This document shows, piece by piece, positions 1-64,000 of a DNA stretch of 64,000 nucleotides. This stretch comes from Armatimonadetes bacterium Uphvl-Ar1. Its GTDB lineage: Bacteria; Armatimonadota; Fimbriimonadia; Fimbriimonadales; Fimbriimonadaceae. Location of the stretch: assembly GCA_002162075.1 (NCBI GenBank), contig CP021423.1, forward strand, positions 1,984,001 to 2,048,000. Direction: 5' to 3'. The position numbers were made by a program, and so were the translations under genes. How positions within the stretch are numbered: the first letter of the stretch is position 1; each line of letters starts with the position of its first letter. The notes below the pieces were generated by a model, which was not told the origin of the DNA, made no database searches, and saw only the letters and a program-made list of their open reading frames with translations.

Positions 1-529
1 CATCCAAATTGGTCCAGATCCGCTTCCGAATCTCATCAATCGGCGCATATCCGTATCGCCCAAACAATTCCATCCAATAACTCTGCGGTCGCTCATTGAT
101 ATGCCCCGTTCCACCCTGTCGGGGAATCGCCGCCGAAAACCAAACCGCCGGAGCGAGCCGAACTAAATCCTCGACGAAGCTTTCGCCTCTTTCGGGCGGC
201 AAATGTTCTGCTGTCTCCAAACTCATGGCCAGATCAAACTTTCGGTCTAGACCAACACGACCCCGCAGGTCAAACGCCGAAAATCGATCTGCCCCCGCCA
301 AAAAGTCACTCGCTCCAACCTCACCCCCATCAAATCCGGCAACATCGCTCACCCCGGCATCTTGAAAAGCCTTGAGCCATGCCCCCCTGCCACATCCCAA
401 ATCAACAACTGAACGAGGATCGACAAGCTCAATCAAATGAGGCACAATCAACCCCGCTGCCCGGTAACTGGCTTGCGTAATCTCATCAAAAAACGCCTTG
501 TCGTAGAGCTGATCCGCCATTCCCTCCAT
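1..529 (-). CDS. class I SAM-dependent methyltransferase (3' end off the window)
   Basis: The first 529 bases read on the minus strand as one open frame with no stop before the window edge, so the C-terminus is missing. The protein carries a glycine-rich SAM-binding motif I (VVDLGCGRGAWLKAF, about residues 37-51), then an acidic stretch (GFDGGEV) and a motif-II/III-like segment (FDLAMSLETAEHLPP). This is the Methyltransf_11/23 type. Two starts are possible, ATG at 529 and ATG at 520; GGAGGG lies just before the second but very close to it. The substrate is unknown. It is divergent from a glycosyltransferase at 573, so a role in modifying a sugar or surface glycan is plausible but only inferred. 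Confidence 0.8.
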   Translation of the reverse strand, partial: MEGMADQLYDKAFFDEITQASYRAAGLIVPHLIELVDPRSVVDLGCGRGAWLKAFQDAGVSDVAGFDGGEVGASDFLAGADRFSAFDLRGRVGLDRKFDLAMSLETAEHLPPERGESFVEDLVRLAPAVWFSAAIPRQGGTGHINERPQSYWMELFGRYGYAPIDEIRKRIWTNLD

Positions 530-572
530 TCTGAACAAATTTCCATTCCAAAGGTACAGTCAAACCGAGCGA

Positions 573-1559
573 ATGCCCCAGGTCACCGTCATCATCCCCA
601 GCTATAACCATGCCGCTTATCTTCCGGCATGTATCGAGTCTATTCAGAATCAAACATTTACCGATTGGCAAATCATCCTCATTGATGACGGCAGTACCGA
701 TGACTCAGTTGAAATCGCCCGATTAATTGCCCAATCAGAGCCGCGACTTCAAGTCCATCAGAACCCCAATAACCTCGGCACCTACGGCACCGAGCAGCGA
801 GGACTCGACCTCTCCGAATCACCTTATGTCGCAATCATGAACAGCGACGATGTTTGGTCGCCCGAGAAGCTTGAACGCCAAATTATGCAACTTGAAGCCG
901 ACCAAACTTTAGTGCTCAGCTACTGTCTCGGTTCGCTGATCGACGATCAGGGCCAAGAAATCCCCGATGACAGCGTCCACGCCGACTGGCCCACAAATTC
1001 TCCCCAAAACCCTCTCCCCTGGCTCCTTTACGAGAACCGCATACTCGCATCCGGCGTCCTTTGGCGCAGGGAAAACCTCCGCTTCGAAACCACCTGCCGT
1101 TACTCTGGTGACTGGGTTGCCCTCCTTGAAGCCGCAACTCGCGGCCCATTTGGCTGCATCCCCGAGAATCTGACATTCTGGCGGCAACACGATACGAACT
1201 CCTATCGCCTCTCAATCCGCCAGGCCGCCGAAGAAATCCGGGTTCGAGAAGCGATCCACCGCCAGATCAGTTCCTTCCGCACCCACACCCCCGATTGGCA
1301 ACGCGGCTACGCCCAAAATCTGATGAATCTAACTAGCCTCTATGCATTCTTCTATCAGCCCCAAAAGGCGAGAGCGGCCCTGAAAACCAGTCTCAGTGCC
1401 GCTCCCAATAAACGCCAAGTCCTCAAACGACTCGCCGGAAGTTATCTCCCCATCGAAAAATTCCGCCGCCACCTTTGGAAAGCTGATATTGATAGCTTTA
1501 GTCGAGAAGATCTGGCGAAACAATTCAAAAGTATCAATTCACTCACCCTTCAAGTCTAG
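573..1559 (+). CDS. family 2 glycosyltransferase
   Basis: A 328-residue GT-A fold enzyme. The N-terminus has the GT2 signature VTVIIPSYNHAAYLPAC, followed by the nucleotide-binding IDDGSTDDS (about residues 37-45) and a metal-binding acidic motif MNSDDVW near residue 90. A later W-R-Q-H segment (FWRQHDTNSYR) resembles the acceptor-side region of the family. The last 70 residues are basic and helical, without a clear membrane span, so it probably works at the inner face of the membrane. The donor and acceptor cannot be read from sequence. The stop overlaps by four bases the stop of the convergent phage-type hydrolase gene, which marks the boundary of the phage-derived operon. Confidence 0.85.
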   Translation: MPQVTVIIPSYNHAAYLPACIESIQNQTFTDWQIILIDDGSTDDSVEIARLIAQSEPRLQVHQNPNNLGTYGTEQRGLDLSESPYVAIMNSDDVWSPEKLERQIMQLEADQTLVLSYCLGSLIDDQGQEIPDDSVHADWPTNSPQNPLPWLLYENRILASGVLWRRENLRFETTCRYSGDWVALLEAATRGPFGCIPENLTFWRQHDTNSYRLSIRQAAEEIRVREAIHRQISSFRTHTPDWQRGYAQNLMNLTSLYAFFYQPQKARAALKTSLSAAPNKRQVLKRLAGSYLPIEKFRRHLWKADIDSFSREDLAKQFKSINSLTLQV

Positions 1560-2662
1560 ATCAGCAAGGCAGACCGCATGATCTCCGCGATCCGAACCTG
1601 TCCTGCATCGTTTGGATGCAACTGATCCGCCATAAGTGCCGGAGTGTAAGCATCACCAAATCCCCCAAACACATCAACAAATCCATAACCATTTGCCGAG
1701 CATAAAGTGATAAGGGCATCCCGATACTGCCCTTCCAAAGGCGAAATTCCACCGCCACTGGGCGCACACGATTTCACCAAGACATCCGGTGCCGATGCCA
1801 ATCCTCGACAGAAGGAAGCCAGTGCCGCCACATCTGCCGTGAATTGCCCCACCGGACGAGACGCCATCGCCTCATTGATGCCACATCCAATCACTACCAA
1901 ATCCGGTTGGAGTGCCGCGAGCAATGACGGTGAATTCCAGCCTGAACCTGGAAGGCTGAAATCAGCAACCCGCGCCCCCGGAATGGAACCATTAAAAATC
2001 TGAACTCGCTTCTGTGTCGAACTCCGGGCCACAATCCCAACAATGTAAGCCGGAGCGGTACCCCGCCATAACTCCACCCAATTTGAATCCGAAATCGAAG
2101 CTGCCGAAGCCGTAAATTTCTGAATCGAACCCGGCCCACCTGTCTGCTGGTTGACAACAAAACCGCCCGCTGCTTGCGCCGATATTGTCCCACTATTCAG
2201 TTGAATATAGTACACATCAAACAAGTCCGCCACAAAGCCCGGCGTCCACCGAATCTTTGTTGACGTCGATGTGTTCTGATGGCACGCAATCGCAAATCCG
2301 CCCGAAAATGGCCCCCATCCGCCTGTCGGTACCGTGAACGGACTCCCAGAAATTGTAGCCCGACTGTCGTACAGATTCGCCGATGCATAAGCTGGTTTTC
2401 CCGAGCTCCATCGCGCCGGGGTCCCCGCCTCTTCCATCATTTCGGCCACCAGATTCGGCCATGCTTTCGATTCCGGCAACGTCGTTGCGAGCGAAGTCGC
2501 AAAGCCATTCCCCGTCGAGTCATCCAAAACCATAACCGTCGCATCCCGCACTCCGGCCCGCACTTGGGAAACTGCCTGAGCATAATTGGGCAAGACAAAT
2601 CCGTACGGATTCTTTGTATCTCGCGATCGCATAGATGTTTGATTACCTAATCCCAGACTCAT
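1556..2662 (-). CDS. SGNH/GDSL-type hydrolase, last gene of the phage-like operon
   Basis: A 368-residue protein with the SGNH blocks in order: the nucleophile Ser in VLDDSTGNG (DDS where GDS is usual), a Gly-containing block II in FNGSIPGARVADFS, block III with the oxyanion Asn in GCGINE, and block V Asp/His in DQLHPNDAG. Such domains occur in phage tail tips and spikes, where they deacetylate or de-esterify surface polysaccharide. The ATG at 2662 overlaps the stop of the spike-base gene (TGATG), which indicates translational coupling; a TTG one codon earlier is less likely. About 150 residues between the first and later blocks look like a beta-rich insert. Substrate unknown; it likely acts outside the cell on a particle or on host glycan. 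Confidence 0.75.
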   Translation of the reverse strand: MSLGLGNQTSMRSRDTKNPYGFVLPNYAQAVSQVRAGVRDATVMVLDDSTGNGFATSLATTLPESKAWPNLVAEMMEEAGTPARWSSGKPAYASANLYDSRATISGSPFTVPTGGWGPFSGGFAIACHQNTSTSTKIRWTPGFVADLFDVYYIQLNSGTISAQAAGGFVVNQQTGGPGSIQKFTASAASISDSNWVELWRGTAPAYIVGIVARSSTQKRVQIFNGSIPGARVADFSLPGSGWNSPSLLAALQPDLVVIGCGINEAMASRPVGQFTADVAALASFCRGLASAPDVLVKSCAPSGGGISPLEGQYRDALITLCSANGYGFVDVFGGFGDAYTPALMADQLHPNDAGQVRIAEIMRSALLI

Positions 2663-2919
2663 CAAACCAACCCAATCAGACCCGTCGCGGTTGTTCCCGT
2701 CGCATGAACCCGAACCACTTCAAACGGCCAAATTCCCGGAGTCAAACCAGAAAATGTCACTGTCGCACCTCCCGCCATTGTCACCTTGAGCGACCCGCCA
2801 ACCGCCAAATACAAACCGCGAGTCACCTGTGCTAAATCTGCCCCATCACTGGGCGTAATCGCAAACGCATCAAAAACCGGATCTTGCTGACCCACCAAAC
2901 TCCCATCGATTCTCTTCAT
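2662..2919 (-). CDS. spike-base protein, RCAP_Rcc01079-like
   Basis: An 85-residue protein with the pattern I recall for the spike-base family named after Rhodobacter capsulatus Rcc01079: an early ITPSDGADLAQVTRGLYL segment, a short central repeat of beta strands (VTMAGGATVTFSGL) and a closing VHATGTTATGLIGL. In the R. capsulatus gene transfer agent this family belongs to the head-spike/fibre apparatus. Its place between the long tail protein and the SGNH hydrolase suggests it anchors the hydrolase or another fibre to the particle. The start has a purine-rich leader (AAGGAAAAAAAG) just upstream. Family assignment is by memory of the motif and was not searched. Confidence 0.7.
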   Translation of the reverse strand: MKRIDGSLVGQQDPVFDAFAITPSDGADLAQVTRGLYLAVGGSLKVTMAGGATVTFSGLTPGIWPFEVVRVHATGTTATGLIGLV

Positions 2920-2935
2920 GTTTATCTTTTTTTCC

Positions 2936-5926
2936 TTAACTAAACGTCACACCATCGGTGCTCAAACTACTCACGACCAAATCACTCTCAACGGTCACCA
3001 ATTCCAAAACAAACCGGCCACCCATCTGATCCAATCCCCCAACCGCCAATCCATCATCACCAACTCCCGAACGGGCACTCGAAACGTTTGATAGTACGGC
3101 ACCGCTTCTATCTCGAATCACCCCATTCACGTTTCCATCCTCAATCCAATAAACAAAACGTCGTCCATCCGGATGAATAAACAATCCCGGATACCGCACA
3201 TTCCCCACCGCCAAAGTCGTCGCCATACTCCACGTCTCGCCCAAATCATCGGAGTACCGCTCCTTGATCTGACCTTCCTCTTCGGTGACCAACACTAACC
3301 TCAATTTGCGACCGAGATCCCAGCGAATCGCCAAACTTGCCGCCGAAAAACCTACCGTTCGAGTCGCGTAGGGAGATGCAATTCCGTTCCCCTTAACCGA
3401 AATTCGAATCCCTAGTGAACCGAGAGAGGCCCTTACCGCAAGCCCCGCCGGGTGCCAATCAAAGCTCACTCCTCCCGAACTAGCCTGGTCGCGCAACGCC
3501 CGGCGATGCCTCATTCGAGTGACAACCGAAAACTCCGGCGACTCCCAACCGCCTACTCGAACAGCAGCGCTACGCGTTTCCTGACCTCCCGGCAGACCCG
3601 TGAAATAGAATCCACGAGAATCCGATGAACCACTCCCCCACAGCGTCGTACCTCCGAAAAGTTCCGCCAACGCTCCGCTCAACGAACCAGAATCATCCAG
3701 GGCAAGCCCCCACGCTTGTCCCCGCAAAATCTTCCCCGTATCGAGTCGGGTACGGACTCCAAATTCACCGTCGTCTGACCAAACATTGCCCGCCCCCGGA
3801 TACACCATCACTTCATCCCACAACGCCGCGGCAAAGACCGATAATCCCACCGATCCAACAAGATCAACCCCAACCAACCCATCCCGCCGAACTCCCCCTC
3901 CCCAGAGCAGTTCCGCCTCCCGCAAATTCGAGTGATAACCATCTCCGATCGCCAGCCCAGGGTTCACCACCCACCCCAACTCTGGCAAATCAATGATCGC
4001 TTCAGAGATACTGCGCCAGCCATAATTTCCGCCCAAGCGAGACTTCCCCCAAGCGTCTGCAATCCGACCGTCAACCTCACTCCAAAAAAGCGGCTTGACT
4101 TCTTGCCGCTCGCCCTCCACCCTGTTACCCCACCTCCGAAAAGCAGGTAAAAAGCTCATTTTCGCCTCCCCATCCCGGATCAATCGAATCGCTCGAATCT
4201 CATATACCGCGTCCTCTTCCAAATGAACAAACGACAAATTCTCTATCCGACTCACCCCCCAATAATCTGAGTCAACAACCTCACCCAACTCATCAAGCGG
4301 ATACCGAGATTCCTTTTCATCCCAATCCATTGCCCCGTTACCCGGACGACACAAATCTATCCTTCGCGTCACCCAAATGCCGTCATCCCCCGTCGCCAGA
4401 AGCCAGTTTTTTGCCCCAATACCGATTCCGAAGCCCAAGTCATCGGCCCCTACTGACCTCACCTCAAGCTCCAAATAACGATAACTCTCCGGCCTGATTA
4501 CCGGCTCAAAACTCCGAACCACCGATCCCCCCGCCGATCCAACACCTATCGCAACCCCAATCGATAACTCAACTCCAACCCCAGACCATCCAAGCAAGGA
4601 GGTGCCGTCGTCCAAAGTCATCGATTCCGGATGCGATGCCGTAAATGCCAGCCACTCTTTGCCCCGAAACTGCAATCGCCAGTCCGCCCGTTCATCGCCA
4701 TTCTCCGCCAACTGATCCCCGTCGAGCCAATGCCGCACCGTTTGCCGATCATCAAACCCCAGACTCGGCAGACTCACTCCATCAATCACCCCAAATCCTT
4801 GCCATGCCACTTGCTCAAACTCGAATATCCCCGATCCCGAAACCTCCAAGTCATCAACAAATCCCGCGCGCCGTTCAAACCGCACATTCTGCTCATCACC
4901 CAAAACATCTGATCCCGCAAAAAAGTCACCCCGCCACCGAAACTTCGTCGCCGGAACCCCCAAACAAAACCATATGCCGAGCCAGCTTCCCCCAAACCTT
5001 GCTCAAGAGCCAGAACAAATGCCGTCCGACCATCCAAACTCCCCGCACTTGTCTCCTCAAAATAGCCAGTTGGGACCAGTTCGCCCGCCACCGAACCTGA
5101 TATCGCCATCAACCCGGAGTCATTTTCAACCCACATCTGTCCCCTTCGATCCAGCGCGTAATCAACATCCCCATACTCGTCCGCTATCGCCTGACTCACC
5201 TCAAGGCTCACATCCAGCGGAGCCAACCCCGACAGCGTCGCTCCAATTTCGCCCCCTGGCCTTAACCGTTCAAAGAACCGAATACCGCGACCCTTTACCG
5301 AGTCCGGCGTCGGATCTCCTCCAAAATTCGGGAAACCCAAACCATCAGAATCAACAATCGGATCTATGACCTCAAACCACTCCTCAACATCCGCGTAAAA
5401 CAAAAACGTCGCCGCCGGATCAAGTGCTAGCGTTGAACCATCCGCAATCGCATAGCTCGCAGAATACGATCCCGTATCCCCGGTCTCAAAGCTCAAACCA
5501 TCCCCGACGACTAACTCCTGCTCCAAAGAAAAAGTGTCTGAAAAATTCGCCGTACAGATCGAATTCGTGGGCCAACTAGAAAACACAGAAGTTGTGAGCA
5601 ACCGCGCTTTCATCCCCAAACCCCGCACATCAATAAACTCCGGCCACTTTTCAGAAAACGTAGCATGACGATTGGGTGTCACTGGCCACTCCGGGTACAC
5701 CGATACTCAACCTCAATCGGACACTGCCAGCTCCCCGATACCACCAAGCGCCTCTGCCGTCCGCTCCGAAAAATTGCCAACCTCAGTTCCCCCCGATCCG
5801 CTTCACGTTCCGAATCAGCTTCTTCGCCAGTTCATCACTTCCTCGGGCCACTACCGTTCGAGTTCTCCCCGCCCGCCGAGCCGCCAAAACCAAACTGCGC
5901 AAACTCACCAACGCACGAAAATTCAT
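2936..5926 (-). CDS. large tail/receptor-binding protein with Asp-box propeller (three apparent single-base breaks)
   Basis: The reading frame starts at ATG 5926, overlapping the upstream stop by four bases. It is broken three times: at C-runs 5789-5794, 5700-5701 and 4957-4961 (plus-strand coordinates). Adding one base at each gives one continuous protein of about 997 residues. The N-terminal 75 residues are basic and read MNFRALVSLRSLVLAARRAG at the start. The middle is beta-rich, with repeated aromatic and acidic segments. Near the C-terminus a BNR/Asp-box motif (YSDDLGETWS) and a second weaker one (LSTDGVTFS) point to a sialidase-like beta-propeller. This is typical of receptor-binding or glycan-binding tail proteins. 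If the breaks are real, the gene is dead and yields only a 47-residue peptide. Confidence 0.65.
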
Positions 5927-8055
5927 ACAACCAACTCCCCACAGTAAATCGCCCGACGATAAGTGCCCCCTTCTACTTCGAACCGAAAATCGACTCCCAA
6001 AGACCGTATCCGCACGTCCCCAACCCCGACGAGCGTCACCAAATCACCCCTCCAAATCGGACCACCCCCGTCGTGAAAGAGCATCTCACTTTCAAATTCA
6101 ACAAGCTCCCGCTTCTTCGCCAAATCCGCAAAGAGTGCTTCACAACTCGCATCAACTGCCGCCTGCTTCGTCAACCCCCGATCAACCAAAGCAAATCGTT
6201 TGATTGAACCACTCCACCCCGGTGACCGTGCTGCAACCAAAGCCCCCACCGATTGCGCTTCGTAATCAGTCCGCACACTCAGCATCGGACGACCCGTTCG
6301 CGGATCCTCTCCCGTCACTCGCACCTCGTTTGCAACTGGCTCCAGAGTCGCGCGTCGCAAATTTCGATACACCACTCCTTCGGATACCGAACGATAAAGC
6401 ATGCCTGCTGATTCAAAACTGAGTTCCGAATCCGGAACCGCAAAAAATTCCTCTCCACTCCCATCTGCCGCCGGACGAAATCCGTACCACCACCCCGTCG
6501 CAAATGTATCAAAGAGCCGCCTCAACCAATCACTGACCCGGTCACCCGCTTCAATGAGCAGACCCCACTCCCCCGCCATTACTCCCGGGGCAAATGGCAA
6601 AGTCGGCCCCGATTCCGAAACTCGAACGCGGCTCCCATCAATCCCCGACTTCTCGACCAATAACCGAACCGCTTGACTAAAACTTAACCCATCTAAAGGC
6701 ACTCGATCCGCAAAGACCGCACCATCTAAAAGCCCCCACCGATCTCTAACTTCCAATTTCCCTTCGGTAACCGAATCATATTCAGCAATCCGCTCCATCG
6801 CCCCCGCTATCCCTTCCAAAACAGTCTGCTCATCAACAACCAATCGCACCTGGGATGATCCTCTTCCCAATTGCCCACCCGACAAAGCATCAATCCCATC
6901 GGCGTCCGTGACCAGAACATCTAACGCAACGCCAGAGGCGCGATCCGGAACACTTAGTACCGCTCTCCCAACAAACTCCGACCCATCGCTAACGGCTGAG
7001 CCATCAGTCAAGTCACTCATTGCGCCAAACCCCAGCTGCACCCCCGTAACAAACGGCGAAAACCGACTATCCGTCGAACTCAAGTCAAGGCGAACCCGAA
7101 TTTCGTTCGCTATTCCATCCGGCACAAACGCCGTCACACCATCCCACTCCACCAATGTCGCTTCGACCGATTGATCTCCCGCTCCGTACCCGGGATCACC
7201 ATAAATCAAATACGGCTGAACCCCGCCCAACCATAATGCATTTTCAAATTCAACCAGGCTCTCACCTAAAACTGGTGCTTCTAAAAATGCACTCTTCAAT
7301 GACGTCGCAAACCCGGACGGCGCAAATCGCAAAGGAGCAATCTGCGCTTGAGTCGCCCCACTGACACCCTGAAACCAGATCTTCCCTTCAGGGGTGATTT
7401 CAGGGTCGGGGTCATCTGGATCAATATCACCAAAAACAATGCTAAATCCATCTCCACTTTGACTAACCACCAATAATTCACGACCTCTCATTGGGATCAC
7501 CATCACCTCAAAAACTTGCAGTCGCCTGACCTCTCGCGACTTCGCTCCGGAAATCTTCCCCTCATCAACAAACTCGCCGTTCCGGAAGACTTCAACCCGA
7601 CCATCACTCCAAATGTGCAAAGCGACCCCCGCACCATCCGAGGCCACATCATTCCACCCCAACTGATACTGCAAAAACGTGTCCCCCGCCCCATAACTAA
7701 ACCAACTAAAACTCAGCCCCATATTCTTCGGAAAGCTCACATTCGAGAGGGCCGCCGGATTGCTCGCCGCATCCCTTGCCGCCAACCAAGGCCCCGCCCA
7801 ATGCTGGTCGAGCCGCTCTTCCCACTCCGGGCCAACCGCAAAATCCGCCAACCCCAACTTCGCGTAATCCCCGATCGCCGTCGTATACCACTCGGTATCC
7901 AAAGGTCGAGGACGAAGCATCAATGTGTTCGTCACCGGATCAATCCATGTATTCTCCCAAACCGACCCATTCAGCTCCAATCCCCCCGCAACCACCGTCA
8001 ATCGATCCGCCGCCAACCGCCTCTGCGCTTGGTTCACAAGCAACTCAAAACTCAT
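5923..8055 (-). CDS. putative tail hub / baseplate protein
   Basis: A 710-residue protein in the tail part of the phage-like operon. The first 400 residues are beta-rich, with a lectin- or LamG-like feel (DGRVEVFRNGEFVDEG), and include an Asp/Pro-rich linker GDIDPDDPDPEITPEG near residue 210. The C-terminal 250 residues resemble phage hub proteins in layout: a helix (RVSDWLRRLFDTFATGWWYG) followed by strands and a closing small barrel (PIWRGDLVTLVGVGDVRI). I recognise no family with certainty. The start overlaps the upstream stop (ATGA), and its own stop overlaps the next start in the same way. Position right after the tube protein and before the spike proteins fits a hub, but no tape-measure protein lies between. 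Confidence 0.5.
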   Translation of the reverse strand: MSFELLVNQAQRRLAADRLTVVAGGLELNGSVWENTWIDPVTNTLMLRPRPLDTEWYTTAIGDYAKLGLADFAVGPEWEERLDQHWAGPWLAARDAASNPAALSNVSFPKNMGLSFSWFSYGAGDTFLQYQLGWNDVASDGAGVALHIWSDGRVEVFRNGEFVDEGKISGAKSREVRRLQVFEVMVIPMRGRELLVVSQSGDGFSIVFGDIDPDDPDPEITPEGKIWFQGVSGATQAQIAPLRFAPSGFATSLKSAFLEAPVLGESLVEFENALWLGGVQPYLIYGDPGYGAGDQSVEATLVEWDGVTAFVPDGIANEIRVRLDLSSTDSRFSPFVTGVQLGFGAMSDLTDGSAVSDGSEFVGRAVLSVPDRASGVALDVLVTDADGIDALSGGQLGRGSSQVRLVVDEQTVLEGIAGAMERIAEYDSVTEGKLEVRDRWGLLDGAVFADRVPLDGLSFSQAVRLLVEKSGIDGSRVRVSESGPTLPFAPGVMAGEWGLLIEAGDRVSDWLRRLFDTFATGWWYGFRPAADGSGEEFFAVPDSELSFESAGMLYRSVSEGVVYRNLRRATLEPVANEVRVTGEDPRTGRPMLSVRTDYEAQSVGALVAARSPGWSGSIKRFALVDRGLTKQAAVDASCEALFADLAKKRELVEFESEMLFHDGGGPIWRGDLVTLVGVGDVRIRSLGVDFRFEVEGGTYRRAIYCGELVV

Positions 8056-8288
8056 CTTCGCAAGCCTCTCCCTTCAAGTTCATCCCACCAATCCAAAGTC
8101 CTCTCATCAACAGATCGTTCGGTTACCTCACGAACAAAGCCATATTCAGAATCAAACAGACCATACTCCAGCCCCTCATCAAGCCGAGAATCCTCGAAAT
8201 CTGACCAGCCGATTCCCGGCTCAACTTCATCTGGATCTCCATCATGTCCACCCAAGAAGCGATCCCACAACCCGCTCAAGAATTCCAT
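8052..8288 (-). CDS. small acidic protein of the phage-like operon
   Basis: A 78-residue, strongly acidic protein (start MEFLSGLWDRFLGG) with many Asp and Glu residues and several Trp, and no membrane segment or motif I recognise. It is coupled on both sides: the start shares TGATG with the upstream stop, and the stop overlaps the next ATG. In siphoviruses this position would hold tail-assembly chaperones followed by the tape measure. It could be a remnant or replacement of such a chaperone, or an unrelated structural adaptor. Function not assignable from sequence. Confidence 0.6.
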   Translation of the reverse strand: MEFLSGLWDRFLGGHDGDPDEVEPGIGWSDFEDSRLDEGLEYGLFDSEYGFVREVTERSVDERTLDWWDELEGRGLRR

Positions 8289-9081
8289 CACGAGAGCGAC
8301 ACCGCTCCCTGACTCACAAAGTCATAAGTTGAATCCACAACCGACCCCCTTCCAAATCGAAAACCAAATTGCTTGATCAAGAAACCACCCGTCAATACCG
8401 GCTGACCAACTCCCGCATCAACAACTACTGCCAAAGATGCTCCTGAGCTGTTAAAAGCATGAGCTAGCAAACTCCCCGATCCAACCGGTGCCGTAGGATA
8501 TGCACTTCCCACCGCCGAACTCCCGACGAGATCCAAACGCCACTTCTGCCGCTTCCCTGCCGAAAAAATGTGCTCGAATCGGGCCAACGCCATCGGCACC
8601 GCAACCACGACCCATTGATCGTCACTGAAAACCCCACATCCTTCCCCGCCAGTCCCCCGAAAGCCTTGCCAACGAGCGCGACCGAACCCGCCGAATCAAC
8701 CATCAGCTCCAGCCGAGCCCGATAATCCTTCCGAACAACCACTGGCCATTCCCACTCATCCCCAATTCCCGAACCATCATCGATCTCCATCCGACCTTCA
8801 AAGACCCCTTGTTCAGCGACAGTTCGATAATCCAATCCCGCCACGCTCAGTGCCGATATATCAAGATGCGTCACCTTCGCCCCACCGGGCTTAGAACTCA
8901 TCAGGCCATTCGTGATCCGAACGCTTTGCTTGACTGCCGCACGGGATTCCCCCGCCAGAATTACCGGAGTCACATCTGCAAATTGAGTCGACGACACCAC
9001 CTCCGCCTGCCTCAAATCCGCTAAAACCGAGACCCCGCCAACATCAAAAACCGAAACATCAACTCCCGTCAAACGCGCCAT
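8288..9081 (-). CDS. putative major tail (tube) protein, one apparent frameshift
   Basis: Two overlapping frames join into one protein of about 264 residues if one base is added at the A-run 8628-8631; the joined part reads through GFFSDDQWVVVAVPMALARF. The N-terminus is MARLTGVDVSVFDVGG. The protein is beta-rich with two similar halves, each ending in a KxWRLDL- or RARLEL-like strand, which fits a doubled tail-tube fold. The start is preceded by GGGGGAG and overlaps the end of the tail-terminator candidate by 13 bases. Gene order (connector, stopper, terminator, then this) supports a tube role, but I see no decisive motif. Without the extra base the protein would end in an unrelated Arg- and Trp-rich tail. 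Confidence 0.5.
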
Positions 9082-9497
9082 CTACTCCCCCGCTCCGCAC
9101 AAAGCTCACACAGAAATTCCATCTTCAAATCAAACTCACCATCCCCCGCACTCCCTTGCTCAATCCAAACTCGGCGAACCATCGGCAATTCCGCCACCCC
9201 CGCCGGATTCCCCGAAGCCAAGAGTTCACTCCGCAACGCTGTCGCATCCGCCAACAAAGCCTCCGAAACAACTCCCGAAGCCACCGACCGCCGCACCATG
9301 ATTTCAAAACTGACCTTGAGCCGATCCACCAAAACCGAATCCGGCTCAAACTCCAAATCCTTGGTAACAACCCTCGCAAAGGGCACTCCAAAATCACCCT
9401 CCGGCGTATCAACTGCAACCACAATCCCAGGCCAAACAACTTGGATAGCATCAACCACAAACCCTCGAACCGCAACCAAATCCGCAGACCAACTCAT
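9069..9497 (-). CDS. putative tail terminator / head-tail joining protein
   Basis: A 142-residue protein in the slot where HK97-like phages and GTAs carry the gp8-like tail terminator. It begins with an amphipathic helix (LVAVRGFVVDAIQVVWPG), continues with strands that include FEIMVRRSV, and ends basic. Size and helix-strand pattern suit the terminator fold. The start ATG overlaps the stop of the stopper candidate (ATGA). The assignment rests on order, size and secondary-structure pattern, not a signature motif. Confidence 0.5.
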   Translation of the reverse strand: MSWSADLVAVRGFVVDAIQVVWPGIVVAVDTPEGDFGVPFARVVTKDLEFEPDSVLVDRLKVSFEIMVRRSVASGVVSEALLADATALRSELLASGNPAGVAELPMVRRVWIEQGSAGDGEFDLKMEFLCELCAERGSRWRV

Positions 9498-9829
9498 CCG
9501 TCGAGCCGCTCCACTATCAATCTGCCATGATCCGTCGCCAATCCCATTTCAAATCTCTGAGGATCAACCACCACTCGATAAAACGCCCCGTCAAGCTCCA
9601 GACGATCCCCCCCAGAAATCAAATCACAATCATCCAAATCCATTAAAACCACTGCCGGATTCTTCCCTTCAATCCCGAGTTCATCCATTACAAATTTCGG
9701 CGTCTTCTCCACAAGCAATCCCGACATGAGAGCCCCCGAATCCCACTCGCTACGCACCAATACACCCCCGACAATCTCCGGCACAAGCGACCACAGCCGA
9801 AATTGATGCGGCTTCCAAACCAATCCCAT
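9494..9829 (-). CDS. putative head closure (stopper) protein
   Basis: A 111-residue beta-rich protein. The ATG at 9829 shares one base with the preceding stop (TGATG); a TTG one codon upstream is less likely. It sits between the connector candidate and the tail-terminator candidate, the usual place for a gp7/gp16-type stopper that closes the portal channel after packaging. The segment GDRLELDGAFYRVVVDPQRF is typical of the small barrel in that family. No catalytic motif is expected or seen. Confidence 0.5.
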   Translation of the reverse strand: MGLVWKPHQFRLWSLVPEIVGGVLVRSEWDSGALMSGLLVEKTPKFVMDELGIEGKNPAVVLMDLDDCDLISGGDRLELDGAFYRVVVDPQRFEMGLATDHGRLIVERLDG

Positions 9830-10410
9830 CAAGCCCCCAACCCCGGTACTCGGTACCGTCCAAAAACCACAAGCGAACGGTCTGACAATAGCTCCGCAAA
9901 TCGCGCCGGAGATATCCCCGCCCGGTACTTAATTGTCACGGAATCCTGCTTAACTGACTCCACATCATCATTCGATGCGGAATCCAACATGGCAACCACA
10001 TAACTCGCTGCCAAATCCCGAACCGCATACCAAACATCCGCGGGCACTTCCACCCCAAAACCTGGCCTCCCCGAAACAACCACCGCACCCGAAAGATTGT
10101 CTGCCAAAGCCAACTTCCGCACTGGCAATACTCCCTCCGGACAAGTCGTGAACTGCACAGATTCTCCGCCACATTCAACTCCCGAAATCAATCCAAACGG
10201 ACGATCAAGCAGAACAACCCCACTCATCGAGTCAAATCGAAATTCCGCCATGGAGCCCGCCAAAAACGGACCAAAACCAACCATCATTTCAAGCTCACTG
10301 ACCGCTCGGTCAACAAGTTCTCCAAAGTCAACGGTTGGCAAATCTGCAAACCCTGAATCATTCAAAAAACCAGTTACATCCGCCCCCACGGGCCAAGAAT
10401 TCATTCCCAT
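9829..10410 (-). CDS. putative head-tail connector (adaptor) protein
   Basis: A protein of about 193 residues directly downstream of the capsid gene. The C-terminal half has helices (ADVWYAVRDLAASYVVAMLD and RFAELLSDRSLVVFGRYR) and an NDDVESVKQDSVTIKY segment that resembles gp6-type adaptors, which bind the portal ring. I chose ATG 10410 because GGGAGG lies eight bases upstream; a GTG three codons earlier overlaps that ribosome site. The N-terminal part is less typical. A hairpin between this gene and the capsid gene probably reduces its transcription relative to capsid. Confidence 0.55.
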   Translation of the reverse strand: MGMNSWPVGADVTGFLNDSGFADLPTVDFGELVDRAVSELEMMVGFGPFLAGSMAEFRFDSMSGVVLLDRPFGLISGVECGGESVQFTTCPEGVLPVRKLALADNLSGAVVVSGRPGFGVEVPADVWYAVRDLAASYVVAMLDSASNDDVESVKQDSVTIKYRAGISPARFAELLSDRSLVVFGRYRVPGLGA

Positions 10411-10433
10411 AAAATGCACCTCCCGAAGAACAC

Positions 10434-10472
10434 AAAAAGTAGGGGGTCAGGGCGCATAACACCACCCTGACC
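10434..10472 (-). terminator. attenuating terminator after the capsid gene
   Basis: Read on the minus strand, an 8-bp perfect inverted repeat (GGTCAGGG and CCCTGACC with a 12-base loop) is followed by CCCTACTTTTT. It lies between the stop of the capsid gene (10487) and the ribosome site of the connector gene (about 10418). It looks like a Rho-independent terminator of moderate strength that would let the capsid be made in excess of the downstream proteins. Confidence 0.6.
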
Positions 10473-10486
10473 AACCCCATATCAGC

Positions 10487-11719
10487 CTAGCTACCCAAAC
10501 CCGTTAGCTTACAAATCGCCTGATCACGCAACACCTGGAGCCCCGCCCGGACACTCGCCCGGATCGCCACCTTATTACTCGTGAAGTAATCCTCGTGCGC
10601 ATTCGTACTGCTCACCGTCAGATCACCGCGCATTTTGATCCGCGCATAGTCCGTGTCAATCACCATGCCCGTACCCGCGGTCAAAGCCTCGCTCGCAACA
10701 ATCTGAACTCCCCAAATCCGGCTCAAAGGCGCATCACCCGGATGACCAAAGATGTAAAGTCCATCTGCCGTTTTGGTCAAAGCAAGTGCTTGGTAGTTAT
10801 CACTATGCAAAACCACCAAGTTCGGCTTCGCCCGCCCCTGCGTGCGAACTTTCGTCATCGCCTTCATGATCTGATCAAAAGCGTTATCCGTCCCCGCTGC
10901 TTGTGCCAAAGCACCCGTCTGACCATAAAGTCCAAGGATATTCACCCCCGTTCCATCGCCAACCGTCACCTGCTCATCCAACTTCTGTCGAACCATCAAC
11001 TTAAGATCCTCGTCAATCAACGCCCGAACCCCAGGCTCATCTTCCAACTGTTCTTCAGTCACCGGAAGATAAACCCCCAGCTTCCGAATATTGACCGTCG
11101 CCTCCGAGTAAGCAATCCCTGCCTCATCAAACGCCGCGTTTTCCCCCTTCGCTGCTGCCGCATTCGTCCGTGTCGTCTGCTTCATAAACTTAACCGCGTT
11201 CTGATCTGTCACATCAATCCGAAGCAAATCAATCAATTGCGGCGGTCGAGAGATCGCCGGCACCACACTACCATCCCGAAACTGATGCGGCGCAAATCCA
11301 GCCCCCGTAGTCATCGTCGCCTTAACCCCCAAATACTCCAAGGCCGCGCGTTCAAGCTCAACATCACCAAAACGGCCCCCAACTCGACCTTGCCAAGCCG
11401 CACTTTTCAAGAGCATGTCACTGGCCAATCCACCCGGAGCCGCACCCAGAACTCGGTTCACAGGCCGGTTCATCACGCGTGCCTTCACTTCAATGTCTTG
11501 CGCCGCATCAAAAGCTCCCCGAGCCACCTCAAACTTCTTGCTGAGATCATTGATCTCATCCATCATCTTCCGCAAACCCTCAAGGTCGTTCGCCGGAATA
11601 TCCTTAACCGCTTGTCCATCAACCAACGACTTCGTGGAGTAGCCATCCCATCGCTTCTTGTATGCCATCCGCTTGCTCTCCAGCTCGCGCCCTAGTTCAA
11701 TATGATTCGTACCGCTCAT
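10487..11719 (-). CDS. HK97-family major capsid protein
   Basis: A 410-residue HK97-fold capsid protein. Residues 1-110 form a charged, helical N-terminal region (ELESKRMAYKKRWDG... DLSKKFEVARGAFDAAQD) that matches the scaffold-like delta domain removed by the prohead protease. The rest has the family layout: ATMTTGAGFAPHQFRDG at the E-loop approach, LRIDVTDQNAVKFMKQTTRT, the KLGVYLPVTEEQLEDEPG segment, and a P-domain/A-loop end (AHEDYFTSNKVAIRASVRAG) that is highly typical. AGGA lies six bases before ATG 11719. The protease gene is just upstream, as in HK97 and in gene transfer agents. The protein is intact, which argues that the particle system has not wholly decayed. Confidence 0.93.
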   Translation of the reverse strand: MSGTNHIELGRELESKRMAYKKRWDGYSTKSLVDGQAVKDIPANDLEGLRKMMDEINDLSKKFEVARGAFDAAQDIEVKARVMNRPVNRVLGAAPGGLASDMLLKSAAWQGRVGGRFGDVELERAALEYLGVKATMTTGAGFAPHQFRDGSVVPAISRPPQLIDLLRIDVTDQNAVKFMKQTTRTNAAAAKGENAAFDEAGIAYSEATVNIRKLGVYLPVTEEQLEDEPGVRALIDEDLKLMVRQKLDEQVTVGDGTGVNILGLYGQTGALAQAAGTDNAFDQIMKAMTKVRTQGRAKPNLVVLHSDNYQALALTKTADGLYIFGHPGDAPLSRIWGVQIVASEALTAGTGMVIDTDYARIKMRGDLTVSSTNAHEDYFTSNKVAIRASVRAGLQVLRDQAICKLTGLGS

Positions 11720-11770
11720 TTCGCTTCCTATTCCCTAATCCCCTCATTCACCAAAAATGCAACACACTTG

Positions 11771-12321
11771 TCAATTTTTGTCAATTCCGGCCCTGTCCAT
11801 AGCCCGTTCAAGCTCCAAAACATCGGCAACCCCTGCCCGATTACTCTTCTCAATACCCATCGCTTCCGCCCCCACGGCCGCTGGCAAAGTCACCAAGCTA
11901 AACTCCTTCAACTCAATCTCTTTCAGCAAACGAACCCTTCTCCCGTCACGCATTTCAAAGTCCCAAACTCTTGGCAAATATCCGATACTCAGCCCCACTC
12001 GCTTCCCTGCCGCAAGTCGTTCATCCGCAACCGTCTTCGCCGCTTGCGCCCCCGCCGTCGAATGAAATTTCATTCCCACCAAAAGCCCGCGCTGATCTTC
12101 TCTTGCTTCCGTGACATATCCAACTGGAATGCCCGAATGGTCATGCCCCACCGCAACAAATCCTGTTCGGACAAATTCCCCAAGTCTCCATAAGCTCCAT
12201 CACAGATCACATCACCGTAACTATCAACAATGTTCTTTACCGATGCATATCCTCGCAGTCCATCCGCAAGCTCCCCTAGCCCGTCGTTCTTATTTTCAAT
12301 CCAAAACGTCTTCCGCTCCAT
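11771..12321 (-). CDS. HK97-type prohead protease (S78), one apparent frameshift
   Basis: Two frames join into about 183 residues if one base is added at C-run 12178-12181 (plus strand). The joined protein has all the family landmarks: MERKTFWIENK and GYASVKNIVDSYGDVICDGAY at the start, the catalytic His in VGHDHSGIPVGYV, the catalytic Ser in KRVGLSIGYLP, and the acidic/ELKEFSLVTLPA segment near the end. It cleaves the capsid N-terminal domain and itself during prohead maturation. It is the first gene of the minus-strand structural operon, 51 bases ahead of the capsid gene. If the break is real, no active protease is made and the capsid could not mature normally. Confidence 0.85.
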
Positions 12322-12470
12322 AACTAATTACTTAAATTCTGATTTCCCTATATCTCTGCAACAAAGTAACGAAATTACCAAGACTCCTGTCTCCTCCATT
12401 CGCATATGAATAAGATTGAAAATGATCGGGGGCGCCTGCATTGAAATCCCAGAAATCGCCAGTACGATGG
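12322..12470. promoter_or_regulatory. divergent intergenic region between head operon and lysis/packaging operon
   Basis: This AT-rich stretch separates the protease start from the endolysin start, so promoters for both operons should lie here. I see no clean -35/-10 pair. A small inverted repeat (AGAC and GTCT around TCCT, 12381-12392) and a palindromic ATTCGCATATGAAT (about 12399-12412) could be operator sites. The placement would allow one regulator to switch both operons together, but no site can be tied to a named regulator. Confidence 0.3.
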
Positions 12471-12983
12471 ATGACTGACAATCAGTACCAGAGTGCCTCT
12501 ATAAGCCAGAGGGCAATTGCCCACGCTGATTCCCAAGTAGGAATCCTCGAATCCGGCCCCAACCGAGGCCAGAGAGTCGAAGAATATCAAGAAGTCGCTG
12601 GCCTCGGCCGGGGCGGTGGCTATCCGTGGTGCGCCTGCTTTGTCTATTGGTGCCTCATCAAATCCGGATCAAATCCCAAGATTATCCCCGCCATCGGTGC
12701 CTGTGCCGCCGTCAGGAATTGGATCAATTGGGCAAAGTCAAACACACGTCGAACTCAAAAACCCCATCGAGGGGCCCTCTTTTATTGGTTAAACCAAGAC
12801 CAAACCGGCCACATTGGCTTATGCCTTGGCCCCAGCGTACTCGGTATTTTCCGGACGATCGAAGGCAACACCGACCGCGAACAAGGGAGCCGAGAAGGCG
12901 ACGGTGTCTACAAACGAACCCGAACCCTTTGGCAGCTCAAATCAAAAAACCAACACGGATTCATCTCTCTCGAAAACCTATGA
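12471..12983 (+). CDS. CHAP / NlpC-like endolysin
   Basis: A protein of about 170 residues with a papain-like peptidoglycan hydrolase domain. The catalytic Cys is in GYPWCACFVYWCL, the His in QTGHIGLCLG, and the region EGNTDREQGSREGDGVYKRT closes the domain. This layout (Cys, about 75 residues, His) is that of CHAP amidases or endopeptidases. No signal peptide is seen, so it would need a holin, which is encoded next. I chose ATG 12471 because the upstream TTG at 12441 adds residues without a family counterpart. The first gene of the plus-strand lysis/packaging operon. Confidence 0.82.
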   Translation: MTDNQYQSASISQRAIAHADSQVGILESGPNRGQRVEEYQEVAGLGRGGGYPWCACFVYWCLIKSGSNPKIIPAIGACAAVRNWINWAKSNTRRTQKPHRGALFYWLNQDQTGHIGLCLGPSVLGIFRTIEGNTDREQGSREGDGVYKRTRTLWQLKSKNQHGFISLENL

Positions 12984-13168
12984 ACGAACAACTGATCACA
13001 TCTCTTGCCGCAAACGGCCCGTGGGCCGCCGCCGCCGGATTCCTCCTGCATCAAGTCATCAAAGCCTGGACAAACGACCGGCAACAACTCGTCATCTTGC
13101 TCACAGAATTCAAAGACACACTGACGGCTCTGACACATGCCGTCCAAGAACTCAATAAACAAAACTAA
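12980..13168 (+). CDS. holin candidate
   Basis: A 62-residue protein whose ATG overlaps the endolysin stop (ATGA). Its N-terminal half has one hydrophobic helix (GPWAAAAGFLLHQVIKAW), and its C-terminal half is a charged helix (LVILLTEFKDTLTALTHAVQ). This is the layout of BhlA-like holins, which open the inner membrane so that the endolysin can reach the wall. The call depends on that layout and on the endolysin neighbour. It could instead be another small phage membrane protein. Confidence 0.6.
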   Translation: MNEQLITSLAANGPWAAAAGFLLHQVIKAWTNDRQQLVILLTEFKDTLTALTHAVQELNKQN

Positions 13169-13169
13169 C

Positions 13170-13418
13170 ATGGAAACATTTCTCAAAAAACTCGGACTCG
13201 ATATGCAATCTCTACGACTCGCCTATCTTCTCGGTCGTGACCAAGGACGCAAATTCGTCAAAGGCGCATTGATCTTTCCCGGAATTCGAATCATGGACCT
13301 ACAAGTTCACGCCACCAAGCTCGGTGATGATCCCCAAGAATTGATCTCAAAGCGAGACCTCATGCTTGAATCAATCCTCGACTTCATTGAAGAATTCATT
13401 AATCTTGACGACGACTAA
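13170..13418 (+). CDS. small hypothetical protein in lysis/packaging operon
   Basis: An 82-residue protein starting METFLKKLGLDMQSLRL, one base after the holin stop. It contains a Gly/Lys-rich middle (GRDQGRKFVKGALIFPGIR) and an acidic C-terminal helix (LMLESILDFIEEFINLDDD). No membrane segment is clear, apart from a short hydrophobic patch, and I recognise no family. Its position between lysis and terminase genes suggests a packaging or lysis accessory role, but this is only context. Confidence 0.6.
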   Translation: METFLKKLGLDMQSLRLAYLLGRDQGRKFVKGALIFPGIRIMDLQVHATKLGDDPQELISKRDLMLESILDFIEEFINLDDD

Positions 13419-13426
13419 ATCTAAAA

Positions 13427-13792
13427 ATGAGATACACCGACGCCCTGCGCCAGCAACTCTGCAACTTGCTCGCCCAGGGCAAATCTCTACGAGAAATTTG
13501 TGCGGACCCCAAGATGCCGAGCCTCACAACCGTCTATAACTGGCTCAGTCCCGGCAATCCAAAATTCAACCCAGAGTTTCTCGCTCAATACCGCGTTGCT
13601 CGCATGTGGCAAAGCGAAGCATTTCTGGAGCAAATTATCGAAATTTCCCGAAGCGACACACTCACAGCCGATCAGAAGAAAATCCAAATGGATGCTCTCA
13701 AAACCGCCTCCGCGCGACTAGAGGGTCGCAAATATGGCGATGACAAACCACGTCAATTGACTGTCAAAGTTGTTTACGAAGACACCCCGTGA
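13427..13792 (+). CDS. terminase small subunit
   Basis: A 121-residue protein with an N-terminal helix-turn-helix (LAQGKSLREICADPKMPSLTTVYNWL), as in small terminases that bind packaging sites, followed by a helical oligomerisation part (EAFLEQIIEIS... QKKIQMDALKTASARLEGRKYG). The last segment (QLTVKVVYED) is a common ending in this family. Its stop overlaps the start of the large terminase by four bases. In gene transfer agents the small subunit often has reduced site specificity; whether that is so here cannot be read from sequence. Confidence 0.82.
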   Translation: MRYTDALRQQLCNLLAQGKSLREICADPKMPSLTTVYNWLSPGNPKFNPEFLAQYRVARMWQSEAFLEQIIEISRSDTLTADQKKIQMDALKTASARLEGRKYGDDKPRQLTVKVVYEDTP

Positions 13793-14985
13793 ATCTCAAT
13801 ACCGTAATCCGACTTCCCCGTCTTCATCCTGCCCAATCACAGGTCAAATCGGAGGCGTCAAGGTTTAACGTTCTGGCCTGCGGGCGCCGATGGGGCAAAA
13901 CTATTCTTGGACTCGATCTTGCCATCCATTCCGCTCTCGATGGACACCCCGTCGCGTGGGCCGCTCCATCGTACAAACTCCTCGCCGAACCCTTCCGCAC
14001 CGCCCAAAGCCTCCTCAGCCCGATCATCAAGCGAATTAGTCACGAAGATCACCGAATCGAACTCGCGACCGGTGGCACGATCATATTTTGGACTCTCAAC
14101 GACATCAACCTCGGTCGAGGCTACAAATACAAACTCTGGATCATTGATGAAGCCGCGCATTCTCCAAACCTCCAAACCGCATTTGAAGAATCTATCCGGC
14201 CAACGCTCGTCGATCTCTGCGGCGACGCCTGGTTTCTCAGCTCACCTCAAGGTCAAAACTATTTCCACAAACTCTTTCTCAAAGGTCAATCGTCTGACTC
14301 TCCCAACTACAAATCGTGGCAAATGCCAACCGCGTCAAACCCGCACATCCGCGCCCAAGAAATAGCCGAAGCACGAGACACTCTCCCCGAACGCACGTTC
14401 CGCCAAGAATTCCTCGCTGAATTCGCCCAAAACAAAGACACAATCTTTCAAAATTTTCACCGTAATATCACCTCGCTGCCAATTTCTGAGCCAAATCCCA
14501 ACCACACCTACATCGCCGGAATTGACCTCGCAAAAGTTCAAGATTTCACAGTAATAACTATCCTGAACGACCAAGGATATCAAGTCTATTTCGATCGTTT
14601 CCGCCGCCAAACCTGGTCACAAGTCATCTCCCGGATAATCACCGCGTGTCAAAAATTTCGAGCCCCTGCAGTCATTGATGCCACCGGGCTGGGCGATCCC
14701 ATCGTCGAACAACTCCAATCTGCCGGACTCACTTTATTTCCGTTCCGTTTCACATCCCTCAGCAAAGAACCATTAATTCAATCTCTTGCCGTCAAACTGG
14801 AACAAAACAAACTGTCTCTCCTCGACATTCCTGAACAAACCCAGGAGCTCGAGTCATTCCAAGCGATTGCAACCCCCGGTGGCGGCATCAAATACTCGGC
14901 ACCACCCGGCCAACATGACGATTGCGTGATTGCCCTCGCTCTCGCTGCTTCAAAAATTGGCAATTCCCGCCTCAGCGTGTTCTGA
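13789..14985 (+). CDS. terminase large subunit
   Basis: A 398-residue DNA-packaging motor. The ATPase half has a Walker A (ACGRRWGKT, about residues 31-39), a Q-like start (LHPAQ), a Walker B with catalytic Glu (LWIIDEAAH) and the coupling motif WFLSSPQGQNYF. The nuclease half has RNase-H-like acidic clusters: IAGIDLAKVQDFTV, AVIDATGLGDP and the final HDDCVIALALA. All key residues are present and the frame is intact. It is convergent and abutting with a host proline dehydrogenase gene, so no portal follows; the portal lies 6 kb away on the other strand, which is unusual because the two are normally adjacent. Confidence 0.92.
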   Translation: MNLNTVIRLPRLHPAQSQVKSEASRFNVLACGRRWGKTILGLDLAIHSALDGHPVAWAAPSYKLLAEPFRTAQSLLSPIIKRISHEDHRIELATGGTIIFWTLNDINLGRGYKYKLWIIDEAAHSPNLQTAFEESIRPTLVDLCGDAWFLSSPQGQNYFHKLFLKGQSSDSPNYKSWQMPTASNPHIRAQEIAEARDTLPERTFRQEFLAEFAQNKDTIFQNFHRNITSLPISEPNPNHTYIAGIDLAKVQDFTVITILNDQGYQVYFDRFRRQTWSQVISRIITACQKFRAPAVIDATGLGDPIVEQLQSAGLTLFPFRFTSLSKEPLIQSLAVKLEQNKLSLLDIPEQTQELESFQAIATPGGGIKYSAPPGQHDDCVIALALAASKIGNSRLSVF

Positions 14986-15941
14986 CTACTTCGCAAAAAG
15001 CGACTTCAAGATGAACAACACATTCGCTGGACGCTCTGCCAACCTGCGCGTAAAATACGGATACCAGGCTTCACCAAAAGGCAAGTAAACTCGGACATTG
15101 AATCCCTCATCAAGCAGCTCCCGCTGCAGATCACGTCTAATTCCGTGCAACATTTGCCATTCAAAGCTTTTCCTATCAATTCCACGGCTCGCTACAAACC
15201 TCTTGAGCTCGTCAATAATCGCCGCATCATGGCTCGCAATCGCCGGGTATCTCCCCCGCACCAACAGCTTTTTCGCCTGCTCCAAATACTTCCGATCAAC
15301 ATCAGCTTTGGAGGGATATGCAATCTTCTCCGATTCAAGATATGCCCCTTTGACAATCCGCAATCGACACCCATCCCCAATCAAACATTCCAAATCCCCA
15401 TCCGTACGATAAAGATAACTCTGTAGCACTGTGCCTGTATTAAAAAACTCCTTGCGCGCCGAGCGCACAAGATCAATCGTCACCTGAGTATAAGGCGACC
15501 CTCCATGTCAGCACGGATAAATGTCTCCGCACCAACCGCCTTCTCCAGCAAACGGCGATAATTCGCCTCTGCCAATTCCAAATCCTGATCCAAACCCAAA
15601 GCCGTCAACTTAATCGAGATATTGATCGCGTCCTTATGCTCTGACTTCGCAATTCCGTCCAGCAAGTTCAAATAAGCTTGCGTCCCTGCCTCGGCTTCTT
15701 CCAGCGTCGCAACATTCTCACCCAAAAGATCAAGCGATACAAAAAACCCTTCCCGCGCTAAGCCTTCCGCAGTAGAAATCGACTCCTTAAGTCCCTCACC
15801 CGCAATAAACCGACCAACCATCGGCCGAAACAACCGCGATGAACGAACAAGCCGCTCCACCCCCGGCAACCCTGCCGATTTCAAGATCAAAGTGCGAAAA
15901 ACCATCTCCGTTGATGAGCCCGATTTTACTGAACTCGCCAT
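14986..15941 (-). CDS. proline dehydrogenase, one apparent frameshift
   Basis: A flavoenzyme that oxidises proline to pyrroline-5-carboxylate. Two frames join into about 318 residues, the normal size for the monofunctional enzyme, if one base is added at C-run 15499-15501 (plus strand). The join then reads FIRADMEGSPYTQVTIDLV, the conserved family segment. The downstream half has VLQSYLYRTDGDLECL, the RIVKGAYLESEKIAYPSK motif with the FAD-contacting Lys/Arg, IASHD, and the closing RVYLPFGEAWYPYFTRRLAERP with substrate-binding Arg residues. As printed, the first frame stops after GRLILR. It is divergent from the GT9 gene with only eight bases between starts. A host gene set between phage-type modules. 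Confidence 0.85.
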
Positions 15942-15949
15942 GATGTATA

Positions 15950-16851
15950 GTGCAATCCGTGGGCCAAGAGAAGTCTCATCGCCTGGAGATCGCCAAAATC
16001 AAGACGTTAGTAATATTTCTGCCCCCCACCCTCGGCGACACAATCAACCACCGAGCAACTCTTCGGTCTCTCTGCTCCGGCCTCCCAAATGCAAAAATAA
16101 TTGCAATATCATCAGGTTTAGGTCTTGAAATTTTACACATTTGGCCAATTGCCGGAGTCCAAATTCTTCCCCGAAAAAACGCATGGTTTCACCTATTGCG
16201 TGCTCAGCCCGACGTCGCGCTCTTCCCATACATTCAAAACAAATTTATCCGACTCGCTTCCCGTCTCAAAATTCCCACTCGAATCGGACTCACTGGCGGC
16301 AAGCATGATGACCTCCTCACCCATCGCATTGCAAAAATTCCCGGCGAGCACCAAATCTTCGATCTCTCTGCCCGGATGCTCACCGAAATCAATACTGACT
16401 ACCGAGAAAACATCAATATTGAAAGCGAATTTCTAAACTTACCACCCACAATTGCCATCATGACCGGAGGCTCAGAACCTCAAAAAAATGGCCCCTCAAA
16501 CACTTTCAAGAAACCGCTCAGCATTTCAAAGACCAAAATTACAAAATCATCAACGTTGGCGGCCCCGATGAAAAAGGTGCCTTAAATTCAATCGCCGAAA
16601 AAGACATCGCCGGATCCGCAAACTGGGTCGAAACCGCAAACATCCTCGCCAACGTCCAACTTCTCATCACCAACGACACCGGAATCATGCACCTCGCCGC
16701 TGCCGTCGGAACCCCCACCGTCAGCCTATTCATGAAAGAATCACCCTCAGAGTACGCACCCCTAGGCTCAAACCACATCCTCCTAACCCCACCCATAACT
16801 CCCGATCAAGTTATCTCCGCCGCCACCACGCAACTAGAGAACCGTCTATGA
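15950..16851 (+). CDS. family 9 (heptosyltransferase-like) glycosyltransferase, one apparent frameshift
   Basis: About 300 residues if one base is added to the A-run 16482-16488. The start has the GT9 pattern (LVIFLPPTLGDTINHRATLR); the C-terminal half, in the shifted frame, has INVGGPDEKG and the hallmark LLITNDTGIMHLAAAVGTPTVSLF. Such enzymes add heptose or similar sugars to the LPS core. As printed, the frame runs into a basic nonsense tail and stops at 16585. The sequence at the break, A AAA AAT, fits a -1 slippery heptamer, but a missing base explains it equally well. The true stop overlaps the next gene's ATG (ATGA), which supports the restored frame. The start is a GTG; no ribosome site is clear. 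Confidence 0.85.
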
Positions 16852-17855
16852 AAATTCACCTTGTTGGTCGATATGACGGCGGACTGATTCACGGAGGCGC
16901 CGAAGTTCAACTCGAAACCACCAAGCGACTCCTTGTTCAATCAGGGCACGACGTAAAAGTCCTCTCGCCCGAAGTGAAGGACTGGCCCGATTTGTTTCAC
17001 TTTTTTGGTTCAAACGATTACTATTGGAGCCTCGCCCAACTCTGTCTTGAAAAGCACATTCCCTACGTAGTTTCTGCAATCTGGTACGTCCCCGGAAATC
17101 CTACCGAACTCAAAATCAAGCGCACAAAAGCAACGATCGAACAACGCTATCCTCGCAAAACCAGAAAACTCCTCCAGAACGCAAACCGAGTTTTGATTCC
17201 AAGCCAAGACATCGCTCAGCGACTCAAAACATACTTCGACGTTGATCCCCCAAAATGCCGGGTCGTCCCCAGCGGAACATGCACATCCGACTTTGGCTTC
17301 AATCAAGAAGAAGCAATGCGAAGAAAATACAACATCAACGGTGAATTTATTCTTGCCGTTGGCAACTTTCTCGATCGAAAAAACCAACTTAACTTAATCA
17401 GAGCGGTACAAAACACTCAGCATCAGATCGTTTTCGCTGGCGGCCCCAGCGATCAACCCTACTATAACATGTGCCGCGAACTCGCCCAAGAAGTCGATCC
17501 CAAATCTGAAAGGTTCAAATTCCTTGGTGAAGTCCCCCATCAAGACCTCGGCGGACTCCTCCGAGCCTCAAAGTTATTCGCCCTTCCAAGTCTTCTCGAA
17601 GATTTCCTAATCGCAGGCGTCGAAGCCGGTGCTCTGGGCAAACCACTCGTACTGAGCAACTCTTGGAATGCCAATGAAATTTATGGCGAATATGCCGAAC
17701 TCCCCGATCCAAACCTCCCCAAACAAATCCTTAAATCAATTGAAACCGCTTGGCAGAAGTCAGACAATCCTGCCCAAGCCGCTTGGTTCCTGGAGCGATA
17801 TTCCGAAAGAGCCCTTTTGACTCGATACGAAGAGATTTACTCGTCAATTCTTTAA
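16848..17855 (+). CDS. family 4 glycosyltransferase
   Basis: A 335-residue GT-B enzyme. The N-terminal domain begins MKIHLVGRYDGGLIHGGAEV, which contains the Gly-rich acceptor loop, and the C-terminal domain has GEFILAVGNFLDRKNQ and GEVPHQDLGGLLRASKLFALPS followed by the donor-binding Glu region DFLIAGVEAGALGKPLVLS. The start overlaps the GT9 stop, so the two are co-translated and likely build the same glycan. It ends in a 12-base convergent overlap with the next gene. Confidence 0.88.
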   Translation: MKIHLVGRYDGGLIHGGAEVQLETTKRLLVQSGHDVKVLSPEVKDWPDLFHFFGSNDYYWSLAQLCLEKHIPYVVSAIWYVPGNPTELKIKRTKATIEQRYPRKTRKLLQNANRVLIPSQDIAQRLKTYFDVDPPKCRVVPSGTCTSDFGFNQEEAMRRKYNINGEFILAVGNFLDRKNQLNLIRAVQNTQHQIVFAGGPSDQPYYNMCRELAQEVDPKSERFKFLGEVPHQDLGGLLRASKLFALPSLLEDFLIAGVEAGALGKPLVLSNSWNANEIYGEYAELPDPNLPKQILKSIETAWQKSDNPAQAAWFLERYSERALLTRYEEIYSSIL

Positions 17856-18674
17856 TTTTTCTTCCGCAATCTTGCGATGGGCTGCCAATACAGAATCACT
17901 ACTAGCTCCATTTTGAAGTTCTAAAATTTTAGCGAACTTCATCGCATCGTTCGCCATCATCAGCAGAGAAACCGAGAGGCCTTGCCATCCCAACTTGCGC
18001 CCACCTTTTATAACCATTCTCTTGAAGAAATCTCGTACCAGTTTTCGAAAAACGCGACCAGAGCTGATTCTTTCAGACTCAAATACTTGGCCCGCCTCCA
18101 CTGACGTGTACTTGTTAACTCGACCCACAAAATCCTCCGCAGACAAATAGGTAAAGTGGTGGACACAAAGTTCATCGCTACAAGGTACTCGCGCAACTCG
18201 CATTCCATCTACTGGCCGAAGTCCTTGATGAACTTCACTGTGAAGAGTGACTGCCTCCCTTAAAAAGAGCCTACCATGAACGTCTCGCTTTGGCTCGAAT
18301 TCCGCTCCGATCATGGGAGCTCCAAACATATAGTTCAACCAGTGAAACTCAATAATATCAGCACCCTTACAGACAATGAGCTTTTCAAACTCATCCCACA
18401 AACCAGGTGATAAAACTTCATCCGCATCCAAGATTAACACCCAAGGCTGATTCGATTGATCGACTGCAAACTTCCGCGCTGGTTCCACATACCCAACCCG
18501 CTCATGATAAACCACCTTAGCCCCAAACTCCTCTGCAATCTCCACCGTCCGATCTTCTGAATACATATCACAAACCACAATCTCTTCAACATGTTCAACC
18601 ACCGAACGCAAAACCAAATCCAAATACCGCTCCGCCTGAAAAGTATTGATCACAACAGAAATCGGTAATTTCAT
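17844..18674 (-). CDS. family 2 glycosyltransferase (LPS-core type)
   Basis: A 276-residue enzyme with the GT2 signature ISVVINTFQAERYLDLVL, the acidic metal motif LILDADEVLSPGLWDEF and a basic helical C-terminus (FFKRMVIKGGRKLGWQG) that would sit on the membrane. It resembles the WaaE/LgtF-type enzymes that add glucose to the heptose region of LPS. Its ATG overlaps the dusB stop, so it is transcribed with dusB and the repressor gene upstream. It opposes the GT4 gene and overlaps its end by 12 bases. Confidence 0.85.
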   Translation of the reverse strand: MKLPISVVINTFQAERYLDLVLRSVVEHVEEIVVCDMYSEDRTVEIAEEFGAKVVYHERVGYVEPARKFAVDQSNQPWVLILDADEVLSPGLWDEFEKLIVCKGADIIEFHWLNYMFGAPMIGAEFEPKRDVHGRLFLREAVTLHSEVHQGLRPVDGMRVARVPCSDELCVHHFTYLSAEDFVGRVNKYTSVEAGQVFESERISSGRVFRKLVRDFFKRMVIKGGRKLGWQGLSVSLLMMANDAMKFAKILELQNGASSDSVLAAHRKIAEEKLKN

Positions 18675-19738
18675 TCTTCAAACCTTCCCAAAAACCCCCA
18701 AAGCAACTCTTCAAGTTCTGCATAACTCGATACACGACTCAACTGTCCGCGGATTTCGCTCGCCCCTTCTGCCCCTTTGATATAAAGCGGCAATTGCCCC
18801 CTGAGTGCCCGTAAACCACGAAGTTCACAATCCGAAATATCCGGCCGAGCACAAACTTCCTCCCAACTTTCACACTCCGCTTCAAAAGCCACCATCATGC
18901 GCGCATGATCCAGCGCCGTCTCCACGCGTTCCCGCAAACTCGGTTCACCCGGATCAGCTCTTTCCGTCAATCCAGCCTGTATCCGCGCCAACGACCAAGG
19001 ATTTGAAATCGCTGCCCGCCCCACCATCACCCCATCACATCCCGTTTCGCGCATCATCCGCTTTGCATCGTCCGCCGTCTTCACATCGCCATTCCCAATC
19101 AATGGAATAGTCAAGACATCACGCAAAGACTTAATCAAATCCCAATTTGCCTCACCTTCAAATCCCTGTTTAGCAAACCGTGCATGAAGCGTCAACATTT
19201 GCGCTCCCGCATCCTGGAAGCGCCGCGCCAAATCAGGTGCCGCAAACATCGAATAATCCCAACCCGCCCGAACTTTCACCGTCACCGGCACATCAACCGC
19301 CTTCACAACCGCCCGCACAATCGCCTCTGCCAAATCAGGATCTTTCAAAAGCGCCGCTCCTGATCCGGTCTTGCAAACTTTCGGCACCCAACACCCCATG
19401 TTGATGTCCACAATGTCACAACCAAACCCCACCGCAACCTTCGCCGTTTCCGCCATGATCGCCGGATCACCCCCAAATATCTGGATTCCCAACGGCTTTT
19501 CCCCCGCATGAACCTTCATCTTTCGGTACGTCTTCACCGCGTTGTGGTGGATCGCCATCGCACTCACAAATTCCGTGAACATCAAACCCGGATCAGCAAT
19601 CCGCTTACAAATCAATCGAAACGCAAGATTAGAAACATCCTCCATCGGTGCCAAAACCAATGGGTTCGCCACCTCGACTGGCCCAACTCGGAAAGCAGGA
19701 ACTTGACTCGTCTCAACTTGCACAGAACTCACCATCAC
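18671..19738 (-). CDS. dusB: tRNA-dihydrouridine synthase
   Basis: An FMN enzyme that reduces uridine in the tRNA D-loop. The TIM-barrel shows LAPMEDVSNLAFRLICK, the FTEFVSAMAI segment, the catalytic Cys in DINMGCWVPKVCKTGSGAAL, LTLHARFAKQGFEG, IPLIGNGDV and the phosphate-binding GVMVGRAAISNPW. At about 355 residues it has the DusB length and a C-terminal helical tRNA-binding part (REIRGQ-like). The start is GTG 19738 or ATG 19735, immediately after the repressor stop. dus genes are known targets of some genomic islands in other bacteria; here there is only adjacency to a phage-type repressor and no integrase. Confidence 0.93.
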   Translation of the reverse strand: MMVSSVQVETSQVPAFRVGPVEVANPLVLAPMEDVSNLAFRLICKRIADPGLMFTEFVSAMAIHHNAVKTYRKMKVHAGEKPLGIQIFGGDPAIMAETAKVAVGFGCDIVDINMGCWVPKVCKTGSGAALLKDPDLAEAIVRAVVKAVDVPVTVKVRAGWDYSMFAAPDLARRFQDAGAQMLTLHARFAKQGFEGEANWDLIKSLRDVLTIPLIGNGDVKTADDAKRMMRETGCDGVMVGRAAISNPWSLARIQAGLTERADPGEPSLRERVETALDHARMMVAFEAECESWEEVCARPDISDCELRGLRALRGQLPLYIKGAEGASEIRGQLSRVSSYAELEELLWGFLGRFEE

Positions 19739-20362
19739 CTAAGGGATAATTCCCGACGAATCGTAAATCGTTATTCGCTGGGTCCCCCGCTCCCTCACAA
19801 TCCCCACAAGGTACCCCAGCATCGCCCCCTCCGCTGGGAAGGCGTCATAGCGAGCATTCAACGGCAACAAAATATACTGCTCGCCGTCGTGCTTCAACTG
19901 CTTCACTGTAACTAATCCATCTTCAGAACGAAAGAGAATCACGTGCCCAATCCTCGGCACATCCGTCCGTTGAAATACACAAACATCCTGCGGCTCCAAA
20001 AGCGGATACATCGAGTCCGAACTGATTCGACAAGCAAACCGCCCCCGAGGGTCGCCCATCTCCGGCGGCACAAATTCAAACGTCTCACTCTCAAAAGGGT
20101 CAGTCCAATTCACCGGATCACTAGCCGCAATATATCCAATGTAAGTCACCGGAACCAATAGCTGACTTGCTGGGATCAAAGGATCACCCACTTCACCCCC
20201 ATCAAAACCCAGTCCCCGGAGCCGAACCATCACCTTCGGGGCAATCTCCGCACCACCAGATTCCATCATCGCAACCAAACTCCGCGAAACCCCCAACTCC
20301 TCCGCCATCTCCTGCTGAGTCCACCCCTTATCACGCCGAAATTCCTTCAACTTGTCAACCAT
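19739..20362 (-). CDS. CI/LexA-like repressor (XRE helix-turn-helix plus S24 peptidase)
   Basis: A 207-residue protein. Residues 1-55 are an XRE-type helix-turn-helix (GWTQQEMAEELGVSRSLVAMM); residues 100-205 are an S24 self-cleaving domain with the Ser nucleophile in ISSDSMYPLLEPQDVC and the Lys base in LVTVKQLKH. The usual cleavage Ala-Gly is here Ala-Ser (GYIAASDPVNW), so cleavage under RecA may be altered. It is divergent from the sigma-factor gene over a 68-base region full of TTGACA-like half sites, which suggests that it controls both itself and the sigma gene, as phage repressors do. The only recognisable phage-type master regulator in the window. Confidence 0.88.
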   Translation of the reverse strand: MVDKLKEFRRDKGWTQQEMAEELGVSRSLVAMMESGGAEIAPKVMVRLRGLGFDGGEVGDPLIPASQLLVPVTYIGYIAASDPVNWTDPFESETFEFVPPEMGDPRGRFACRISSDSMYPLLEPQDVCVFQRTDVPRIGHVILFRSEDGLVTVKQLKHDGEQYILLPLNARYDAFPAEGAMLGYLVGIVRERGTQRITIYDSSGIIP

Positions 20363-20430
20363 GTCAATATTTTACCATATTTTTGACATTGCTCTTGACA
20401 AAATAGTAGACATAAAGATACTATATTGGC
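20362..20430. promoter_or_regulatory. divergent promoter/operator of repressor and sigma genes
   Basis: Toward the sigma gene, TTGACA (20395-20400) and TACTAT (20419-20424) stand 18 bases apart. The -10 ends six bases before the ATG, so the sigma mRNA would start at or near its ATG and be leaderless. On the other strand a TAAAAT box (20374-20369) likewise ends six bases before the repressor ATG. Three half sites recur: TGTCAA at 20362-20367, TTGACA at 20383-20388 and TTGACA at 20395-20400, with GTAGACA at 20406-20412. The first pair is an inverted repeat with a 15-base gap. Repressor bound here would block both promoters. The sites are visible; the binding is inferred. Confidence 0.6.
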
Positions 20431-20913
20431 ATGGGCTATTCACATGATAACTCTGAAATTCGTTGGAATCAAGACACCGAACAGTACGTCCGCCGTGCAA
20501 CCAGAACTTGGTGCTCACGTCTCGGAATCAAAGGCGAAGACGTCAAAGACCTCGAGCAAGATGCCGTAATGACCGCATGGAATAAAGTCGAAAATGGCAA
20601 GATCCACTACAAAGAGGGACTCTGGTTCATCGCCCGCAACACCGTGCTTGACTTCCGAGCGAAAGCTAGTCGAATCGATACCACCGAACTCGACGAACAA
20701 CTCGCTCGAGAACCGTCAAATCCCCTTGACAAAATTCTCATCGAAGAAGTCCAACGGGAGTTCCCCGAGCTTGTCCTCCTCGCCGCCGCAAGGGCCGACG
20801 GTTTCGAGTGGGATCTCATCGCCCAATCCTTGGGCATCAGTTCCGGCACTCTCCGTGTGCGCTACAGCCGATTAGTTAAGAAGGCCAACGAACACTTTAA
20901 CAAATCTAGATAA
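20431..20913 (+). CDS. sigma-70-family (ECF-like) sigma factor
   Basis: A 160-residue protein with sigma region 2 (DVKDLEQDAVMTAWNKV and FIARNTVLDFRAKASR, about residues 33-78) and region 4 helix-turn-helix (GFEWDLIAQSLGISSGTLRV, about residues 125-145). It lacks regions 1 and 3, the ECF layout. It is divergent from a phage-type repressor and convergent with the portal gene, separated by a hairpin terminator. In that setting it may activate the late particle genes, with its own expression held off by the repressor. This role is an inference. A host stress sigma factor is the alternative. No anti-sigma gene is nearby. Confidence 0.8.
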   Translation: MGYSHDNSEIRWNQDTEQYVRRATRTWCSRLGIKGEDVKDLEQDAVMTAWNKVENGKIHYKEGLWFIARNTVLDFRAKASRIDTTELDEQLAREPSNPLDKILIEEVQREFPELVLLAAARADGFEWDLIAQSLGISSGTLRVRYSRLVKKANEHFNKSR

Positions 20914-20916
20914 GTC

Positions 20917-20946
20917 AAAAGCCGCCCCCACCAAGGGGGCAGCTCT
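20917..20946. terminator. bidirectional terminator between sigma and portal genes
   Basis: A GC-rich hairpin (arms GCCGCCCCC and GGGGGCAGC with one mismatch, ACCAA loop, 20921-20943) lies between the convergent stops of the sigma gene and the portal gene. It is preceded by AAAA and followed by CTCTTATT, so it can serve both directions. Confidence 0.65.
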
Positions 20947-21995
20947 TATTCTTCAAACCAAACCCGCAGATCATCCCCGCTTCCAAATTCGTGCAGCAAC
21001 TGATCTGTAAAAGTATTGGACAAATCTTGCCACAAAGGAACCAAGAATTCCTCTGTCGCCGCTGCTCGCGCTTCCCCCATATTCGAGTAAGTCGCCCGGT
21101 CAAGCCCCGCCCCGAGCCCAACTACAACCGCCGGAATCCCAAGCACTGCCGTGATCCGCTCTTCTGGCAGCCGGTTGAGCTGGCCAATCGCCAAATCATC
21201 CGGCTTGAACCCAATCGGCGTAACTTCTGCCGGAAAAGTCGGCACAATTACTCCGCCCGCATTCTCCCGGCTTGTTGCCTGGCGCATCCGTTCTGCCACA
21301 TAGTCCGCATCCGCCTGAGTCAACCGAACCCCATCACCCTTTGCCGAAACGATCAAGCTGGGTACAGGATTTCCCAACAAACTCTGGCTATATGCGGCAA
21401 TCTGATTGTCAGTGGCAATCTGCCGTGCGACCGACTTCAGTCGAGAAATTCCCATGCAAGGCCGCTCCGGATCAAGCCCATCGCGATCATGCAAAATGTC
21501 TTCTCGCCCAACTCGAACCACACCGCTCGATCCCAAAATCTCATAGTAATCCACCAAATTCGGACGATCACGCACCGGAACGACCCGGACACAAGAATGC
21601 GGCAACCACTCCAATCCAATCATCCGCCCTTCCGCATTCCGAATCTTCAATGCAAAAGCATTCCCGTCCAAAATGCGCGAATAAACCAAAGCCGAGATCA
21701 ATTCCCGACCCGACAAATTCGCCCGATCACGCGCATCAATCATGCCCTGGGGCCGCCGCATAATCTCCCCCAATGGGTGGTCAACCCGGCCCCACTCTGC
21801 ACCGTCAAACCCTTGAATCAAAAAACTCGCCCGCCCCGCATTGCGCATCGCCCAAAAAACGCAAGCCATCACCGCGCTATTCTGGGTTGCATCAGCTTCC
21901 CGCACCGGAACCGCCCCCGGCGACCACAAAAAGCTCGCTGAACTCCCCCGATTCCAATTCAATCCCTTCGTAAAAATCCGCTCAAACAGTCTCAT
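20946..21995 (-). CDS. HK97-type phage portal protein, short C-terminus
   Basis: A 349-residue portal. It shows the family features VMACVFWAMRNAGRASF near the start, ELISALVYSRILDGNAFALKI, YYEILGSS...REDILHDRDGLDP, GISRLKSVARQIATDNQIAAYSQSLLGN, the RLPEERITAVLGIPAVVVGLG segment and TYSNMGEARAAATEEFLVPLWQDL. It ends at RVWFEE, at least about 40 residues before where the family usually ends, so the C-terminal crown region is missing or reduced. The stop abuts a terminator, so nothing was cut off by a nearby frame break. It lies 9 kb from its capsid gene and 6 kb from its terminase, with host genes between. The upstream neighbour is a mercury-transport-like gene. Confidence 0.88.
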   Translation of the reverse strand: MRLFERIFTKGLNWNRGSSASFLWSPGAVPVREADATQNSAVMACVFWAMRNAGRASFLIQGFDGAEWGRVDHPLGEIMRRPQGMIDARDRANLSGRELISALVYSRILDGNAFALKIRNAEGRMIGLEWLPHSCVRVVPVRDRPNLVDYYEILGSSGVVRVGREDILHDRDGLDPERPCMGISRLKSVARQIATDNQIAAYSQSLLGNPVPSLIVSAKGDGVRLTQADADYVAERMRQATSRENAGGVIVPTFPAEVTPIGFKPDDLAIGQLNRLPEERITAVLGIPAVVVGLGAGLDRATYSNMGEARAAATEEFLVPLWQDLSNTFTDQLLHEFGSGDDLRVWFEE

Positions 21996-22048
21996 CCCTA
22001 ACCAAACAAATCACCCAAACCCCGCCAACAAGTTACAAATCAATCAAT

Positions 22049-22402
22049 TCAGTGAACGTGACCGCTCTGAGTATTCAAAAAGCCAACAAGCGTGATCCCA
22101 ACCACAACGCAAGTCACAAACCACATCGAACCGATCTTGACCCGCCGCTTTGCATGCACGTCCGAATCACAACTCCCACAATCATGACAAGCATGAGGTT
22201 TCTTGTATGCCCCCCAAAAGCCAAACCCCAAACTGAGCAAACTAAAAGCAACCAACCACCACCGGTAAGGCTCCAGAGCATGAAGCCAGCCCGCCGTTAC
22301 GCTCATCCCCCCAAAAGCAAATAAAACCGTCGAACCACAACAAGGAACGTGCGCCAGCAAAGCTAACCCTGCCGAACTCACCGAAGCGATTGACGATTTC
22401 AT
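22049..22402 (-). CDS. MerT-like metal transport protein
   Basis: A protein of about 117 residues with three predicted membrane spans. The vicinal Cys pair that binds Hg(II) in MerT is in the first span (HVPCCGSTVLFAFGG); a Cys-rich cytoplasmic loop follows (HACHDCGSCDSD); and the LEPYRWWLVAFSLLSLGFGFW segment matches MerT's second span. It may move mercury or another soft metal. There is no merA, merP or merR in view, so it may be a stand-alone MerT relative. I chose ATG 22402; the upstream TTG is inside an inverted repeat that looks like an operator. Confidence 0.6.
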   Translation of the reverse strand: MKSSIASVSSAGLALLAHVPCCGSTVLFAFGGMSVTAGWLHALEPYRWWLVAFSLLSLGFGFWGAYKKPHACHDCGSCDSDVHAKRRVKIGSMWFVTCVVVGITLVGFLNTQSGHVH

Positions 22403-22405
22403 AAT

Positions 22406-22429
22406 GCAATTATATTGCAATAACGCAAT
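22406..22429. promoter_or_regulatory. inverted repeat upstream of the MerT-like gene
   Basis: GCAAT-TAT-ATTGC (22406-22418) is a perfect inverted repeat, and a third GCAAT (22425-22429) follows. It ends four bases before the MerT-like ATG (22402, read leftwards). Such short AT-rich palindromes are common ArsR-type operators, so metal-responsive control is possible. No regulator gene is beside it. Confidence 0.35.
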
Positions 22430-22441
22430 TTTCTCAAGGAC

Positions 22442-24706
22442 CTACCCACCAAATCCTCCAACCCCACCAATCTGCTGACCCCGTCGTCCGAGCCCAAAAT
22501 CACTTCCAAATGGCAACGACTTGATCCGAATATAGAACGCAATCTGCCGACCACTCCGGAACCCACTGCGAAAATCCGTGATCTCCAAAACCGCCTCCGT
22601 ACAGTGCAAATCGTATTTAATCGAATATTGCTGAGCCTCCAACTGCTTTGTATAGCCATTGTAAAACAGCACCGCATCCGTACTCACCTGCCCCCACTTG
22701 AATCCATCAATCTGCAAACTTGCCGCCCCCCAAACCGCCCGACTCCCATCATAACGAACACTCGCCGCCATCCCCGTCTCCCCAACTCGGAACCGAGAAT
22801 CCGCCCGGAACACTCCCCAGTTCCGATTGAATGTATCGTAATTCCCCGAAAACTGGAAGAACCGATCTCCATTCCGATAAGTCGTCCCCAGAGTCACAAT
22901 CTGCCACGGCGTCTGCTGACGCTCAATCGCCAAAACGTCGTAACCCGTTGAAGCCGTACTCCGCCAACCTCTCCCGTGGTCAACATCAAGCCCGAATTGA
23001 AACGCGTCATTCTGGCCCGCCAGGTCAATCGCCAAAGGCGTAAAACCAAGTTGCTTCTGATTCCGATAACTCAACCGCAAAGTCGAATTCCCCCGAAACG
23101 CATAGCGCAAATTCCCCCCATAACCGAGCAAATACTGAGCCGTATCATCACTATAAAGCCCCTGTCGGTACTGTCCGTTGTAATCCAGCCCGAACCCTCT
23201 CCCCAAATCAACGTTCTTGTTCAAAACCGAATCAAACGTAATCCGCGTAATCGGATCACCACCCGGATCGCGTAACTCCCCAACACTTCCCTCAAACTGA
23301 AATGGCCAAGCTCCGCCAAACCCCTCACCAAATAGCCGACGCGTATCTGAGCGCAAAGTCAGAAGCGGAGTCCGGTCACTCGCTGCCGAAAAACTCTGGG
23401 TCGCACCCACGGGAATGGATCGCTGATAGAGCAAGTCCGCACTGAAAGACCGCAACTCCTGATTCCCCAAAAACCGCACATCCCAACGCTTACTCTGGCT
23501 CAAAACCAAGCCCTGATTTTCACTCCGCGAGTCGGAATAAGTTGCACTCAAACTCGTCCGTGTTGTCGAACCAAACCGCCGCGTGTCAGAAAAACTCAAG
23601 TTCTGGGAAACACTCCCAAAATTCGCCGTATCCGAGCTGTTTCGGCTATATCCAATCGCCGAACTCCCCGTCGCACTTGGCACCGTCAACTGCAAACGCG
23701 AATTCAAAATCGAACTATCCGGTGCCGTCAAATAGTTGTTCTTCTGCCATCGCGTATCAAGGTCAAGTCGAGACGCACCAATGCGTTGTTGGTGCTTCCA
23801 GTTTGCTACCAGCGTATCATCCCGCCCTGTCAATCCGTATGCCCCAACTGCCCCAAGAACTGTCTCTGTGTCGTATCCAAGTTCCCCGCCTATCCCAAAT
23901 CCCAGCTTGGACATATAGTCCAACCGAGTTTCCCAAATGTCCGCCCCCCGGAGCGGCGTGATAAACCTCGATTTCACATAGTAACCCTCGTCCACACTCT
24001 GACCAAACTCCGGCAGATACCGAGGGCGATCATCCACCAAAGGAATATAGAGGTAGGGCAATCCCAAAACCCGTTTCCCCAAAATCTCCAACCCAAAATC
24101 CCGGAAAACAATCTTCTTTCCCGGCTCAAAGTCCACCGTCCCCGCATCAAATTCAAAGTGCGGATGCTCCAAATCGCACGGCGTCATCTTTCCATCAATC
24201 AAATGGAAATGCGGCTCTCTAAATTTCGACTTACCACCTGTCGCGTACCACGGACCCGTTGTCAAACCTTGCGTCCGGGTCGGCACAATGACCGCCTTTC
24301 CCCCCTCAACTTCATAAACTCCCTCCTTAAAATCAACCCGCACTGTCTCCCCTGTCACCTCATCCCCCTCTCCCTTGAGCGAAGCGCCACCCACTAGCAC
24401 AAATTTCTGCGTCTCCGTGTTCCCCTCAATCCGATCCGCTTTCAAGGTGTAACCCTCGTACTCCACCTCAACATTCCCCTCCAGCAAAACATCGTTCCCT
24501 TTCCGCGTGCCCTTATCTGCCGAAATAATCTTGAGCGGTTTGCTTTGCCCCGAATCTGGAGGCGGTAACTGCTGATCCACACCCTCTTGAGGCGAATTCG
24601 ATTGACCCAAAACCACCGCTGGCTCCGGCCCTTCTGGAGTCTCTGGCAAACCCTGACCCCAACTCATCCCACAAGCCAGGAGCCCAAACCACCACAACCT
24701 TCTCAC
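22442..24706 (-). CDS. lptD: LptD-like outer-membrane LPS assembly protein
   Basis: About 754 residues. The N-terminus is a signal peptide (RRLWWFGLLACGMSWGQG); then comes an OstA/LptA-like domain (KIISADKGTRKGNDVLLEGNVEVEY... GYTLKADRIEGNTETQKF), and then a long beta-barrel (about residues 240-730) rich in aromatic strands such as GYNTE-like repeats. It would receive LPS from the Lpt bridge and insert it in the outer leaflet. I chose GTG 24706 over upstream in-frame starts because it gives the signal peptide, overlaps the lptF stop (GTGA) and has GGAGG at the right distance. The Cys pairs of E. coli LptD are not evident. LptF/G lies directly upstream, so the pathway genes are together. Confidence 0.85.
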   Translation of the reverse strand: MRRLWWFGLLACGMSWGQGLPETPEGPEPAVVLGQSNSPQEGVDQQLPPPDSGQSKPLKIISADKGTRKGNDVLLEGNVEVEYEGYTLKADRIEGNTETQKFVLVGGASLKGEGDEVTGETVRVDFKEGVYEVEGGKAVIVPTRTQGLTTGPWYATGGKSKFREPHFHLIDGKMTPCDLEHPHFEFDAGTVDFEPGKKIVFRDFGLEILGKRVLGLPYLYIPLVDDRPRYLPEFGQSVDEGYYVKSRFITPLRGADIWETRLDYMSKLGFGIGGELGYDTETVLGAVGAYGLTGRDDTLVANWKHQQRIGASRLDLDTRWQKNNYLTAPDSSILNSRLQLTVPSATGSSAIGYSRNSSDTANFGSVSQNLSFSDTRRFGSTTRTSLSATYSDSRSENQGLVLSQSKRWDVRFLGNQELRSFSADLLYQRSIPVGATQSFSAASDRTPLLTLRSDTRRLFGEGFGGAWPFQFEGSVGELRDPGGDPITRITFDSVLNKNVDLGRGFGLDYNGQYRQGLYSDDTAQYLLGYGGNLRYAFRGNSTLRLSYRNQKQLGFTPLAIDLAGQNDAFQFGLDVDHGRGWRSTASTGYDVLAIERQQTPWQIVTLGTTYRNGDRFFQFSGNYDTFNRNWGVFRADSRFRVGETGMAASVRYDGSRAVWGAASLQIDGFKWGQVSTDAVLFYNGYTKQLEAQQYSIKYDLHCTEAVLEITDFRSGFRSGRQIAFYIRIKSLPFGSDFGLGRRGQQIGGVGGFGG

Positions 24707-25776
24707 TCTAGCCTCCAACTCGCCACCGCCGTAAACAAGACAATGAAACCAACTGGCAACCACGCTGCCGCCATCGGAGTCACCCATCCGTTCCTTCCAA
24801 TCACTTCCGTCGCAATAATCTGAACATTAAAGTAAATCCACACAATAATCAAGCTGATCAGGAAACCTTGGAAAGCACTACCCCGACGGAATCGAAACGC
24901 CAAAACCCCGCCCATGATCGCAAACCCAAGGCAAGTCGCCGCAACCGCGTATCGAGAGTAAAACTCAATCTCCAAGTTCCTCGGTTGAACCCCGACCTTC
25001 TTGGCATCCTGAATATCCCGCCACAATTCCACTGTCGAACGATCTCTCGCCTCCGCCGATCTCAAAAAGTCCTCAATAACAATCCGCTGGTTAATCACCA
25101 ACTCCTTGACCCGGTTAACCATCACCAAAGATTCCCCCTCAATCACCCGAATCACCGGATCCTGAATCGTCCAAACCCCTTTGGAATAAGTCCCCGTTGG
25201 TGCCGAATAAACGTAAACTTGCCCTTCCTTTGGCCGCTCAATCAACAAAATATCTTTCAAAAAAAGCACCTGTTCCCGCTGCTCAACTGACCCAAAATTC
25301 GCCGCATAAGGTGGCAAGTTCAAACTCTGGTTCCTCTCAAACTTCGGAATCGCCGCCAAGACTCCAAACTCACGCAGCAACTTCGCCGACTCCTTCCCCG
25401 CCCAAGGTGTCACCTGGCTGGAATTATAAAAACTAAGCCCCGCAAACGCCATCCCGCAAATCCCCACCATCCGTAAAATCCGCCACACCGAATATCCCGC
25501 CGCTCGCATCGCCGTGATCTCCCCTTCCCGTGCAAGCCTCGAAATAGCCAAACTCGCCCCAAATGTCACCCCCATCGGAAAAGTCAAAAAGAACCACTTG
25601 GGCAATGCCAAGAAGATGTATTTCAGAACCGCCCCGCGAGGAACTGAATTCAAGTCCAACTCCTTAAACAACCAAATGATCTCGTTGACCATAAAGAGCA
25701 ACGCAATCACAAGCGTCCCCGCAATCAAAGGCACGATCATCTCCTTCAAGACATACTTATCAACCTTCCGAATCAC
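24703..25776 (-). CDS. LptF/LptG-family LPS export permease
   Basis: About 357 residues with the YjgP/YjgQ layout: three spans in the N-terminal third (LKEMIVPLIAGTLVIALLFM, LALPKWFFLTFPMGVTFGAS, VWRILRMVGICGMAFAGL), a periplasmic beta-jellyroll of about 150 residues (FERNQSLNLPPYAANFG... LELWRDI), and three C-terminal spans ending in VASWRLE. It works with LptB to pull LPS from the inner membrane. GTG 25776 was chosen because the upstream residues are translated in the frame of another gene, and this start overlaps the preceding stop. Whether it is LptF or LptG, and where its partner is, cannot be told from this window. Confidence 0.87.
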   Translation of the reverse strand: MIRKVDKYVLKEMIVPLIAGTLVIALLFMVNEIIWLFKELDLNSVPRGAVLKYIFLALPKWFFLTFPMGVTFGASLAISRLAREGEITAMRAAGYSVWRILRMVGICGMAFAGLSFYNSSQVTPWAGKESAKLLREFGVLAAIPKFERNQSLNLPPYAANFGSVEQREQVLFLKDILLIERPKEGQVYVYSAPTGTYSKGVWTIQDPVIRVIEGESLVMVNRVKELVINQRIVIEDFLRSAEARDRSTVELWRDIQDAKKVGVQPRNLEIEFYSRYAVAATCLGFAIMGGVLAFRFRRGSAFQGFLISLIIVWIYFNVQIIATEVIGRNGWVTPMAAAWLPVGFIVLFTAVASWRLE

Positions 25777-26549
25777 CCTCTCACCCCCCGCCAAACAAAA
25801 GCCCCTAACGCACCCACCGCAACTAAAATCGCCAAAATTCCTGCACCGAGTCTGACTTCCGGCCCCGCTGTTTCGGTCAGCAAAAACGGCCCCGCCGCTA
25901 CTAGGCCTGCAAGCACCAGCCAAACCCCCATCACCAAGCCCCAACCTCCAAATCCAACTGACCGCCGCCGCATCAAATCAAGCAAATATTCGCCCCCACA
26001 CCGCTGACAAAAAACCCCTGCTCCATTGATCGTCCCACATCGGGGACAAGCCACTTCCGTTCTCAGCGGAACTGACCCCAAATCACGCCTCCATCGTCCC
26101 AAAATCTTCATCTCATTCTGAAACAAATCCTTGGGTTGCCCCTTCAAAGCCCCATCCAACAACGCAATTGCCGGATGAATCACTCCCCGCTCATAAAGAA
26201 CTTCACTGAGCTTCGTCATCGCATAAACATCCCCACGGTTAACCCGCAACCGCTCATAAATACCATCCGCTTTCTCAACATCAATCCGAAACATCTCATA
26301 CCGACGCCACGCTTCCATCACCCCCGGAGCAAGCACAACTGTGATCACCGCAACCAAAAACGGCACCCAACACAGTTCCCTTACCGGAGCCAAACTGGTC
26401 GCTAATCCCAACCCAAGCCCCACAACAAGCGCCGCCCATCCAATCGGCGGCTCGACTTCGTCCATGACCAACCAGCCAATGACCGTGTAAACCCACACGC
26501 CCACCGGAAGCCACACAAGCAAAGCCAAGATCTGATGCCACAACAACAA
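25773..26549 (-). CDS. membrane protein with zinc ribbon, function unknown
   Basis: A 258-residue protein with N-terminal hydrophobic segments (LLWHQILALLVWLPVGVWVY, AALVVGLGLGLATSL, VPFLVAVITVVLAPGV), a soluble helical part with TPR-like character (VYAMTKLSEVLYERGVIHPAIALLDGAL), a zinc ribbon with two CxxC pairs (CPRCGTINGAGVFCQRCG, about residue 170) and two C-terminal spans. I do not recognise the family. Its stop overlaps the LptF/G start, so it is co-transcribed with the LPS export genes, and it starts two bases after the PlsY stop. Confidence 0.75.
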   Translation of the reverse strand: MLLWHQILALLVWLPVGVWVYTVIGWLVMDEVEPPIGWAALVVGLGLGLATSLAPVRELCWVPFLVAVITVVLAPGVMEAWRRYEMFRIDVEKADGIYERLRVNRGDVYAMTKLSEVLYERGVIHPAIALLDGALKGQPKDLFQNEMKILGRWRRDLGSVPLRTEVACPRCGTINGAGVFCQRCGGEYLLDLMRRRSVGFGGWGLVMGVWLVLAGLVAAGPFLLTETAGPEVRLGAGILAILVAVGALGAFVWRGVRG

Positions 26550-26551
26550 CG

Positions 26552-27211
26552 CTACTGTTCAGACGGTTCAACTCCGCCATCCTGAGCGGAATCTTTCCGA
26601 GCAAAACTAAATTTCGGCTCCTCACCCTTCAACAGCCGCTGCATGTTCGCCCTGTGCTTCCACACCACAAAAAATCCGAGTGCACCGTAAACCACCCAAA
26701 AAAGCGGAGGAGGAGTCAAGAAAATCCCCGCTAACGCCATCACCACCGCTGCAACCACACTCCCCAAACTGACAATCCTCGTTGCCGCCACAACGACAAT
26801 AAAGGAGCTCAAAGCAATCACCCCCACGAGCGGAGCCGAGCCGACCAACATCCCCAGACCCGTCGCAATCCCTTTGCCACCCTTGAACTTCAAAAACGGA
26901 CTCGCCATGTGCCCCGCCATGGCCGCCCCCCCGCAAAGCAAACCAAACTCCTGACTCGGAAACCCAAATCCAAAAATCGGCCGCTCCACAATCATCTGGA
27001 ACCAAAACGCCGGCACCAAACCCTTCATCACATCCAAAACAAAAACCAATAAACCCGCCCCCTTCCCCATCACCCGCGCAACATTGGTCGCCCCAATGTT
27101 CCCACTCCCAACCGACATAATATCAACCCCCTTCGCTTTCGCTACTAAAACCCCCACCGGAATCCCACCCAAAAGCCAACTCCCAATCAAAAGAATCCAG
27201 CCGTTGATCAT
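26552..27211 (-). CDS. plsY: glycerol-3-phosphate acyltransferase PlsY
   Basis: A 219-residue polytopic membrane enzyme that moves an acyl group from acyl-phosphate to glycerol-3-phosphate, the first step of phospholipid synthesis. The PlsY motifs are visible: SVGSGNIGATNVARVMGKGAG (motif 1), KFKGGKGIATGLGMLVG (motif 2) and the C-terminal FVVWKHRANMQRLLKGEEPK (motif 3). Its start overlaps the glnE stop. A long run of plsY, zinc-ribbon, lptF/G and lptD genes with overlapping ends suggests one envelope operon. Confidence 0.95.
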   Translation of the reverse strand: MINGWILLIGSWLLGGIPVGVLVAKAKGVDIMSVGSGNIGATNVARVMGKGAGLLVFVLDVMKGLVPAFWFQMIVERPIFGFGFPSQEFGLLCGGAAMAGHMASPFLKFKGGKGIATGLGMLVGSAPLVGVIALSSFIVVVAATRIVSLGSVVAAVVMALAGIFLTPPPLFWVVYGALGFFVVWKHRANMQRLLKGEEPKFSFARKDSAQDGGVEPSEQ

Positions 27212-29811
27212 TGCAAAACTCGCTCCAAACCTGCCTCAAAAATCCCCCGAATCCGTTGTGTGTGCCCCAAGTGCATCGCCAAAACCTCGTTCGGATCATC
27301 ATATCCAAACTCGCGACCCAAAACTGCCAACTTGTCCGGATTCTCCGGAAACAAATCACCCCCGATCCCCATTAAATACAACCTCTCCCGAACCCGAACC
27401 ATGTGCTTCCACCCGTCGCGCAAGGACTCATATTCCACCAAATCCAAAAACCCAACATCCCGCAAAAACCGCAAGCGACTCTCTGTACCCACTGGCACTT
27501 CCGCCAACTCCATAACCCTTTCACGATTTCGAAACATCCCCAGTTGCAACAACCACTGAATATCGTCAATCCCTCCGCGCCCCAACTTGACATGACGATC
27601 CTGCATCCCTGGTTTCACCCGCTCTCGCTCTATCCTCCCCTTCATATGTACGAGTACCGCAAAATCTTCCGCCGAAAACTCCTCCCCATACACCACATCA
27701 TTAACAACGCCCAACGCCTTCGAATCACCAACCACCGTCCGACAGCGCCCCATTGCAAACCGCTCCCAAACGTCCATAAACGTTGCCGCATACTTTCTCA
27801 ATCCATCATATGTGACCACGAGCCGACCATTCCGTCCCTCCGGCCTCAATCGAAAATCAACCGAAAATGGAACCCCAAGTCCTTTCAATTTCCCGAGTTC
27901 CAATAAAGCTGCCTGAACAGATCGCTCAACCGCCGCTGCCAGCTCCCCATCCTCGACCAAAACAAGAATATCCGCATCCGAACCAGGGCTCATCTCACCC
28001 GCTGCAAAGCTCCCTAACCCCAACACTGACCCCGATCCCCACCGACTCGCAAAAACTCGGATCGCCGCATCGTAATGTCGGCTCAACTCTGCCCCGATCC
28101 CATCCCCCACTCCCAGAGTATCGCGAAACACCGCACGGAGCCAACCATTGCGCAAACCTCTCGCCATCTCTTCCCGGTCGTAACGCTCTACTAATCGCTC
28201 AAACCGCTCCGTCGCTGAAACGTCCTCCTGAATCTCCCCGCTCAAAAGTTGCTCCATGGCACTCACCGACTGCTGTAATTGTCCAATCGCCGCCGGAGCT
28301 TCCCGAGATACGGTGATCAATCGCTCACGACTGCTCTCATTCTCCTCAACAACTAAGCGGTATTCGCTTCCCGATTTCATATCCAAAACCCAGTCAAGTT
28401 CCGGATTCCATCCCGCCCGGTCAATCCCCAAAAGCGGTTCGAATATCTGATTAAATCCCTGGCGAACTTCCCTCCGCCGTGCAACAAGTTCATCTTCCAA
28501 AGCCGCAGCCCGCAAAAATCCCAAAGAATGCGCCACAACTTCCCGCTCAAGATCATTCTCCGGCAAGGCATAAACTTGGCGATTATCCATCAACTGAACC
28601 CGGTGCTCAACCATTCTCAAAAACGGATAATGCTCAGAAAAACCCCGCCCAATTTCAGCCGGAAGTAATCCTCGCTCAATTGCAACGGCGAGCATGTCAA
28701 CTGTCCCCCGACCCCGCAATTCAACATCATCATTGCCCGCAACCAACTGGGCCGTCTGCACACTCAACTCAATATCCCGAATCCCACCCGCCCCGCGTTT
28801 CAAGTCAGACTCTTCCGCCTCAGCTTCCGCTCGCTTTCGCATCATCAACAAATTTGACAAGGCCATTTCACTTCGCACCCCACCAAAAGCAAACCGATCT
28901 CGAACGCCATTCCACCATTCAGTCCACTCCGATCCATTCCCAATCACAAAACTCCGGATCAAAGCCAAATGCTCCCACGGTTCCGCATACTGGTCGTAAT
29001 AGCGCTCTATCGCTGACTTTCGACTAACCAGTGGACCCTGACTCCCGAACGGCCTCAACCGCAAATCAACACGATATAAGTCCCCGCGCCCCATCCGAGT
29101 CGCCACCGCCGACCGAAACAACTCGAAATACTTCCGAGCTGAATCTTCTTCAAAGTCATCACTTGCAACAAAAACTAGGTCAATGTCACTTGAATAGTTC
29201 AATTCAAGCCCACCTAACTTACCCATACAAATAATCCCCAGTGGGCAATCTTCCGGGAAATCGCCCTGCCCTCTAAACTGCCTCCAAGCCACATCTTGGG
29301 CCAAAGAAACCAACCCCACCGCCAACTCGCTCACCCCTCGCCAAATCTCCGGCTGCGGCAAAATCCCACCAATATCTTGCATCGCCAGAACCAGCGTCCT
29401 TTCCTGCTTCAAAAAACGAAGGCGATCCAACTGATGCGAATAGTTCCGCGCACTCTCTATCAATCGCTGACCTTCCTGGATGACCTCCCCACGATCACAA
29501 CTCCGCCCAAGGACTTCCAAGTCAAAACATAAACTTACAAGCTCCGGATTCTGAACCAAGATATCCGCCATATGGCGACTCGTGCAGACCATATTCACAA
29601 ACAAAGCCGCAACCTCCGGCATTTCCTCAAGCAGATCAGCGAACACCCCCGCCCCGCTCATCGCTCCAACAATCCGGTCAAGCCTCGCTAACCCATCATC
29701 ACCATTCGGCCAGTCTTCAAACATGCGCCAAAGTACGTCTCTAATCGGACGATTGACCTGCCGACATATTCGACCGATCAGTTCCTCCGCTCGAGCTTCA
29801 TCTGCAAACAT
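27208..29811 (-). CDS. glnE: bifunctional glutamine synthetase adenylyltransferase/adenylyl-removing enzyme
   Basis: An 867-residue enzyme with two nucleotidyltransferase domains, slightly shorter than the E. coli enzyme. The N-terminal adenylyl-removing domain has GKLGGLELNYSSDIDLVFVA with the metal-binding Asp pair and RVDLRLRPFGSQGPLV. The C-terminal adenylyltransferase domain has GLGSFAAGEMSPGSDADILV and VDFRLRPEGRNGRLV. Linker helices and GRGGIDDIQWLLQL near the end match the family. It tunes glutamine synthetase activity to nitrogen status with a PII protein. The gene is intact. It is followed by plsY with a four-base overlap. Confidence 0.95.
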   Translation of the reverse strand: MFADEARAEELIGRICRQVNRPIRDVLWRMFEDWPNGDDGLARLDRIVGAMSGAGVFADLLEEMPEVAALFVNMVCTSRHMADILVQNPELVSLCFDLEVLGRSCDRGEVIQEGQRLIESARNYSHQLDRLRFLKQERTLVLAMQDIGGILPQPEIWRGVSELAVGLVSLAQDVAWRQFRGQGDFPEDCPLGIICMGKLGGLELNYSSDIDLVFVASDDFEEDSARKYFELFRSAVATRMGRGDLYRVDLRLRPFGSQGPLVSRKSAIERYYDQYAEPWEHLALIRSFVIGNGSEWTEWWNGVRDRFAFGGVRSEMALSNLLMMRKRAEAEAEESDLKRGAGGIRDIELSVQTAQLVAGNDDVELRGRGTVDMLAVAIERGLLPAEIGRGFSEHYPFLRMVEHRVQLMDNRQVYALPENDLEREVVAHSLGFLRAAALEDELVARRREVRQGFNQIFEPLLGIDRAGWNPELDWVLDMKSGSEYRLVVEENESSRERLITVSREAPAAIGQLQQSVSAMEQLLSGEIQEDVSATERFERLVERYDREEMARGLRNGWLRAVFRDTLGVGDGIGAELSRHYDAAIRVFASRWGSGSVLGLGSFAAGEMSPGSDADILVLVEDGELAAAVERSVQAALLELGKLKGLGVPFSVDFRLRPEGRNGRLVVTYDGLRKYAATFMDVWERFAMGRCRTVVGDSKALGVVNDVVYGEEFSAEDFAVLVHMKGRIERERVKPGMQDRHVKLGRGGIDDIQWLLQLGMFRNRERVMELAEVPVGTESRLRFLRDVGFLDLVEYESLRDGWKHMVRVRERLYLMGIGGDLFPENPDKLAVLGREFGYDDPNEVLAMHLGHTQRIRGIFEAGLERVLQ

Positions 29812-29862
29812 CCCCGTTCTTAACCTTCACCCAGGATACACTCACCAGTAGCCGTTCATCAT

Positions 29863-30276
29863 ATGTTGAAACTTCCGCCCATCAAGAATCTCATTGCGAT
29901 AGTCACCTTAACCGTAGTTGTAACTGGATGCGGCAGAACCGAGCCAACCATCGTCGGTGAATGGGAACCTTCCGCAACATCTCTCGCGAGCCGAACTCTA
30001 ACAATCACTTCAAACTCCATTGAAATTGAAGCCAAAGCAATGGGGCAAACAATCATTCTCTCTGGTAACCTCAAAGCGGAAAAGAACCGCTTAACGATCA
30101 CAAACCTCAGCCTTCCCCCCGAAATTCAGCAAGCCGCCGCCGCTTCCGGTACGAATCTTGACCTCACTCAAACCATCAACGCGACTTTCTCCTTCAAAAA
30201 CCCTGACGAAGTCGTCATATCTGGCTCACCTCTGATCGAAGGAGCCTACAAACGCAAGGGAACAATAAAAAAATGA
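29863..30276 (+). CDS. small lipoprotein
   Basis: A 137-residue protein with a lipoprotein signal (LIAIVTLTVVVTGCGRTEP, lipobox VTGC with Cys near residue 23). The rest is a beta-rich domain beginning IVGEWEP, a pattern common in lipocalin-like or DUF-type domains (repeats of SRTLTITSNSIEIEA and KNRLTITNLSLP). No catalytic residue is evident. The stop overlaps the next ATG, so it is transcribed with the guanylyltransferase gene, but a link in function is not shown. Upstream TACACT (29836-29841) could be a -10 box. Confidence 0.7.
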   Translation: MLKLPPIKNLIAIVTLTVVVTGCGRTEPTIVGEWEPSATSLASRTLTITSNSIEIEAKAMGQTIILSGNLKAEKNRLTITNLSLPPEIQQAAAASGTNLDLTQTINATFSFKNPDEVVISGSPLIEGAYKRKGTIKK

Positions 30277-31331
30277 ATACAAGAATTGCCGTAATCATGG
30301 CTGGTGGATCAGGAGAAAGATTCTGGCCCGTATCCACAAAAACACGACCCAAGCAGTTCTTGCGCCTGGCTGATCCCCACCTCACATTGATCGAGCAAGC
30401 CACGAACCGAGCAATCAGCCTCACAAACCCTAAATGCACTTTCATTGCCACCGCTCGCCACCTCCAAGTACTCACTACCCAAACCCTCCCGAGCCTCCAA
30501 GCATCAAACATCCTCGCCGAGCCCGCCAAGCGCAACACCACCGGGGCCCTCGCATGGGTCGCCGCCAATCTCATCGCCAAATTCCCCGAAAATTGGTCTC
30601 TACTGACTGTCGCTGTGCTTACCGCAGATCACCAAATCAAACCCCAAGATCAGTTTCAAGCCACCGTCAATCGAGCGATGACTGCTGCTGAAAAACAAGG
30701 CACAATCGTTACTATCGGTATCCGACCGGATCGACCGGAAACCGGATTTGGCTACGTCGAAGTTGGCCCAGAATCTCCAAGTCAGCGGGTTCACCAAGTC
30801 TCATGCTTTCGCGAAAAGCCCGACCTCGACACCGCTCATGAGTTTCTGAAGCAAGGGAACTTCCTCTGGAACAGCGGAATGTTCTTCTTCACTCTTGCCA
30901 CATTCATGAGCGAAATGGAAACCCACCAACCAGAATGTACCGCGATCATTCGCAAAATGGCGGGTGAACTCGCTCAAAATCAACAGGCGGAAGCCGATGC
31001 AACGTTTGAAACTCTCCCCAGCATCTCCATCGATTACGCTCTCATGGAAAAGTCTGACCGTGTTCTCGTCACCGAAGCCGACTTCAAGTGGGACGACCTC
31101 GGTTCATGGGATGCCATCGAAAGAAGCTACAACCCCGATACCAACCAAAACGTCGTTCTCGGCCAAAACCAGTCAATCGAATCAACCGGAAACATTATCT
31201 ATAACGATTCAACCGTGCAACGAATCAATATCCTTGGCGTTGACGATCTCGCCATAGTCGTAACCGAAACCGAAATCCTCATCCTCCCCAAGTCTCGTGC
31301 TCAAGAAGTCAAGAAATTCCTAAATTCTTAG
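30273..31331 (+). CDS. mannose-1-phosphate guanylyltransferase
   Basis: A 352-residue nucleotidyltransferase making GDP-mannose from mannose-1-phosphate and GTP. The family signature VIMAGGSGERFWPVSTKTRPKQFL is at residues 7-30 (split here only by the reader), FREKPDLDTAHEFLKQGNFLWNSGMFFF gives the sugar-binding loop, and TEADFKWDDLGSWDAIE gives the second metal site. It lacks the isomerase domain of ManC/AlgA, so it is the single-domain type. GDP-mannose would feed the nearby glycosyltransferases and perhaps the GDP-heptose or mannose branch of surface glycan. Its 3' end overlaps the convergent phosphatase gene. Confidence 0.92.
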   Translation: MNTRIAVIMAGGSGERFWPVSTKTRPKQFLRLADPHLTLIEQATNRAISLTNPKCTFIATARHLQVLTTQTLPSLQASNILAEPAKRNTTGALAWVAANLIAKFPENWSLLTVAVLTADHQIKPQDQFQATVNRAMTAAEKQGTIVTIGIRPDRPETGFGYVEVGPESPSQRVHQVSCFREKPDLDTAHEFLKQGNFLWNSGMFFFTLATFMSEMETHQPECTAIIRKMAGELAQNQQAEADATFETLPSISIDYALMEKSDRVLVTEADFKWDDLGSWDAIERSYNPDTNQNVVLGQNQSIESTGNIIYNDSTVQRINILGVDDLAIVVTETEILILPKSRAQEVKKFLNS

Positions 31332-31832
31332 ACAAATCACGCAAATCACCCCCCAAAAAGCGAATGCCTCGAACCCCCGCCGCATTTGCTGCCCCCAGAT
31401 CACTCTCCTTGTCACCAACAAAAAAGGCCGCCGAACCGTCAACTTCAAAAAGCGCAGCGCCATCTCAAGCATGCGCCCCCCCGGCTTTCGACCAGGACAA
31501 TCCGCCTCCGGAGCATGGGGACAATAAACAACCAGATCAACCAATCCAACTGGCAATACCGCCTCCATTAAATCAACATACGCTAATTCTGAATAGTAAC
31601 CCCGCCCAATCCCCGATTGGTTCGTGATCACTCCAATTCCCATTCCGAGCGAACGACACTGATCCAAAATCTCGCGAGCTCCCTCTACCCATTCAAAATC
31701 TTCAACCTTGCTCACGTATCCATGATCAATGTTCAAAACCCCATCGCGATCAAACAAAGCAACTTGATGAACATGCCCATCAAAACGGCCTTCCACCCCA
31801 TCACATCGCAAAATCGTCACGCCTTTGTCCAA
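31309..31832 (-). CDS. GmhB-type heptose-bisphosphatase (HAD), one apparent frameshift
   Basis: About 174 residues if one base is added at A-run 31447-31451 (plus strand). The HAD motifs are all present in the joined frame: LFDRDGVLNIDHGYV (motif I), VITNQSGIGRGYY (motif II), CRKPGGRML-like Lys (motif III) and FFVGDKESDLGAANAAGVRGI (motif IV). Such enzymes remove the 7-phosphate of heptose-1,7-bisphosphate on the way to ADP- or GDP-heptose; related enzymes act on histidinol phosphate. The GDP-mannose gene next door and the GT9 gene in region 1 favour heptose. As printed, the C-terminal third is out of frame and the family's last motif is lost. The gene overlaps the end of the guanylyltransferase gene by 23 bases. 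Confidence 0.8.
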
Positions 31833-31995
31833 AATCCCCCATCATTCTAACGCCCAATCCCGTCTCAGCTTCAGAGACTGGCCAAAAAACCTGGCCCAAT
31901 CACGGGTTTTTAACATCCAAATCACCAGGATTCAACCGAGTATTCGTACCGGGGAGGTATCCTGTACAGTCCCAAACGGCAAGAGTGAGATATAA

Positions 31996-34082
31996 ATGAC
32001 GACCGCGGAAAGAGAAGCACCCCAAGCCCAGCCTGAGTTGGCAACTTCAGTTACCTTCACTGAATTTCTTAACTCAATCAAGCGCAATCGAGGCGTTTTC
32101 TGGACAACTCTTTTAACCTGCCTCGCCATCGGCGTAACAGCAAGTCTGCTACTTCCCCCAAATATGCCGCTGGCGCCGAAATCCTGGTAGAAGGTACGTC
32201 ACCTAACGGAGTAACCGCTAGCCCAGAGAACATCATTGGGGAACTTGCTGTATCAGGTGCCGTTTATCCACTCGATACCCAAGTCGAACTCCTTCAATCT
32301 CAAGATGTCTTCTGGGAAGCATTAGATGCTTCCGGTATTCCAACACCGCAAACCCAAGAGCAGCTCGAAGCACTCCCCAAAGTATCCGTTAGACAAAAGA
32401 AAACTTCAAACATTTTTATCATCGTGATTGAAGGAACGAAGTCCGAACAGGTTGAGCAGCTTGCCAAGACTTATCCCGATGTATTCAAGAACTATGCTGA
32501 CAGAATCAGAAACGACGCAGCGGAGCGAGCCGAACAGTTCGTACAAGGTCGAATTGCCGAAGAACAAACGGCACTTAAAAATGTTGAAGCCGAATACACC
32601 AATTTCAAGAATTCAAACCAAGTTGTTGACAGTGCAGCCGAAGTGCAAGTTCGACTCAATCTTGTGTCCGATTCCGAACAGCGCCTAACTGAAGCCAGAG
32701 CCGCTTATGGTGCTGCCGTTGCAGCATCAGAGCAGTCACGCAGGGATCTATCTTCGATTCCAGAGGTTCGTGATCAGATTAATGATCAGTCCAATGAACT
32801 AGTACTAATCGAAAACCGGCAACAACTCAATAATTTGCAAATTAGCCGCGATCAACTCCTGGAAATCTATCTTCCAAGCTCAAAACCAGTGAAGGAATTG
32901 GACCGCCAAATCGCTACGAAGCGCCAATTCATCACTGAACTTGAAAAGTCTTTGCGCCCCAACATCAAGATAAACAACCCGCAATACGACATCGCAAAGC
33001 GTGCGTACTCAGACTCACTCGTAAACCGCGACGCAGCCTCTAGCCGACTCCAAGCAATCGAGCAACAAAATAGCGCGCTCAAGCAAAGGCTGAACTCACT
33101 GGCAAATTTGACCGCCGTCCAAAGAGAAATTGAACGGAAAATTGCCCTCCATTCTCAGTCCATTCAAAGCATGAATGAGCTTCTCGATAGAGTTCGGCTT
33201 CGAAACAACTCCATTAAGAGTTCAACCGTTACCCTAACCCGAGCAGTCAATGCCCAGCAGTCGCAACCAAACTGGTTGATCAATATGACTGTCGCAACCC
33301 TTATTGGACTGGCCCTTGCGGTTGCCTTTGCACTTCTGCGAGATTCCTCCCAAGATCGAGTGAATACTCGGGAAGAAGCTTTCCTCCTGACTGGATTAAG
33401 CCCCCTTGCAAATATCCCCGAAAGATCCCGAAGCAAACATCCGATCATCACGAACCCACAAAACAATGCGGCTTTCGAATCGTACCGAGTTCTTAGATCG
33501 AACATCGCAGTGTACGCGCGAGAGAGCAATATTCGCTCCCTAGTCGTAACAAGCACCCTGCGCAAAGAAGGAAAGTCAGTCGTCGCTTCAAACCTTGCTA
33601 TTGCGTGCGTTCTTAACGGACAAAGGACAATCCTCATTGACGCTAACATGCGGCACCCGAGTCTGCACACAATGTTCGGCTCCGCCGACAAGCCAGGACT
33701 CGGAGACCTTCTCCTCGGAACCGCAACTGTTAATGACGTCATGCAAGCAACGACCGTCGAAGGACTATATGTTGTCACAGCCGGGACAATTCCTGCAAAC
33801 GCAACCGAAGTCATCGGCTCCCCAAGGATGCAAGAAATCATCAACCTGCTTTCCCAAGAAGCGGATATGCTCATCATCGACGCTCCTCACGTTGCGGGAC
33901 TTGCTGATGCACCCAGCCTCGCGAGCGTTACGGATGCAGCCATCCTGATCGCCCAAGTCGGTAAAGCTTCCAAAGCAGAATTCAAGGAAGCAACAGGCAT
34001 CCTCAAGGCGTCGAGCCCGAACCTCCTAGGTGTAGCGTTCAACCGAGTCTCTGCCAAGCAAGCCCACCTGACCAAAAACTAA
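31996..34082 (+). CDS. Wzz-type chain-length / BY-kinase protein, one apparent frameshift
   Basis: About 695 residues if one base is added at C-run 32155-32159; as printed, the first frame stops at 32190 after 64 residues. The N-terminal Wzz part has a span (GVFWTTLLTCLAIGVTASL), a periplasmic coiled region with QVELLQSQDVFWEAL, long coiled-coil helices, and a second span (WLINMTVATLIGLALAVAFA). The C-terminal BY-kinase-like domain has a variant Walker A (TSTLRKEGKSVVASN), Walker A' (LIDANMRHPSLH) and Walker B (MLIIDAPHV). The usual Tyr cluster at the end is absent (ends KQAHLTKN), so it probably controls polymer length without Tyr autophosphorylation. Upstream, TACAGT and AAGAGTGAGA precede ATG 31996. 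Confidence 0.8.
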
Positions 34083-34094
34083 CAAACCACATAC

Positions 34095-34143
34095 AAAAGC
34101 AGATCGGGGTTGACTCACTAGAAGTCAACCCCGATCTGCTTTT
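34095..34143. terminator. strong bidirectional terminator (21-bp perfect stem)
   Basis: Two perfect 21-base arms (34095-34115 and 34123-34143) enclose a 7-base loop CACTAGA. The arms begin AAAAGCAGATCGGGG and end in CTGCTTTT, giving A-run and T-run on either side for both directions. It lies between the convergent Wzz/BY-kinase gene and epsI. Confidence 0.9.
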
Positions 34144-34146
34144 AGA

Positions 34147-34797
34147 CTACATCACGCCGTTCGTTTCTCGATCTAGCTCATCAAGATAGTCAGCCGCGAA
34201 ATCAATCAACTCGTCATCAGTAACATCCGAAGTCAGACCAATAAATCGGTACGAATAACCCATTTGGGTCTCAAATGGCTTTTCAATCTTGTTGACAAGA
34301 AAGCCCCAACGCGCTCCCTGGTAACTGTCAAAACCCTTCGGAGTTCGGAACAAATACATCGCTGGCTTCGGTGACTCTCCGCGCTGCTCAATTGTCATCC
34401 AACTTGCGGGAATCTTTCCGTGGCTCTCGGTTTCAATCATCCGAGTTTCTGTCTTCAAAATATTCCACCCCTGAGCCTTAAAGCAGACCTGCTGGTCATG
34501 AAACGACTGCATCGTGTGGCCCGCGATGATCACAACGTCAATTCGCTTTCCGAGCGGACTTTCAAAAATTTGGCACGAGATACCAATCGGATCCAAGACT
34601 TCGTAAGTTTCATCGGACATCCGGTAAGTGACTTTCGATCCGAACTCTTTCGGAGCAACTTGATAGTCTCCAACCGACTCAAGAACCATTTCAGTTAGCC
34701 AAGTCTCTTCCAACTTCTCCGGCGGGCGTTTTCCGAGTTCCTTCACTCCACCCAAAATCAGACATGTGGCACCAATAGCAATCAGCAAGTTTTTCAT
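34147..34797 (-). CDS. epsI: EpsI-like exosortase-associated protein
   Basis: A 216-residue protein with an N-terminal membrane anchor (KNLLIAIGATCLILGGVKE) and a periplasmic domain of the EpsI type (DUF3485). Features include ETWLTEMVLESVGDYQV and HDQQVCFKAQGWNILKTETR, where the CFxxxGW segment is typical. ATG 34797 was chosen because it overlaps the exosortase stop (ATGA). EpsI proteins accompany exosortases in exopolysaccharide loci; the precise role is not established. The stop is next to a strong terminator. Confidence 0.82.
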   Translation of the reverse strand: MKNLLIAIGATCLILGGVKELGKRPPEKLEETWLTEMVLESVGDYQVAPKEFGSKVTYRMSDETYEVLDPIGISCQIFESPLGKRIDVVIIAGHTMQSFHDQQVCFKAQGWNILKTETRMIETESHGKIPASWMTIEQRGESPKPAMYLFRTPKGFDSYQGARWGFLVNKIEKPFETQMGYSYRFIGLTSDVTDDELIDFAADYLDELDRETNGVM

Positions 34798-35699
34798 ACG
34801 TTCCACCCAAGTTTTTTCGCCGTAATGTAAAGCAACCAAAAGGCCAAGATCAAAGTTCCGTAGCTGCCGTAATCATGGAACCAAAAACCTGCGTCATGAC
34901 CAAACGAGTCACCAAAAATTCCGATCAACGCAATCCGAAGTGAATTCATCGCCACTGCCAATGGAAGCGTCAATACCAACAAGATTAAGTTAGCCCACCA
35001 TCGAAGCCGGGCAACCAACATGATAAAGAGCGTCGTCGCAATGAGCGCCAAAGTTAACTTCATCCCGCTACATGCCTCCGCAATGTTCAACTCAAAGTTA
35101 TTCAAATGGACAACGGTTGGGGCAGTTCTCAATGGCTCAAATCCCGCCAGTTCTAACAGCTGATAGGCTCCGCTAGTACTCCATATCTGAAGCTGGTTGG
35201 TATTGTCATCAATGAATCGGTGCCAAAGTGGCAAACCCATCGTCACATAAAGCAACGCCGGGCTCATCGCCCAAAATCTACGAAAACCATAAATCATGCA
35301 GACCAAAACCAAAAAGGCAACATAAAAAATATTCACGTGCGCATTGTCTATGAAGTGAGCCAGAGAGAAAAACACATCAATTACGCCGATTCCAATAAAG
35401 ATTGGGAGCAACCACCAAACCGGCTTGATGGGTGTCTTCTCAATCTTCTCCCTCCGTGTCCATAAAATATACGCTACGGCAAAAGGAATCGCCGGCCCGT
35501 GCTGATAATGACTGTCTGGGTCAATCCAAGCTTTAGAGAGGAGAACCGCCACTTCATTGTAGAGGAACAGCATCAGCGCGCCAATGACGAACCCAATAAT
35601 GACCTCCTTTCGCTTGATCCAAGCAAGGACACCATCCAAACTCATCGTCGGAAAGTGCATCGGCCAGGACTTTTCTTGTTCAATCGATGTCGCGCTCAT
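34794..35699 (-). CDS. exosortase
   Basis: A 301-residue integral membrane transpeptidase of the EpsH/Xrt type. It has about eight spans and the conserved Cys in AEACSGMKLTLALIATT, the Arg in AMNSLRIALIGIFGDSFG and the His in WFHDYGSYGTLI, which together form the active site. Exosortases cleave PEP-CTERM-type sorting tags and help extracellular matrix assembly. No clear tagged substrate was seen in this window. Its stop overlaps the epsI start. The upstream 203 bases (35700-35902) are non-coding and AT-rich, with no clear promoter. Confidence 0.9.
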   Translation of the reverse strand: MSATSIEQEKSWPMHFPTMSLDGVLAWIKRKEVIIGFVIGALMLFLYNEVAVLLSKAWIDPDSHYQHGPAIPFAVAYILWTRREKIEKTPIKPVWWLLPIFIGIGVIDVFFSLAHFIDNAHVNIFYVAFLVLVCMIYGFRRFWAMSPALLYVTMGLPLWHRFIDDNTNQLQIWSTSGAYQLLELAGFEPLRTAPTVVHLNNFELNIAEACSGMKLTLALIATTLFIMLVARLRWWANLILLVLTLPLAVAMNSLRIALIGIFGDSFGHDAGFWFHDYGSYGTLILAFWLLYITAKKLGWNV

Positions 35700-35902
35700 G
35701 GGATTTCGTTGCTAGATCGTAACCAAACTCAAGGCTACTATATCTCCTTCTTCTCAGCAATGCAATTTGCAGGCCAAACTTTCATTCTAAACGCCCGCAG
35801 CTCTCCAACCATTCCCGACTACCCCCCTAAACAAATGAACCTGTTAACTTTAACACCTAAAACCTATATGATCAACTATAGTGATGGTACCAACGGCCCG
35901 AA

Positions 35903-36613
35903 TCAGTAAGCACCCTTCAGCCGAATCATCGAAAGAAGTGTCTTCCACAAGACCCAGAAATCACGCCTTACCGAAGCCTCAAAGTAATACCGACGGTCAA
36001 GTTCGACCCGCTCATCGTAGGTCGTGTCGTTCCGACCGCTGCACTGCCATAGTCCCGCACAACCCGGTTTCATTCGCTTATATATCTCAAAAACTTCCCC
36101 ATACTTAATCGCCTCGGGAGCAACAATTGGGCGAGGGCCAACCAAACTCATATCCCCCAGAATCACATTGATCAGTTGGGGCAATTCATCCAGGCTCAAC
36201 TTTCTCATCACAGACCCAAACCGAATCAAGCGAGGATCGTTCTTCAACTTATATGTCGCTTCAAATTCCGCCCTCGCTTCCGAATCAGTCTCCAAAAGTT
36301 CTTTCAAAAGGACGTCCGCGTTCTGCCGCATCGACCGAAACTTATACATCCAAAACTCACGCCCCCCGCGTCCAACTCGCCTTTGCTTATAAAAAACCGG
36401 ACCGGGATCAGAGCTGAAGACAATCGCTGCAAGAACAAAAAACACCGGAAAGAAAATCAAGAGAGCAATCCCGGCAATCACAATATCCATTCCCCGCTTC
36501 AAAACCGCATAGTCCGGGGACTCATACCTACTACGACCATGTAGCCGAACAATTTCCGATACATCAAGAATTTGCTCCTGGATTACTTTTTTCTGTGACT
36601 TGAGCATCGCCAA
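35903..36613 (-). CDS. bacterial sugar transferase (initiating glycosylphosphotransferase)
   Basis: A 236-residue enzyme that loads the first sugar-1-phosphate on undecaprenyl phosphate. It has an N-terminal span (GMDIVIAGIALLIFFPVFFVL), then the catalytic region RRVGRGGREFWMYKFRSMR, the Asp/Glu motif DPRLIRFGSVMRKLSLDELP and the VGPRP motif in GDMSLVGPRPIVAPEA. The closing PGCAGLWQCSGRND matches the family. It is divergent from a second copy of the same family at 36864; they may start two polymers or one may be specialised. Confidence 0.92.
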   Translation of the reverse strand: MAMLKSQKKVIQEQILDVSEIVRLHGRSRYESPDYAVLKRGMDIVIAGIALLIFFPVFFVLAAIVFSSDPGPVFYKQRRVGRGGREFWMYKFRSMRQNADVLLKELLETDSEARAEFEATYKLKNDPRLIRFGSVMRKLSLDELPQLINVILGDMSLVGPRPIVAPEAIKYGEVFEIYKRMKPGCAGLWQCSGRNDTTYDERVELDRRYYFEASVRRDFWVLWKTLLSMIRLKGAY

Positions 36614-36863
36614 AATAAAGTGTCAGCAAGTCACGTGCCAATCATCACCCCTCCAGTCCCAGCAACCCAACTAGGTTCTGCCCGCACCGTTACCAGATGT
36701 CATTAAAAGTCCGTGAATTGGCATACACGAACGACCAACCCCGGTTATACTGTCTTCAGCTAATGAACCAAATGTGGTCATTGCTACAACTCGTTGGAAA
36801 GGGTACTGATCAACTGGGCATATCAGTAAGTAGTCATCTCCTGCGAGCAATCAAGACTAGGAG
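36614..36863. other. 250-base intergenic region between divergent sugar transferases
   Basis: Non-coding stretch that should carry promoters for both sugar transferase genes. TTATACT (about 36744-36750) is a possible -10 for the plus gene, with a weak TTGGCA about 22 bases upstream. AGGAG lies directly before ATG 36864. I looked for riboswitch-like conserved cores and found none. Confidence 0.35.
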
Positions 36864-37580
36864 ATGAAAAAATTGAAGGTCAGCCAAGAAAAACCCGAAG
36901 CAATCAAGACCACCTTTTCACGCGCCGCCGTCAGCATTCCCGACGCCCCGGCTGCCCCAAAACCCCGCTACGAAGACCCATCCTACGTTTGGATGAAAAG
37001 AGTCTTTGATATCATTGTCTCCGCCACACTTCTGATCCTTCTTTTCCCTGTATTCCTCCTCATTAGCCTCATCATTCTTCTCGATGATGGAGCTCCAATC
37101 CTCTTCTCTCAAATCCGAATCGGGCAAGGGGGCAAACAGTTCCGCATGCTCAAATTCAGGAGCATGGTCAAGAACGCAGAGAAAATCCTCGCGGAAAACC
37201 CGGAAATGGCTGCCCGAGTCATCGCTGGTGAAAAAGTAGAAAACGACCCTAGAATTCTTAAATGCGGCAGATTCCTCCGCAAGTCATCACTCGACGAACT
37301 TCCCCAACTCATCAACGTCCTGAAAGGTGAAATGAGCCTCGTCGGCCCTCGCCCCATTCTCCCCGTAGAAATCGAAACCAGGGGATTAGGACTAGAAACC
37401 TATCTTAAAATGAAGCCCGGATGCGCCGGACTCTGGCAATGCTCCGGACGCAGTGAGTCCTCATACGATATCCGCGTCGCGCAAGACGAGGAATATTACC
37501 AAAGCACTTCCGTTCGAACCGACATCCGAATCCTGGTCAAAACAGGAATGGCTGTTATCACGGGCAAGGGCGCAAAGTAA
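36864..37580 (+). CDS. bacterial sugar transferase (second copy)
   Basis: A 238-residue homolog of the divergent neighbour. It has a span FDIIVSATLLILLFPVFLLI, the catalytic segment GQGGKQFRMLKFRSMVKN, GRFLRKSSLDELPQLINVL and MSLVGPRPILPVE, then the same PGCAGLWQCSGRSE close. The N-terminal 45 residues are Lys/Pro-rich and differ. The two proteins are clearly paralogous but not near-identical, which suggests an old duplication or separate substrates. The following gene is convergent and starts its stop within four bases. Confidence 0.92.
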   Translation: MKKLKVSQEKPEAIKTTFSRAAVSIPDAPAAPKPRYEDPSYVWMKRVFDIIVSATLLILLFPVFLLISLIILLDDGAPILFSQIRIGQGGKQFRMLKFRSMVKNAEKILAENPEMAARVIAGEKVENDPRILKCGRFLRKSSLDELPQLINVLKGEMSLVGPRPILPVEIETRGLGLETYLKMKPGCAGLWQCSGRSESSYDIRVAQDEEYYQSTSVRTDIRILVKTGMAVITGKGAK

Positions 37581-37583
37581 GCC

Positions 37584-37910
37584 CTAGTTCAGATAATGTG
37601 TCGGCTGCCAAGCCGATTCAGCAAGACCACCGACAAACGCGGAGCTGCTAACATTTTCGTTCATATCGAAGTTAGCCGCTTGCTTAACCTGCCAGCTCCC
37701 CAGAATTGCGCCACCTATAAGCGCGGCAATGATTGCCGTCATTCCAAACATCTTCAATTCGAACAAAACCAAGTTGCCGACTTCAGATTCTTCCATCCGC
37801 TCCCAAAAACTTGGTTTCTCTACTAAATCAGGTCGGGCCTGGTCAATCGGAAACACAATGATCTGCGTCGGTTGAACCACAGCCGGGGACGTCTTGCGCA
37901 ATGCACCCAT
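37584..37910 (-). CDS. small single-span membrane protein, function unknown
   Basis: A 108-residue protein (start MGALRKTSPAVVQPTQ) with one membrane segment near residue 70 (FGMTAIIAALIGGAILGSW). The N-terminal side contains a short acidic stretch (SFWERMEESEVGNLVLFEL). It has no motif I know. ATG 37910 fits better than a TTG 11 codons earlier. It sits among exopolysaccharide genes and may be an accessory membrane factor, but nothing shows this. Confidence 0.55.
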   Translation of the reverse strand: MGALRKTSPAVVQPTQIIVFPIDQARPDLVEKPSFWERMEESEVGNLVLFELKMFGMTAIIAALIGGAILGSWQVKQAANFDMNENVSSSAFVGGLAESAWQPTHYLN

Positions 37911-37966
37911 GATGCATATATTCGGTGCAAGATTCGTGCCCAATTAGGGCAACTTAACCCGCAAAC

Positions 37967-39793
37967 TTACTCGACCGTCACCGATTTAGCCAAATTGCGG
38001 GGTTGATCAATCTCGCATCCGCGATACAGTGCCATGTAGTAACTAAACAGCTGCAGCGGAACGACGCTAAGAAGCGCATCCAAGTACCAATCACCCGTCG
38101 CAGGGATCTTTGCCACCGTATCACTCACCCCCGGAATCAAACCGTCATCTTTCGTCGTAATCCCAAGCACGTGACCACCTCGGGCCTGCAACTCGCTGAT
38201 ATTGCTCGCCAATTTATCCCGAGTATTTGCCTGAGTTGCTCCGACGACTGCCAAAGTGCCTTCCTCAATCAGAGCCAGAGGGCCATGTTTCATTTCTCCC
38301 GCCGGACATTCCTGCGTCGGCACATAAGCCACCTCTTTCAATTTCAATGCTGCCTCGAGCGCAACGTTTGCGTCCGCTCCACGTCCCAAGAAAAACACCA
38401 ACGGCGCATCCAAGAATTTCTTCGCCGCATCCTGCATCGCTCCTTCAAGCTCCAATGCTTCTTGGACTGCATCTGGGTACCCCCGAACAGCCTTCAATCC
38501 CTTGCGTACGTCAACTCCCGGCATCTCCTTGACCTGTGCTATATGAAGACCCAAAAGATAAAGTACCAAACACTGAGCAACATATGCCTTAGTCGAAGCA
38601 ACACTCACCTCAGGACCAGCCTGCGTATAGAGAACTCGATCAACCTCTCTGGCAATGCTGCTTCCCACGACATTCACGATCCCAAGCGTTCGAATCCGTC
38701 GCTCCTTACACAATCGTAAAGCCGCTAAGCTATCCGCAGTCTCTCCACTCTGGCTCACAAATACCGCCAACGACTTGGGTGACAGAAGCGGATCGTTGTA
38801 CCGGAATTCGCTCGAAAAATACACATCCGTTGGCAACCGCAACATTTTTTCAAAGAGCGTCTTACCCATCAATCCCGCGTGATAAGCCGTACCGCACGCA
38901 ATGATGTTCACCCGGTCAATGTCGTGCCAAACGTGGTCACTAAACAATCCTAGGAGCGTCATCTCTTCTTGTCCGAGACGACCCGCCAAACACTGACGAA
39001 CAACGTCTGGCTGCTCATGAATCTCCTTGAGCATAAAGTGCTCAAAACCGCCCTTCTCCGCGCTTGCAATATCCCACTCAACATCAAACGGCGCAAGCTC
39101 AACCGCCTGACCGTCTGAACGCATCGCAGAAATTCCGTCCTTGGTCACCAAGGCAACCATGTCATTGTCCAAAATCGCAACTCGTCTTGTGTAGGGCAAC
39201 AGGGCCGGAATGTCACTCGCAATGAAATTCTCACCATCTCCAAACCCCAATACAAGCGGACTCGCATTCCGAGAGCAAACAATCTTCCCTGGCTCCCGCA
39301 TAGAAATAACAACAAATCCAAATGCACCTTCTAGTTTCCCAACCGCCCGTCGAACCGCTTCTTCAAGCGAAATCCCTGAGCCATACTCCAACCCAATCAC
39401 ATGGGCCGCAACTTCAGAATCTGTCTCGCTCTGGAAGACATGACCCGCCCGCGTCAACTCTTCTTTGATTTCCAAATAATTCTCAATAATGCCGTTGTGA
39501 ATCACCGCCACTGTCCCTTCTTGATCAAAATGTGGGTGAGCATTCAGATCATTTGGTGCCCCATGAGTCGCCCATCGCGAATGGGCAATCGCCACGAATG
39601 CCTCTGGCTGCTCATCCGCCACCACGGCTCTCAATTGACCGAGCTTCCCCGCACGTTTCAAAACCTTTAACCCCTCCGGCGATTGGAACGCAACTCCCGT
39701 CGAGTCATACCCCCGATACTCCAACCGTTCAATCTGGTCAAGAACGACCTCAACCGCGTTCCGCTGACCGATATATCCTGCAATCCCGCACAT
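37967..39793 (-). CDS. glmS: glutamine-fructose-6-phosphate aminotransferase
   Basis: A 608-residue enzyme making glucosamine-6-phosphate, the entry to amino sugars for peptidoglycan, LPS and exopolysaccharide. The N-terminus MCGIAGYIG exposes the catalytic Cys after Met removal; SRWATHGAPNDLNAHPH and NGIIENYLEIKEEL belong to the glutaminase domain. Two SIS domains follow (IIACGTAYHAGLMGK and SQSGETADSLAALR), then FFLGRGADANVALEAALKLKEVAY and the C-terminal LAKSVTVE, which matches the closing peptide of the family. Intact. Within an exopolysaccharide locus it may supply sugar precursors as well as cell-wall needs. No glmS ribozyme was recognised upstream. Confidence 0.96.
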   Translation of the reverse strand: MCGIAGYIGQRNAVEVVLDQIERLEYRGYDSTGVAFQSPEGLKVLKRAGKLGQLRAVVADEQPEAFVAIAHSRWATHGAPNDLNAHPHFDQEGTVAVIHNGIIENYLEIKEELTRAGHVFQSETDSEVAAHVIGLEYGSGISLEEAVRRAVGKLEGAFGFVVISMREPGKIVCSRNASPLVLGFGDGENFIASDIPALLPYTRRVAILDNDMVALVTKDGISAMRSDGQAVELAPFDVEWDIASAEKGGFEHFMLKEIHEQPDVVRQCLAGRLGQEEMTLLGLFSDHVWHDIDRVNIIACGTAYHAGLMGKTLFEKMLRLPTDVYFSSEFRYNDPLLSPKSLAVFVSQSGETADSLAALRLCKERRIRTLGIVNVVGSSIAREVDRVLYTQAGPEVSVASTKAYVAQCLVLYLLGLHIAQVKEMPGVDVRKGLKAVRGYPDAVQEALELEGAMQDAAKKFLDAPLVFFLGRGADANVALEAALKLKEVAYVPTQECPAGEMKHGPLALIEEGTLAVVGATQANTRDKLASNISELQARGGHVLGITTKDDGLIPGVSDTVAKIPATGDWYLDALLSVVPLQLFSYYMALYRGCEIDQPRNLAKSVTVE

Positions 39794-39823
39794 AGCTGAT
39801 CAGCAGTCTACCGTCCGCTACAC

Positions 39824-40978
39824 TCAATCACAAAGCCACGGAGCTACCGGGCGATCTCCACCCTCAATCCACCTAATAACTTCCGCAAAGTATCTTGCCG
39901 CATTCTCGGGCTCAAGCCTCTTCCCCCATTCATAGATCCGCTTTCGATCCTCTAGATTCAAACGACCTTGAGCGACCCACCGATCAATCTCCGCCGCCAA
40001 TGCAGAAGAATCACCCGTCTTGACAACCCCGCCCCGCCAATTGTCCTTCAGCAAGACTGCACTCCCTGTACGATCCGTAGTCACAACCGGAACACCGCGC
40101 ATGATGGATTCACCGACCACCGCCCCCCAACCATCGTGACGACTCGGAACGATCAACAAATCACTACTTGCGATCTCGTCCATCGCTGCCGACCAGTTTA
40201 GGTAGCTATGAAATTCTATCTTGTGTTTAACCGAACTCTGGCTGACGATAGCCTCGCATTTATCGCGCAGCACACCCTCACCGAAAAACTTAGCATTCCA
40301 CCGACCTGTCCTCAGTTTTCCAAGCCCTTCTACCAAAACATCAACTCCCTTTCGGTGAGTGAACTGGCCGAGATACAATATCTTAAAACTCCCCTCCGGA
40401 ACCTTAGGTTCGTAATCACATCCGGGCCCGGGAGGGAAATAGCCGTAAGGAATTACTTTGTCCAACCATCCAAATCTGGTATATGCCCTTTCTGCCAGAC
40501 TGCCGATGCAAAGTGCCCCCAAAATTTCGTCGCCATACCAACTGCGCAACCCAATCTGACCCCAATCCATGAACTGATTCATTGTGCGAGCTTTCAACGA
40601 TGCACGGGATGTCTCGGCATCTGCCGGCATCGGCGCTTCATTGAGAAGCATAAAGTTGCCTCCCAGTGCTATGCCGCGGATTAATGCAGCTCGGGCAATA
40701 GCATTTCGGAATACTCCGCCGACAAAGTGCAGCGAATGATCAACTCGATCGTGCAAAAGCTCATCAATTTTCTCGCCACTCGGGGCAACTATGAGTTCAA
40801 CTCCCCGATCTTCAAATTCTGGCCAGCCCATCGCCGCCCGATCCTCACTCATCCCTTCACCCACTACCCATATAACTTCAAAATTGAACTCACGAGCAAG
40901 ACCTATCAGAACTCCTGCTTGATGATGGGATGCGATATTTTGCCAAAACACAAGGCGACGAATTCGTCGTTCAGTCAT
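39824..40978 (-). CDS. family 4 glycosyltransferase
   Basis: A 384-residue GT-B enzyme. The N-terminal domain begins TERRIRRLVFWQNIASHHQAG; the C-terminal domain has FKILYLGQFTHRKGVDVLVEG, GVLRDKCEAIVSQS and the nucleotide-sugar region LLIVPSRHDGWGAVVGESIMRGVPVVTTD with the two Glu residues of the family. ATG 40978 is preferred to an upstream CTG. Acceptor and donor unknown; it belongs to the exopolysaccharide locus by context. It is divergent from another GT4 at 41351. Confidence 0.88.
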   Translation of the reverse strand: MTERRIRRLVFWQNIASHHQAGVLIGLAREFNFEVIWVVGEGMSEDRAAMGWPEFEDRGVELIVAPSGEKIDELLHDRVDHSLHFVGGVFRNAIARAALIRGIALGGNFMLLNEAPMPADAETSRASLKARTMNQFMDWGQIGLRSWYGDEILGALCIGSLAERAYTRFGWLDKVIPYGYFPPGPGCDYEPKVPEGSFKILYLGQFTHRKGVDVLVEGLGKLRTGRWNAKFFGEGVLRDKCEAIVSQSSVKHKIEFHSYLNWSAAMDEIASSDLLIVPSRHDGWGAVVGESIMRGVPVVTTDRTGSAVLLKDNWRGGVVKTGDSSALAAEIDRWVAQGRLNLEDRKRIYEWGKRLEPENAARYFAEVIRWIEGGDRPVAPWLCD

Positions 40979-41350
40979 TGTAAAAGCTCCAGCCAATAAA
41001 CGGGCAAGCTCATTTCATACCATTGATCAGAAATCACCAAAGAAAACCATGAAAAATGTAAAAAACGCGTGTGAATACAGGCCAAAGCCAAAACAACACA
41101 ACCACACCAGTCCCGATGAATGGAACCAAATCGGACTTGAATTATTCGGGCAGGAACGGATTGAACCACAGACGTGTTTGACCAAAATGGATTATGATGG
41201 TTCCGCAACAGAACTACGACCGTTTTCAACCAGAATAGGACGGACATTTGAGCAATTCTTCTTTTTCATTGCAAAGAAAGCCACTGACGACCACAAAGCT
41301 CCCTTCATGAACATTCGGAAAAACTCCACCGACAATTAACCCCGTAGCAA
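40979..41350. other. 372-base gap without a supported gene
   Basis: This stretch lies between two divergent glycosyltransferase genes. A frame of 96 codons runs on the plus strand (41049-41339) and one of about 90 on the minus strand (40975-41247), but neither has a ribosome site, recognisable domain or normal composition. No hairpin terminator stands out. It most likely holds two promoters, not clearly visible. Confidence 0.4.
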
Positions 41351-42553
41351 ATGGAAAAATCCCCAATAAAGAAAGTCCTCCAAGTCCACAACCGCTACGT
41401 TTGGAGCCCAGGCGGCGAAATCGCTGTCCTCGAAGCGGAAGCAGAAATTCTCCGGAAAGCAGGCATCGAAGTCGATCAGTATTTTGTCGACAACGAGAAA
41501 GATGTCCCCGGACTTACCGCCAAAGTCAAATTGGCAAAAAACGTCGTCTGGTCAAACGATTCCCTCCAAAAAATCCGCAAAGCTATCCAAAATTCAAAGC
41601 CAGATATCGTCCATGTCCACAACTTCTTTGCCAACATTAGCCCCAGCGTCTACAAAGCTTGCAACCTGGAAAATGTCCCCGTTGTACAAACGCTCCACAA
41701 CTTTCGGCTGACTTGCGCTGAAGCAAATCTCCTCCGCAACAGCCGCACTTGCCAGGACTGTGTCGGCAAATTCCCCATTGCCGCAATCAAAAACAAATGC
41801 TACCGAGGCTCTCTCGCCGCAACCTTGCCACTCGTTGCAATGCAGCAAGTGAATCGTTGGAACGGTGCTTTGACCAACAGATGCAATGCATACATTGCCC
41901 TCAGTGACTTTGCGCGAGAAATTTTCATCCGGAGCGGTCTCCCCGCCGAGAAAATTTTCGTCAAACCACATTCGACCGTAGACCCCGGTTACATCGAAAC
42001 CCCGCGAAAAAACCGAGTGGTCTTTCTAGGCCGATTCCAACCGGAAAAGGGACCCGAAGTCGCCGTCAGTGCTTGGGCAAACCAAATGCCAAGGGACTGG
42101 GAACTGCTTATGGTCGGATCCGGTTCTATGGAATTATCACTCAAAGAAATCGCTAAGGACGATCCAAGCATCAAATTTCCTGGATGGGCTGACCCTTCAG
42201 AAATCCCCGCCCTCTTACGTTCCGCAAAATATGTTCTCAATACAAGTCACTGTTACGAAACTTTTGGACTGAGCCTCATCGAGGCTATGGCTGTTGGAAC
42301 AATTCCCATCGTTCCGAATCACGGGCAAATGCCTCAAATATCCGAAGTACCGAAAGTCGGATATGCCTTCGAGCCAAGTGAATCCGCAAAACTCCAAGAA
42401 CTACTCCAAACCCTAGCTTTAGAATCCGAATCGGAGTGGAAGACACGATCACTTAAGGCAAGAGAAAGGTACGAAACGCACTACACTCCCCAAAGCGACT
42501 TGAATAACATGCTCGAAATCTACGGTAAAACCATCTTAAATTATCGTTCATGA
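41351..42553 (+). CDS. family 4 glycosyltransferase
   Basis: A 400-residue enzyme. The N-terminal domain begins KKVLQVHNRYVWSPGGEIAV with the Gly-Gly acceptor loop, then DIVHVHNFFANISPSVYKAC and VPVVQTLHNFRLTCAEANLL. A Cys-rich insert (CQDCVGKFP...NKCYRGS) is typical of one GT4 subgroup. The C-terminal domain has VVFLGRFQPEKGPEVAV and the donor site HCYETFGLSLIEAMAVGTIP. The stop overlaps the epimerase start. It builds the locus polysaccharide by inference. Confidence 0.92.
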   Translation: MEKSPIKKVLQVHNRYVWSPGGEIAVLEAEAEILRKAGIEVDQYFVDNEKDVPGLTAKVKLAKNVVWSNDSLQKIRKAIQNSKPDIVHVHNFFANISPSVYKACNLENVPVVQTLHNFRLTCAEANLLRNSRTCQDCVGKFPIAAIKNKCYRGSLAATLPLVAMQQVNRWNGALTNRCNAYIALSDFAREIFIRSGLPAEKIFVKPHSTVDPGYIETPRKNRVVFLGRFQPEKGPEVAVSAWANQMPRDWELLMVGSGSMELSLKEIAKDDPSIKFPGWADPSEIPALLRSAKYVLNTSHCYETFGLSLIEAMAVGTIPIVPNHGQMPQISEVPKVGYAFEPSESAKLQELLQTLALESESEWKTRSLKARERYETHYTPQSDLNNMLEIYGKTILNYRS

Positions 42554-43491
42554 CGCCCCGTTCAAAAGCCCTCGTCACCGGCGGAGCCGGATTTATAGGA
42601 TCTCACGTCGTCCAAGCCCTCCTCCATCAGAACACTCAAGTCACCGTCATCGACGACATGAGCAACGGATTAGAGTCCAACCTCGACCTGTTCCGCGACC
42701 AAATCACCTTCATCAAAGCTTCAATCCTCGACCAAACTATTCTCAACCAAGCCGCCGAAGGCTGCGACACGATCTTCCACCTTGCCGCCGTCAGCAACGT
42801 CGCCCAAACGCTCGAGCAACCCCTCCACGCACATGCCGTCAACGCGACCGGCACTATGAATGTCCTCGAAGCGACACGAAACTCAAAAGCGCACCTCGTA
42901 TTCAGCTCTTCTGCTGCAACTTATGGCGACACCCCGATCGTCCCCACTCCCGAAGACGCTCCTCAGATCCCCATTTCCCTCTATGGGTCACAAAAGCTCC
43001 TCGGCGAGCATTACATCCGCAACTACTGCCAACTTTTCGATCTCTCGGCTGTTTGCCTCCGGTATTTCAACGTCTACGGCCCCCGTCAGCGCCCCGATTC
43101 TCCATATAGCGGTGTCATGAGCATCTTTACCGAAAGGGCAAAGCAAAACCTCCCAATCACCATCCACGGTGACGGTCTCCAAACGCGTGACTTCATCCAC
43201 GTGAGCGACGTCGTACGCGCTAACATCGCTGCCGCCCAAGCCACCAAAATCAAAGGCCAAGCCTTTAATGTATGCACCGGTGAATCAACGTCAATCAAAC
43301 ACCTCGCTGACCTAACAACCCAAATCATTGGTTCCAAAAGCGAAATTTCCTACAGCTCCCCTCGAGATGGCGATATTCGCACCAGCCTCGGCGTACCTGC
43401 TCTCGCAAAAAATGAACTCAAATTCAAATCACAGACCGACTTTTCCGAAGGACTTGCCAATCTCATCACATCGAAATCCAATGAAATGTGA
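42550..43491 (+). CDS. NAD-dependent sugar epimerase/dehydratase
   Basis: A 313-residue short-chain dehydrogenase of the extended class. It starts ALVTGGAGFIGSHVVQALL (Rossmann Gly motif), has the IDDMSNGLESNL nucleotide-binding turn, a catalytic Ser in LVFSSSAATYGD and the Tyr-x3-Lys in LYGSQKLLGE. The C-terminal part has YFNVYGPRQRPDSPYSGVMS and GDGLQTRDFIHVSDV. These features fit UDP-glucose/UDP-N-acetylglucosamine 4-epimerase-like enzymes. The exact substrate cannot be read. Coupled by ATGA to the preceding glycosyltransferase. Confidence 0.92.
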   Translation: MTPRSKALVTGGAGFIGSHVVQALLHQNTQVTVIDDMSNGLESNLDLFRDQITFIKASILDQTILNQAAEGCDTIFHLAAVSNVAQTLEQPLHAHAVNATGTMNVLEATRNSKAHLVFSSSAATYGDTPIVPTPEDAPQIPISLYGSQKLLGEHYIRNYCQLFDLSAVCLRYFNVYGPRQRPDSPYSGVMSIFTERAKQNLPITIHGDGLQTRDFIHVSDVVRANIAAAQATKIKGQAFNVCTGESTSIKHLADLTTQIIGSKSEISYSSPRDGDIRTSLGVPALAKNELKFKSQTDFSEGLANLITSKSNEM

Positions 43492-43563
43492 CGATTACCA
43501 GGGTAAACCGTACTAACAAAGAGGAAAAATCCAAATAACCTCGTGGTATCTTCCAAACCTCGC

Positions 43564-44682
43564 ATGGCAACAGAAAAAATCAAGGTGCTGATTCAGCAAC
43601 CCATTTTGCCGCCATACCGCCTTGCGACCTTTCGTGCTCTCAGCCAAGATCCACGCCTTGACGTAACAATTGCCTACGGAACAACTACAAAAGGAATGCC
43701 CCTCGAAAGTGTCGAAAATCCAGAGGGAATCAAAACCATCTCCTTCCCCAACATCGCATTTGGCTCCCAACTAGCGATCAATATCCAACCAAAAATTTGG
43801 TCGATCTTTCAACAAATAAATCCCGATGCCGTCGTTTTCGAACTAAACCCCCGTAACCTCACCTCCGTGATTCTCCCAAAAATTTTTCGACGCAAAGGTG
43901 CTTCGATCACTTTCTGGGGCCACGGAATCCGCCCTAAGGAACGGATCAAATCGTTCTATTCCAAACAAACAAAGTGGGCTGACTCGACCATCCTCTACTA
44001 CCCCCAGGGAAAAGAAGATCTGATCAAACTCGGTGTCCCAGCCGAAAAACTCTTTGTCGCCTGGAATTCAATCGAAACCGAAGAAATAGCTACCCTTACC
44101 GAGCCCTACACCGCTGACCGAAATGAAATCGTCACGGTCTGCCGCCTCACCCCCCTTAAAAAAGTCCCTCTCCTCCTCAAGGCTTTTCTCTATGCCACCG
44201 AGCATCTCGGACTAGACGCAAAACTCACCATCATCGGCGATGGACCCGAGCGAGCTATCCTTGAGGAACTTCGGAACTCTTCTCCTCATAGACACCGTGT
44301 CAACATCCTTGGCCCCCTCTGGAAGCAAACCGATATCGCTCCATGTTTCAATCGCGCCTATATCTCCGTCTCCGCTGGCCAAGTTGGCCTCAATGCCATT
44401 CACTGCATGGCGTACGGCGTTCCCATGATCTGCGCCGACGATGAACTCCATTCACCCGAAATCATGGCCCTCAAAGAGGGCGAAAACGCCTACTTCTTTC
44501 CCGCCAATTCCGTCGAAGCTCTTGCCCACAAACTTGTCGAAGCAAAGAATAATCCTCAACAGCGAATCGAGTTCAGCAAAAACGCATACGACTACACCCA
44601 TGCCAATTTCAGCGCTCAAAAAATGGCCAATAACATCGCCGAGGCAATTATCGTCGGCTACCAGAACAGGAACAAAAAGTAG
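43564..44682 (+). CDS. family 4 glycosyltransferase
   Basis: A 372-residue enzyme. It begins KIKVLIQQPILPPYRLATFRAL, and the C-terminal domain has IVTVCRLTPLKKVPLLLKAF, LTIIGDGPERAILEEL and a donor region YISVSAGQVGLNAIHCMAYGVP in which the usual second Glu is replaced. ATG 43564 is preferred to GTG 43543, which adds seven residues. Fits the locus as a further polymer-building step. The 128 bases to the next gene contain a TACAAT (about 44788) that could be the -10 of the dehydrogenase gene. Confidence 0.88.
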   Translation: MATEKIKVLIQQPILPPYRLATFRALSQDPRLDVTIAYGTTTKGMPLESVENPEGIKTISFPNIAFGSQLAINIQPKIWSIFQQINPDAVVFELNPRNLTSVILPKIFRRKGASITFWGHGIRPKERIKSFYSKQTKWADSTILYYPQGKEDLIKLGVPAEKLFVAWNSIETEEIATLTEPYTADRNEIVTVCRLTPLKKVPLLLKAFLYATEHLGLDAKLTIIGDGPERAILEELRNSSPHRHRVNILGPLWKQTDIAPCFNRAYISVSAGQVGLNAIHCMAYGVPMICADDELHSPEIMALKEGENAYFFPANSVEALAHKLVEAKNNPQQRIEFSKNAYDYTHANFSAQKMANNIAEAIIVGYQNRNKK

Positions 44683-44810
44683 CCCGTGCCAAAACATGTA
44701 AGATCGCTAGCTCGGCAAACTACCTGAATTCATTCGATACTAGTAAATTCTCCCAAATCCTCACAGGAAATCACTTCAAATCCGTCGTACAATAACAGTG
44801 TGATCAGCGC

Positions 44811-46268
44811 ATGGCTGATCCATTTGGAGAAAAAGCGTTGGATAAAAAAATCACCCTTGACGGGGTTCCCGTACTCAATGGAGCTGGAGTGGTTGACTCA
44901 ACCGTTTTCGAGACCACTCACCAAATTCAACGTGACGACGAGAAAGTTGCGCTCAACCGAACTCGGATTAATCGCACTCTTAATGTCGTGGTTGTCGGCA
45001 CCGGCTACGTCGGCCTAGTCACCGGAGCCATCCTCGCTGACCAAGGAAGCAATGTCACCTGCGTCGACCGCGACCCCGCCAAACTTGAGGTCATCAATCG
45101 GGGCGAATCCCCCATCTACGAACCTGGCCTAGAAGAAGTCATTCAAAACGGTCTCAAAACGGGACATCTCAAAACTTCCACCAGCATCTCCGACTCCGTC
45201 GCCACCGCCGACATCGTATTCATTGCCGTTGGCACCCCTCCCAGCGCCGACGGAACTCCAGATCTGACCGCAGTCATGCAGGTCGTTCAAGAAGTCGGAC
45301 GATCCATCAAACAGCACATCACCCTCGTTACAAAATCAACCGTTCCCGTTGGAACCGGAAATCTCATCGAGGAAACCCTCGTCCGCATGGGCGTTGACCC
45401 CAACCTCTATGATGTCGTCAGTTGTCCCGAATTTCTCCGTGAAGGATGCGCCGTCCCTGACACCCAAAATCCTGACCGGATCATCATTGGTGTCAACGAC
45501 CCCGGTGCAGAAACAAAACTCCTTAGCCTTTTTAGCCGAAGTCGTTGCCCCATTCTCGTCATCAATCGCACCTCAGCGGAACTTGTAAAGTACGCAAGCA
45601 ACGCGTTCCTTGCCGTCAAAATCAGCTTCATCAACGGCATCAGCCGCATCTGCGAGCAAAGTGGCGCCAACGTGGACGACATCGCCGCAGGCATGGGCCT
45701 CGACCACCGAATCAGCCCCAAGTTCCTCCAAGCCGGACTCGGTTGGGGCGGCTCATGCTTCCCCAAAGATGTCCAGGGACTCAGCAAAGTCGGCGAAACC
45801 ATGGGCTTCGACTTCGAAATGCTCAAAGCCGCCGAAAAAATCAACACCGATCAAGTTCTCCATTTCGTCAGCCGTATTCGTACCGAACTCGGTTCATTCT
45901 CCGGCAAACGCGTCGCGATCCTAGGCCTCGCTTTCAAACCCAACACTGATGACATTCGCGACGCAAAGTCCCTAGAAATCATCGATATCCTTAAAGCCGA
46001 AGGCGCAGAAATTGTCGCTCACGACCCCGTCGCAATGGACAATGTCAAAGCAATCCACCCCGACCTCACCTACACCGCAACTGGTGAAGAAACGGTTCAC
46101 GATGCCGATGTCACCATCCTCGTAACCGAATGGGCCGAGTATGGTCGCCTCAACATGGATCGTATCGCTCAGCTCATGCGCGGAAATCTGATCTTCGACG
46201 GCCGCCGGTTCTTCCGCGCCGAAGAAGTCAAATCCGCGGGACTCAAATACTTCACAATTGGCTCCTGA
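44811..46268 (+). CDS. UDP-glucose/GDP-mannose dehydrogenase family protein
   Basis: A 485-residue enzyme that oxidises a nucleotide sugar to the uronic acid in two steps with NAD. The core starts after about 57 extra residues with NVVVVGTGYVGLVTGAILAD (NAD site); then IFIAVGTPPSADGTPDL, TKSTVPVGTGNLIEE, the catalytic Cys in GLGWGGSCFPKD and the NAD-binding C-domain VAILGLAFKPNTDDIRDAKS. The long N-terminal extension is unusual for the family and its role is unknown; a start further in is possible but no clear site is seen. Product would be an acidic sugar for the exopolysaccharide. Confidence 0.92.
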   Translation: MADPFGEKALDKKITLDGVPVLNGAGVVDSTVFETTHQIQRDDEKVALNRTRINRTLNVVVVGTGYVGLVTGAILADQGSNVTCVDRDPAKLEVINRGESPIYEPGLEEVIQNGLKTGHLKTSTSISDSVATADIVFIAVGTPPSADGTPDLTAVMQVVQEVGRSIKQHITLVTKSTVPVGTGNLIEETLVRMGVDPNLYDVVSCPEFLREGCAVPDTQNPDRIIIGVNDPGAETKLLSLFSRSRCPILVINRTSAELVKYASNAFLAVKISFINGISRICEQSGANVDDIAAGMGLDHRISPKFLQAGLGWGGSCFPKDVQGLSKVGETMGFDFEMLKAAEKINTDQVLHFVSRIRTELGSFSGKRVAILGLAFKPNTDDIRDAKSLEIIDILKAEGAEIVAHDPVAMDNVKAIHPDLTYTATGEETVHDADVTILVTEWAEYGRLNMDRIAQLMRGNLIFDGRRFFRAEEVKSAGLKYFTIGS

Positions 46269-46286
46269 GAAAACAGCGAAAGCCAA

Positions 46287-46844
46287 TCACTGACGAATCG
46301 GCGGGCGAGCCTTAATCACCTTGCAAGGATTCCCGCCACAGATTTGCCACTCCGGCATGTCTTTCGTAACCACGCTCCCACTCGCTACGATCGTACCATC
46401 TCCAATCGTCACCCCGGGAGCCACAAAACACTTCGCCGCCACCCATGCCTGATCCCCAATTGTAATCGGATAAAACACCAGTGGGAACAGCGGATCGTCA
46501 TAATCATGAGTCCCCGTACACAAATAAGAATACTGTGAAACGACACTCATTTTTCCTATCTTTACTGGAGCATAGTTATACACATCCACATCCCAACCAA
46601 TCCAACTCCCGTCCCCCATCTCCAAATTCCACGGGTACAAAATCTTAACCGTATTGCTAATTTTCACCCCCGCACCTATCTTCGCTCCAAACGCCCTCAA
46701 CAGGAAATTCCTCCATCCCGTAAAAAACAAGCGCGGCGATGGCCGAAAAAACAATGTCCAGACAACCCCCCACAAAATCCGCTTAATGATGATCGCCTTT
46801 GACCACTTCGTCCGGCTTTTCGTCAAATCAAGCTGCCCACTCAT
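46287..46844 (-). CDS. left-handed beta-helix acyltransferase (WcaF-like)
   Basis: A 185-residue acetyltransferase. The N-terminus is basic (TKWSKAIIIKRILWGVVWTL); then come hexapeptide-type repeats (GAGVKISNTVKILYPWNLEMGDGSWIGWDV, split in short runs) and the active-site region CTGTHDYDDPLFPLVFYPI with the catalytic His. It ends IVASGSVVTKDMPEWQICGGNP. This matches colanic-acid WcaF and related O-acetyltransferases that acetylate polysaccharide. Convergent with the dehydrogenase gene. Confidence 0.9.
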   Translation of the reverse strand: MSGQLDLTKSRTKWSKAIIIKRILWGVVWTLFFRPSPRLFFTGWRNFLLRAFGAKIGAGVKISNTVKILYPWNLEMGDGSWIGWDVDVYNYAPVKIGKMSVVSQYSYLCTGTHDYDDPLFPLVFYPITIGDQAWVAAKCFVAPGVTIGDGTIVASGSVVTKDMPEWQICGGNPCKVIKARPPIRQ

Positions 46845-46877
46845 ATATTCCTATTGTGGCTAATCCCCCGAAAAAAG

Positions 46878-47079
46878 ATCCCCCTCCCTGTCCTAATCGA
46901 AAGTCCGTCCTCGCATAGGCGGGAAAAGTTGGCGTTGAAATCAATCGTAGCTCTAAGCCCCCTCTCCGTTTTAATGGAGAGGGGTTGGGGGTGAGGTCAG
47001 TCATAATTTCAATTCCCCTCTCAGTTTTAGCCGAAGTGCCAGTCCTCGCTATGCATAGAGGTTTGGGGGCGAAGTCAAG
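46878..47079. repeat. cluster of three related palindromic repeats
   Basis: The clearest copy has a 9-bp perfect stem (CCCCTCTCC at 46959-46967, GGAGAGGGG at 46976-46984) followed by TTGGGGGTGAGGTC. A second copy from about 47012 starts CCCCTCTCAGTTTTAG and ends GGTTTGGGGGCGAAGTC, with an insert carrying GTCCTCGCTATGCATAG. A third upstream (from 46878) is more diverged and also contains TCCTCGCATAGGC. A related copy lies at 54.84 kb. They sit between genes, not in them. This resembles the extragenic C-rich hairpin repeats seen in many bacteria. Confidence 0.7.
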
Positions 47080-47108
47080 AAAACCCGCCCCAAGGTATCC
47101 TGAACCTT

Positions 47109-48104
47109 GTGACCGAAGCCTCCCCCAACCAGCTGAGCGAGATGTGGCCCGGTCTTCTCGCGGAAATCCAAGCCGCCAACCACATCCTCCTCGCGAGTCA
47201 TGTCAATCCAGATGGAGACGCTCTCGGCTCCGCCCTCGCATTCAGTTTCGTCCTTGACCAACTCGGCAAATCCCACGAAGTCCTGTTCCACCACCCCGCC
47301 CCCAAGTACCTCAACTTCCTCCCCGGAATAGAGCGAATCACCAACCAACCATCCGGCAGACCTGCCGACCTCGCCATCGTCGTTGACCTCGAAGCCATCG
47401 GCAGAATCGGCGAAACCATTTACCCCGCCATCGCCGCCGCCAAAAAACTCGTCATCATCGACCACCACCAGCCCAACGAGCGTCCCGGTGACATCCGCAT
47501 CGTCAGCACAAAATCCCCCGCAACCGCCGCAATTCTCGCCGACCTCTGGCTCCCCAACAACATTGAAATTTCCCCGGAAATCGCCACCCTCCTTCTCGTT
47601 GGAATCCTGACCGATACCGGCAATTTCCGCTACCCCAACACAACGCCCCACTCCATGCACGTCGCTGCCGATCTACTGGAAGCCGGAGCAAAACTTACCG
47701 CGATCAACGAGGCAATCTATCTTACAAAACCCCTCCCCGCCGTCAAATTGTTCGGCAAAGCCCTCAGCAACCTTCGCCTCGCCGCCGACAACCAAGTCGC
47801 CTACACAACCCTGCGCCAATCCGACTTCACGAACTCGGGAGCAATCGAAGAAGACACCGAAGGATTCGTCAACGAACTCCTCGCCATCGACACCGTCCGA
47901 ATGGCGGCAATTCTCCGCGAAAGCGCCTCAGGACGCATCAAAATCTCTATTCGAAGCCAGGGCCCCATAGACACAACTCAAGTCGCCAAGCAATTTGGCG
48001 GCGGGGGCCATATCAACGCATCCGGTGCCCACAGCGACGACACAATTGAAGTCGCCGCCGAAAAATTAGTCGAGGCTATGGTTCAATGTTTGGCATCCTC
48101 CTAG
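47109..48104 (+). CDS. nrnA: DHH-family phosphoesterase, NrnA-type
   Basis: A 331-residue enzyme that degrades very short RNA (nanoRNA) and removes phosphate from pAp. The DHH domain has ILLASHVNPDGDALGSALAF, then VVDLEAIGRIGE, the DHH motif itself in LVIIDHHQPNERPG and LVGILTDTGNFRYPNTT. The DHHA1 domain has GRIKISIRSQG and FGGGGHINASGA near the C-terminus. GTG 47109 is the listed start; ATG 47139 would also give a complete domain. The following truB overlaps by 19 bases, a pairing common in other bacteria (often with ribosome-maturation genes). Confidence 0.92.
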   Translation: MTEASPNQLSEMWPGLLAEIQAANHILLASHVNPDGDALGSALAFSFVLDQLGKSHEVLFHHPAPKYLNFLPGIERITNQPSGRPADLAIVVDLEAIGRIGETIYPAIAAAKKLVIIDHHQPNERPGDIRIVSTKSPATAAILADLWLPNNIEISPEIATLLLVGILTDTGNFRYPNTTPHSMHVAADLLEAGAKLTAINEAIYLTKPLPAVKLFGKALSNLRLAADNQVAYTTLRQSDFTNSGAIEEDTEGFVNELLAIDTVRMAAILRESASGRIKISIRSQGPIDTTQVAKQFGGGGHINASGAHSDDTIEVAAEKLVEAMVQCLASS

Positions 48105-48970
48105 TCGACAAACCCCTCGGAATCTCATCGCACGGGGTCATCTCCAGACTCCGAAAAACGCTGGGGACGCGCCGCATCGGTCACGCAGGCACCCTCGACC
48201 CCCTGGCAACTGGCCTCCTCGTTGTTGCCGTCGGCCCTGCAACCCGATTCCTCCAATATCTTGACCTCGAACCAAAAACGTATGTCGTCACATACAAATT
48301 CGGTGAATCCACAACCACCTACGATGCCGAAGGCGAAATCACCGAAACAAAGCCTGTTCCCGCCAACCTTCTCGAAGAAATACAGTTACACCTCCCCCAA
48401 TTCCTTGGTCGCATCGCTCAAGTCCCGCCCATCTACTCAGCAATCAAACACCAAGGCAAAAAACTATACGAATACGCTCGATCTGGACAAGAAATAGCTA
48501 TCAAAACACGACATATCTTCATTCACTCCTATGAAGTCAACTCCGTTTCTGCGACTGAAGCAACCTTTACGATCGTCTGTTCGGGTGGCACTTACATCCG
48601 GTCATTAGCCCACGATCTGGGACAGGCCATCGGATGCGGAGCCCACATTTCCGAACTCCGTCGCACCGGAGCCGGAGCGTATCAAATCACTGACTCATAC
48701 CCGCTCGATCAAATCACTCCGACCAACTTGATCCCCGTCAAATCCGCTCTCAAACACCTTCCGTTCGTGGTTCTTAACCCCGACCAAATCTTGCATATCC
48801 GCCACGGGCGGTCGTTCAACCACCCAAATCCTATCGAACATCCAAAAGCTGCCCTCTTAACCGAAGATGGCAACGTCGTCGGCATTGCAAACGTCTCTAA
48901 TGCAATAACATTGCAACCTGAATGCGTCATACCTGCCGAGGTATTCGACCAAATCACCGCAAACTTATGA
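48086..48970 (+). CDS. truB: tRNA pseudouridine(55) synthase
   Basis: A 294-residue enzyme that converts U55 of tRNA to pseudouridine. It begins GILLVDKPLGISSHGVISRL; the catalytic Asp is in RRIGHAGTLDPLATGLLVV, and QVPPIYSAIKHQGKKLYEYAR and CSGGTYIRSLAHDLGQ are the family segments. The C-terminal 70 residues form a PUA-like tail, present here in short form. It overlaps nrnA at the start and the next gene at the stop. Confidence 0.96.
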   Translation: MFGILLVDKPLGISSHGVISRLRKTLGTRRIGHAGTLDPLATGLLVVAVGPATRFLQYLDLEPKTYVVTYKFGESTTTYDAEGEITETKPVPANLLEEIQLHLPQFLGRIAQVPPIYSAIKHQGKKLYEYARSGQEIAIKTRHIFIHSYEVNSVSATEATFTIVCSGGTYIRSLAHDLGQAIGCGAHISELRRTGAGAYQITDSYPLDQITPTNLIPVKSALKHLPFVVLNPDQILHIRHGRSFNHPNPIEHPKAALLTEDGNVVGIANVSNAITLQPECVIPAEVFDQITANL

Positions 48971-49485
48971 CCGAACAGTCCTGGCTCTTTGCCCCATCAC
49001 CCTCCAGGCGCGCCCTGACCGGTCAACTCGTTTGGTTCCTCACCTGGCTCGCCGTCACATTCATCGGTTCTGTAATTCTTAAGCCGAATCCTGCGGGCCA
49101 CGGCACCCACACCCAACTCGGCCTCCCAAAATGCTACAGCGTTATCATGTTCGACCGCCCCTGCCCGGGCTGCGGACTCACGACGAGTTGGACCGCCACC
49201 ATGCACGGCAATCTTCCCCACGCATTCGCGGCAAATGCGCTCGGCCCCGTCATCTATGGCCTTTTCACTCTGAGCGCACTTCTATGTATCTACGGCTTTG
49301 TTCGCCAAATCCGACTCCGCACCGAAACCAAACTCGCCACCGCCAGCCTAATCGTCATGATCGTCACGTTCCTTGCGTATGGCATCATTCGCTTCACTCA
49401 AGTCAAATACAACGACCCCGATCACGTCATCTGGAAAAGCTTCCAAGCCGCCGAAAAATCTACCCAAACAGATAAAAATCGTTGA
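48967..49485 (+). CDS. DUF2752 membrane protein
   Basis: A 172-residue protein with three to four spans and the DUF2752 mark CPGCGLTTSW (about residue 65), followed by the helix AFAANALGPVIYGLFTLSAL. The Cys-x2-Cys pair suggests metal or redox chemistry, but the family has no known function. The ATG at 48967 overlaps the truB stop by four bases, so the genes are co-transcribed. Confidence 0.85.
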   Translation: MTEQSWLFAPSPSRRALTGQLVWFLTWLAVTFIGSVILKPNPAGHGTHTQLGLPKCYSVIMFDRPCPGCGLTTSWTATMHGNLPHAFAANALGPVIYGLFTLSALLCIYGFVRQIRLRTETKLATASLIVMIVTFLAYGIIRFTQVKYNDPDHVIWKSFQAAEKSTQTDKNR

Positions 49486-49522
49486 TCAAGTTGATTTCCT
49501 TTGAGACCGTTACCCCAAACCT

Positions 49523-50992
49523 TCACCAGACATTGCTCGAACCCCCCAAATTCTGAGAACCACCGTTCGCCGGAATAAACGGAAAATCTGAAGGATCAAC
49601 CTCTGTCCCATCGCCCAATCCTCCAATTACGCCAGTCGCATGAGCCAAATGCTCCGCTAGCCGGCCGTGCGTATCACCAATCACTTCCAGCCGATCATCC
49701 GTCCCCCCAAAGAGCGATTCGATCATATCCTGGATCGAACTTCCATCAAACAAATCCTCTTCCGGGCGCTCCCCACGCTCAATCCGACCCATCCGCTCCG
49801 ACCACTCCTCATAGGTTTCGATTCGGTCATTCAACTCCTGAACATCCTCATACCGATCACGAGCCGACCCCCACCATCCTTGGAGCATTGCATAGCTAAA
49901 CTTATACAAATAAAGCGATTCCGACACAGATTTCTTCTTCGTGGGAACTCCCTGCAAAACAAAGTCCGTCTTCGTGCTCACGACCGGAGCGCTGAGTCCC
50001 GGCCCCGAAATGCGAACCTCTGCCACCTGCAAAGCGCGCATCTTCGCGTCCTGAGGCAGAACCACCGGCTCCACATCTGTGTACTTCAAATCAATAGTGA
50101 ATCCGTCCGCCCACTTCATCTGGGTGACCCGGCGCAACTCATCGCGAACCATCTCCGCCCGGCGCGGAATAATCACCTCAACATTGGTCTTGGAATATCC
50201 CTCAGGGTCAAACCGAATCAAATATCCTCCCGGAGCCAAGTTCCAAGTACCACGCGGAACCTCAGATTTCAATTCCTCTTGAGGTTCCAAAACCGCGAGC
50301 CTCTCAAACTCCTCGTATGTCGCATTCGCCTGCCGATGCAACCCCCGAATCTTGTTTTCAAATTCAAATACCGGCTTCAACTCCTTACTGGCTTTCCGGA
50401 ACAAATCATCCGCAGCTTTCCCCGCGAAGTAATCCAGAGCCCCATCGGCAAGCAACTTCCCGCCATCTTTCCCCATTAATTGCACCAGTGCCCGCTGAGC
50501 ACCCTCATTCATGTCCTGCGGCTTCACCCGGGCAATCACCGCCCAAATCAGGAGCTGAACATCGCGCTGCTCAACATTCGGATTTCGCCCATAGCTGGAG
50601 AGAAGCTCTCGGACAAATCCCGACTTCGAGCCCTTCCATGGACCTAACAAATAACCCATCCCCTTTGTTGGGCCATATGTGTACCCCCGGCAACAGAACG
50701 ACCGAATAGACATTTTATACTGCCCGGTTCCGAGCATGAAAGTCCCTTTCGCCGTCTTGTCAGCTTGCCCCAAAACCTTTGCATCCTCCGAGATTCCCAA
50801 TCGCTTGAACTCATCCCAACCCATCAAAGGTGCATCCTTAATCGTCATCGTTAAAGGAGCTTCCCCTCGCATCAAGTCCTGAATGGATGGCAACTTAAGG
50901 TCGGGGAACTGCCCCCCACCCGGAATCTTGATTTGAGCCTGGGCAACTCCAACCAAAACCAAAACCGAACCAAAGACAATCGCACTGCGCAT
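49523..50992 (-). CDS. secreted protein of unknown function
   Basis: A protein of about 489 residues with a clear signal peptide (RSAIVFGSVLVLVGVAQAQ). The mature part is soluble with helical and strand regions, a Cys pair in SFCCRGYTYGPTKG, a PEGA-like segment (GTWNLAPGGYLIRFDPEGYS) and a Gly/Asn-rich C-terminal tail (GGSQNLGGSSNVW). No catalytic motif is recognised. ATG 50992 was chosen because it starts the signal peptide; the residues upstream are less likely. Its neighbours are a DUF2752 gene (convergent) and the E1 gene (51080 onward, same strand). Confidence 0.75.
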   Translation of the reverse strand: MRSAIVFGSVLVLVGVAQAQIKIPGGGQFPDLKLPSIQDLMRGEAPLTMTIKDAPLMGWDEFKRLGISEDAKVLGQADKTAKGTFMLGTGQYKMSIRSFCCRGYTYGPTKGMGYLLGPWKGSKSGFVRELLSSYGRNPNVEQRDVQLLIWAVIARVKPQDMNEGAQRALVQLMGKDGGKLLADGALDYFAGKAADDLFRKASKELKPVFEFENKIRGLHRQANATYEEFERLAVLEPQEELKSEVPRGTWNLAPGGYLIRFDPEGYSKTNVEVIIPRRAEMVRDELRRVTQMKWADGFTIDLKYTDVEPVVLPQDAKMRALQVAEVRISGPGLSAPVVSTKTDFVLQGVPTKKKSVSESLYLYKFSYAMLQGWWGSARDRYEDVQELNDRIETYEEWSERMGRIERGERPEEDLFDGSSIQDMIESLFGGTDDRLEVIGDTHGRLAEHLAHATGVIGGLGDGTEVDPSDFPFIPANGGSQNLGGSSNVW

Positions 50993-51079
50993 ACCAAACA
51001 GTGTAACCACCTTTACTCCCAAAATCAAGCAAAAAGCCGGGGCTACAGTAACCAGCCCCGGCCCAAATAGAGGAAACGA

Positions 51080-53047
51080 CTACTCCATTGCTGTGCGGCA
51101 AGCCGCAATCACATCATCCGTACTCGGCAATGCCGCATATTCATAGATCGGGTTATAACCAATATGAACATCCGGTCGAGCAACTAACTGCGGAGAGCTA
51201 AACAACAAACCAAACGTTGCCGGATCAGAGGTGATCTCAGTAATGATGTGCTGACCAAATCCACATGTCTTTGTATCTTCGTGAACAACAACCAGCCTGC
51301 CTGTTTTCTCGAGCGAATGCGCAATCAAATCTTTGTCCATCGGCACGATTGATCGCAAATCAATTACCTCAATACTGACCTCTCCCGCCAACTTTTCCGC
51401 AGCTTCATGTGCGAGTTCCAAAGTGTTACCAAAAGTAACGATGGTCACGTCCGAACCCTCTCGAACAACTTTCGCTTTCCCAAATCCAAGCGGCTTCACC
51501 GAATCAACCGGAACCCGCTTTCGGAAAATATGCTTCGGAACAAAAACGAAGCACGGATCTTCCGAGTGAATCGAAGTCCAAAGCAAGCCCGCCGCATCTT
51601 CTGGCGTGGAAGGAATCGCGACCTTGAGCCCAGGCGTATGGGCAAAGTAAGCCTCATTCGACTGGCTATGCCAAAGCGACCCTCCGGGCAGATAGGCTCC
51701 GTAAGGAGCATAAATCGTCATCGTGGTCGGCCATTCACCAAACGAACGCCAACGCTGAGTGCTGACGTTGCTCATGATCTGGTTCCATGCCGGGCAGAAG
51801 AAATCAACAAATTGGAGTTCAAAGACCGGGCGCTTACCATACATCGCCATTCCGACCGCAACCCCAATGATCGTTGCTTCTGCAAGCGGTGAGTTGAAGA
51901 CTTGCTTCGGGTACTTTTCCGTTAGCCCTTCGGTCAGCTTAAACACTCCTCCCTTCGGGTCTTCAATGTCTTCGCCAAAGAAAATCACATCCGGATCATC
52001 CGCCAACGCTTTGTCAAAGACTTTATTGATCGCCTCGACCATGGTCTGAGAACCTGACTCAATCGGAGGTGTAACCGGAACATCGGGAGCTCCCCACAGA
52101 TGATCCATCACTTCCTCTGCCTTCGGATCTTCGGCCAATTCCGCTTCTCGATAAACCCGATCAACCTCCTCAATCACTTCCTGTTGAAGGGCTTCAAATG
52201 AAGCCTCCGTCAATTCACCTGTCCCAATCAGCTCGTCCTTCAAGAGCTTAATCGGGTCTCGATCCGCCATGGCCGCAATCTCATCCAAATCACGATAAGT
52301 CCGGTGATCATCCGAACTCGTATGGCTACTCAACCGATCCAAATCAAACCAAAGCAAAGTCGGACCATCACCTCTGCGCGCCTTAGCTACTGCCTTGCCC
52401 GCACCTTCCAAAACCGAATCAACTGTCCGACCGTCAACCTTCTCTACAAAGTCCGTAGCAATAATCCCTGGCATATTCAAAGCCATGAACTTTGTCGTCG
52501 GCGTGGAAATCCCGTACTTGTTATCCTCGATCGCAATAATCAACGGCAACTTCTCTTGAACCGCAAAAGCCCAAGCTTCATAAAACTCACCCTGCCGCAT
52601 CGCCGCATCCCCAACCGTAGCAACAACAACGTTATCTTTGCCATCCAACTTCATGGCCCACGCAACGCCCGCCGCCGGCAAAAGCCCGCCGCCTGTCGGC
52701 GTGCAAACGCTTCCCACGTTCAGCTTCCGCGAAGAATAGTGCCCGGGCATTTGGCGACCGCCACTACTCGAATCTCGCTTTGCAAAATAAGCCAACGCAA
52801 GCTCTTTCGTCGTCATTCCCCGCGCCATCATCAAACCACGATCACGGTAATACGGGAAGAGATAATCATCTTCATTTAGCAAGTGCGCCATTGCCCCCAC
52901 GGCTTCATGACCCATTCCACTCACCTGGAACCACCCCTTACTCTGGCGTAACAGAATCCCTTCTCGGCGATCCCCTTCCCGCGACACCATCATCATGCGC
53001 AGAAAATCTAACTTCACAAGCGGTTTGGTTTGTTCAATCACGGACAT
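51080..53047 (-). CDS. fused E1 alpha-beta subunit of a 2-oxoacid dehydrogenase
   Basis: A 655-residue thiamine-diphosphate enzyme with the alpha subunit (residues 1-310) joined to the beta subunit (330-655). The alpha part has GVAWAMKLDGKDNVVVATVG, the ThDP/Mg motif GDAAMRQGEFYEAW...IIAIEDNKYG and HTSSDDHRTYRD. The beta part has NKVFDKALADDPDVIFFGED, FNSPLAEATIIGVAVGMAMYG, QSNEAYFAHTPGLKVAIPST and TFGNTLELAHEAAEKL. It is most like branched-chain E1 of the BkdA/BkdB type; pyruvate is also possible. No E2 or E3 gene lies beside it. Confidence 0.9.
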   Translation of the reverse strand: MSVIEQTKPLVKLDFLRMMMVSREGDRREGILLRQSKGWFQVSGMGHEAVGAMAHLLNEDDYLFPYYRDRGLMMARGMTTKELALAYFAKRDSSSGGRQMPGHYSSRKLNVGSVCTPTGGGLLPAAGVAWAMKLDGKDNVVVATVGDAAMRQGEFYEAWAFAVQEKLPLIIAIEDNKYGISTPTTKFMALNMPGIIATDFVEKVDGRTVDSVLEGAGKAVAKARRGDGPTLLWFDLDRLSSHTSSDDHRTYRDLDEIAAMADRDPIKLLKDELIGTGELTEASFEALQQEVIEEVDRVYREAELAEDPKAEEVMDHLWGAPDVPVTPPIESGSQTMVEAINKVFDKALADDPDVIFFGEDIEDPKGGVFKLTEGLTEKYPKQVFNSPLAEATIIGVAVGMAMYGKRPVFELQFVDFFCPAWNQIMSNVSTQRWRSFGEWPTTMTIYAPYGAYLPGGSLWHSQSNEAYFAHTPGLKVAIPSTPEDAAGLLWTSIHSEDPCFVFVPKHIFRKRVPVDSVKPLGFGKAKVVREGSDVTIVTFGNTLELAHEAAEKLAGEVSIEVIDLRSIVPMDKDLIAHSLEKTGRLVVVHEDTKTCGFGQHIITEITSDPATFGLLFSSPQLVARPDVHIGYNPIYEYAALPSTDDVIAACRTAME

Positions 53048-53185
53048 GTCAGTTCTTCTCTTTCTTCGTTGAAAGTCGGTTCAACATCTGCTCAACCCAA
53101 GAGCAAATATCCCCGAACCGTTCCTCTGCAAGTATAGCTAAGCCCCTGCGTGACACACGAGTGCCATCCCAAACCCAAATAGGCC

Positions 53186-53758
53186 TTATTTCAAAATCGA
53201 ATCAAGCTTAACAACGTTCCCCGACACCGTAACCGCAAAATTCCCCTCTGGTCGTTTCGGATCAGGCGCAAGCTGAGCCGGATTCCCAAACGCATTCCAA
53301 GTCAAATCTCGACTGTCAAAAACTAATGGCGTCAAATCAGGTTCTGGAATATCATCTGAATAAACCCCCGAAGCCGCTTCGTTGTAGGCATATCCATAAG
53401 CCTGCGGGTTCTCTTCCCACAAACTTGGCGATTTCATTTTTCTCTTCGCCTGTACTTCATCCATATCCCCTGTCTGCAACCTTGGCCAGGTCGCATCCAT
53501 CCAAGAATCCGCAAACGGCAACTGTCCTTCCGACTCCTGATAAAGCATGAGTGCGGTATGTATATCCTTCAAATTGGTCAGCGAATCCCCCTCATAGTTT
53601 CGCTTGATCTCCGGATCAAGGAATCCTTTCTTCTTAGCCGTTAAGAAGAGCGGTCCAACCCAAATCCACACCGCCGCAATCACTCCCACCAAAACCCCCA
53701 AACAGCCAAACATCATGCGACGCCCGCGTGGACTTTTTTCTTCCTCGAGATTTCCCAT
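53186..53758 (-). CDS. membrane-anchored protein with pilin-like layout
   Basis: A 190-residue protein with a positively charged start (KSPRGRRMMFG), one span (CLGVLVGVIAAVWIWVGPLFL) and a soluble domain starting with a helix SLTNLKDIHTALMLYQESEG, like the alpha-helix and loop of pseudopilins. The prepilin cleavage Gly-Phe-Thr-Leu is not seen, so processing as a pilin is unlikely or atypical. Three to four Pro/Trp-rich stretches follow. Function unknown; relation to secretion is only a layout guess. Confidence 0.55.
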   Translation of the reverse strand: MGNLEEEKSPRGRRMMFGCLGVLVGVIAAVWIWVGPLFLTAKKKGFLDPEIKRNYEGDSLTNLKDIHTALMLYQESEGQLPFADSWMDATWPRLQTGDMDEVQAKRKMKSPSLWEENPQAYGYAYNEAASGVYSDDIPEPDLTPLVFDSRDLTWNAFGNPAQLAPDPKRPEGNFAVTVSGNVVKLDSILK

Positions 53759-53864
53759 GTGTCCTCCTAATTATACTTGGCCTCAATAATCCCATTCTTG
53801 ACCTAAAAATCACAACAATCCCAACGAGAACAAACCACACTCCCAAAAGCTAAACTGTCGCACA

Positions 53865-54818
53865 ATGTTCCCGCGAATCCCTTTGTGCATCCTTCCCACC
53901 CCCTGCCACTTCCTCCCCAACCTGAGCCGCCAACTGGGAACCGAAATTTGGATCAAGCGCGATGACCTCACCGGGTTCGCCGGAGGCGGCAACAAAGGAC
54001 GCAAACTCGAATTCCTCCTTGCCGAAGCCGTCAACAAGAAAGCAACTGCAATCGTATCTTGCGGCGCAACTCAGTCAAATTTCATTCGCCAGCTCGGGGC
54101 CGCTGCAAGCACTCAAGGCATCAAAACTCACGTCGCCTCAATGCACGCCCCGTACGAAACCCCCGACCGAAAGCCATCCGGCACTCTCTCCCAAGGCGGT
54201 AACCCCCAGCTCGATTCCCTATTCCAAATCCAACGCCACCATTTTGCCGATGGAACGTGGGATGATCTCGAATCCTACGCCGACCAAATCCAACGAGACC
54301 TTGAGGCCCAAGGTGAAACTGTTTTCCGCATCCCCATTGGCGGTAGCTCCCCCACATCCGTTCACGCCTTCGTCCTTGCTGCCCAAGAACTCACTCAGCC
54401 ATTCGATCTCATCATCACTGCTTCCAGTAGCGGCAGCACCCACATGGGTCTCGCCCATGCGTTCGCCGGAACTAATACCAAAATCTTCGGCATATCCGCC
54501 GACCCTGATCCCGAACTCCTCGACGATCTCGTCTCCTTGTCCGAATCCTACGCCCAAGACTTCGTCTCAACCCCAATCCAAAGAACCAGTATCAATTTCT
54601 CACTAGACTTCGTCGGCCCCGGCTACGGAGTCCCATCCCCGGACGGCACCCAAGCCCAGCTCACCCTCGCTCAGACTGAGGGCATCCTTCTCGACCCGAT
54701 TTATTCCGCCAAAGCCTTCGCTGCCCTCCTCGACCTCGCCCACCATAACCAACTCCCCCCCAAAACCCTGTTCTGGCACACTGGCGGCCTCCCCACCTTG
54801 TTCGCCTATGAAGCCTGA
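53865..54818 (+). CDS. PLP-dependent D-cysteine desulfhydrase / ACC-deaminase family
   Basis: A 317-residue fold-type II PLP enzyme. The PLP-binding Lys is in FAGGGNKGRKLEFLLAE, the phosphate loop in SSGSTHMGLAHAF, and VSCGATQSNFIRQLGAAAS is the signature of the D-cysteine desulfhydrase group. The C-terminal GGLPTLFAYE is the usual end. It may desulfurise D-cysteine or cleave ACC; sequence does not separate these. No operon partner is seen. Confidence 0.88.
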   Translation: MFPRIPLCILPTPCHFLPNLSRQLGTEIWIKRDDLTGFAGGGNKGRKLEFLLAEAVNKKATAIVSCGATQSNFIRQLGAAASTQGIKTHVASMHAPYETPDRKPSGTLSQGGNPQLDSLFQIQRHHFADGTWDDLESYADQIQRDLEAQGETVFRIPIGGSSPTSVHAFVLAAQELTQPFDLIITASSSGSTHMGLAHAFAGTNTKIFGISADPDPELLDDLVSLSESYAQDFVSTPIQRTSINFSLDFVGPGYGVPSPDGTQAQLTLAQTEGILLDPIYSAKAFAALLDLAHHNQLPPKTLFWHTGGLPTLFAYEA

Positions 54819-54835
54819 ATCCACTTTGTAAAAAT

Positions 54836-54905
54836 CACCCTCCCAAATGGAATGGGGAGGGGTTAGGGGAGGGGTTAACTTGGGATTTTCCTGTTGAACG
54901 CAAGC
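54836..54905. repeat. single copy of C/G-rich palindromic repeat
   Basis: CACCCTCCCAAATGG is followed by AATGGGGAGGGGTTAGGGG and then AGGGGTTAACTTGGG. It lies between the PLP-enzyme gene and flhB, in a spot where a terminator is expected. It shares the GGAGGGG and repeated GGGTTxGGGG parts with the cluster at 46.9 kb and is probably the same family. Confidence 0.6.
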
Positions 54906-54909
54906 GCCC

Positions 54910-55980
54910 CTACCCTGCCCGTCGCTCCTTAACTGTCTTGTAAACATAAGCCAAAACTTCCGCCACTGGCCCAAACAAATCACGAGGAACAAAATCCCCC
55001 GCCTCACATTGCTTATAGAGCGCCCGTGCCAAAGGAACATTCTCCACTATCGGAAGATCAATCCCCGCCGCGATCTCCCGCATTTTTAACGCCAAATGAT
55101 CCTGCCCCTTTGCCAAAACCACCGGAGCATGCATGGAATTCCGCTGATACTTAATCGCCACCGCAAAGTGGGTCGGGTTTGTGATCAAAACATCGGCTTC
55201 TTTTAACTGTTTCGCCATCCCCCCTTTCAAAAGCTGACGCCGCTTTTGGTACTGAGCTGATTTCACTTCCGGAGATCCCTCCTGCTCCTTCATTTCCTGC
55301 TTCAACTCCTGCTTCGTCATCTTGATCTGCTTCTCGGTTTCCTTCCGTTGGAAGAAGTAATCCAGAGCCGCAATAATCAACCAAACCAAAGCGATCTTAA
55401 CAAGCATCGAGTGCAACATTTTCCCGAGCTCAATTGCCCCCTGAGCCGGGTGTAACCAAATCAAACCCACCAAGTTGCTCCAATCTGCAGCAATCACTGA
55501 ATAGGCGATGTAGCCAAACACGCCCAGTTTCGCAATCGCTTTCACTCCCTCCATCGCCCCCCGCTTAGAAAAAATGCGCTTCAATCCACTGAGCGGATTG
55601 ATTTTCTCAAATTTCGGAGTGATCGGCTCCGTCGTGAACAAGAGTCCCACTTGCCCCAAATTCGTCACCACCCCGACCGTCCCCAGAATCAACATCAAAA
55701 CCACTGTCCCCATAAACCAAGGCATCGCAATCCCTTGCAGAAACCCCATAATCGAGTTCGGAGTGAGATCCCGAGGAGCCGAACCCATCTGCTTCGCAAA
55801 CATCGGCACCGCCCCATCGCCCACAATCCCCATCGCAATCGGAATCGCCATCGCCGCCGCAAAAAGAGTCACCGCCCCCGTCAAGTCTGTGGATTTAGCA
55901 ACCTGACCCTTCTTCCGCGCATCCTGCTTACGTTTCGGGGTCGGGTCTTCAGTCTTTTCGCCTGATGCCTGTTCCGACAT
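54910..55980 (-). CDS. flhB: flagellar export protein FlhB
   Basis: A 356-residue export-gate component that switches substrate class. It has four spans (GAVTLFAAAMAIPIAMG, MPWFMGTVVLMLILGTVG, LGVFGYIAYSVIA, ALVWLIIAALDYFF) and the cytoplasmic FlhB_C domain with the autocleavage motif NPTH at residues 268-271 (LITNPTHFAVAIKY). The closing NVPLARALYKQCEAGDFVP is conserved. Last gene of the minus-strand flagellar set fliM-fliY-fliO-fliP-fliQ-fliR-flhB in this window; transcription comes from fliM. Confidence 0.95.
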   Translation of the reverse strand: MSEQASGEKTEDPTPKRKQDARKKGQVAKSTDLTGAVTLFAAAMAIPIAMGIVGDGAVPMFAKQMGSAPRDLTPNSIMGFLQGIAMPWFMGTVVLMLILGTVGVVTNLGQVGLLFTTEPITPKFEKINPLSGLKRIFSKRGAMEGVKAIAKLGVFGYIAYSVIAADWSNLVGLIWLHPAQGAIELGKMLHSMLVKIALVWLIIAALDYFFQRKETEKQIKMTKQELKQEMKEQEGSPEVKSAQYQKRRQLLKGGMAKQLKEADVLITNPTHFAVAIKYQRNSMHAPVVLAKGQDHLALKMREIAAGIDLPIVENVPLARALYKQCEAGDFVPRDLFGPVAEVLAYVYKTVKERRAG

Positions 55981-55983
55981 CGC

Positions 55984-56745
55984 CTACCCTCCCAACATCC
56001 TTCCCAATTGGGTGAACGTAATATCTACTCCCCGCTGAAGTGCAACCACAAACGCCGGAAGTGCCAAGCTCAAAGCAAGCAATCCCAACCCAATCTTTGC
56101 TGGCAAAGCAAGCAAAAACGGCTGCGTCTGGGGAACCGCCCGGTTGATCAAACCCGCCGCCACATCAATCACCACAGTAACAGCCACAATCGGAGCCGCA
56201 ATCTGAATACTCAAAACCAACAACTGACCCAAGAGCAAAGTCCCCGCCGTAACAAAGTCCATCCCTCCCGCCCCGAGCGGAGACCCTTCCAAACGAAAAC
56301 TCGCTACAAACGCATGAAACATCGTATGGTGAGCATTCATCGCCAAGAGCATCACCATCCCCAACCAAAACTTGAACTGCCCCAGCGGCGAAGTCTGACC
56401 GCCCATCTGCGGATTAAACAGCATCGCCGATCCCAAACCAATCTGCAAGTCGGAAATCGCCCCCGCCATCTGAACTGCCGCCAGCAAAAACTGCATGCAC
56501 ATCCCGATCAACAACCCAAACAATGCCTCCCGCCCCATCACCATCCCAAGCTCAATCAAATTGCTGACATTAAATTCCAATGTTGGCCCGATCACCGGCG
56601 TCAAGCTCAAACTAATGATTGCCGCTGCCATCACCCGAATGTTCACCGGAGTTGCTCCTCCGTATAGCGGGCTCGCCAGCATCATCGCACTGCAGCGAAT
56701 GAAAATCGCAATGAAACCCAAGATGAAAGTCGTGTCGAGCGACAA
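55984..56745 (-). CDS. fliR: flagellar export protein FliR
   Basis: A 253-residue polytopic component of the export gate, with six spans (TFILGFIAIFIRCSAMML onward). Family segments MGREALFGLLIGMCMQFLLAAVQMAG and ALPAKIGLGLLALSLALP are visible. It forms the core channel with FliP and FliQ. It starts four bases after fliQ ends. Confidence 0.94.
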   Translation of the reverse strand: MSLDTTFILGFIAIFIRCSAMMLASPLYGGATPVNIRVMAAAIISLSLTPVIGPTLEFNVSNLIELGMVMGREALFGLLIGMCMQFLLAAVQMAGAISDLQIGLGSAMLFNPQMGGQTSPLGQFKFWLGMVMLLAMNAHHTMFHAFVASFRLEGSPLGAGGMDFVTAGTLLLGQLLVLSIQIAAPIVAVTVVIDVAAGLINRAVPQTQPFLLALPAKIGLGLLALSLALPAFVVALQRGVDITFTQLGRMLGG

Positions 56746-56748
56746 GTT

Positions 56749-57021
56749 TTAGACTCCCCCCACTCGGGTCGCCATATCAAAACAGTGCGTCATAAACGTC
56801 ACCAGGGTCGAGAGCATCCATCCTCCCATAAAAACAATAATCAATCCCGCACCAACCAACTTGGGCAAGTAAGTCAATGTCATTTCCTGAATCTGCGTGA
56901 CCGCCTGAAAAACCGAAACCGCCAAACCAAAGAACAAAGCAACCGCCAAAATCGGCATGGAAACCATCAAACTCACCACGATGCCCTGCCGGGCCAAATC
57001 CATGACGACGGCCTGTTCCAT
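56749..57021 (-). CDS. fliQ: flagellar export protein FliQ
   Basis: A 90-residue protein with two spans and the family sequence VVMDLARQGIVVSLMVSMPI and GLAVSVFQAVTQIQEMTLTY with the conserved Q-E loop. It packs with FliP and FliR in the export gate. It begins one base after the fliP stop codon. Confidence 0.95.
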   Translation of the reverse strand: MEQAVVMDLARQGIVVSLMVSMPILAVALFFGLAVSVFQAVTQIQEMTLTYLPKLVGAGLIIVFMGGWMLSTLVTFMTHCFDMATRVGGV

Positions 57022-57828
57022 CTAGGTGTACCCCGCTAATATCGCCCGGGCCAAAACCGACCACCCATCCGCCAAAACGAACACAAGAATCTTTGCCGGA
57101 AGTGAGACAACGACCGGAGGCATCATCATCATCCCCATCCCCATTAAGATGCTTGCAACAATCAAATCAATGATGATGAATGGAACGAAAATGTAAAACC
57201 CAATGATGAACGCCGTCTTGAGCTCACTGATCACAAACGCCGGAATCAAAGTCATGATGTCAACGTCAGCCCGGGTCGCCGCTGTCTGATTCTTAAAGTC
57301 CATAAACATCTTCAAATCACTTTCATAAGTATTTTTGAGCATAAACTCCTTGATCGGAGCCTGAGCCTTTTCCATCGCCACCTCAAAGCTCATCGTGCTT
57401 CCTTCCGCCATGTAAGGTTGAAGAGCTTCTTTGTTAATCCGCTCGTAAGTCGGCCCCATCACAAATAACGTCAAAAACAAACTGAGTCCAATCAAGACTT
57501 GGTTGGGTGGAATATTTTGCGTTCCCAAAGCCGTCCGCGTAAAGCTCAAAATAATGACAATCCGCGTAAAGGCCGTCGTCAGGATCAAAATCGCCGGCGC
57601 GATGCTCAAAACCGTCAGCATCGCCAAAATTCGCAACGAAGTCGAAAGTTGCTCCCGATCCGATTCTCCGCCAATGCCCAAATTGATCGAAGGAACCGGC
57701 ACTGAGCCCGGACCGCCTGCGTTCTGAGCCAAAGCGAACGTCCCCATCAAGACAAGCCCCATAACCAAACAGGTTCGGAACAACGGATGACCAGTTGCCT
57801 GGGCAAGTCTGCTAAGCAACTTTCTCAT
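57022..57828 (-). CDS. fliP: flagellar export protein FliP
   Basis: A 268-residue export-gate protein. It has a cleavable signal (TCLVMGLVLMGTFALAQ), then LSTSLRILAMLTVLSIAPAILILTT and FTRIVIILSFTRTALGTQNIPPNQVLIGLS, and the C-terminal MGMMMMPPVVVSLPAKILVFV, which matches FliP almost exactly. The start overlaps the fliO stop by four bases. Confidence 0.96.
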   Translation of the reverse strand: MRKLLSRLAQATGHPLFRTCLVMGLVLMGTFALAQNAGGPGSVPVPSINLGIGGESDREQLSTSLRILAMLTVLSIAPAILILTTAFTRIVIILSFTRTALGTQNIPPNQVLIGLSLFLTLFVMGPTYERINKEALQPYMAEGSTMSFEVAMEKAQAPIKEFMLKNTYESDLKMFMDFKNQTAATRADVDIMTLIPAFVISELKTAFIIGFYIFVPFIIIDLIVASILMGMGMMMMPPVVVSLPAKILVFVLADGWSVLARAILAGYT

Positions 57829-58433
57829 CCCTTCGTAATCCGTTGCAGCTTCTCCAGCCGCGATTTCAAATCATCCCGAGCATCTCCTGAACTTGATGCC
57901 CCATAGGCCTTCACGCGAGCGTCAGGCTTCACCGCCGCTGGCTCTTCTTCCCGCATCTCAACCACAGCCTTGGTGACAATCTTCTGCGGCTTAGGCTCAA
58001 CCGATTGCTGATCCAGAAGTTCAAAGAACGCCGGAACCGGATCATCCGGAGCCTTATTCGGAACTTCAGCTAAGAAAGTCACGCCCTGGGGACTGATCGC
58101 CAAAAGCAAAGACTTCCCACGAACTGTCACCACCTGCAAATTCCCCGTTGCAAAACTCGCACTTTCTTCAAGAGTAATCGGCGACCCAAGGGGCGTCGTC
58201 AACCGCTTGTTGAATTTCCCAATCATCTTCGGAGCCCAAAACTTTAAGGCAACAAAGGCAATTCCCAAGGCAACCATCAAAGTCAGAAACTGACCCATCT
58301 GCGGACCACTCGTCACACTCTGTGTTCGCGGAACAGAAGTCACAATATCTGCCTTGGTCCCCAAATCTTGTGCCCGCAAAAATACTGGGGCAAGAAGTAT
58401 GCCAAGGGCAGGAGCAAGTCGTTTTAGCATCAA
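57825..58433 (-). CDS. fliO: FliO-like flagellar protein
   Basis: A 202-residue protein with a signal/anchor (KRLAPALGILLAPVFLRA), one span (QFLTLMVALGIAFVALKFW) and a cytoplasmic domain FNKRLTTPLGSPITLEESASF...QVVTVRGKSLLLAISPQGV that fits FliO. It helps FliP assembly. The C-terminal 80 residues are Pro/Glu/Lys-rich and not conserved. Placed between fliY and fliP as usual. Confidence 0.85.
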   Translation of the reverse strand: MMLKRLAPALGILLAPVFLRAQDLGTKADIVTSVPRTQSVTSGPQMGQFLTLMVALGIAFVALKFWAPKMIGKFNKRLTTPLGSPITLEESASFATGNLQVVTVRGKSLLLAISPQGVTFLAEVPNKAPDDPVPAFFELLDQQSVEPKPQKIVTKAVVEMREEEPAAVKPDARVKAYGASSSGDARDDLKSRLEKLQRITKG

Positions 58434-58446
58434 ATTCTCCTGACCC

Positions 58447-59355
58447 TTAAGCCACTTCGTTCAGTTTCGCCATTCGCTCGGCCGGACTCAAAATCTCCGT
58501 GATTCGCACCCCAAAGTTGTCTTCAATAACTACAACTTCCCCGTGCGCCACCAGCCGACCATTCACCATCACGTCAACTGGCTCACCCGCCGCCTTGTCA
58601 ATCTCAACAATCGAACCCGAACCGAGTTCAATCACATCTTTCACGACCATCCGAACTCGACCCAACTCGACGCTCACTTCAAGCGGAATATCATAAAGCA
58701 AATCAAGACCTGAATCCTCAAGTCCGCTCAAAGAACCACTTGAACCCGTAGCTTTGGAACCGCCACCTTCAACCGAAAATCCTGGCCGGGCCGCCGAGCT
58801 CGACTCCGTATTTGTAAAGATGCTAGCTGTCTCCTCATCCACCAACCAGATCAAACTTCCGCTCAAATCTTCACCGCTGATTCGCAAGTTCGTTCGCAGA
58901 ACCTGACCCGCTGACTGCATATTGTTCGGCACACTAAAAATCTGCAACCGCACACTCAGTCCACTCGCAACCATGGCTTCGTTGCGAATGTTCCCTGCCG
59001 CCAAGCATAGTCCCTGGACAATTGCCTCAATCGCATCCCGGATTTCGGAGATCGTATTTTCATCTACGGCATCAACCGATTTGCCTGTCACCGTATTGAA
59101 AATGTCAACCAAAGTGTCCTGAGAAATCAAAACAACCTGGTTCGACTCTGGATTGTTAGCAAACGCGAACTGAATAATCAACTTAGGACTACTCATCTCT
59201 CCATACAAGTCGCTGATCTCCGAAGCAATCGTCATAGCATCACTAAAGTTAATGCCGACTCCTGCCGCCTCCGAAACCGCCAACGAGACGTTTTGCCAAA
59301 TGTTCGACTGCAAATTACTAAATTTGCTGACGAGTTCAGGGGAAAGTTGTGCCAT
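58447..59355 (-). CDS. fliY: FliY/FliN flagellar motor switch protein
   Basis: A 302-residue switch protein. The N-terminal 200 residues are CheC-like (SEAAGVGINFSDAMTIASEI... VDENTISEIRDAIEAIVQGL); the C-terminal 80 residues are a SpoA domain (LELS-like, YDIPLEVSVELGRVRMVVKD, GSIVEIDKAAGEPVDVMVNG, VVIEDNFGVRITEI) as in FliN. The CheC phosphatase motif normally has an Asn after the SEI Glu; here the matching place reads SEIRDAIE, so CheY-P phosphatase activity may be weak or absent. It starts 3 bases after fliM ends. Confidence 0.88.
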   Translation of the reverse strand: MAQLSPELVSKFSNLQSNIWQNVSLAVSEAAGVGINFSDAMTIASEISDLYGEMSSPKLIIQFAFANNPESNQVVLISQDTLVDIFNTVTGKSVDAVDENTISEIRDAIEAIVQGLCLAAGNIRNEAMVASGLSVRLQIFSVPNNMQSAGQVLRTNLRISGEDLSGSLIWLVDEETASIFTNTESSSAARPGFSVEGGGSKATGSSGSLSGLEDSGLDLLYDIPLEVSVELGRVRMVVKDVIELGSGSIVEIDKAAGEPVDVMVNGRLVAHGEVVVIEDNFGVRITEILSPAERMAKLNEVA

Positions 59356-59358
59356 GTG

Positions 59359-60405
59359 TTAGTCCTTCTGTTTCACTCCATTGATATGGAAAGCAATGGA
59401 GTTCCCATTCAAGCTCGGTACTCCATGAAATTTGTCCTGATTCGCAACGGTTAACGTCATGTCCTGCTTCACCTTTTGGTCAAGCCGGATCACGTCATTC
59501 TTCCGAAGCATCAAGAAATCTTTAACGCTGATTCGGCTTTTCCCCATCCGAATCGCAACATCCACCGGGGCAGCACTCAACTGGTGCGTCAAAGCGGATC
59601 TGTGTGCCGCTGTTTGTTTCCGATTACTTGTCGCCGCAAACCACTTTTGCGCGCTCAACTTTGCCGTAATCGGTTTCAATACCATGTAAGGAATACAAAG
59701 GCTCAGTGCTCCATGCGCTTCCCCGACTCGCACCTCAAACAAAATACTGACCACAATGTCACTCGGCGGAGCAATCTGCACAAACTGAGACGAAGTCTCA
59801 ATCTCTTCAACCGTCGGGTTGACAATAACCACACCCTCCCAAGCTGATTTCAACGCCAAGAACATCTTTCCAACAATCTGGTGGAAAAGCGGTTCTTCAA
59901 TATCCGTCAAATTCTGTCGCTTGACTGTCCGACCTGGACCACCCAAAAGCTTATCAATCATAGTAAAAATCAAATCAAATTCCATCTCGATCGCCGCTTG
60001 CCCACTCAGCGGCGGAATCGAAAAAATCGTGAATACCGAGCTTGAAATACTTCGCAAATACTCTTCATAAGGAACCTGCTCCAGTGAAATCAAATCAATG
60101 CTCACATTAGTACGCAACAATCCCGAAAGATTCGTCCCCGCCAAACGACCAAATGTCTCGTGTAGCATCTGCAGAGTACGAAGCTGTTCCTTACTAAACT
60201 TATCCGGACGTCGGAAATCATAGACTTCATAAGCCACCGCGCTCCGCTGAGACCGCTTGGTCAGACTGGAGACCGTTCCCCCCGACGCTAGCTCCGAAGA
60301 ACTACTTGAAGAAGACCCGCCGCCAGACGAAGCACCGCCTCCGTCCCCATCCGAAAGGGAACTTAAGAGGGCTTCAATTTCATCTTGCGACAGAATGTCT
60401 GACAT
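59359..60405 (-). CDS. fliM: flagellar motor switch protein FliM
   Basis: A 348-residue C-ring protein. The start MSDILSQDEIEALLSSLSDG is the standard FliM N-terminus that binds phosphorylated CheY, so ATG 60405 was chosen over a start 27 codons upstream. Then a Ser/Gly-rich linker, VYDFRRPDKFSKEQLRTLQ (the FliM core), TMIDKLLGGPG and the C-terminal SpoA part (VAIRMGKSRISVKDFLML, VIRLDQKVKQDMTLTV). It controls rotation direction. Confidence 0.96.
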   Translation of the reverse strand: MSDILSQDEIEALLSSLSDGDGGGASSGGGSSSSSSSELASGGTVSSLTKRSQRSAVAYEVYDFRRPDKFSKEQLRTLQMLHETFGRLAGTNLSGLLRTNVSIDLISLEQVPYEEYLRSISSSVFTIFSIPPLSGQAAIEMEFDLIFTMIDKLLGGPGRTVKRQNLTDIEEPLFHQIVGKMFLALKSAWEGVVIVNPTVEEIETSSQFVQIAPPSDIVVSILFEVRVGEAHGALSLCIPYMVLKPITAKLSAQKWFAATSNRKQTAAHRSALTHQLSAAPVDVAIRMGKSRISVKDFLMLRKNDVIRLDQKVKQDMTLTVANQDKFHGVPSLNGNSIAFHINGVKQKD

Positions 60406-60533
60406 CCAATTTCGTCCTGAAAACACTGCGGTTTCGACTAACCTGATCAGTGCTCTCAGTTGGGTTATAGGAAATCTTCCCCGCAATCAACAGGGTATTC
60501 ATCAAAAAAAGTTAAGAATCTACTTCAGCTTTT

Positions 60534-61658
60534 TCATTGAAGCGACAGGGGCGGATTTTTGACCGTCACTTTCTGACCAGATTTTGTCTGAATCTTTGCC
60601 CAATCACCCTTGCGGGAAACGACTTTCGCACCGCTTACAGCGCCCTTCACCAATGGTATCCAGATAGCTTGACCTTTCAATTCAGCCGGAACAACTACTT
60701 CCCACTCTGTCCGCTCCTCTGCCGCACTCTTGATCGCCGTCTGTGCATCCTCGGCAACGATCGTGCTCAAGTTCGTAAACCGACCGTACATCAAAGTCGG
60801 CGCGATGCGGCTCAAGTAAGTGGCAATCGAAACGTACTCCCAAAACGACTTCTCACTTCGACCCTTCAGTAGTTCAAAATTCGGCCCTTTGAGCCCAACC
60901 TGCTTCACTCGCGGCTCAACATCACGCTTATAGTAAGCATCAAGCTCCGCCTGAGTCGTCCCCATCGTGTCAGAAGTATTGATCTTCCCGGCGCGCAAAT
61001 CATCCCGCAACCAACCAAGAAAAACGCGTTCCCCTAACTCGCCATTAGCGTAACTCTCTGGCCCCTCAAATCCTCCCGCTGACGGCAATATCGCGTGACC
61101 ATACTCATGTGCCAGCTCTCGCGAAAGCGTTATGCCACGCTTCGCCGCAAAAGCCTGATAGATATTGATAAAGTTCGTTGGCTTCGGACGATCTTGCTCA
61201 TCCAGATCAAAAGAGTTGTACATCTGGAAATGCTCTCCTCCAGGATCACCATCCTTGCAAAGGTACACGTCCACAAGCCGCCCAAAACGAGGGCTGTGAT
61301 CAACATCGCATCGAAAATAGACATAGTTCCACAGCCTTAACATATACTTTGCTGTCGCAAGTCCCAGCTCATCATTCCCTTCCGACTCTCGCCCCTGTGC
61401 AAAAATCCTAAACCGCTGGGTCGGCCCCGGAGCCCGCAATGGCTGCGCCATCGCCACACTAATATGACTGAATTTCCATTCCTTATAGGGTGAAGTCCAG
61501 ACTGATTCCAGCGGCTGCCAATAGTGGTAAATCTCAAGTGCCTGCTTCGGATTATCCTGTGCCGTCATTTGCACCAAAATCCCTGCGTTAGTTGGAACCC
61601 CCTCTTGTGCAACCAAGACCGAAGCAACCGCTTTTAAAACCACCAAAGACGCAATCAT
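60534..61658 (-). CDS. putative secreted zinc metallopeptidase
   Basis: A 374-residue protein with an N-terminal signal (IASLVVLKAVASVLVAQ). It carries the zinc-binding pattern HEYGH in RELAHEYGHAILPSAGGF (near residue 190), with nearby Glu residues (ESYANGELGERVFLGW) that could be the third ligand. The C-terminal 60 residues look like a small SH3-type or beta domain (GAVSGAKVVSRKGDWAKIQT). Family is not certain. It is the only hydrolase in this stretch and has no operon partner. Confidence 0.65.
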   Translation of the reverse strand: MIASLVVLKAVASVLVAQEGVPTNAGILVQMTAQDNPKQALEIYHYWQPLESVWTSPYKEWKFSHISVAMAQPLRAPGPTQRFRIFAQGRESEGNDELGLATAKYMLRLWNYVYFRCDVDHSPRFGRLVDVYLCKDGDPGGEHFQMYNSFDLDEQDRPKPTNFINIYQAFAAKRGITLSRELAHEYGHAILPSAGGFEGPESYANGELGERVFLGWLRDDLRAGKINTSDTMGTTQAELDAYYKRDVEPRVKQVGLKGPNFELLKGRSEKSFWEYVSIATYLSRIAPTLMYGRFTNLSTIVAEDAQTAIKSAAEERTEWEVVVPAELKGQAIWIPLVKGAVSGAKVVSRKGDWAKIQTKSGQKVTVKNPPLSLQ

Positions 61659-61695
61659 AAGCCTTCCCTATAGACGAACCAAAACCGTCGAACGT

Positions 61696-62631
61696 TTAGT
61701 GTCCGAGCGACTCCAGATACCGTTCCGCATCAATTGCCGCCATACACCCTGTCCCAGCCGCTGAAACTGCCTGGCGATAAACGCTGTCCGCAACATCTCC
61801 CGAAACGAATACACCCGGAATTTTCGTCTTCGTCGAATTCGGTTCATGGGTCAGATAGCCGACCTCATCATGATCCAGAACATCAACAAAAAGATCACTC
61901 GTTGGCTTATGTCCAATCGCGATGAACACACCATCAATATCCATGTTCTTGGTCTCCCCCGTCACAGTATCTCGTAACGTCACCCCACGGAGTTTCTTGC
62001 GCGGCTCCAAATCACCCAAGAAATCAATAATCTCCGAGTTCCATATCACCTCGATCTTAGGATTATCAAGCACGCGCTGTTGCATCACCTTGCTCGCCCG
62101 GAACGAATCGCGCCGGTGAATCACAAAGACCTTATCTGCATGGCGAGTCAAATAATTCGCCTCTTCCATTGCCGTATCTCCACCCCCAACCACTATCACT
62201 TGCTTCCCACGGAAGAAGAACCCGTCGCAAGTCGCACACGCACTCACGCCGTATCCTCCAAACGTAACTTCACCCTCCAAGCCAAGCCACTTCGCGGAGG
62301 CACCAGTTGAAATAATCACCGTTTCGGCTTCCCATAGCTCATCCTCACACCAAATCTTCTTGGGCGAACTGAGCAGATCAACTTTCGTAACCGTCTTTTG
62401 CTCAACCCGGGCCCCAAATCGCTCGGCTTGCTCCCGGAACAGCTTCATCATTTCCGGCCCCATCACCCCCTCCGGAAAGCCCGGATAGTTCTCGACGTCG
62501 GTCGTAATCATCAACTGACCGCCCGGCTCGGGACCAGCAAACACCAGGGGACTCAAATCCGCCCGCGCCGCATAAAGAGCCGCCGTGTAACCCGCTGGCC
62601 CTGTTCCTATAATCACAACTCGTTCCGCCAT
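61696..62631 (-). CDS. trxB: thioredoxin reductase
   Basis: A 311-residue flavoenzyme reducing thioredoxin with NADPH. Seen: the FAD site VIIGTGPAGYTAALYAARAD, the redox Cys pair in GVSACATCDGFFF, the NADPH site VIVVGGGDTAMEEANYLTRH and the closing FVSGDVADSVYRQAVSAAGTGCMAAIDAERYL. Normal length. Divergent from the PAS sensor gene with 81 bases between starts. Confidence 0.97.
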   Translation of the reverse strand: MAERVVIIGTGPAGYTAALYAARADLSPLVFAGPEPGGQLMITTDVENYPGFPEGVMGPEMMKLFREQAERFGARVEQKTVTKVDLLSSPKKIWCEDELWEAETVIISTGASAKWLGLEGEVTFGGYGVSACATCDGFFFRGKQVIVVGGGDTAMEEANYLTRHADKVFVIHRRDSFRASKVMQQRVLDNPKIEVIWNSEIIDFLGDLEPRKKLRGVTLRDTVTGETKNMDIDGVFIAIGHKPTSDLFVDVLDHDEVGYLTHEPNSTKTKIPGVFVSGDVADSVYRQAVSAAGTGCMAAIDAERYLESLGH

Positions 62632-62712
62632 ATCCGTTCCAATCAGGTTACCAGCCGATCAGTTCCGCAAAGCCACCCATCGGCCCATGTCACGGGCACA
62701 TCAAAAAATTTC

Positions 62713-64000
62713 ATGGACAACTCTGGAGATTCTATATCGAGAAAACCAATAATCCCACCAGTGGAGCCGGAGAACATCCAAACCACCGAGTCCAAAAAAG
62801 TGGGACACTTAGCCAGCTTGCGCCTGTGCGCGGCTGGACTCGTCATATCACTTTTAACTATCATTGGATCGCTCATCTTAGGTTCAAAATCGGCGGTTCC
62901 GATCATTGCGACAATTGCTCTAGTACCAATTTTCAGTTACATCTATACCCTTGTTAATAAGTCATTGCAAGCCGCCGCTCAATCCGAATCAAGGCTCCAA
63001 GAACTGATCGCCGAGAATGCCGACCTGATCGAGCGCAGTGCCGAATTCCAACAGCAAAACGCCGAACACGAGGAGCAAGAGACAGAACTCCGTGAAGCCC
63101 TCGAGCTAGCCGAAATCCAAAAGGCGATGCAAGAACACGCCTCCCGCCGATTCCAATCTCTCTTCGAAGGTCTACCGATAGGCGCAACAACTTTCGATAA
63201 CGAAGGCACCATTTTTGAGTGGAATCAAAAAATGACCGAAGTCATGGATGTCCCCGCCCACTTCGCCATTCTCCACCCCCTCGCAAACGCAATCCATTCC
63301 GAAGATAATCCTGAAGTTGTCCTCAATATCCTCGACTCAATTTTTGTGAAAGGCGAAATGATCGCCTTCAACCACACATTCACATCCAAAGACAAAAAGA
63401 AAACCATCGCCCTCAAATTCTTCCCTCTCCGAAACAAAGAGGGAGCAATTCTCGGTGGCATCGGCTGCGGAATTGATGTCACCGAAGAACTCGAAACTCA
63501 ACTCCAAATAGCCGCCATGGCCGAGCTACAAAGAGCCGTCCTCGACAGCACAGAATACGCAATCATCTGGTCAAACCCGCAATGCGAAGTCATCGGGATG
63601 AACCGAGCCGCCGAAGAAATACTCGGATTCCCTGCAGAAGAATGCATCAACAAGAAAAGCCTCGCCGACTTCCACCTACCCACCGAAATTTTCCTACGTA
63701 ACGTCGAACTCGAAGCGCAAACTGGTGAAAAAATTGACTCAGACATTGAGCTGTTCCAATACCTTTCCCAGAATCCCACAGAGTCCGAGTGGCAATACCT
63801 CAAAGCTGACGACACTGTCGTCGACGTTGGTATGAGCATCTCCGCTTTGACCAACTCCCATGGCGAACTCACCGGATTTCTCACCGTCGCTAAAGACATC
63901 ACTGAGCAAAAAGCAAACGCAGAACGGCTGAAAATGCTCAGCATGGTTGCCAAAGAATCCATGAACAGCGTCGCAATCCTCGATGCAAGCGGGCATGTCA
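62713..64000 (+). CDS. membrane PAS-domain sensor protein (3' end off the window)
   Basis: Reading from ATG 62713, the frame stays open to the window edge (429 codons seen). It has a soluble start, two spans (LCAAGLVISLLTIIGSLIL and AVPIIATIALVPIFSYIY), a Gln/Glu-rich coiled coil (about residues 95-155) and then PAS domains: the first from FQSLFEGLPIGATTFDNEG to IGCGIDVTEELE, the second from AVLDSTEYAIIWSNPQCEV to FLTVAKDITEQKAN with its PAC-type end, and a third beginning VAKESMNSVAILDASG. The effector is not visible; a histidine kinase or a GGDEF domain would be usual. Confidence 0.85.
   Translation, partial: MDNSGDSISRKPIIPPVEPENIQTTESKKVGHLASLRLCAAGLVISLLTIIGSLILGSKSAVPIIATIALVPIFSYIYTLVNKSLQAAAQSESRLQELIAENADLIERSAEFQQQNAEHEEQETELREALELAEIQKAMQEHASRRFQSLFEGLPIGATTFDNEGTIFEWNQKMTEVMDVPAHFAILHPLANAIHSEDNPEVVLNILDSIFVKGEMIAFNHTFTSKDKKKTIALKFFPLRNKEGAILGGIGCGIDVTEELETQLQIAAMAELQRAVLDSTEYAIIWSNPQCEVIGMNRAAEEILGFPAEECINKKSLADFHLPTEIFLRNVELEAQTGEKIDSDIELFQYLSQNPTESEWQYLKADDTVVDVGMSISALTNSHGELTGFLTVAKDITEQKANAERLKMLSMVAKESMNSVAILDASGHV

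Follow-up and report, generated by a model that had tools for sequence, protein, structure and literature searches.

The window analysed here, a stretch of 64,000 nucleotides from a single contig of 2.99 Mb in a genome of the Fimbriimonadaceae (Armatimonadota), contains a divergent pair of genes for an S24-family repressor and an ECF-like sigma factor. The features of this pair and of its promoter region are as follows.

19739-20362, minus strand: S24-family repressor with an HTH_3 domain, 207 amino acids, with the Ser-Lys dyad preserved and Ala-Ser in the position usually cleaved (Pfam, PHROG, alignment of seven orthologues and other S24 proteins)
20369-20374, minus strand: -10 box of the repressor gene, TAAAAT preceded by TG (sequence; conserved TTTACCATA-type block in relatives)
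20383-20388, plus strand: upstream TTGACA copy, kept in 5 of 7 genomes, candidate repressor half site (alignment)
20395-20400, plus strand: -35 box of the sigma gene, TTGACA, kept in 7 of 7 genomes (alignment, sequence)
20403-20424, no strand: predicted LexA (SOS) box ATAGTAGACATAAAGATACTAT in the sigma promoter, covering its spacer and -10 box (cross-gene and cross-genome motif matches)
20419-20424, plus strand: -10 box of the sigma gene, TACTAT (sequence)
20431-20913, plus strand: ECF-like sigma factor, 160 amino acids, with a sigma2 domain and a sigma4-like part (Pfam, PHROG, profiles, structure model)
20924-20940, no strand: GC hairpin that resembles a terminator, where the sigma and portal genes converge (sequence)

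The layout that an earlier note on this DNA had described held up on inspection. The repressor gene starts with an ATG at 20360-20362 on the minus strand and the sigma gene with an ATG at 20431 on the plus strand, the divergent region between them comprises 68 bases (20363-20430), and the sigma gene is convergent with the portal gene. The three TTGACA-type half sites are present at 20362-20367 (as TGTCAA), 20383-20388, and 20395-20400; nothing in this analysis links them to repressor binding. The -10 boxes of both genes also end six bases 5′ of the respective ATG, as had been claimed, which fits leaderless mRNA. From the -35 box of the sigma promoter the spacing is 18 bases to TACTAT or 16 bases to GATACT. 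A leaderless layout was rejected as a special mark of a switch, as lexA and a Y-family polymerase gene of the same genome are laid out alike. A mercury-transporter-like gene behind the portal gene (window about 22404-22437) has TATAAT six bases 5′ of its probable ATG. Judged from these promoters, the leaderless layout seems to be common in this host. An Rfam search of the whole window gave zero matches.

The repressor matched the Pfam families Peptidase_S24 (2.1e-13) and HTH_3 (3.4e-10) and a PHROG for transcriptional repressors (1e-20). The SDSM and TVK/TIK motifs of its Ser-Lys catalytic dyad are invariant in the seven orthologues. The Ala-Gly or Cys-Gly scissile bond of LexA/CI-type proteins is absent, with Ala-Ser in 7 of 7 proteins and Ala-Gly in the aligned host LexA. 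In the case of the sigma protein, region 2 was recognized by Pfam (Sigma70_r2, 2.1e-5, 24.7 bits versus a cut-off of 24) and also in sigma2 alignments, and region 4 reached 17.0 bits versus a cut-off of 25.7. The protein matched a phage sigma-factor PHROG, and in profile comparisons it aligned with solved ECF sigma factors. Its score against NCBIfam TIGR02937 was 30.4 bits, under the curated cut-off of 42.9, and we therefore call it ECF-like only. An AlphaFold model computed from a five-sequence input (pLDDT 77.7) showed two helical domains; the modelled residues 99-158 fit sigma4 of SigD with 2.0 Å over 60 residues (Z 8.0), and the top structural neighbours of the model were sigma factors. 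Because the Foldseek E-values were weak (best 0.013) and the pTM was 0.50, the predicted fold supports the sigma assignment but does not prove it.

Phage-particle genes are located on both sides of the pair:

1556-10419, minus strand: connector and tail genes, the last encoding an SGNH-type tail-fibre-like protein (PHROG matches at the two ends; gene order kept in relatives)
10487-11719, minus strand: HK97-type major capsid protein (Phage_capsid, 1.2e-38)
11771-12321, minus strand: prohead protease, with one frame break in this assembly and intact in relatives (family match, comparison with relatives)
12441-12983, plus strand: CHAP endolysin, start possibly at 12471 (family match)
13427-13792, plus strand: terminase small subunit (Sf6_terminase, 2.5e-26)
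13789-14985, plus strand: terminase large subunit (family match; relatives, mostly single copy, in 46 of the 61 genomes of the order)
20946-21995, minus strand: portal protein (Phage_portal, 8e-36)

The named relatives of the portal protein are from Fimbriimonadaceae assemblies. One-base frame breaks were found in the prohead protease gene (12070-12321 with 11771-12151) and in a proline dehydrogenase gene (14986-15941). Both genes are intact in genome G006 and in other relatives, which suggests that the breaks are assembly errors or recent mutations. The portal gene of G001 (L124:14858-17308) is a single frame whose C-terminal part encodes a GDSL/SGNH hydrolase domain; the SGNH-like protein of this window is the product of the tail-fibre-like gene at 1556-2665. 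The relative of the terminase large subunit stands alone among housekeeping genes in G041 (L129:9816-11033) and adjoins a Mu-type portal gene in G025 (L130:8789-11205); the terminase is perhaps an order-wide domesticated packaging module. No integrase was found in the window, the nearest match being located about 34 kb before it. A separate prophage-like region of the same genome (L135, G000 584-608 kb) contains genes for a DnaB-type helicase, an HK97 capsid protein, a portal protein, and a distant sigma-like protein, and an integrase match lies just upstream of it.

The divergent pair is kept in the same order in seven of the eight genomes of the genus (this genome, G001, G002, G003, G005, G006, and G007), and its core promoter is conserved in seven genomes as well, which is beyond chance. 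In the case of G004, a broken piece of the repressor gene is left, and the sigma, portal, large terminase, and capsid genes are absent. Protein distances followed host distances taken from a Y-family polymerase (Spearman 0.88 for the repressor and 0.80 for the sigma factor), and dN/dS values in species pairs were 0.02-0.11 for the repressor, sigma, portal, terminase, and capsid genes and a tail gene. A host flank of genes for proline dehydrogenase, glycosyltransferases, and tRNA-dihydrouridine synthase is shared by this genome with G003, G005, G006, and G007, and the same flank lies beside the repressor piece of G004. The pair adjoins portal or packaging genes in this genome, G006, G003, G005, and G007. 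In G003 and G005 the capsid-tail module is 1.3-1.5 Mb away from the pair, and in G001 the portal gene, the pair, the endolysin gene, and the terminase gene are spread over 26 kb amid housekeeping genes. As the operons are scattered, control of the capsid-tail operon, if any, would have to act in trans. Particle and packaging genes without an integrase nearby and vertical inheritance under purifying selection are among the marks of a gene transfer agent (GTA), and both were found here. By its sequence, the element looks like a domesticated, GTA-like one and not like an active prophage.

The spacer and the -10 box of the sigma promoter are covered by a 22-bp dyad, ATAGTAGACN4GTCTACTAT (20403-20424), which was absent from the earlier note although it tells more than any other feature of the region. 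Alignment of the divergent regions revealed it in the sigma promoter of all seven genomes having the gene; the copy of this genome has 3 mismatches in 18 positions. At up to 3 mismatches the dyad occurs at only four places in this genome, one of which overlaps the start codon of the Y-family polymerase gene, and at up to 5 of 18 mismatches 20403-20424 is the only site in the window. The prophage-like region at 584-608 kb, which has its own sigma-like gene, contained zero such boxes at up to 4 mismatches. The Y-family polymerase gene retains the box within the genus and in other families. A matrix was built from the start regions of Y-family polymerase genes and nothing else. In 11 loci scanned with it on both strands, the highest scores (18.7-24 bits) fell on the sigma promoters of the seven genomes, and the best background site came next with 13.2 bits; as the dyad had first been spotted in sigma promoters, its anchor in the training set was not fully blind. 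A scan of ten relatives yielded 35 sites versus 3 in a reversed-pattern control. The dyad precedes ligD-type phosphoesterase genes in G003, G005, and G007, recG and an SplB-like gene in G001, an SplB-like gene in G008, recN in G003, and recA in G044, with recN, recA, and the SplB-like genes named from sequence by eye. Either GTAGAC or GTCTAC was present in 23 of 25 lexA upstream regions versus 7 of 457 window tiles, the motif being clear only as a half site in lexA promoters. The box was also present at the polymerase gene of G042 and G044, which belong to another family and lack the genus-type S24-sigma pair, and a weaker match was found at the polymerase gene of G004, which has lost the pair. 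The palindrome symmetry of the copy in this genome is weak (788 of 1000 shuffles of single intergenic regions were as good), and the case for the dyad is made by the matches across genes and genomes and not by symmetry.

LexA is encoded by the host (LexA_DNA_bind 1.3e-20, Peptidase_S24 2.1e-34) and in 25 of 25 genomes. Since the dyad is shared with repair genes, also where the S24 repressor is missing, it is most likely the host LexA (SOS) box of the order, to which LexA is predicted to bind. In G042 (L198:1041-1487) and G044 (L207:1512-1991), a strong SOS-type box lies directly before the gene for a small HTH protein in a shared host neighbourhood, and the G044 protein has weak similarity to sigma region 4. 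These proteins are possibly another SOS-controlled activator, and they hint at a broader distribution or a repeated origin of such wiring. G004 has a site near-identical to the box of the sigma promoter (L201, G004:C9:66618) with no clear gene behind it.

According to the earlier note, repressor and sigma factor form a paired switch in which loss of the repressor releases a sigma factor that turns on scattered late operons. The conserved pair that travels with scattered particle operons agrees with this proposal, but the operator over the sigma promoter is a match to the SOS box of the host, and it is probably LexA that keeps the sigma gene off, either in place of the phage repressor or alongside it. 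On balance, we favor the view that the domesticated phage-particle system is activated by the sigma gene under SOS control. The sequence itself shows the gene pair and its promoter, an SOS box shared with other genes, conservation, purifying selection, and scattered operons; LexA binding, the target of the S24 protein, and activation of the particle operons by the sigma factor are what we infer. In an undamaged cell, host LexA on the 22-bp dyad would block the sigma promoter, and the neighbouring S24 repressor would serve as a second lock or set its own level. As a second lock it may be uncut or poorly cut and be reached by the SOS response only via LexA. Upon DNA damage LexA would be removed by cleavage, the housekeeping sigma70-type promoter would then yield a sigma mRNA with almost no leader, and RNA polymerase would be guided in trans by the ECF-like sigma factor to the separate capsid-tail, packaging, and lysis operons. 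As there is no second SOS box in the window even at five mismatches, the particle operons would need an activator. The step from the sigma factor to these operons is suggested by genomic association and precedent. The full picture of dispersed GTA-like operons commanded in trans by an ECF-like sigma factor within the host SOS regulon, with the S24 protein as a second lock that has perhaps lost self-cleavage, is more tentative, and we rate it somewhat below even.

The S24 repressor alone could bind the divergent region, repress the sigma gene, and be cleaved or lost on induction without direct involvement of LexA. The divergent arrangement in seven genomes, the intact Ser-Lys dyad, and the TTGACA repeats in the promoter speak for this possibility. 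We nevertheless regard it as unlikely, because the promoter dyad is the box of SOS genes and is found also where the genus-type repressor is missing, and because the Gly of the usual cleavage site is Ser in 7 of 7 proteins. In addition, the recognition helix of the repressor differs between this genome and G003 whereas the dyad is nearly constant, which argues against the dyad as the operator of the S24 repressor. That assignment was rejected as the main reading also because the box recurs at recA, recN, recG, Y-polymerase, and ligD-type genes and is present in genomes that have no genus-type repressor.

A further possibility is a sigma factor that belongs to the SOS response and whose targets are host genes, with the particle operons answering another signal. 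In G002 the pair is kept and no match to portal, large terminase, or capsid genes was found, the contig ending beside the sigma gene; on this evidence the pair may serve other genes, and G002 is the main fact against the step from the sigma factor to the particle operons. A sigma-type promoter common to 12321, 12471, and 21995, which the earlier note had proposed to search for, did not emerge from a two-block Gibbs search, whose information content of 10.9 was no better than that of shuffles (10.4-11.3), the few sequences giving it little power. Upstream of the protease gene, three lineages share a GTNAC block, which was set aside as too common to carry weight. Against a sigma factor for host genes stand the adjacency of the pair to portal or packaging genes in five genomes and the loss of the sigma gene together with the particle genes in G004, and we consider this explanation improbable. 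Still less probable in our view is a decaying prophage whose repressor, sigma, and particle genes are remnants without present function. In favor of decay are the frame break that this assembly has in the protease gene, the disappearance of the system from G004 and of the particle genes from G002, and a search of viral contigs in which no relatives of the sigma factor or the portal protein were found. Decay is at odds with the low dN/dS values across genes and species pairs and with the host flank shared by five genomes. Moreover, the protease gene is intact in G006, G003, G005, and G007, and the similar break in a housekeeping gene suggests assembly errors.

The switching-on of domesticated phage particles is known in few alphaproteobacteria. 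If the SOS-controlled activator proposed here is true, one sigma gene controlled by the DNA-damage repressor of the host would couple particle production directly to the SOS response, and a likely switch would be legible from sequence in a distant phylum. A consensus for the predicted LexA box can now be offered for the Fimbriimonadales. Within the literature covered by our search, no paper on a GTA or a LexA motif of Armatimonadota was found.

PBSX of Bacillus subtilis, a defective phage packaging host DNA, combines the repressor Xre with the sigma-like late-operon activator Xpf. It differs by its one contiguous cluster and its non-S24 repressor, and it is likened here by description.

The sigma factor SigN (ZpdN) of the B. 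subtilis plasmid pBS32 has a vegetative promoter that host LexA represses, and DNA damage turns its regulon on (PMC6751061). The likeness is an element-borne sigma factor that is repressed by LexA and released by damage, here predicted from sequence. However, the targets of SigN are its own promoter and replication genes, SigN promoters are largely missing from the prophage region, and LexA is the sole repressor (PMC6751061). In the present window, a divergent S24 repressor gene and particle genes lie next to the sigma gene. In the Caulobacter GTA, the dedicated repressor RogA similarly restrains activators, GafYZ, of a domesticated particle cluster and of accessory genes in trans (PMC11150451, PMC9632790). 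In contrast to an ECF-like sigma factor, GafY works through RpoD with IHF and GafZ in anti-termination; the natural signal relieving RogA is unknown, and no adjacent LexA box was reported there (PMC11150451, PMC9632790). GafA of RcGTA is likewise a GTA activator with sigma-like DNA-binding similarity, and LexA is required for production, but LexA acts indirectly, apparently through CckA, and GafA binds the omega subunit (PMC9638019). In phage GIL01, host LexA directly represses phage promoters, and the phage itself codes for another protein of the LexA family; the lysogeny repressor consists of LexA with gp7, gp6 is the activator, and no sigma factor takes part (PMC6182141). The arrangement found here, a sigma gene that carries an SOS box, diverges from the gene for an S24 repressor, and lies beside dispersed particle genes, is a new variation on such systems.
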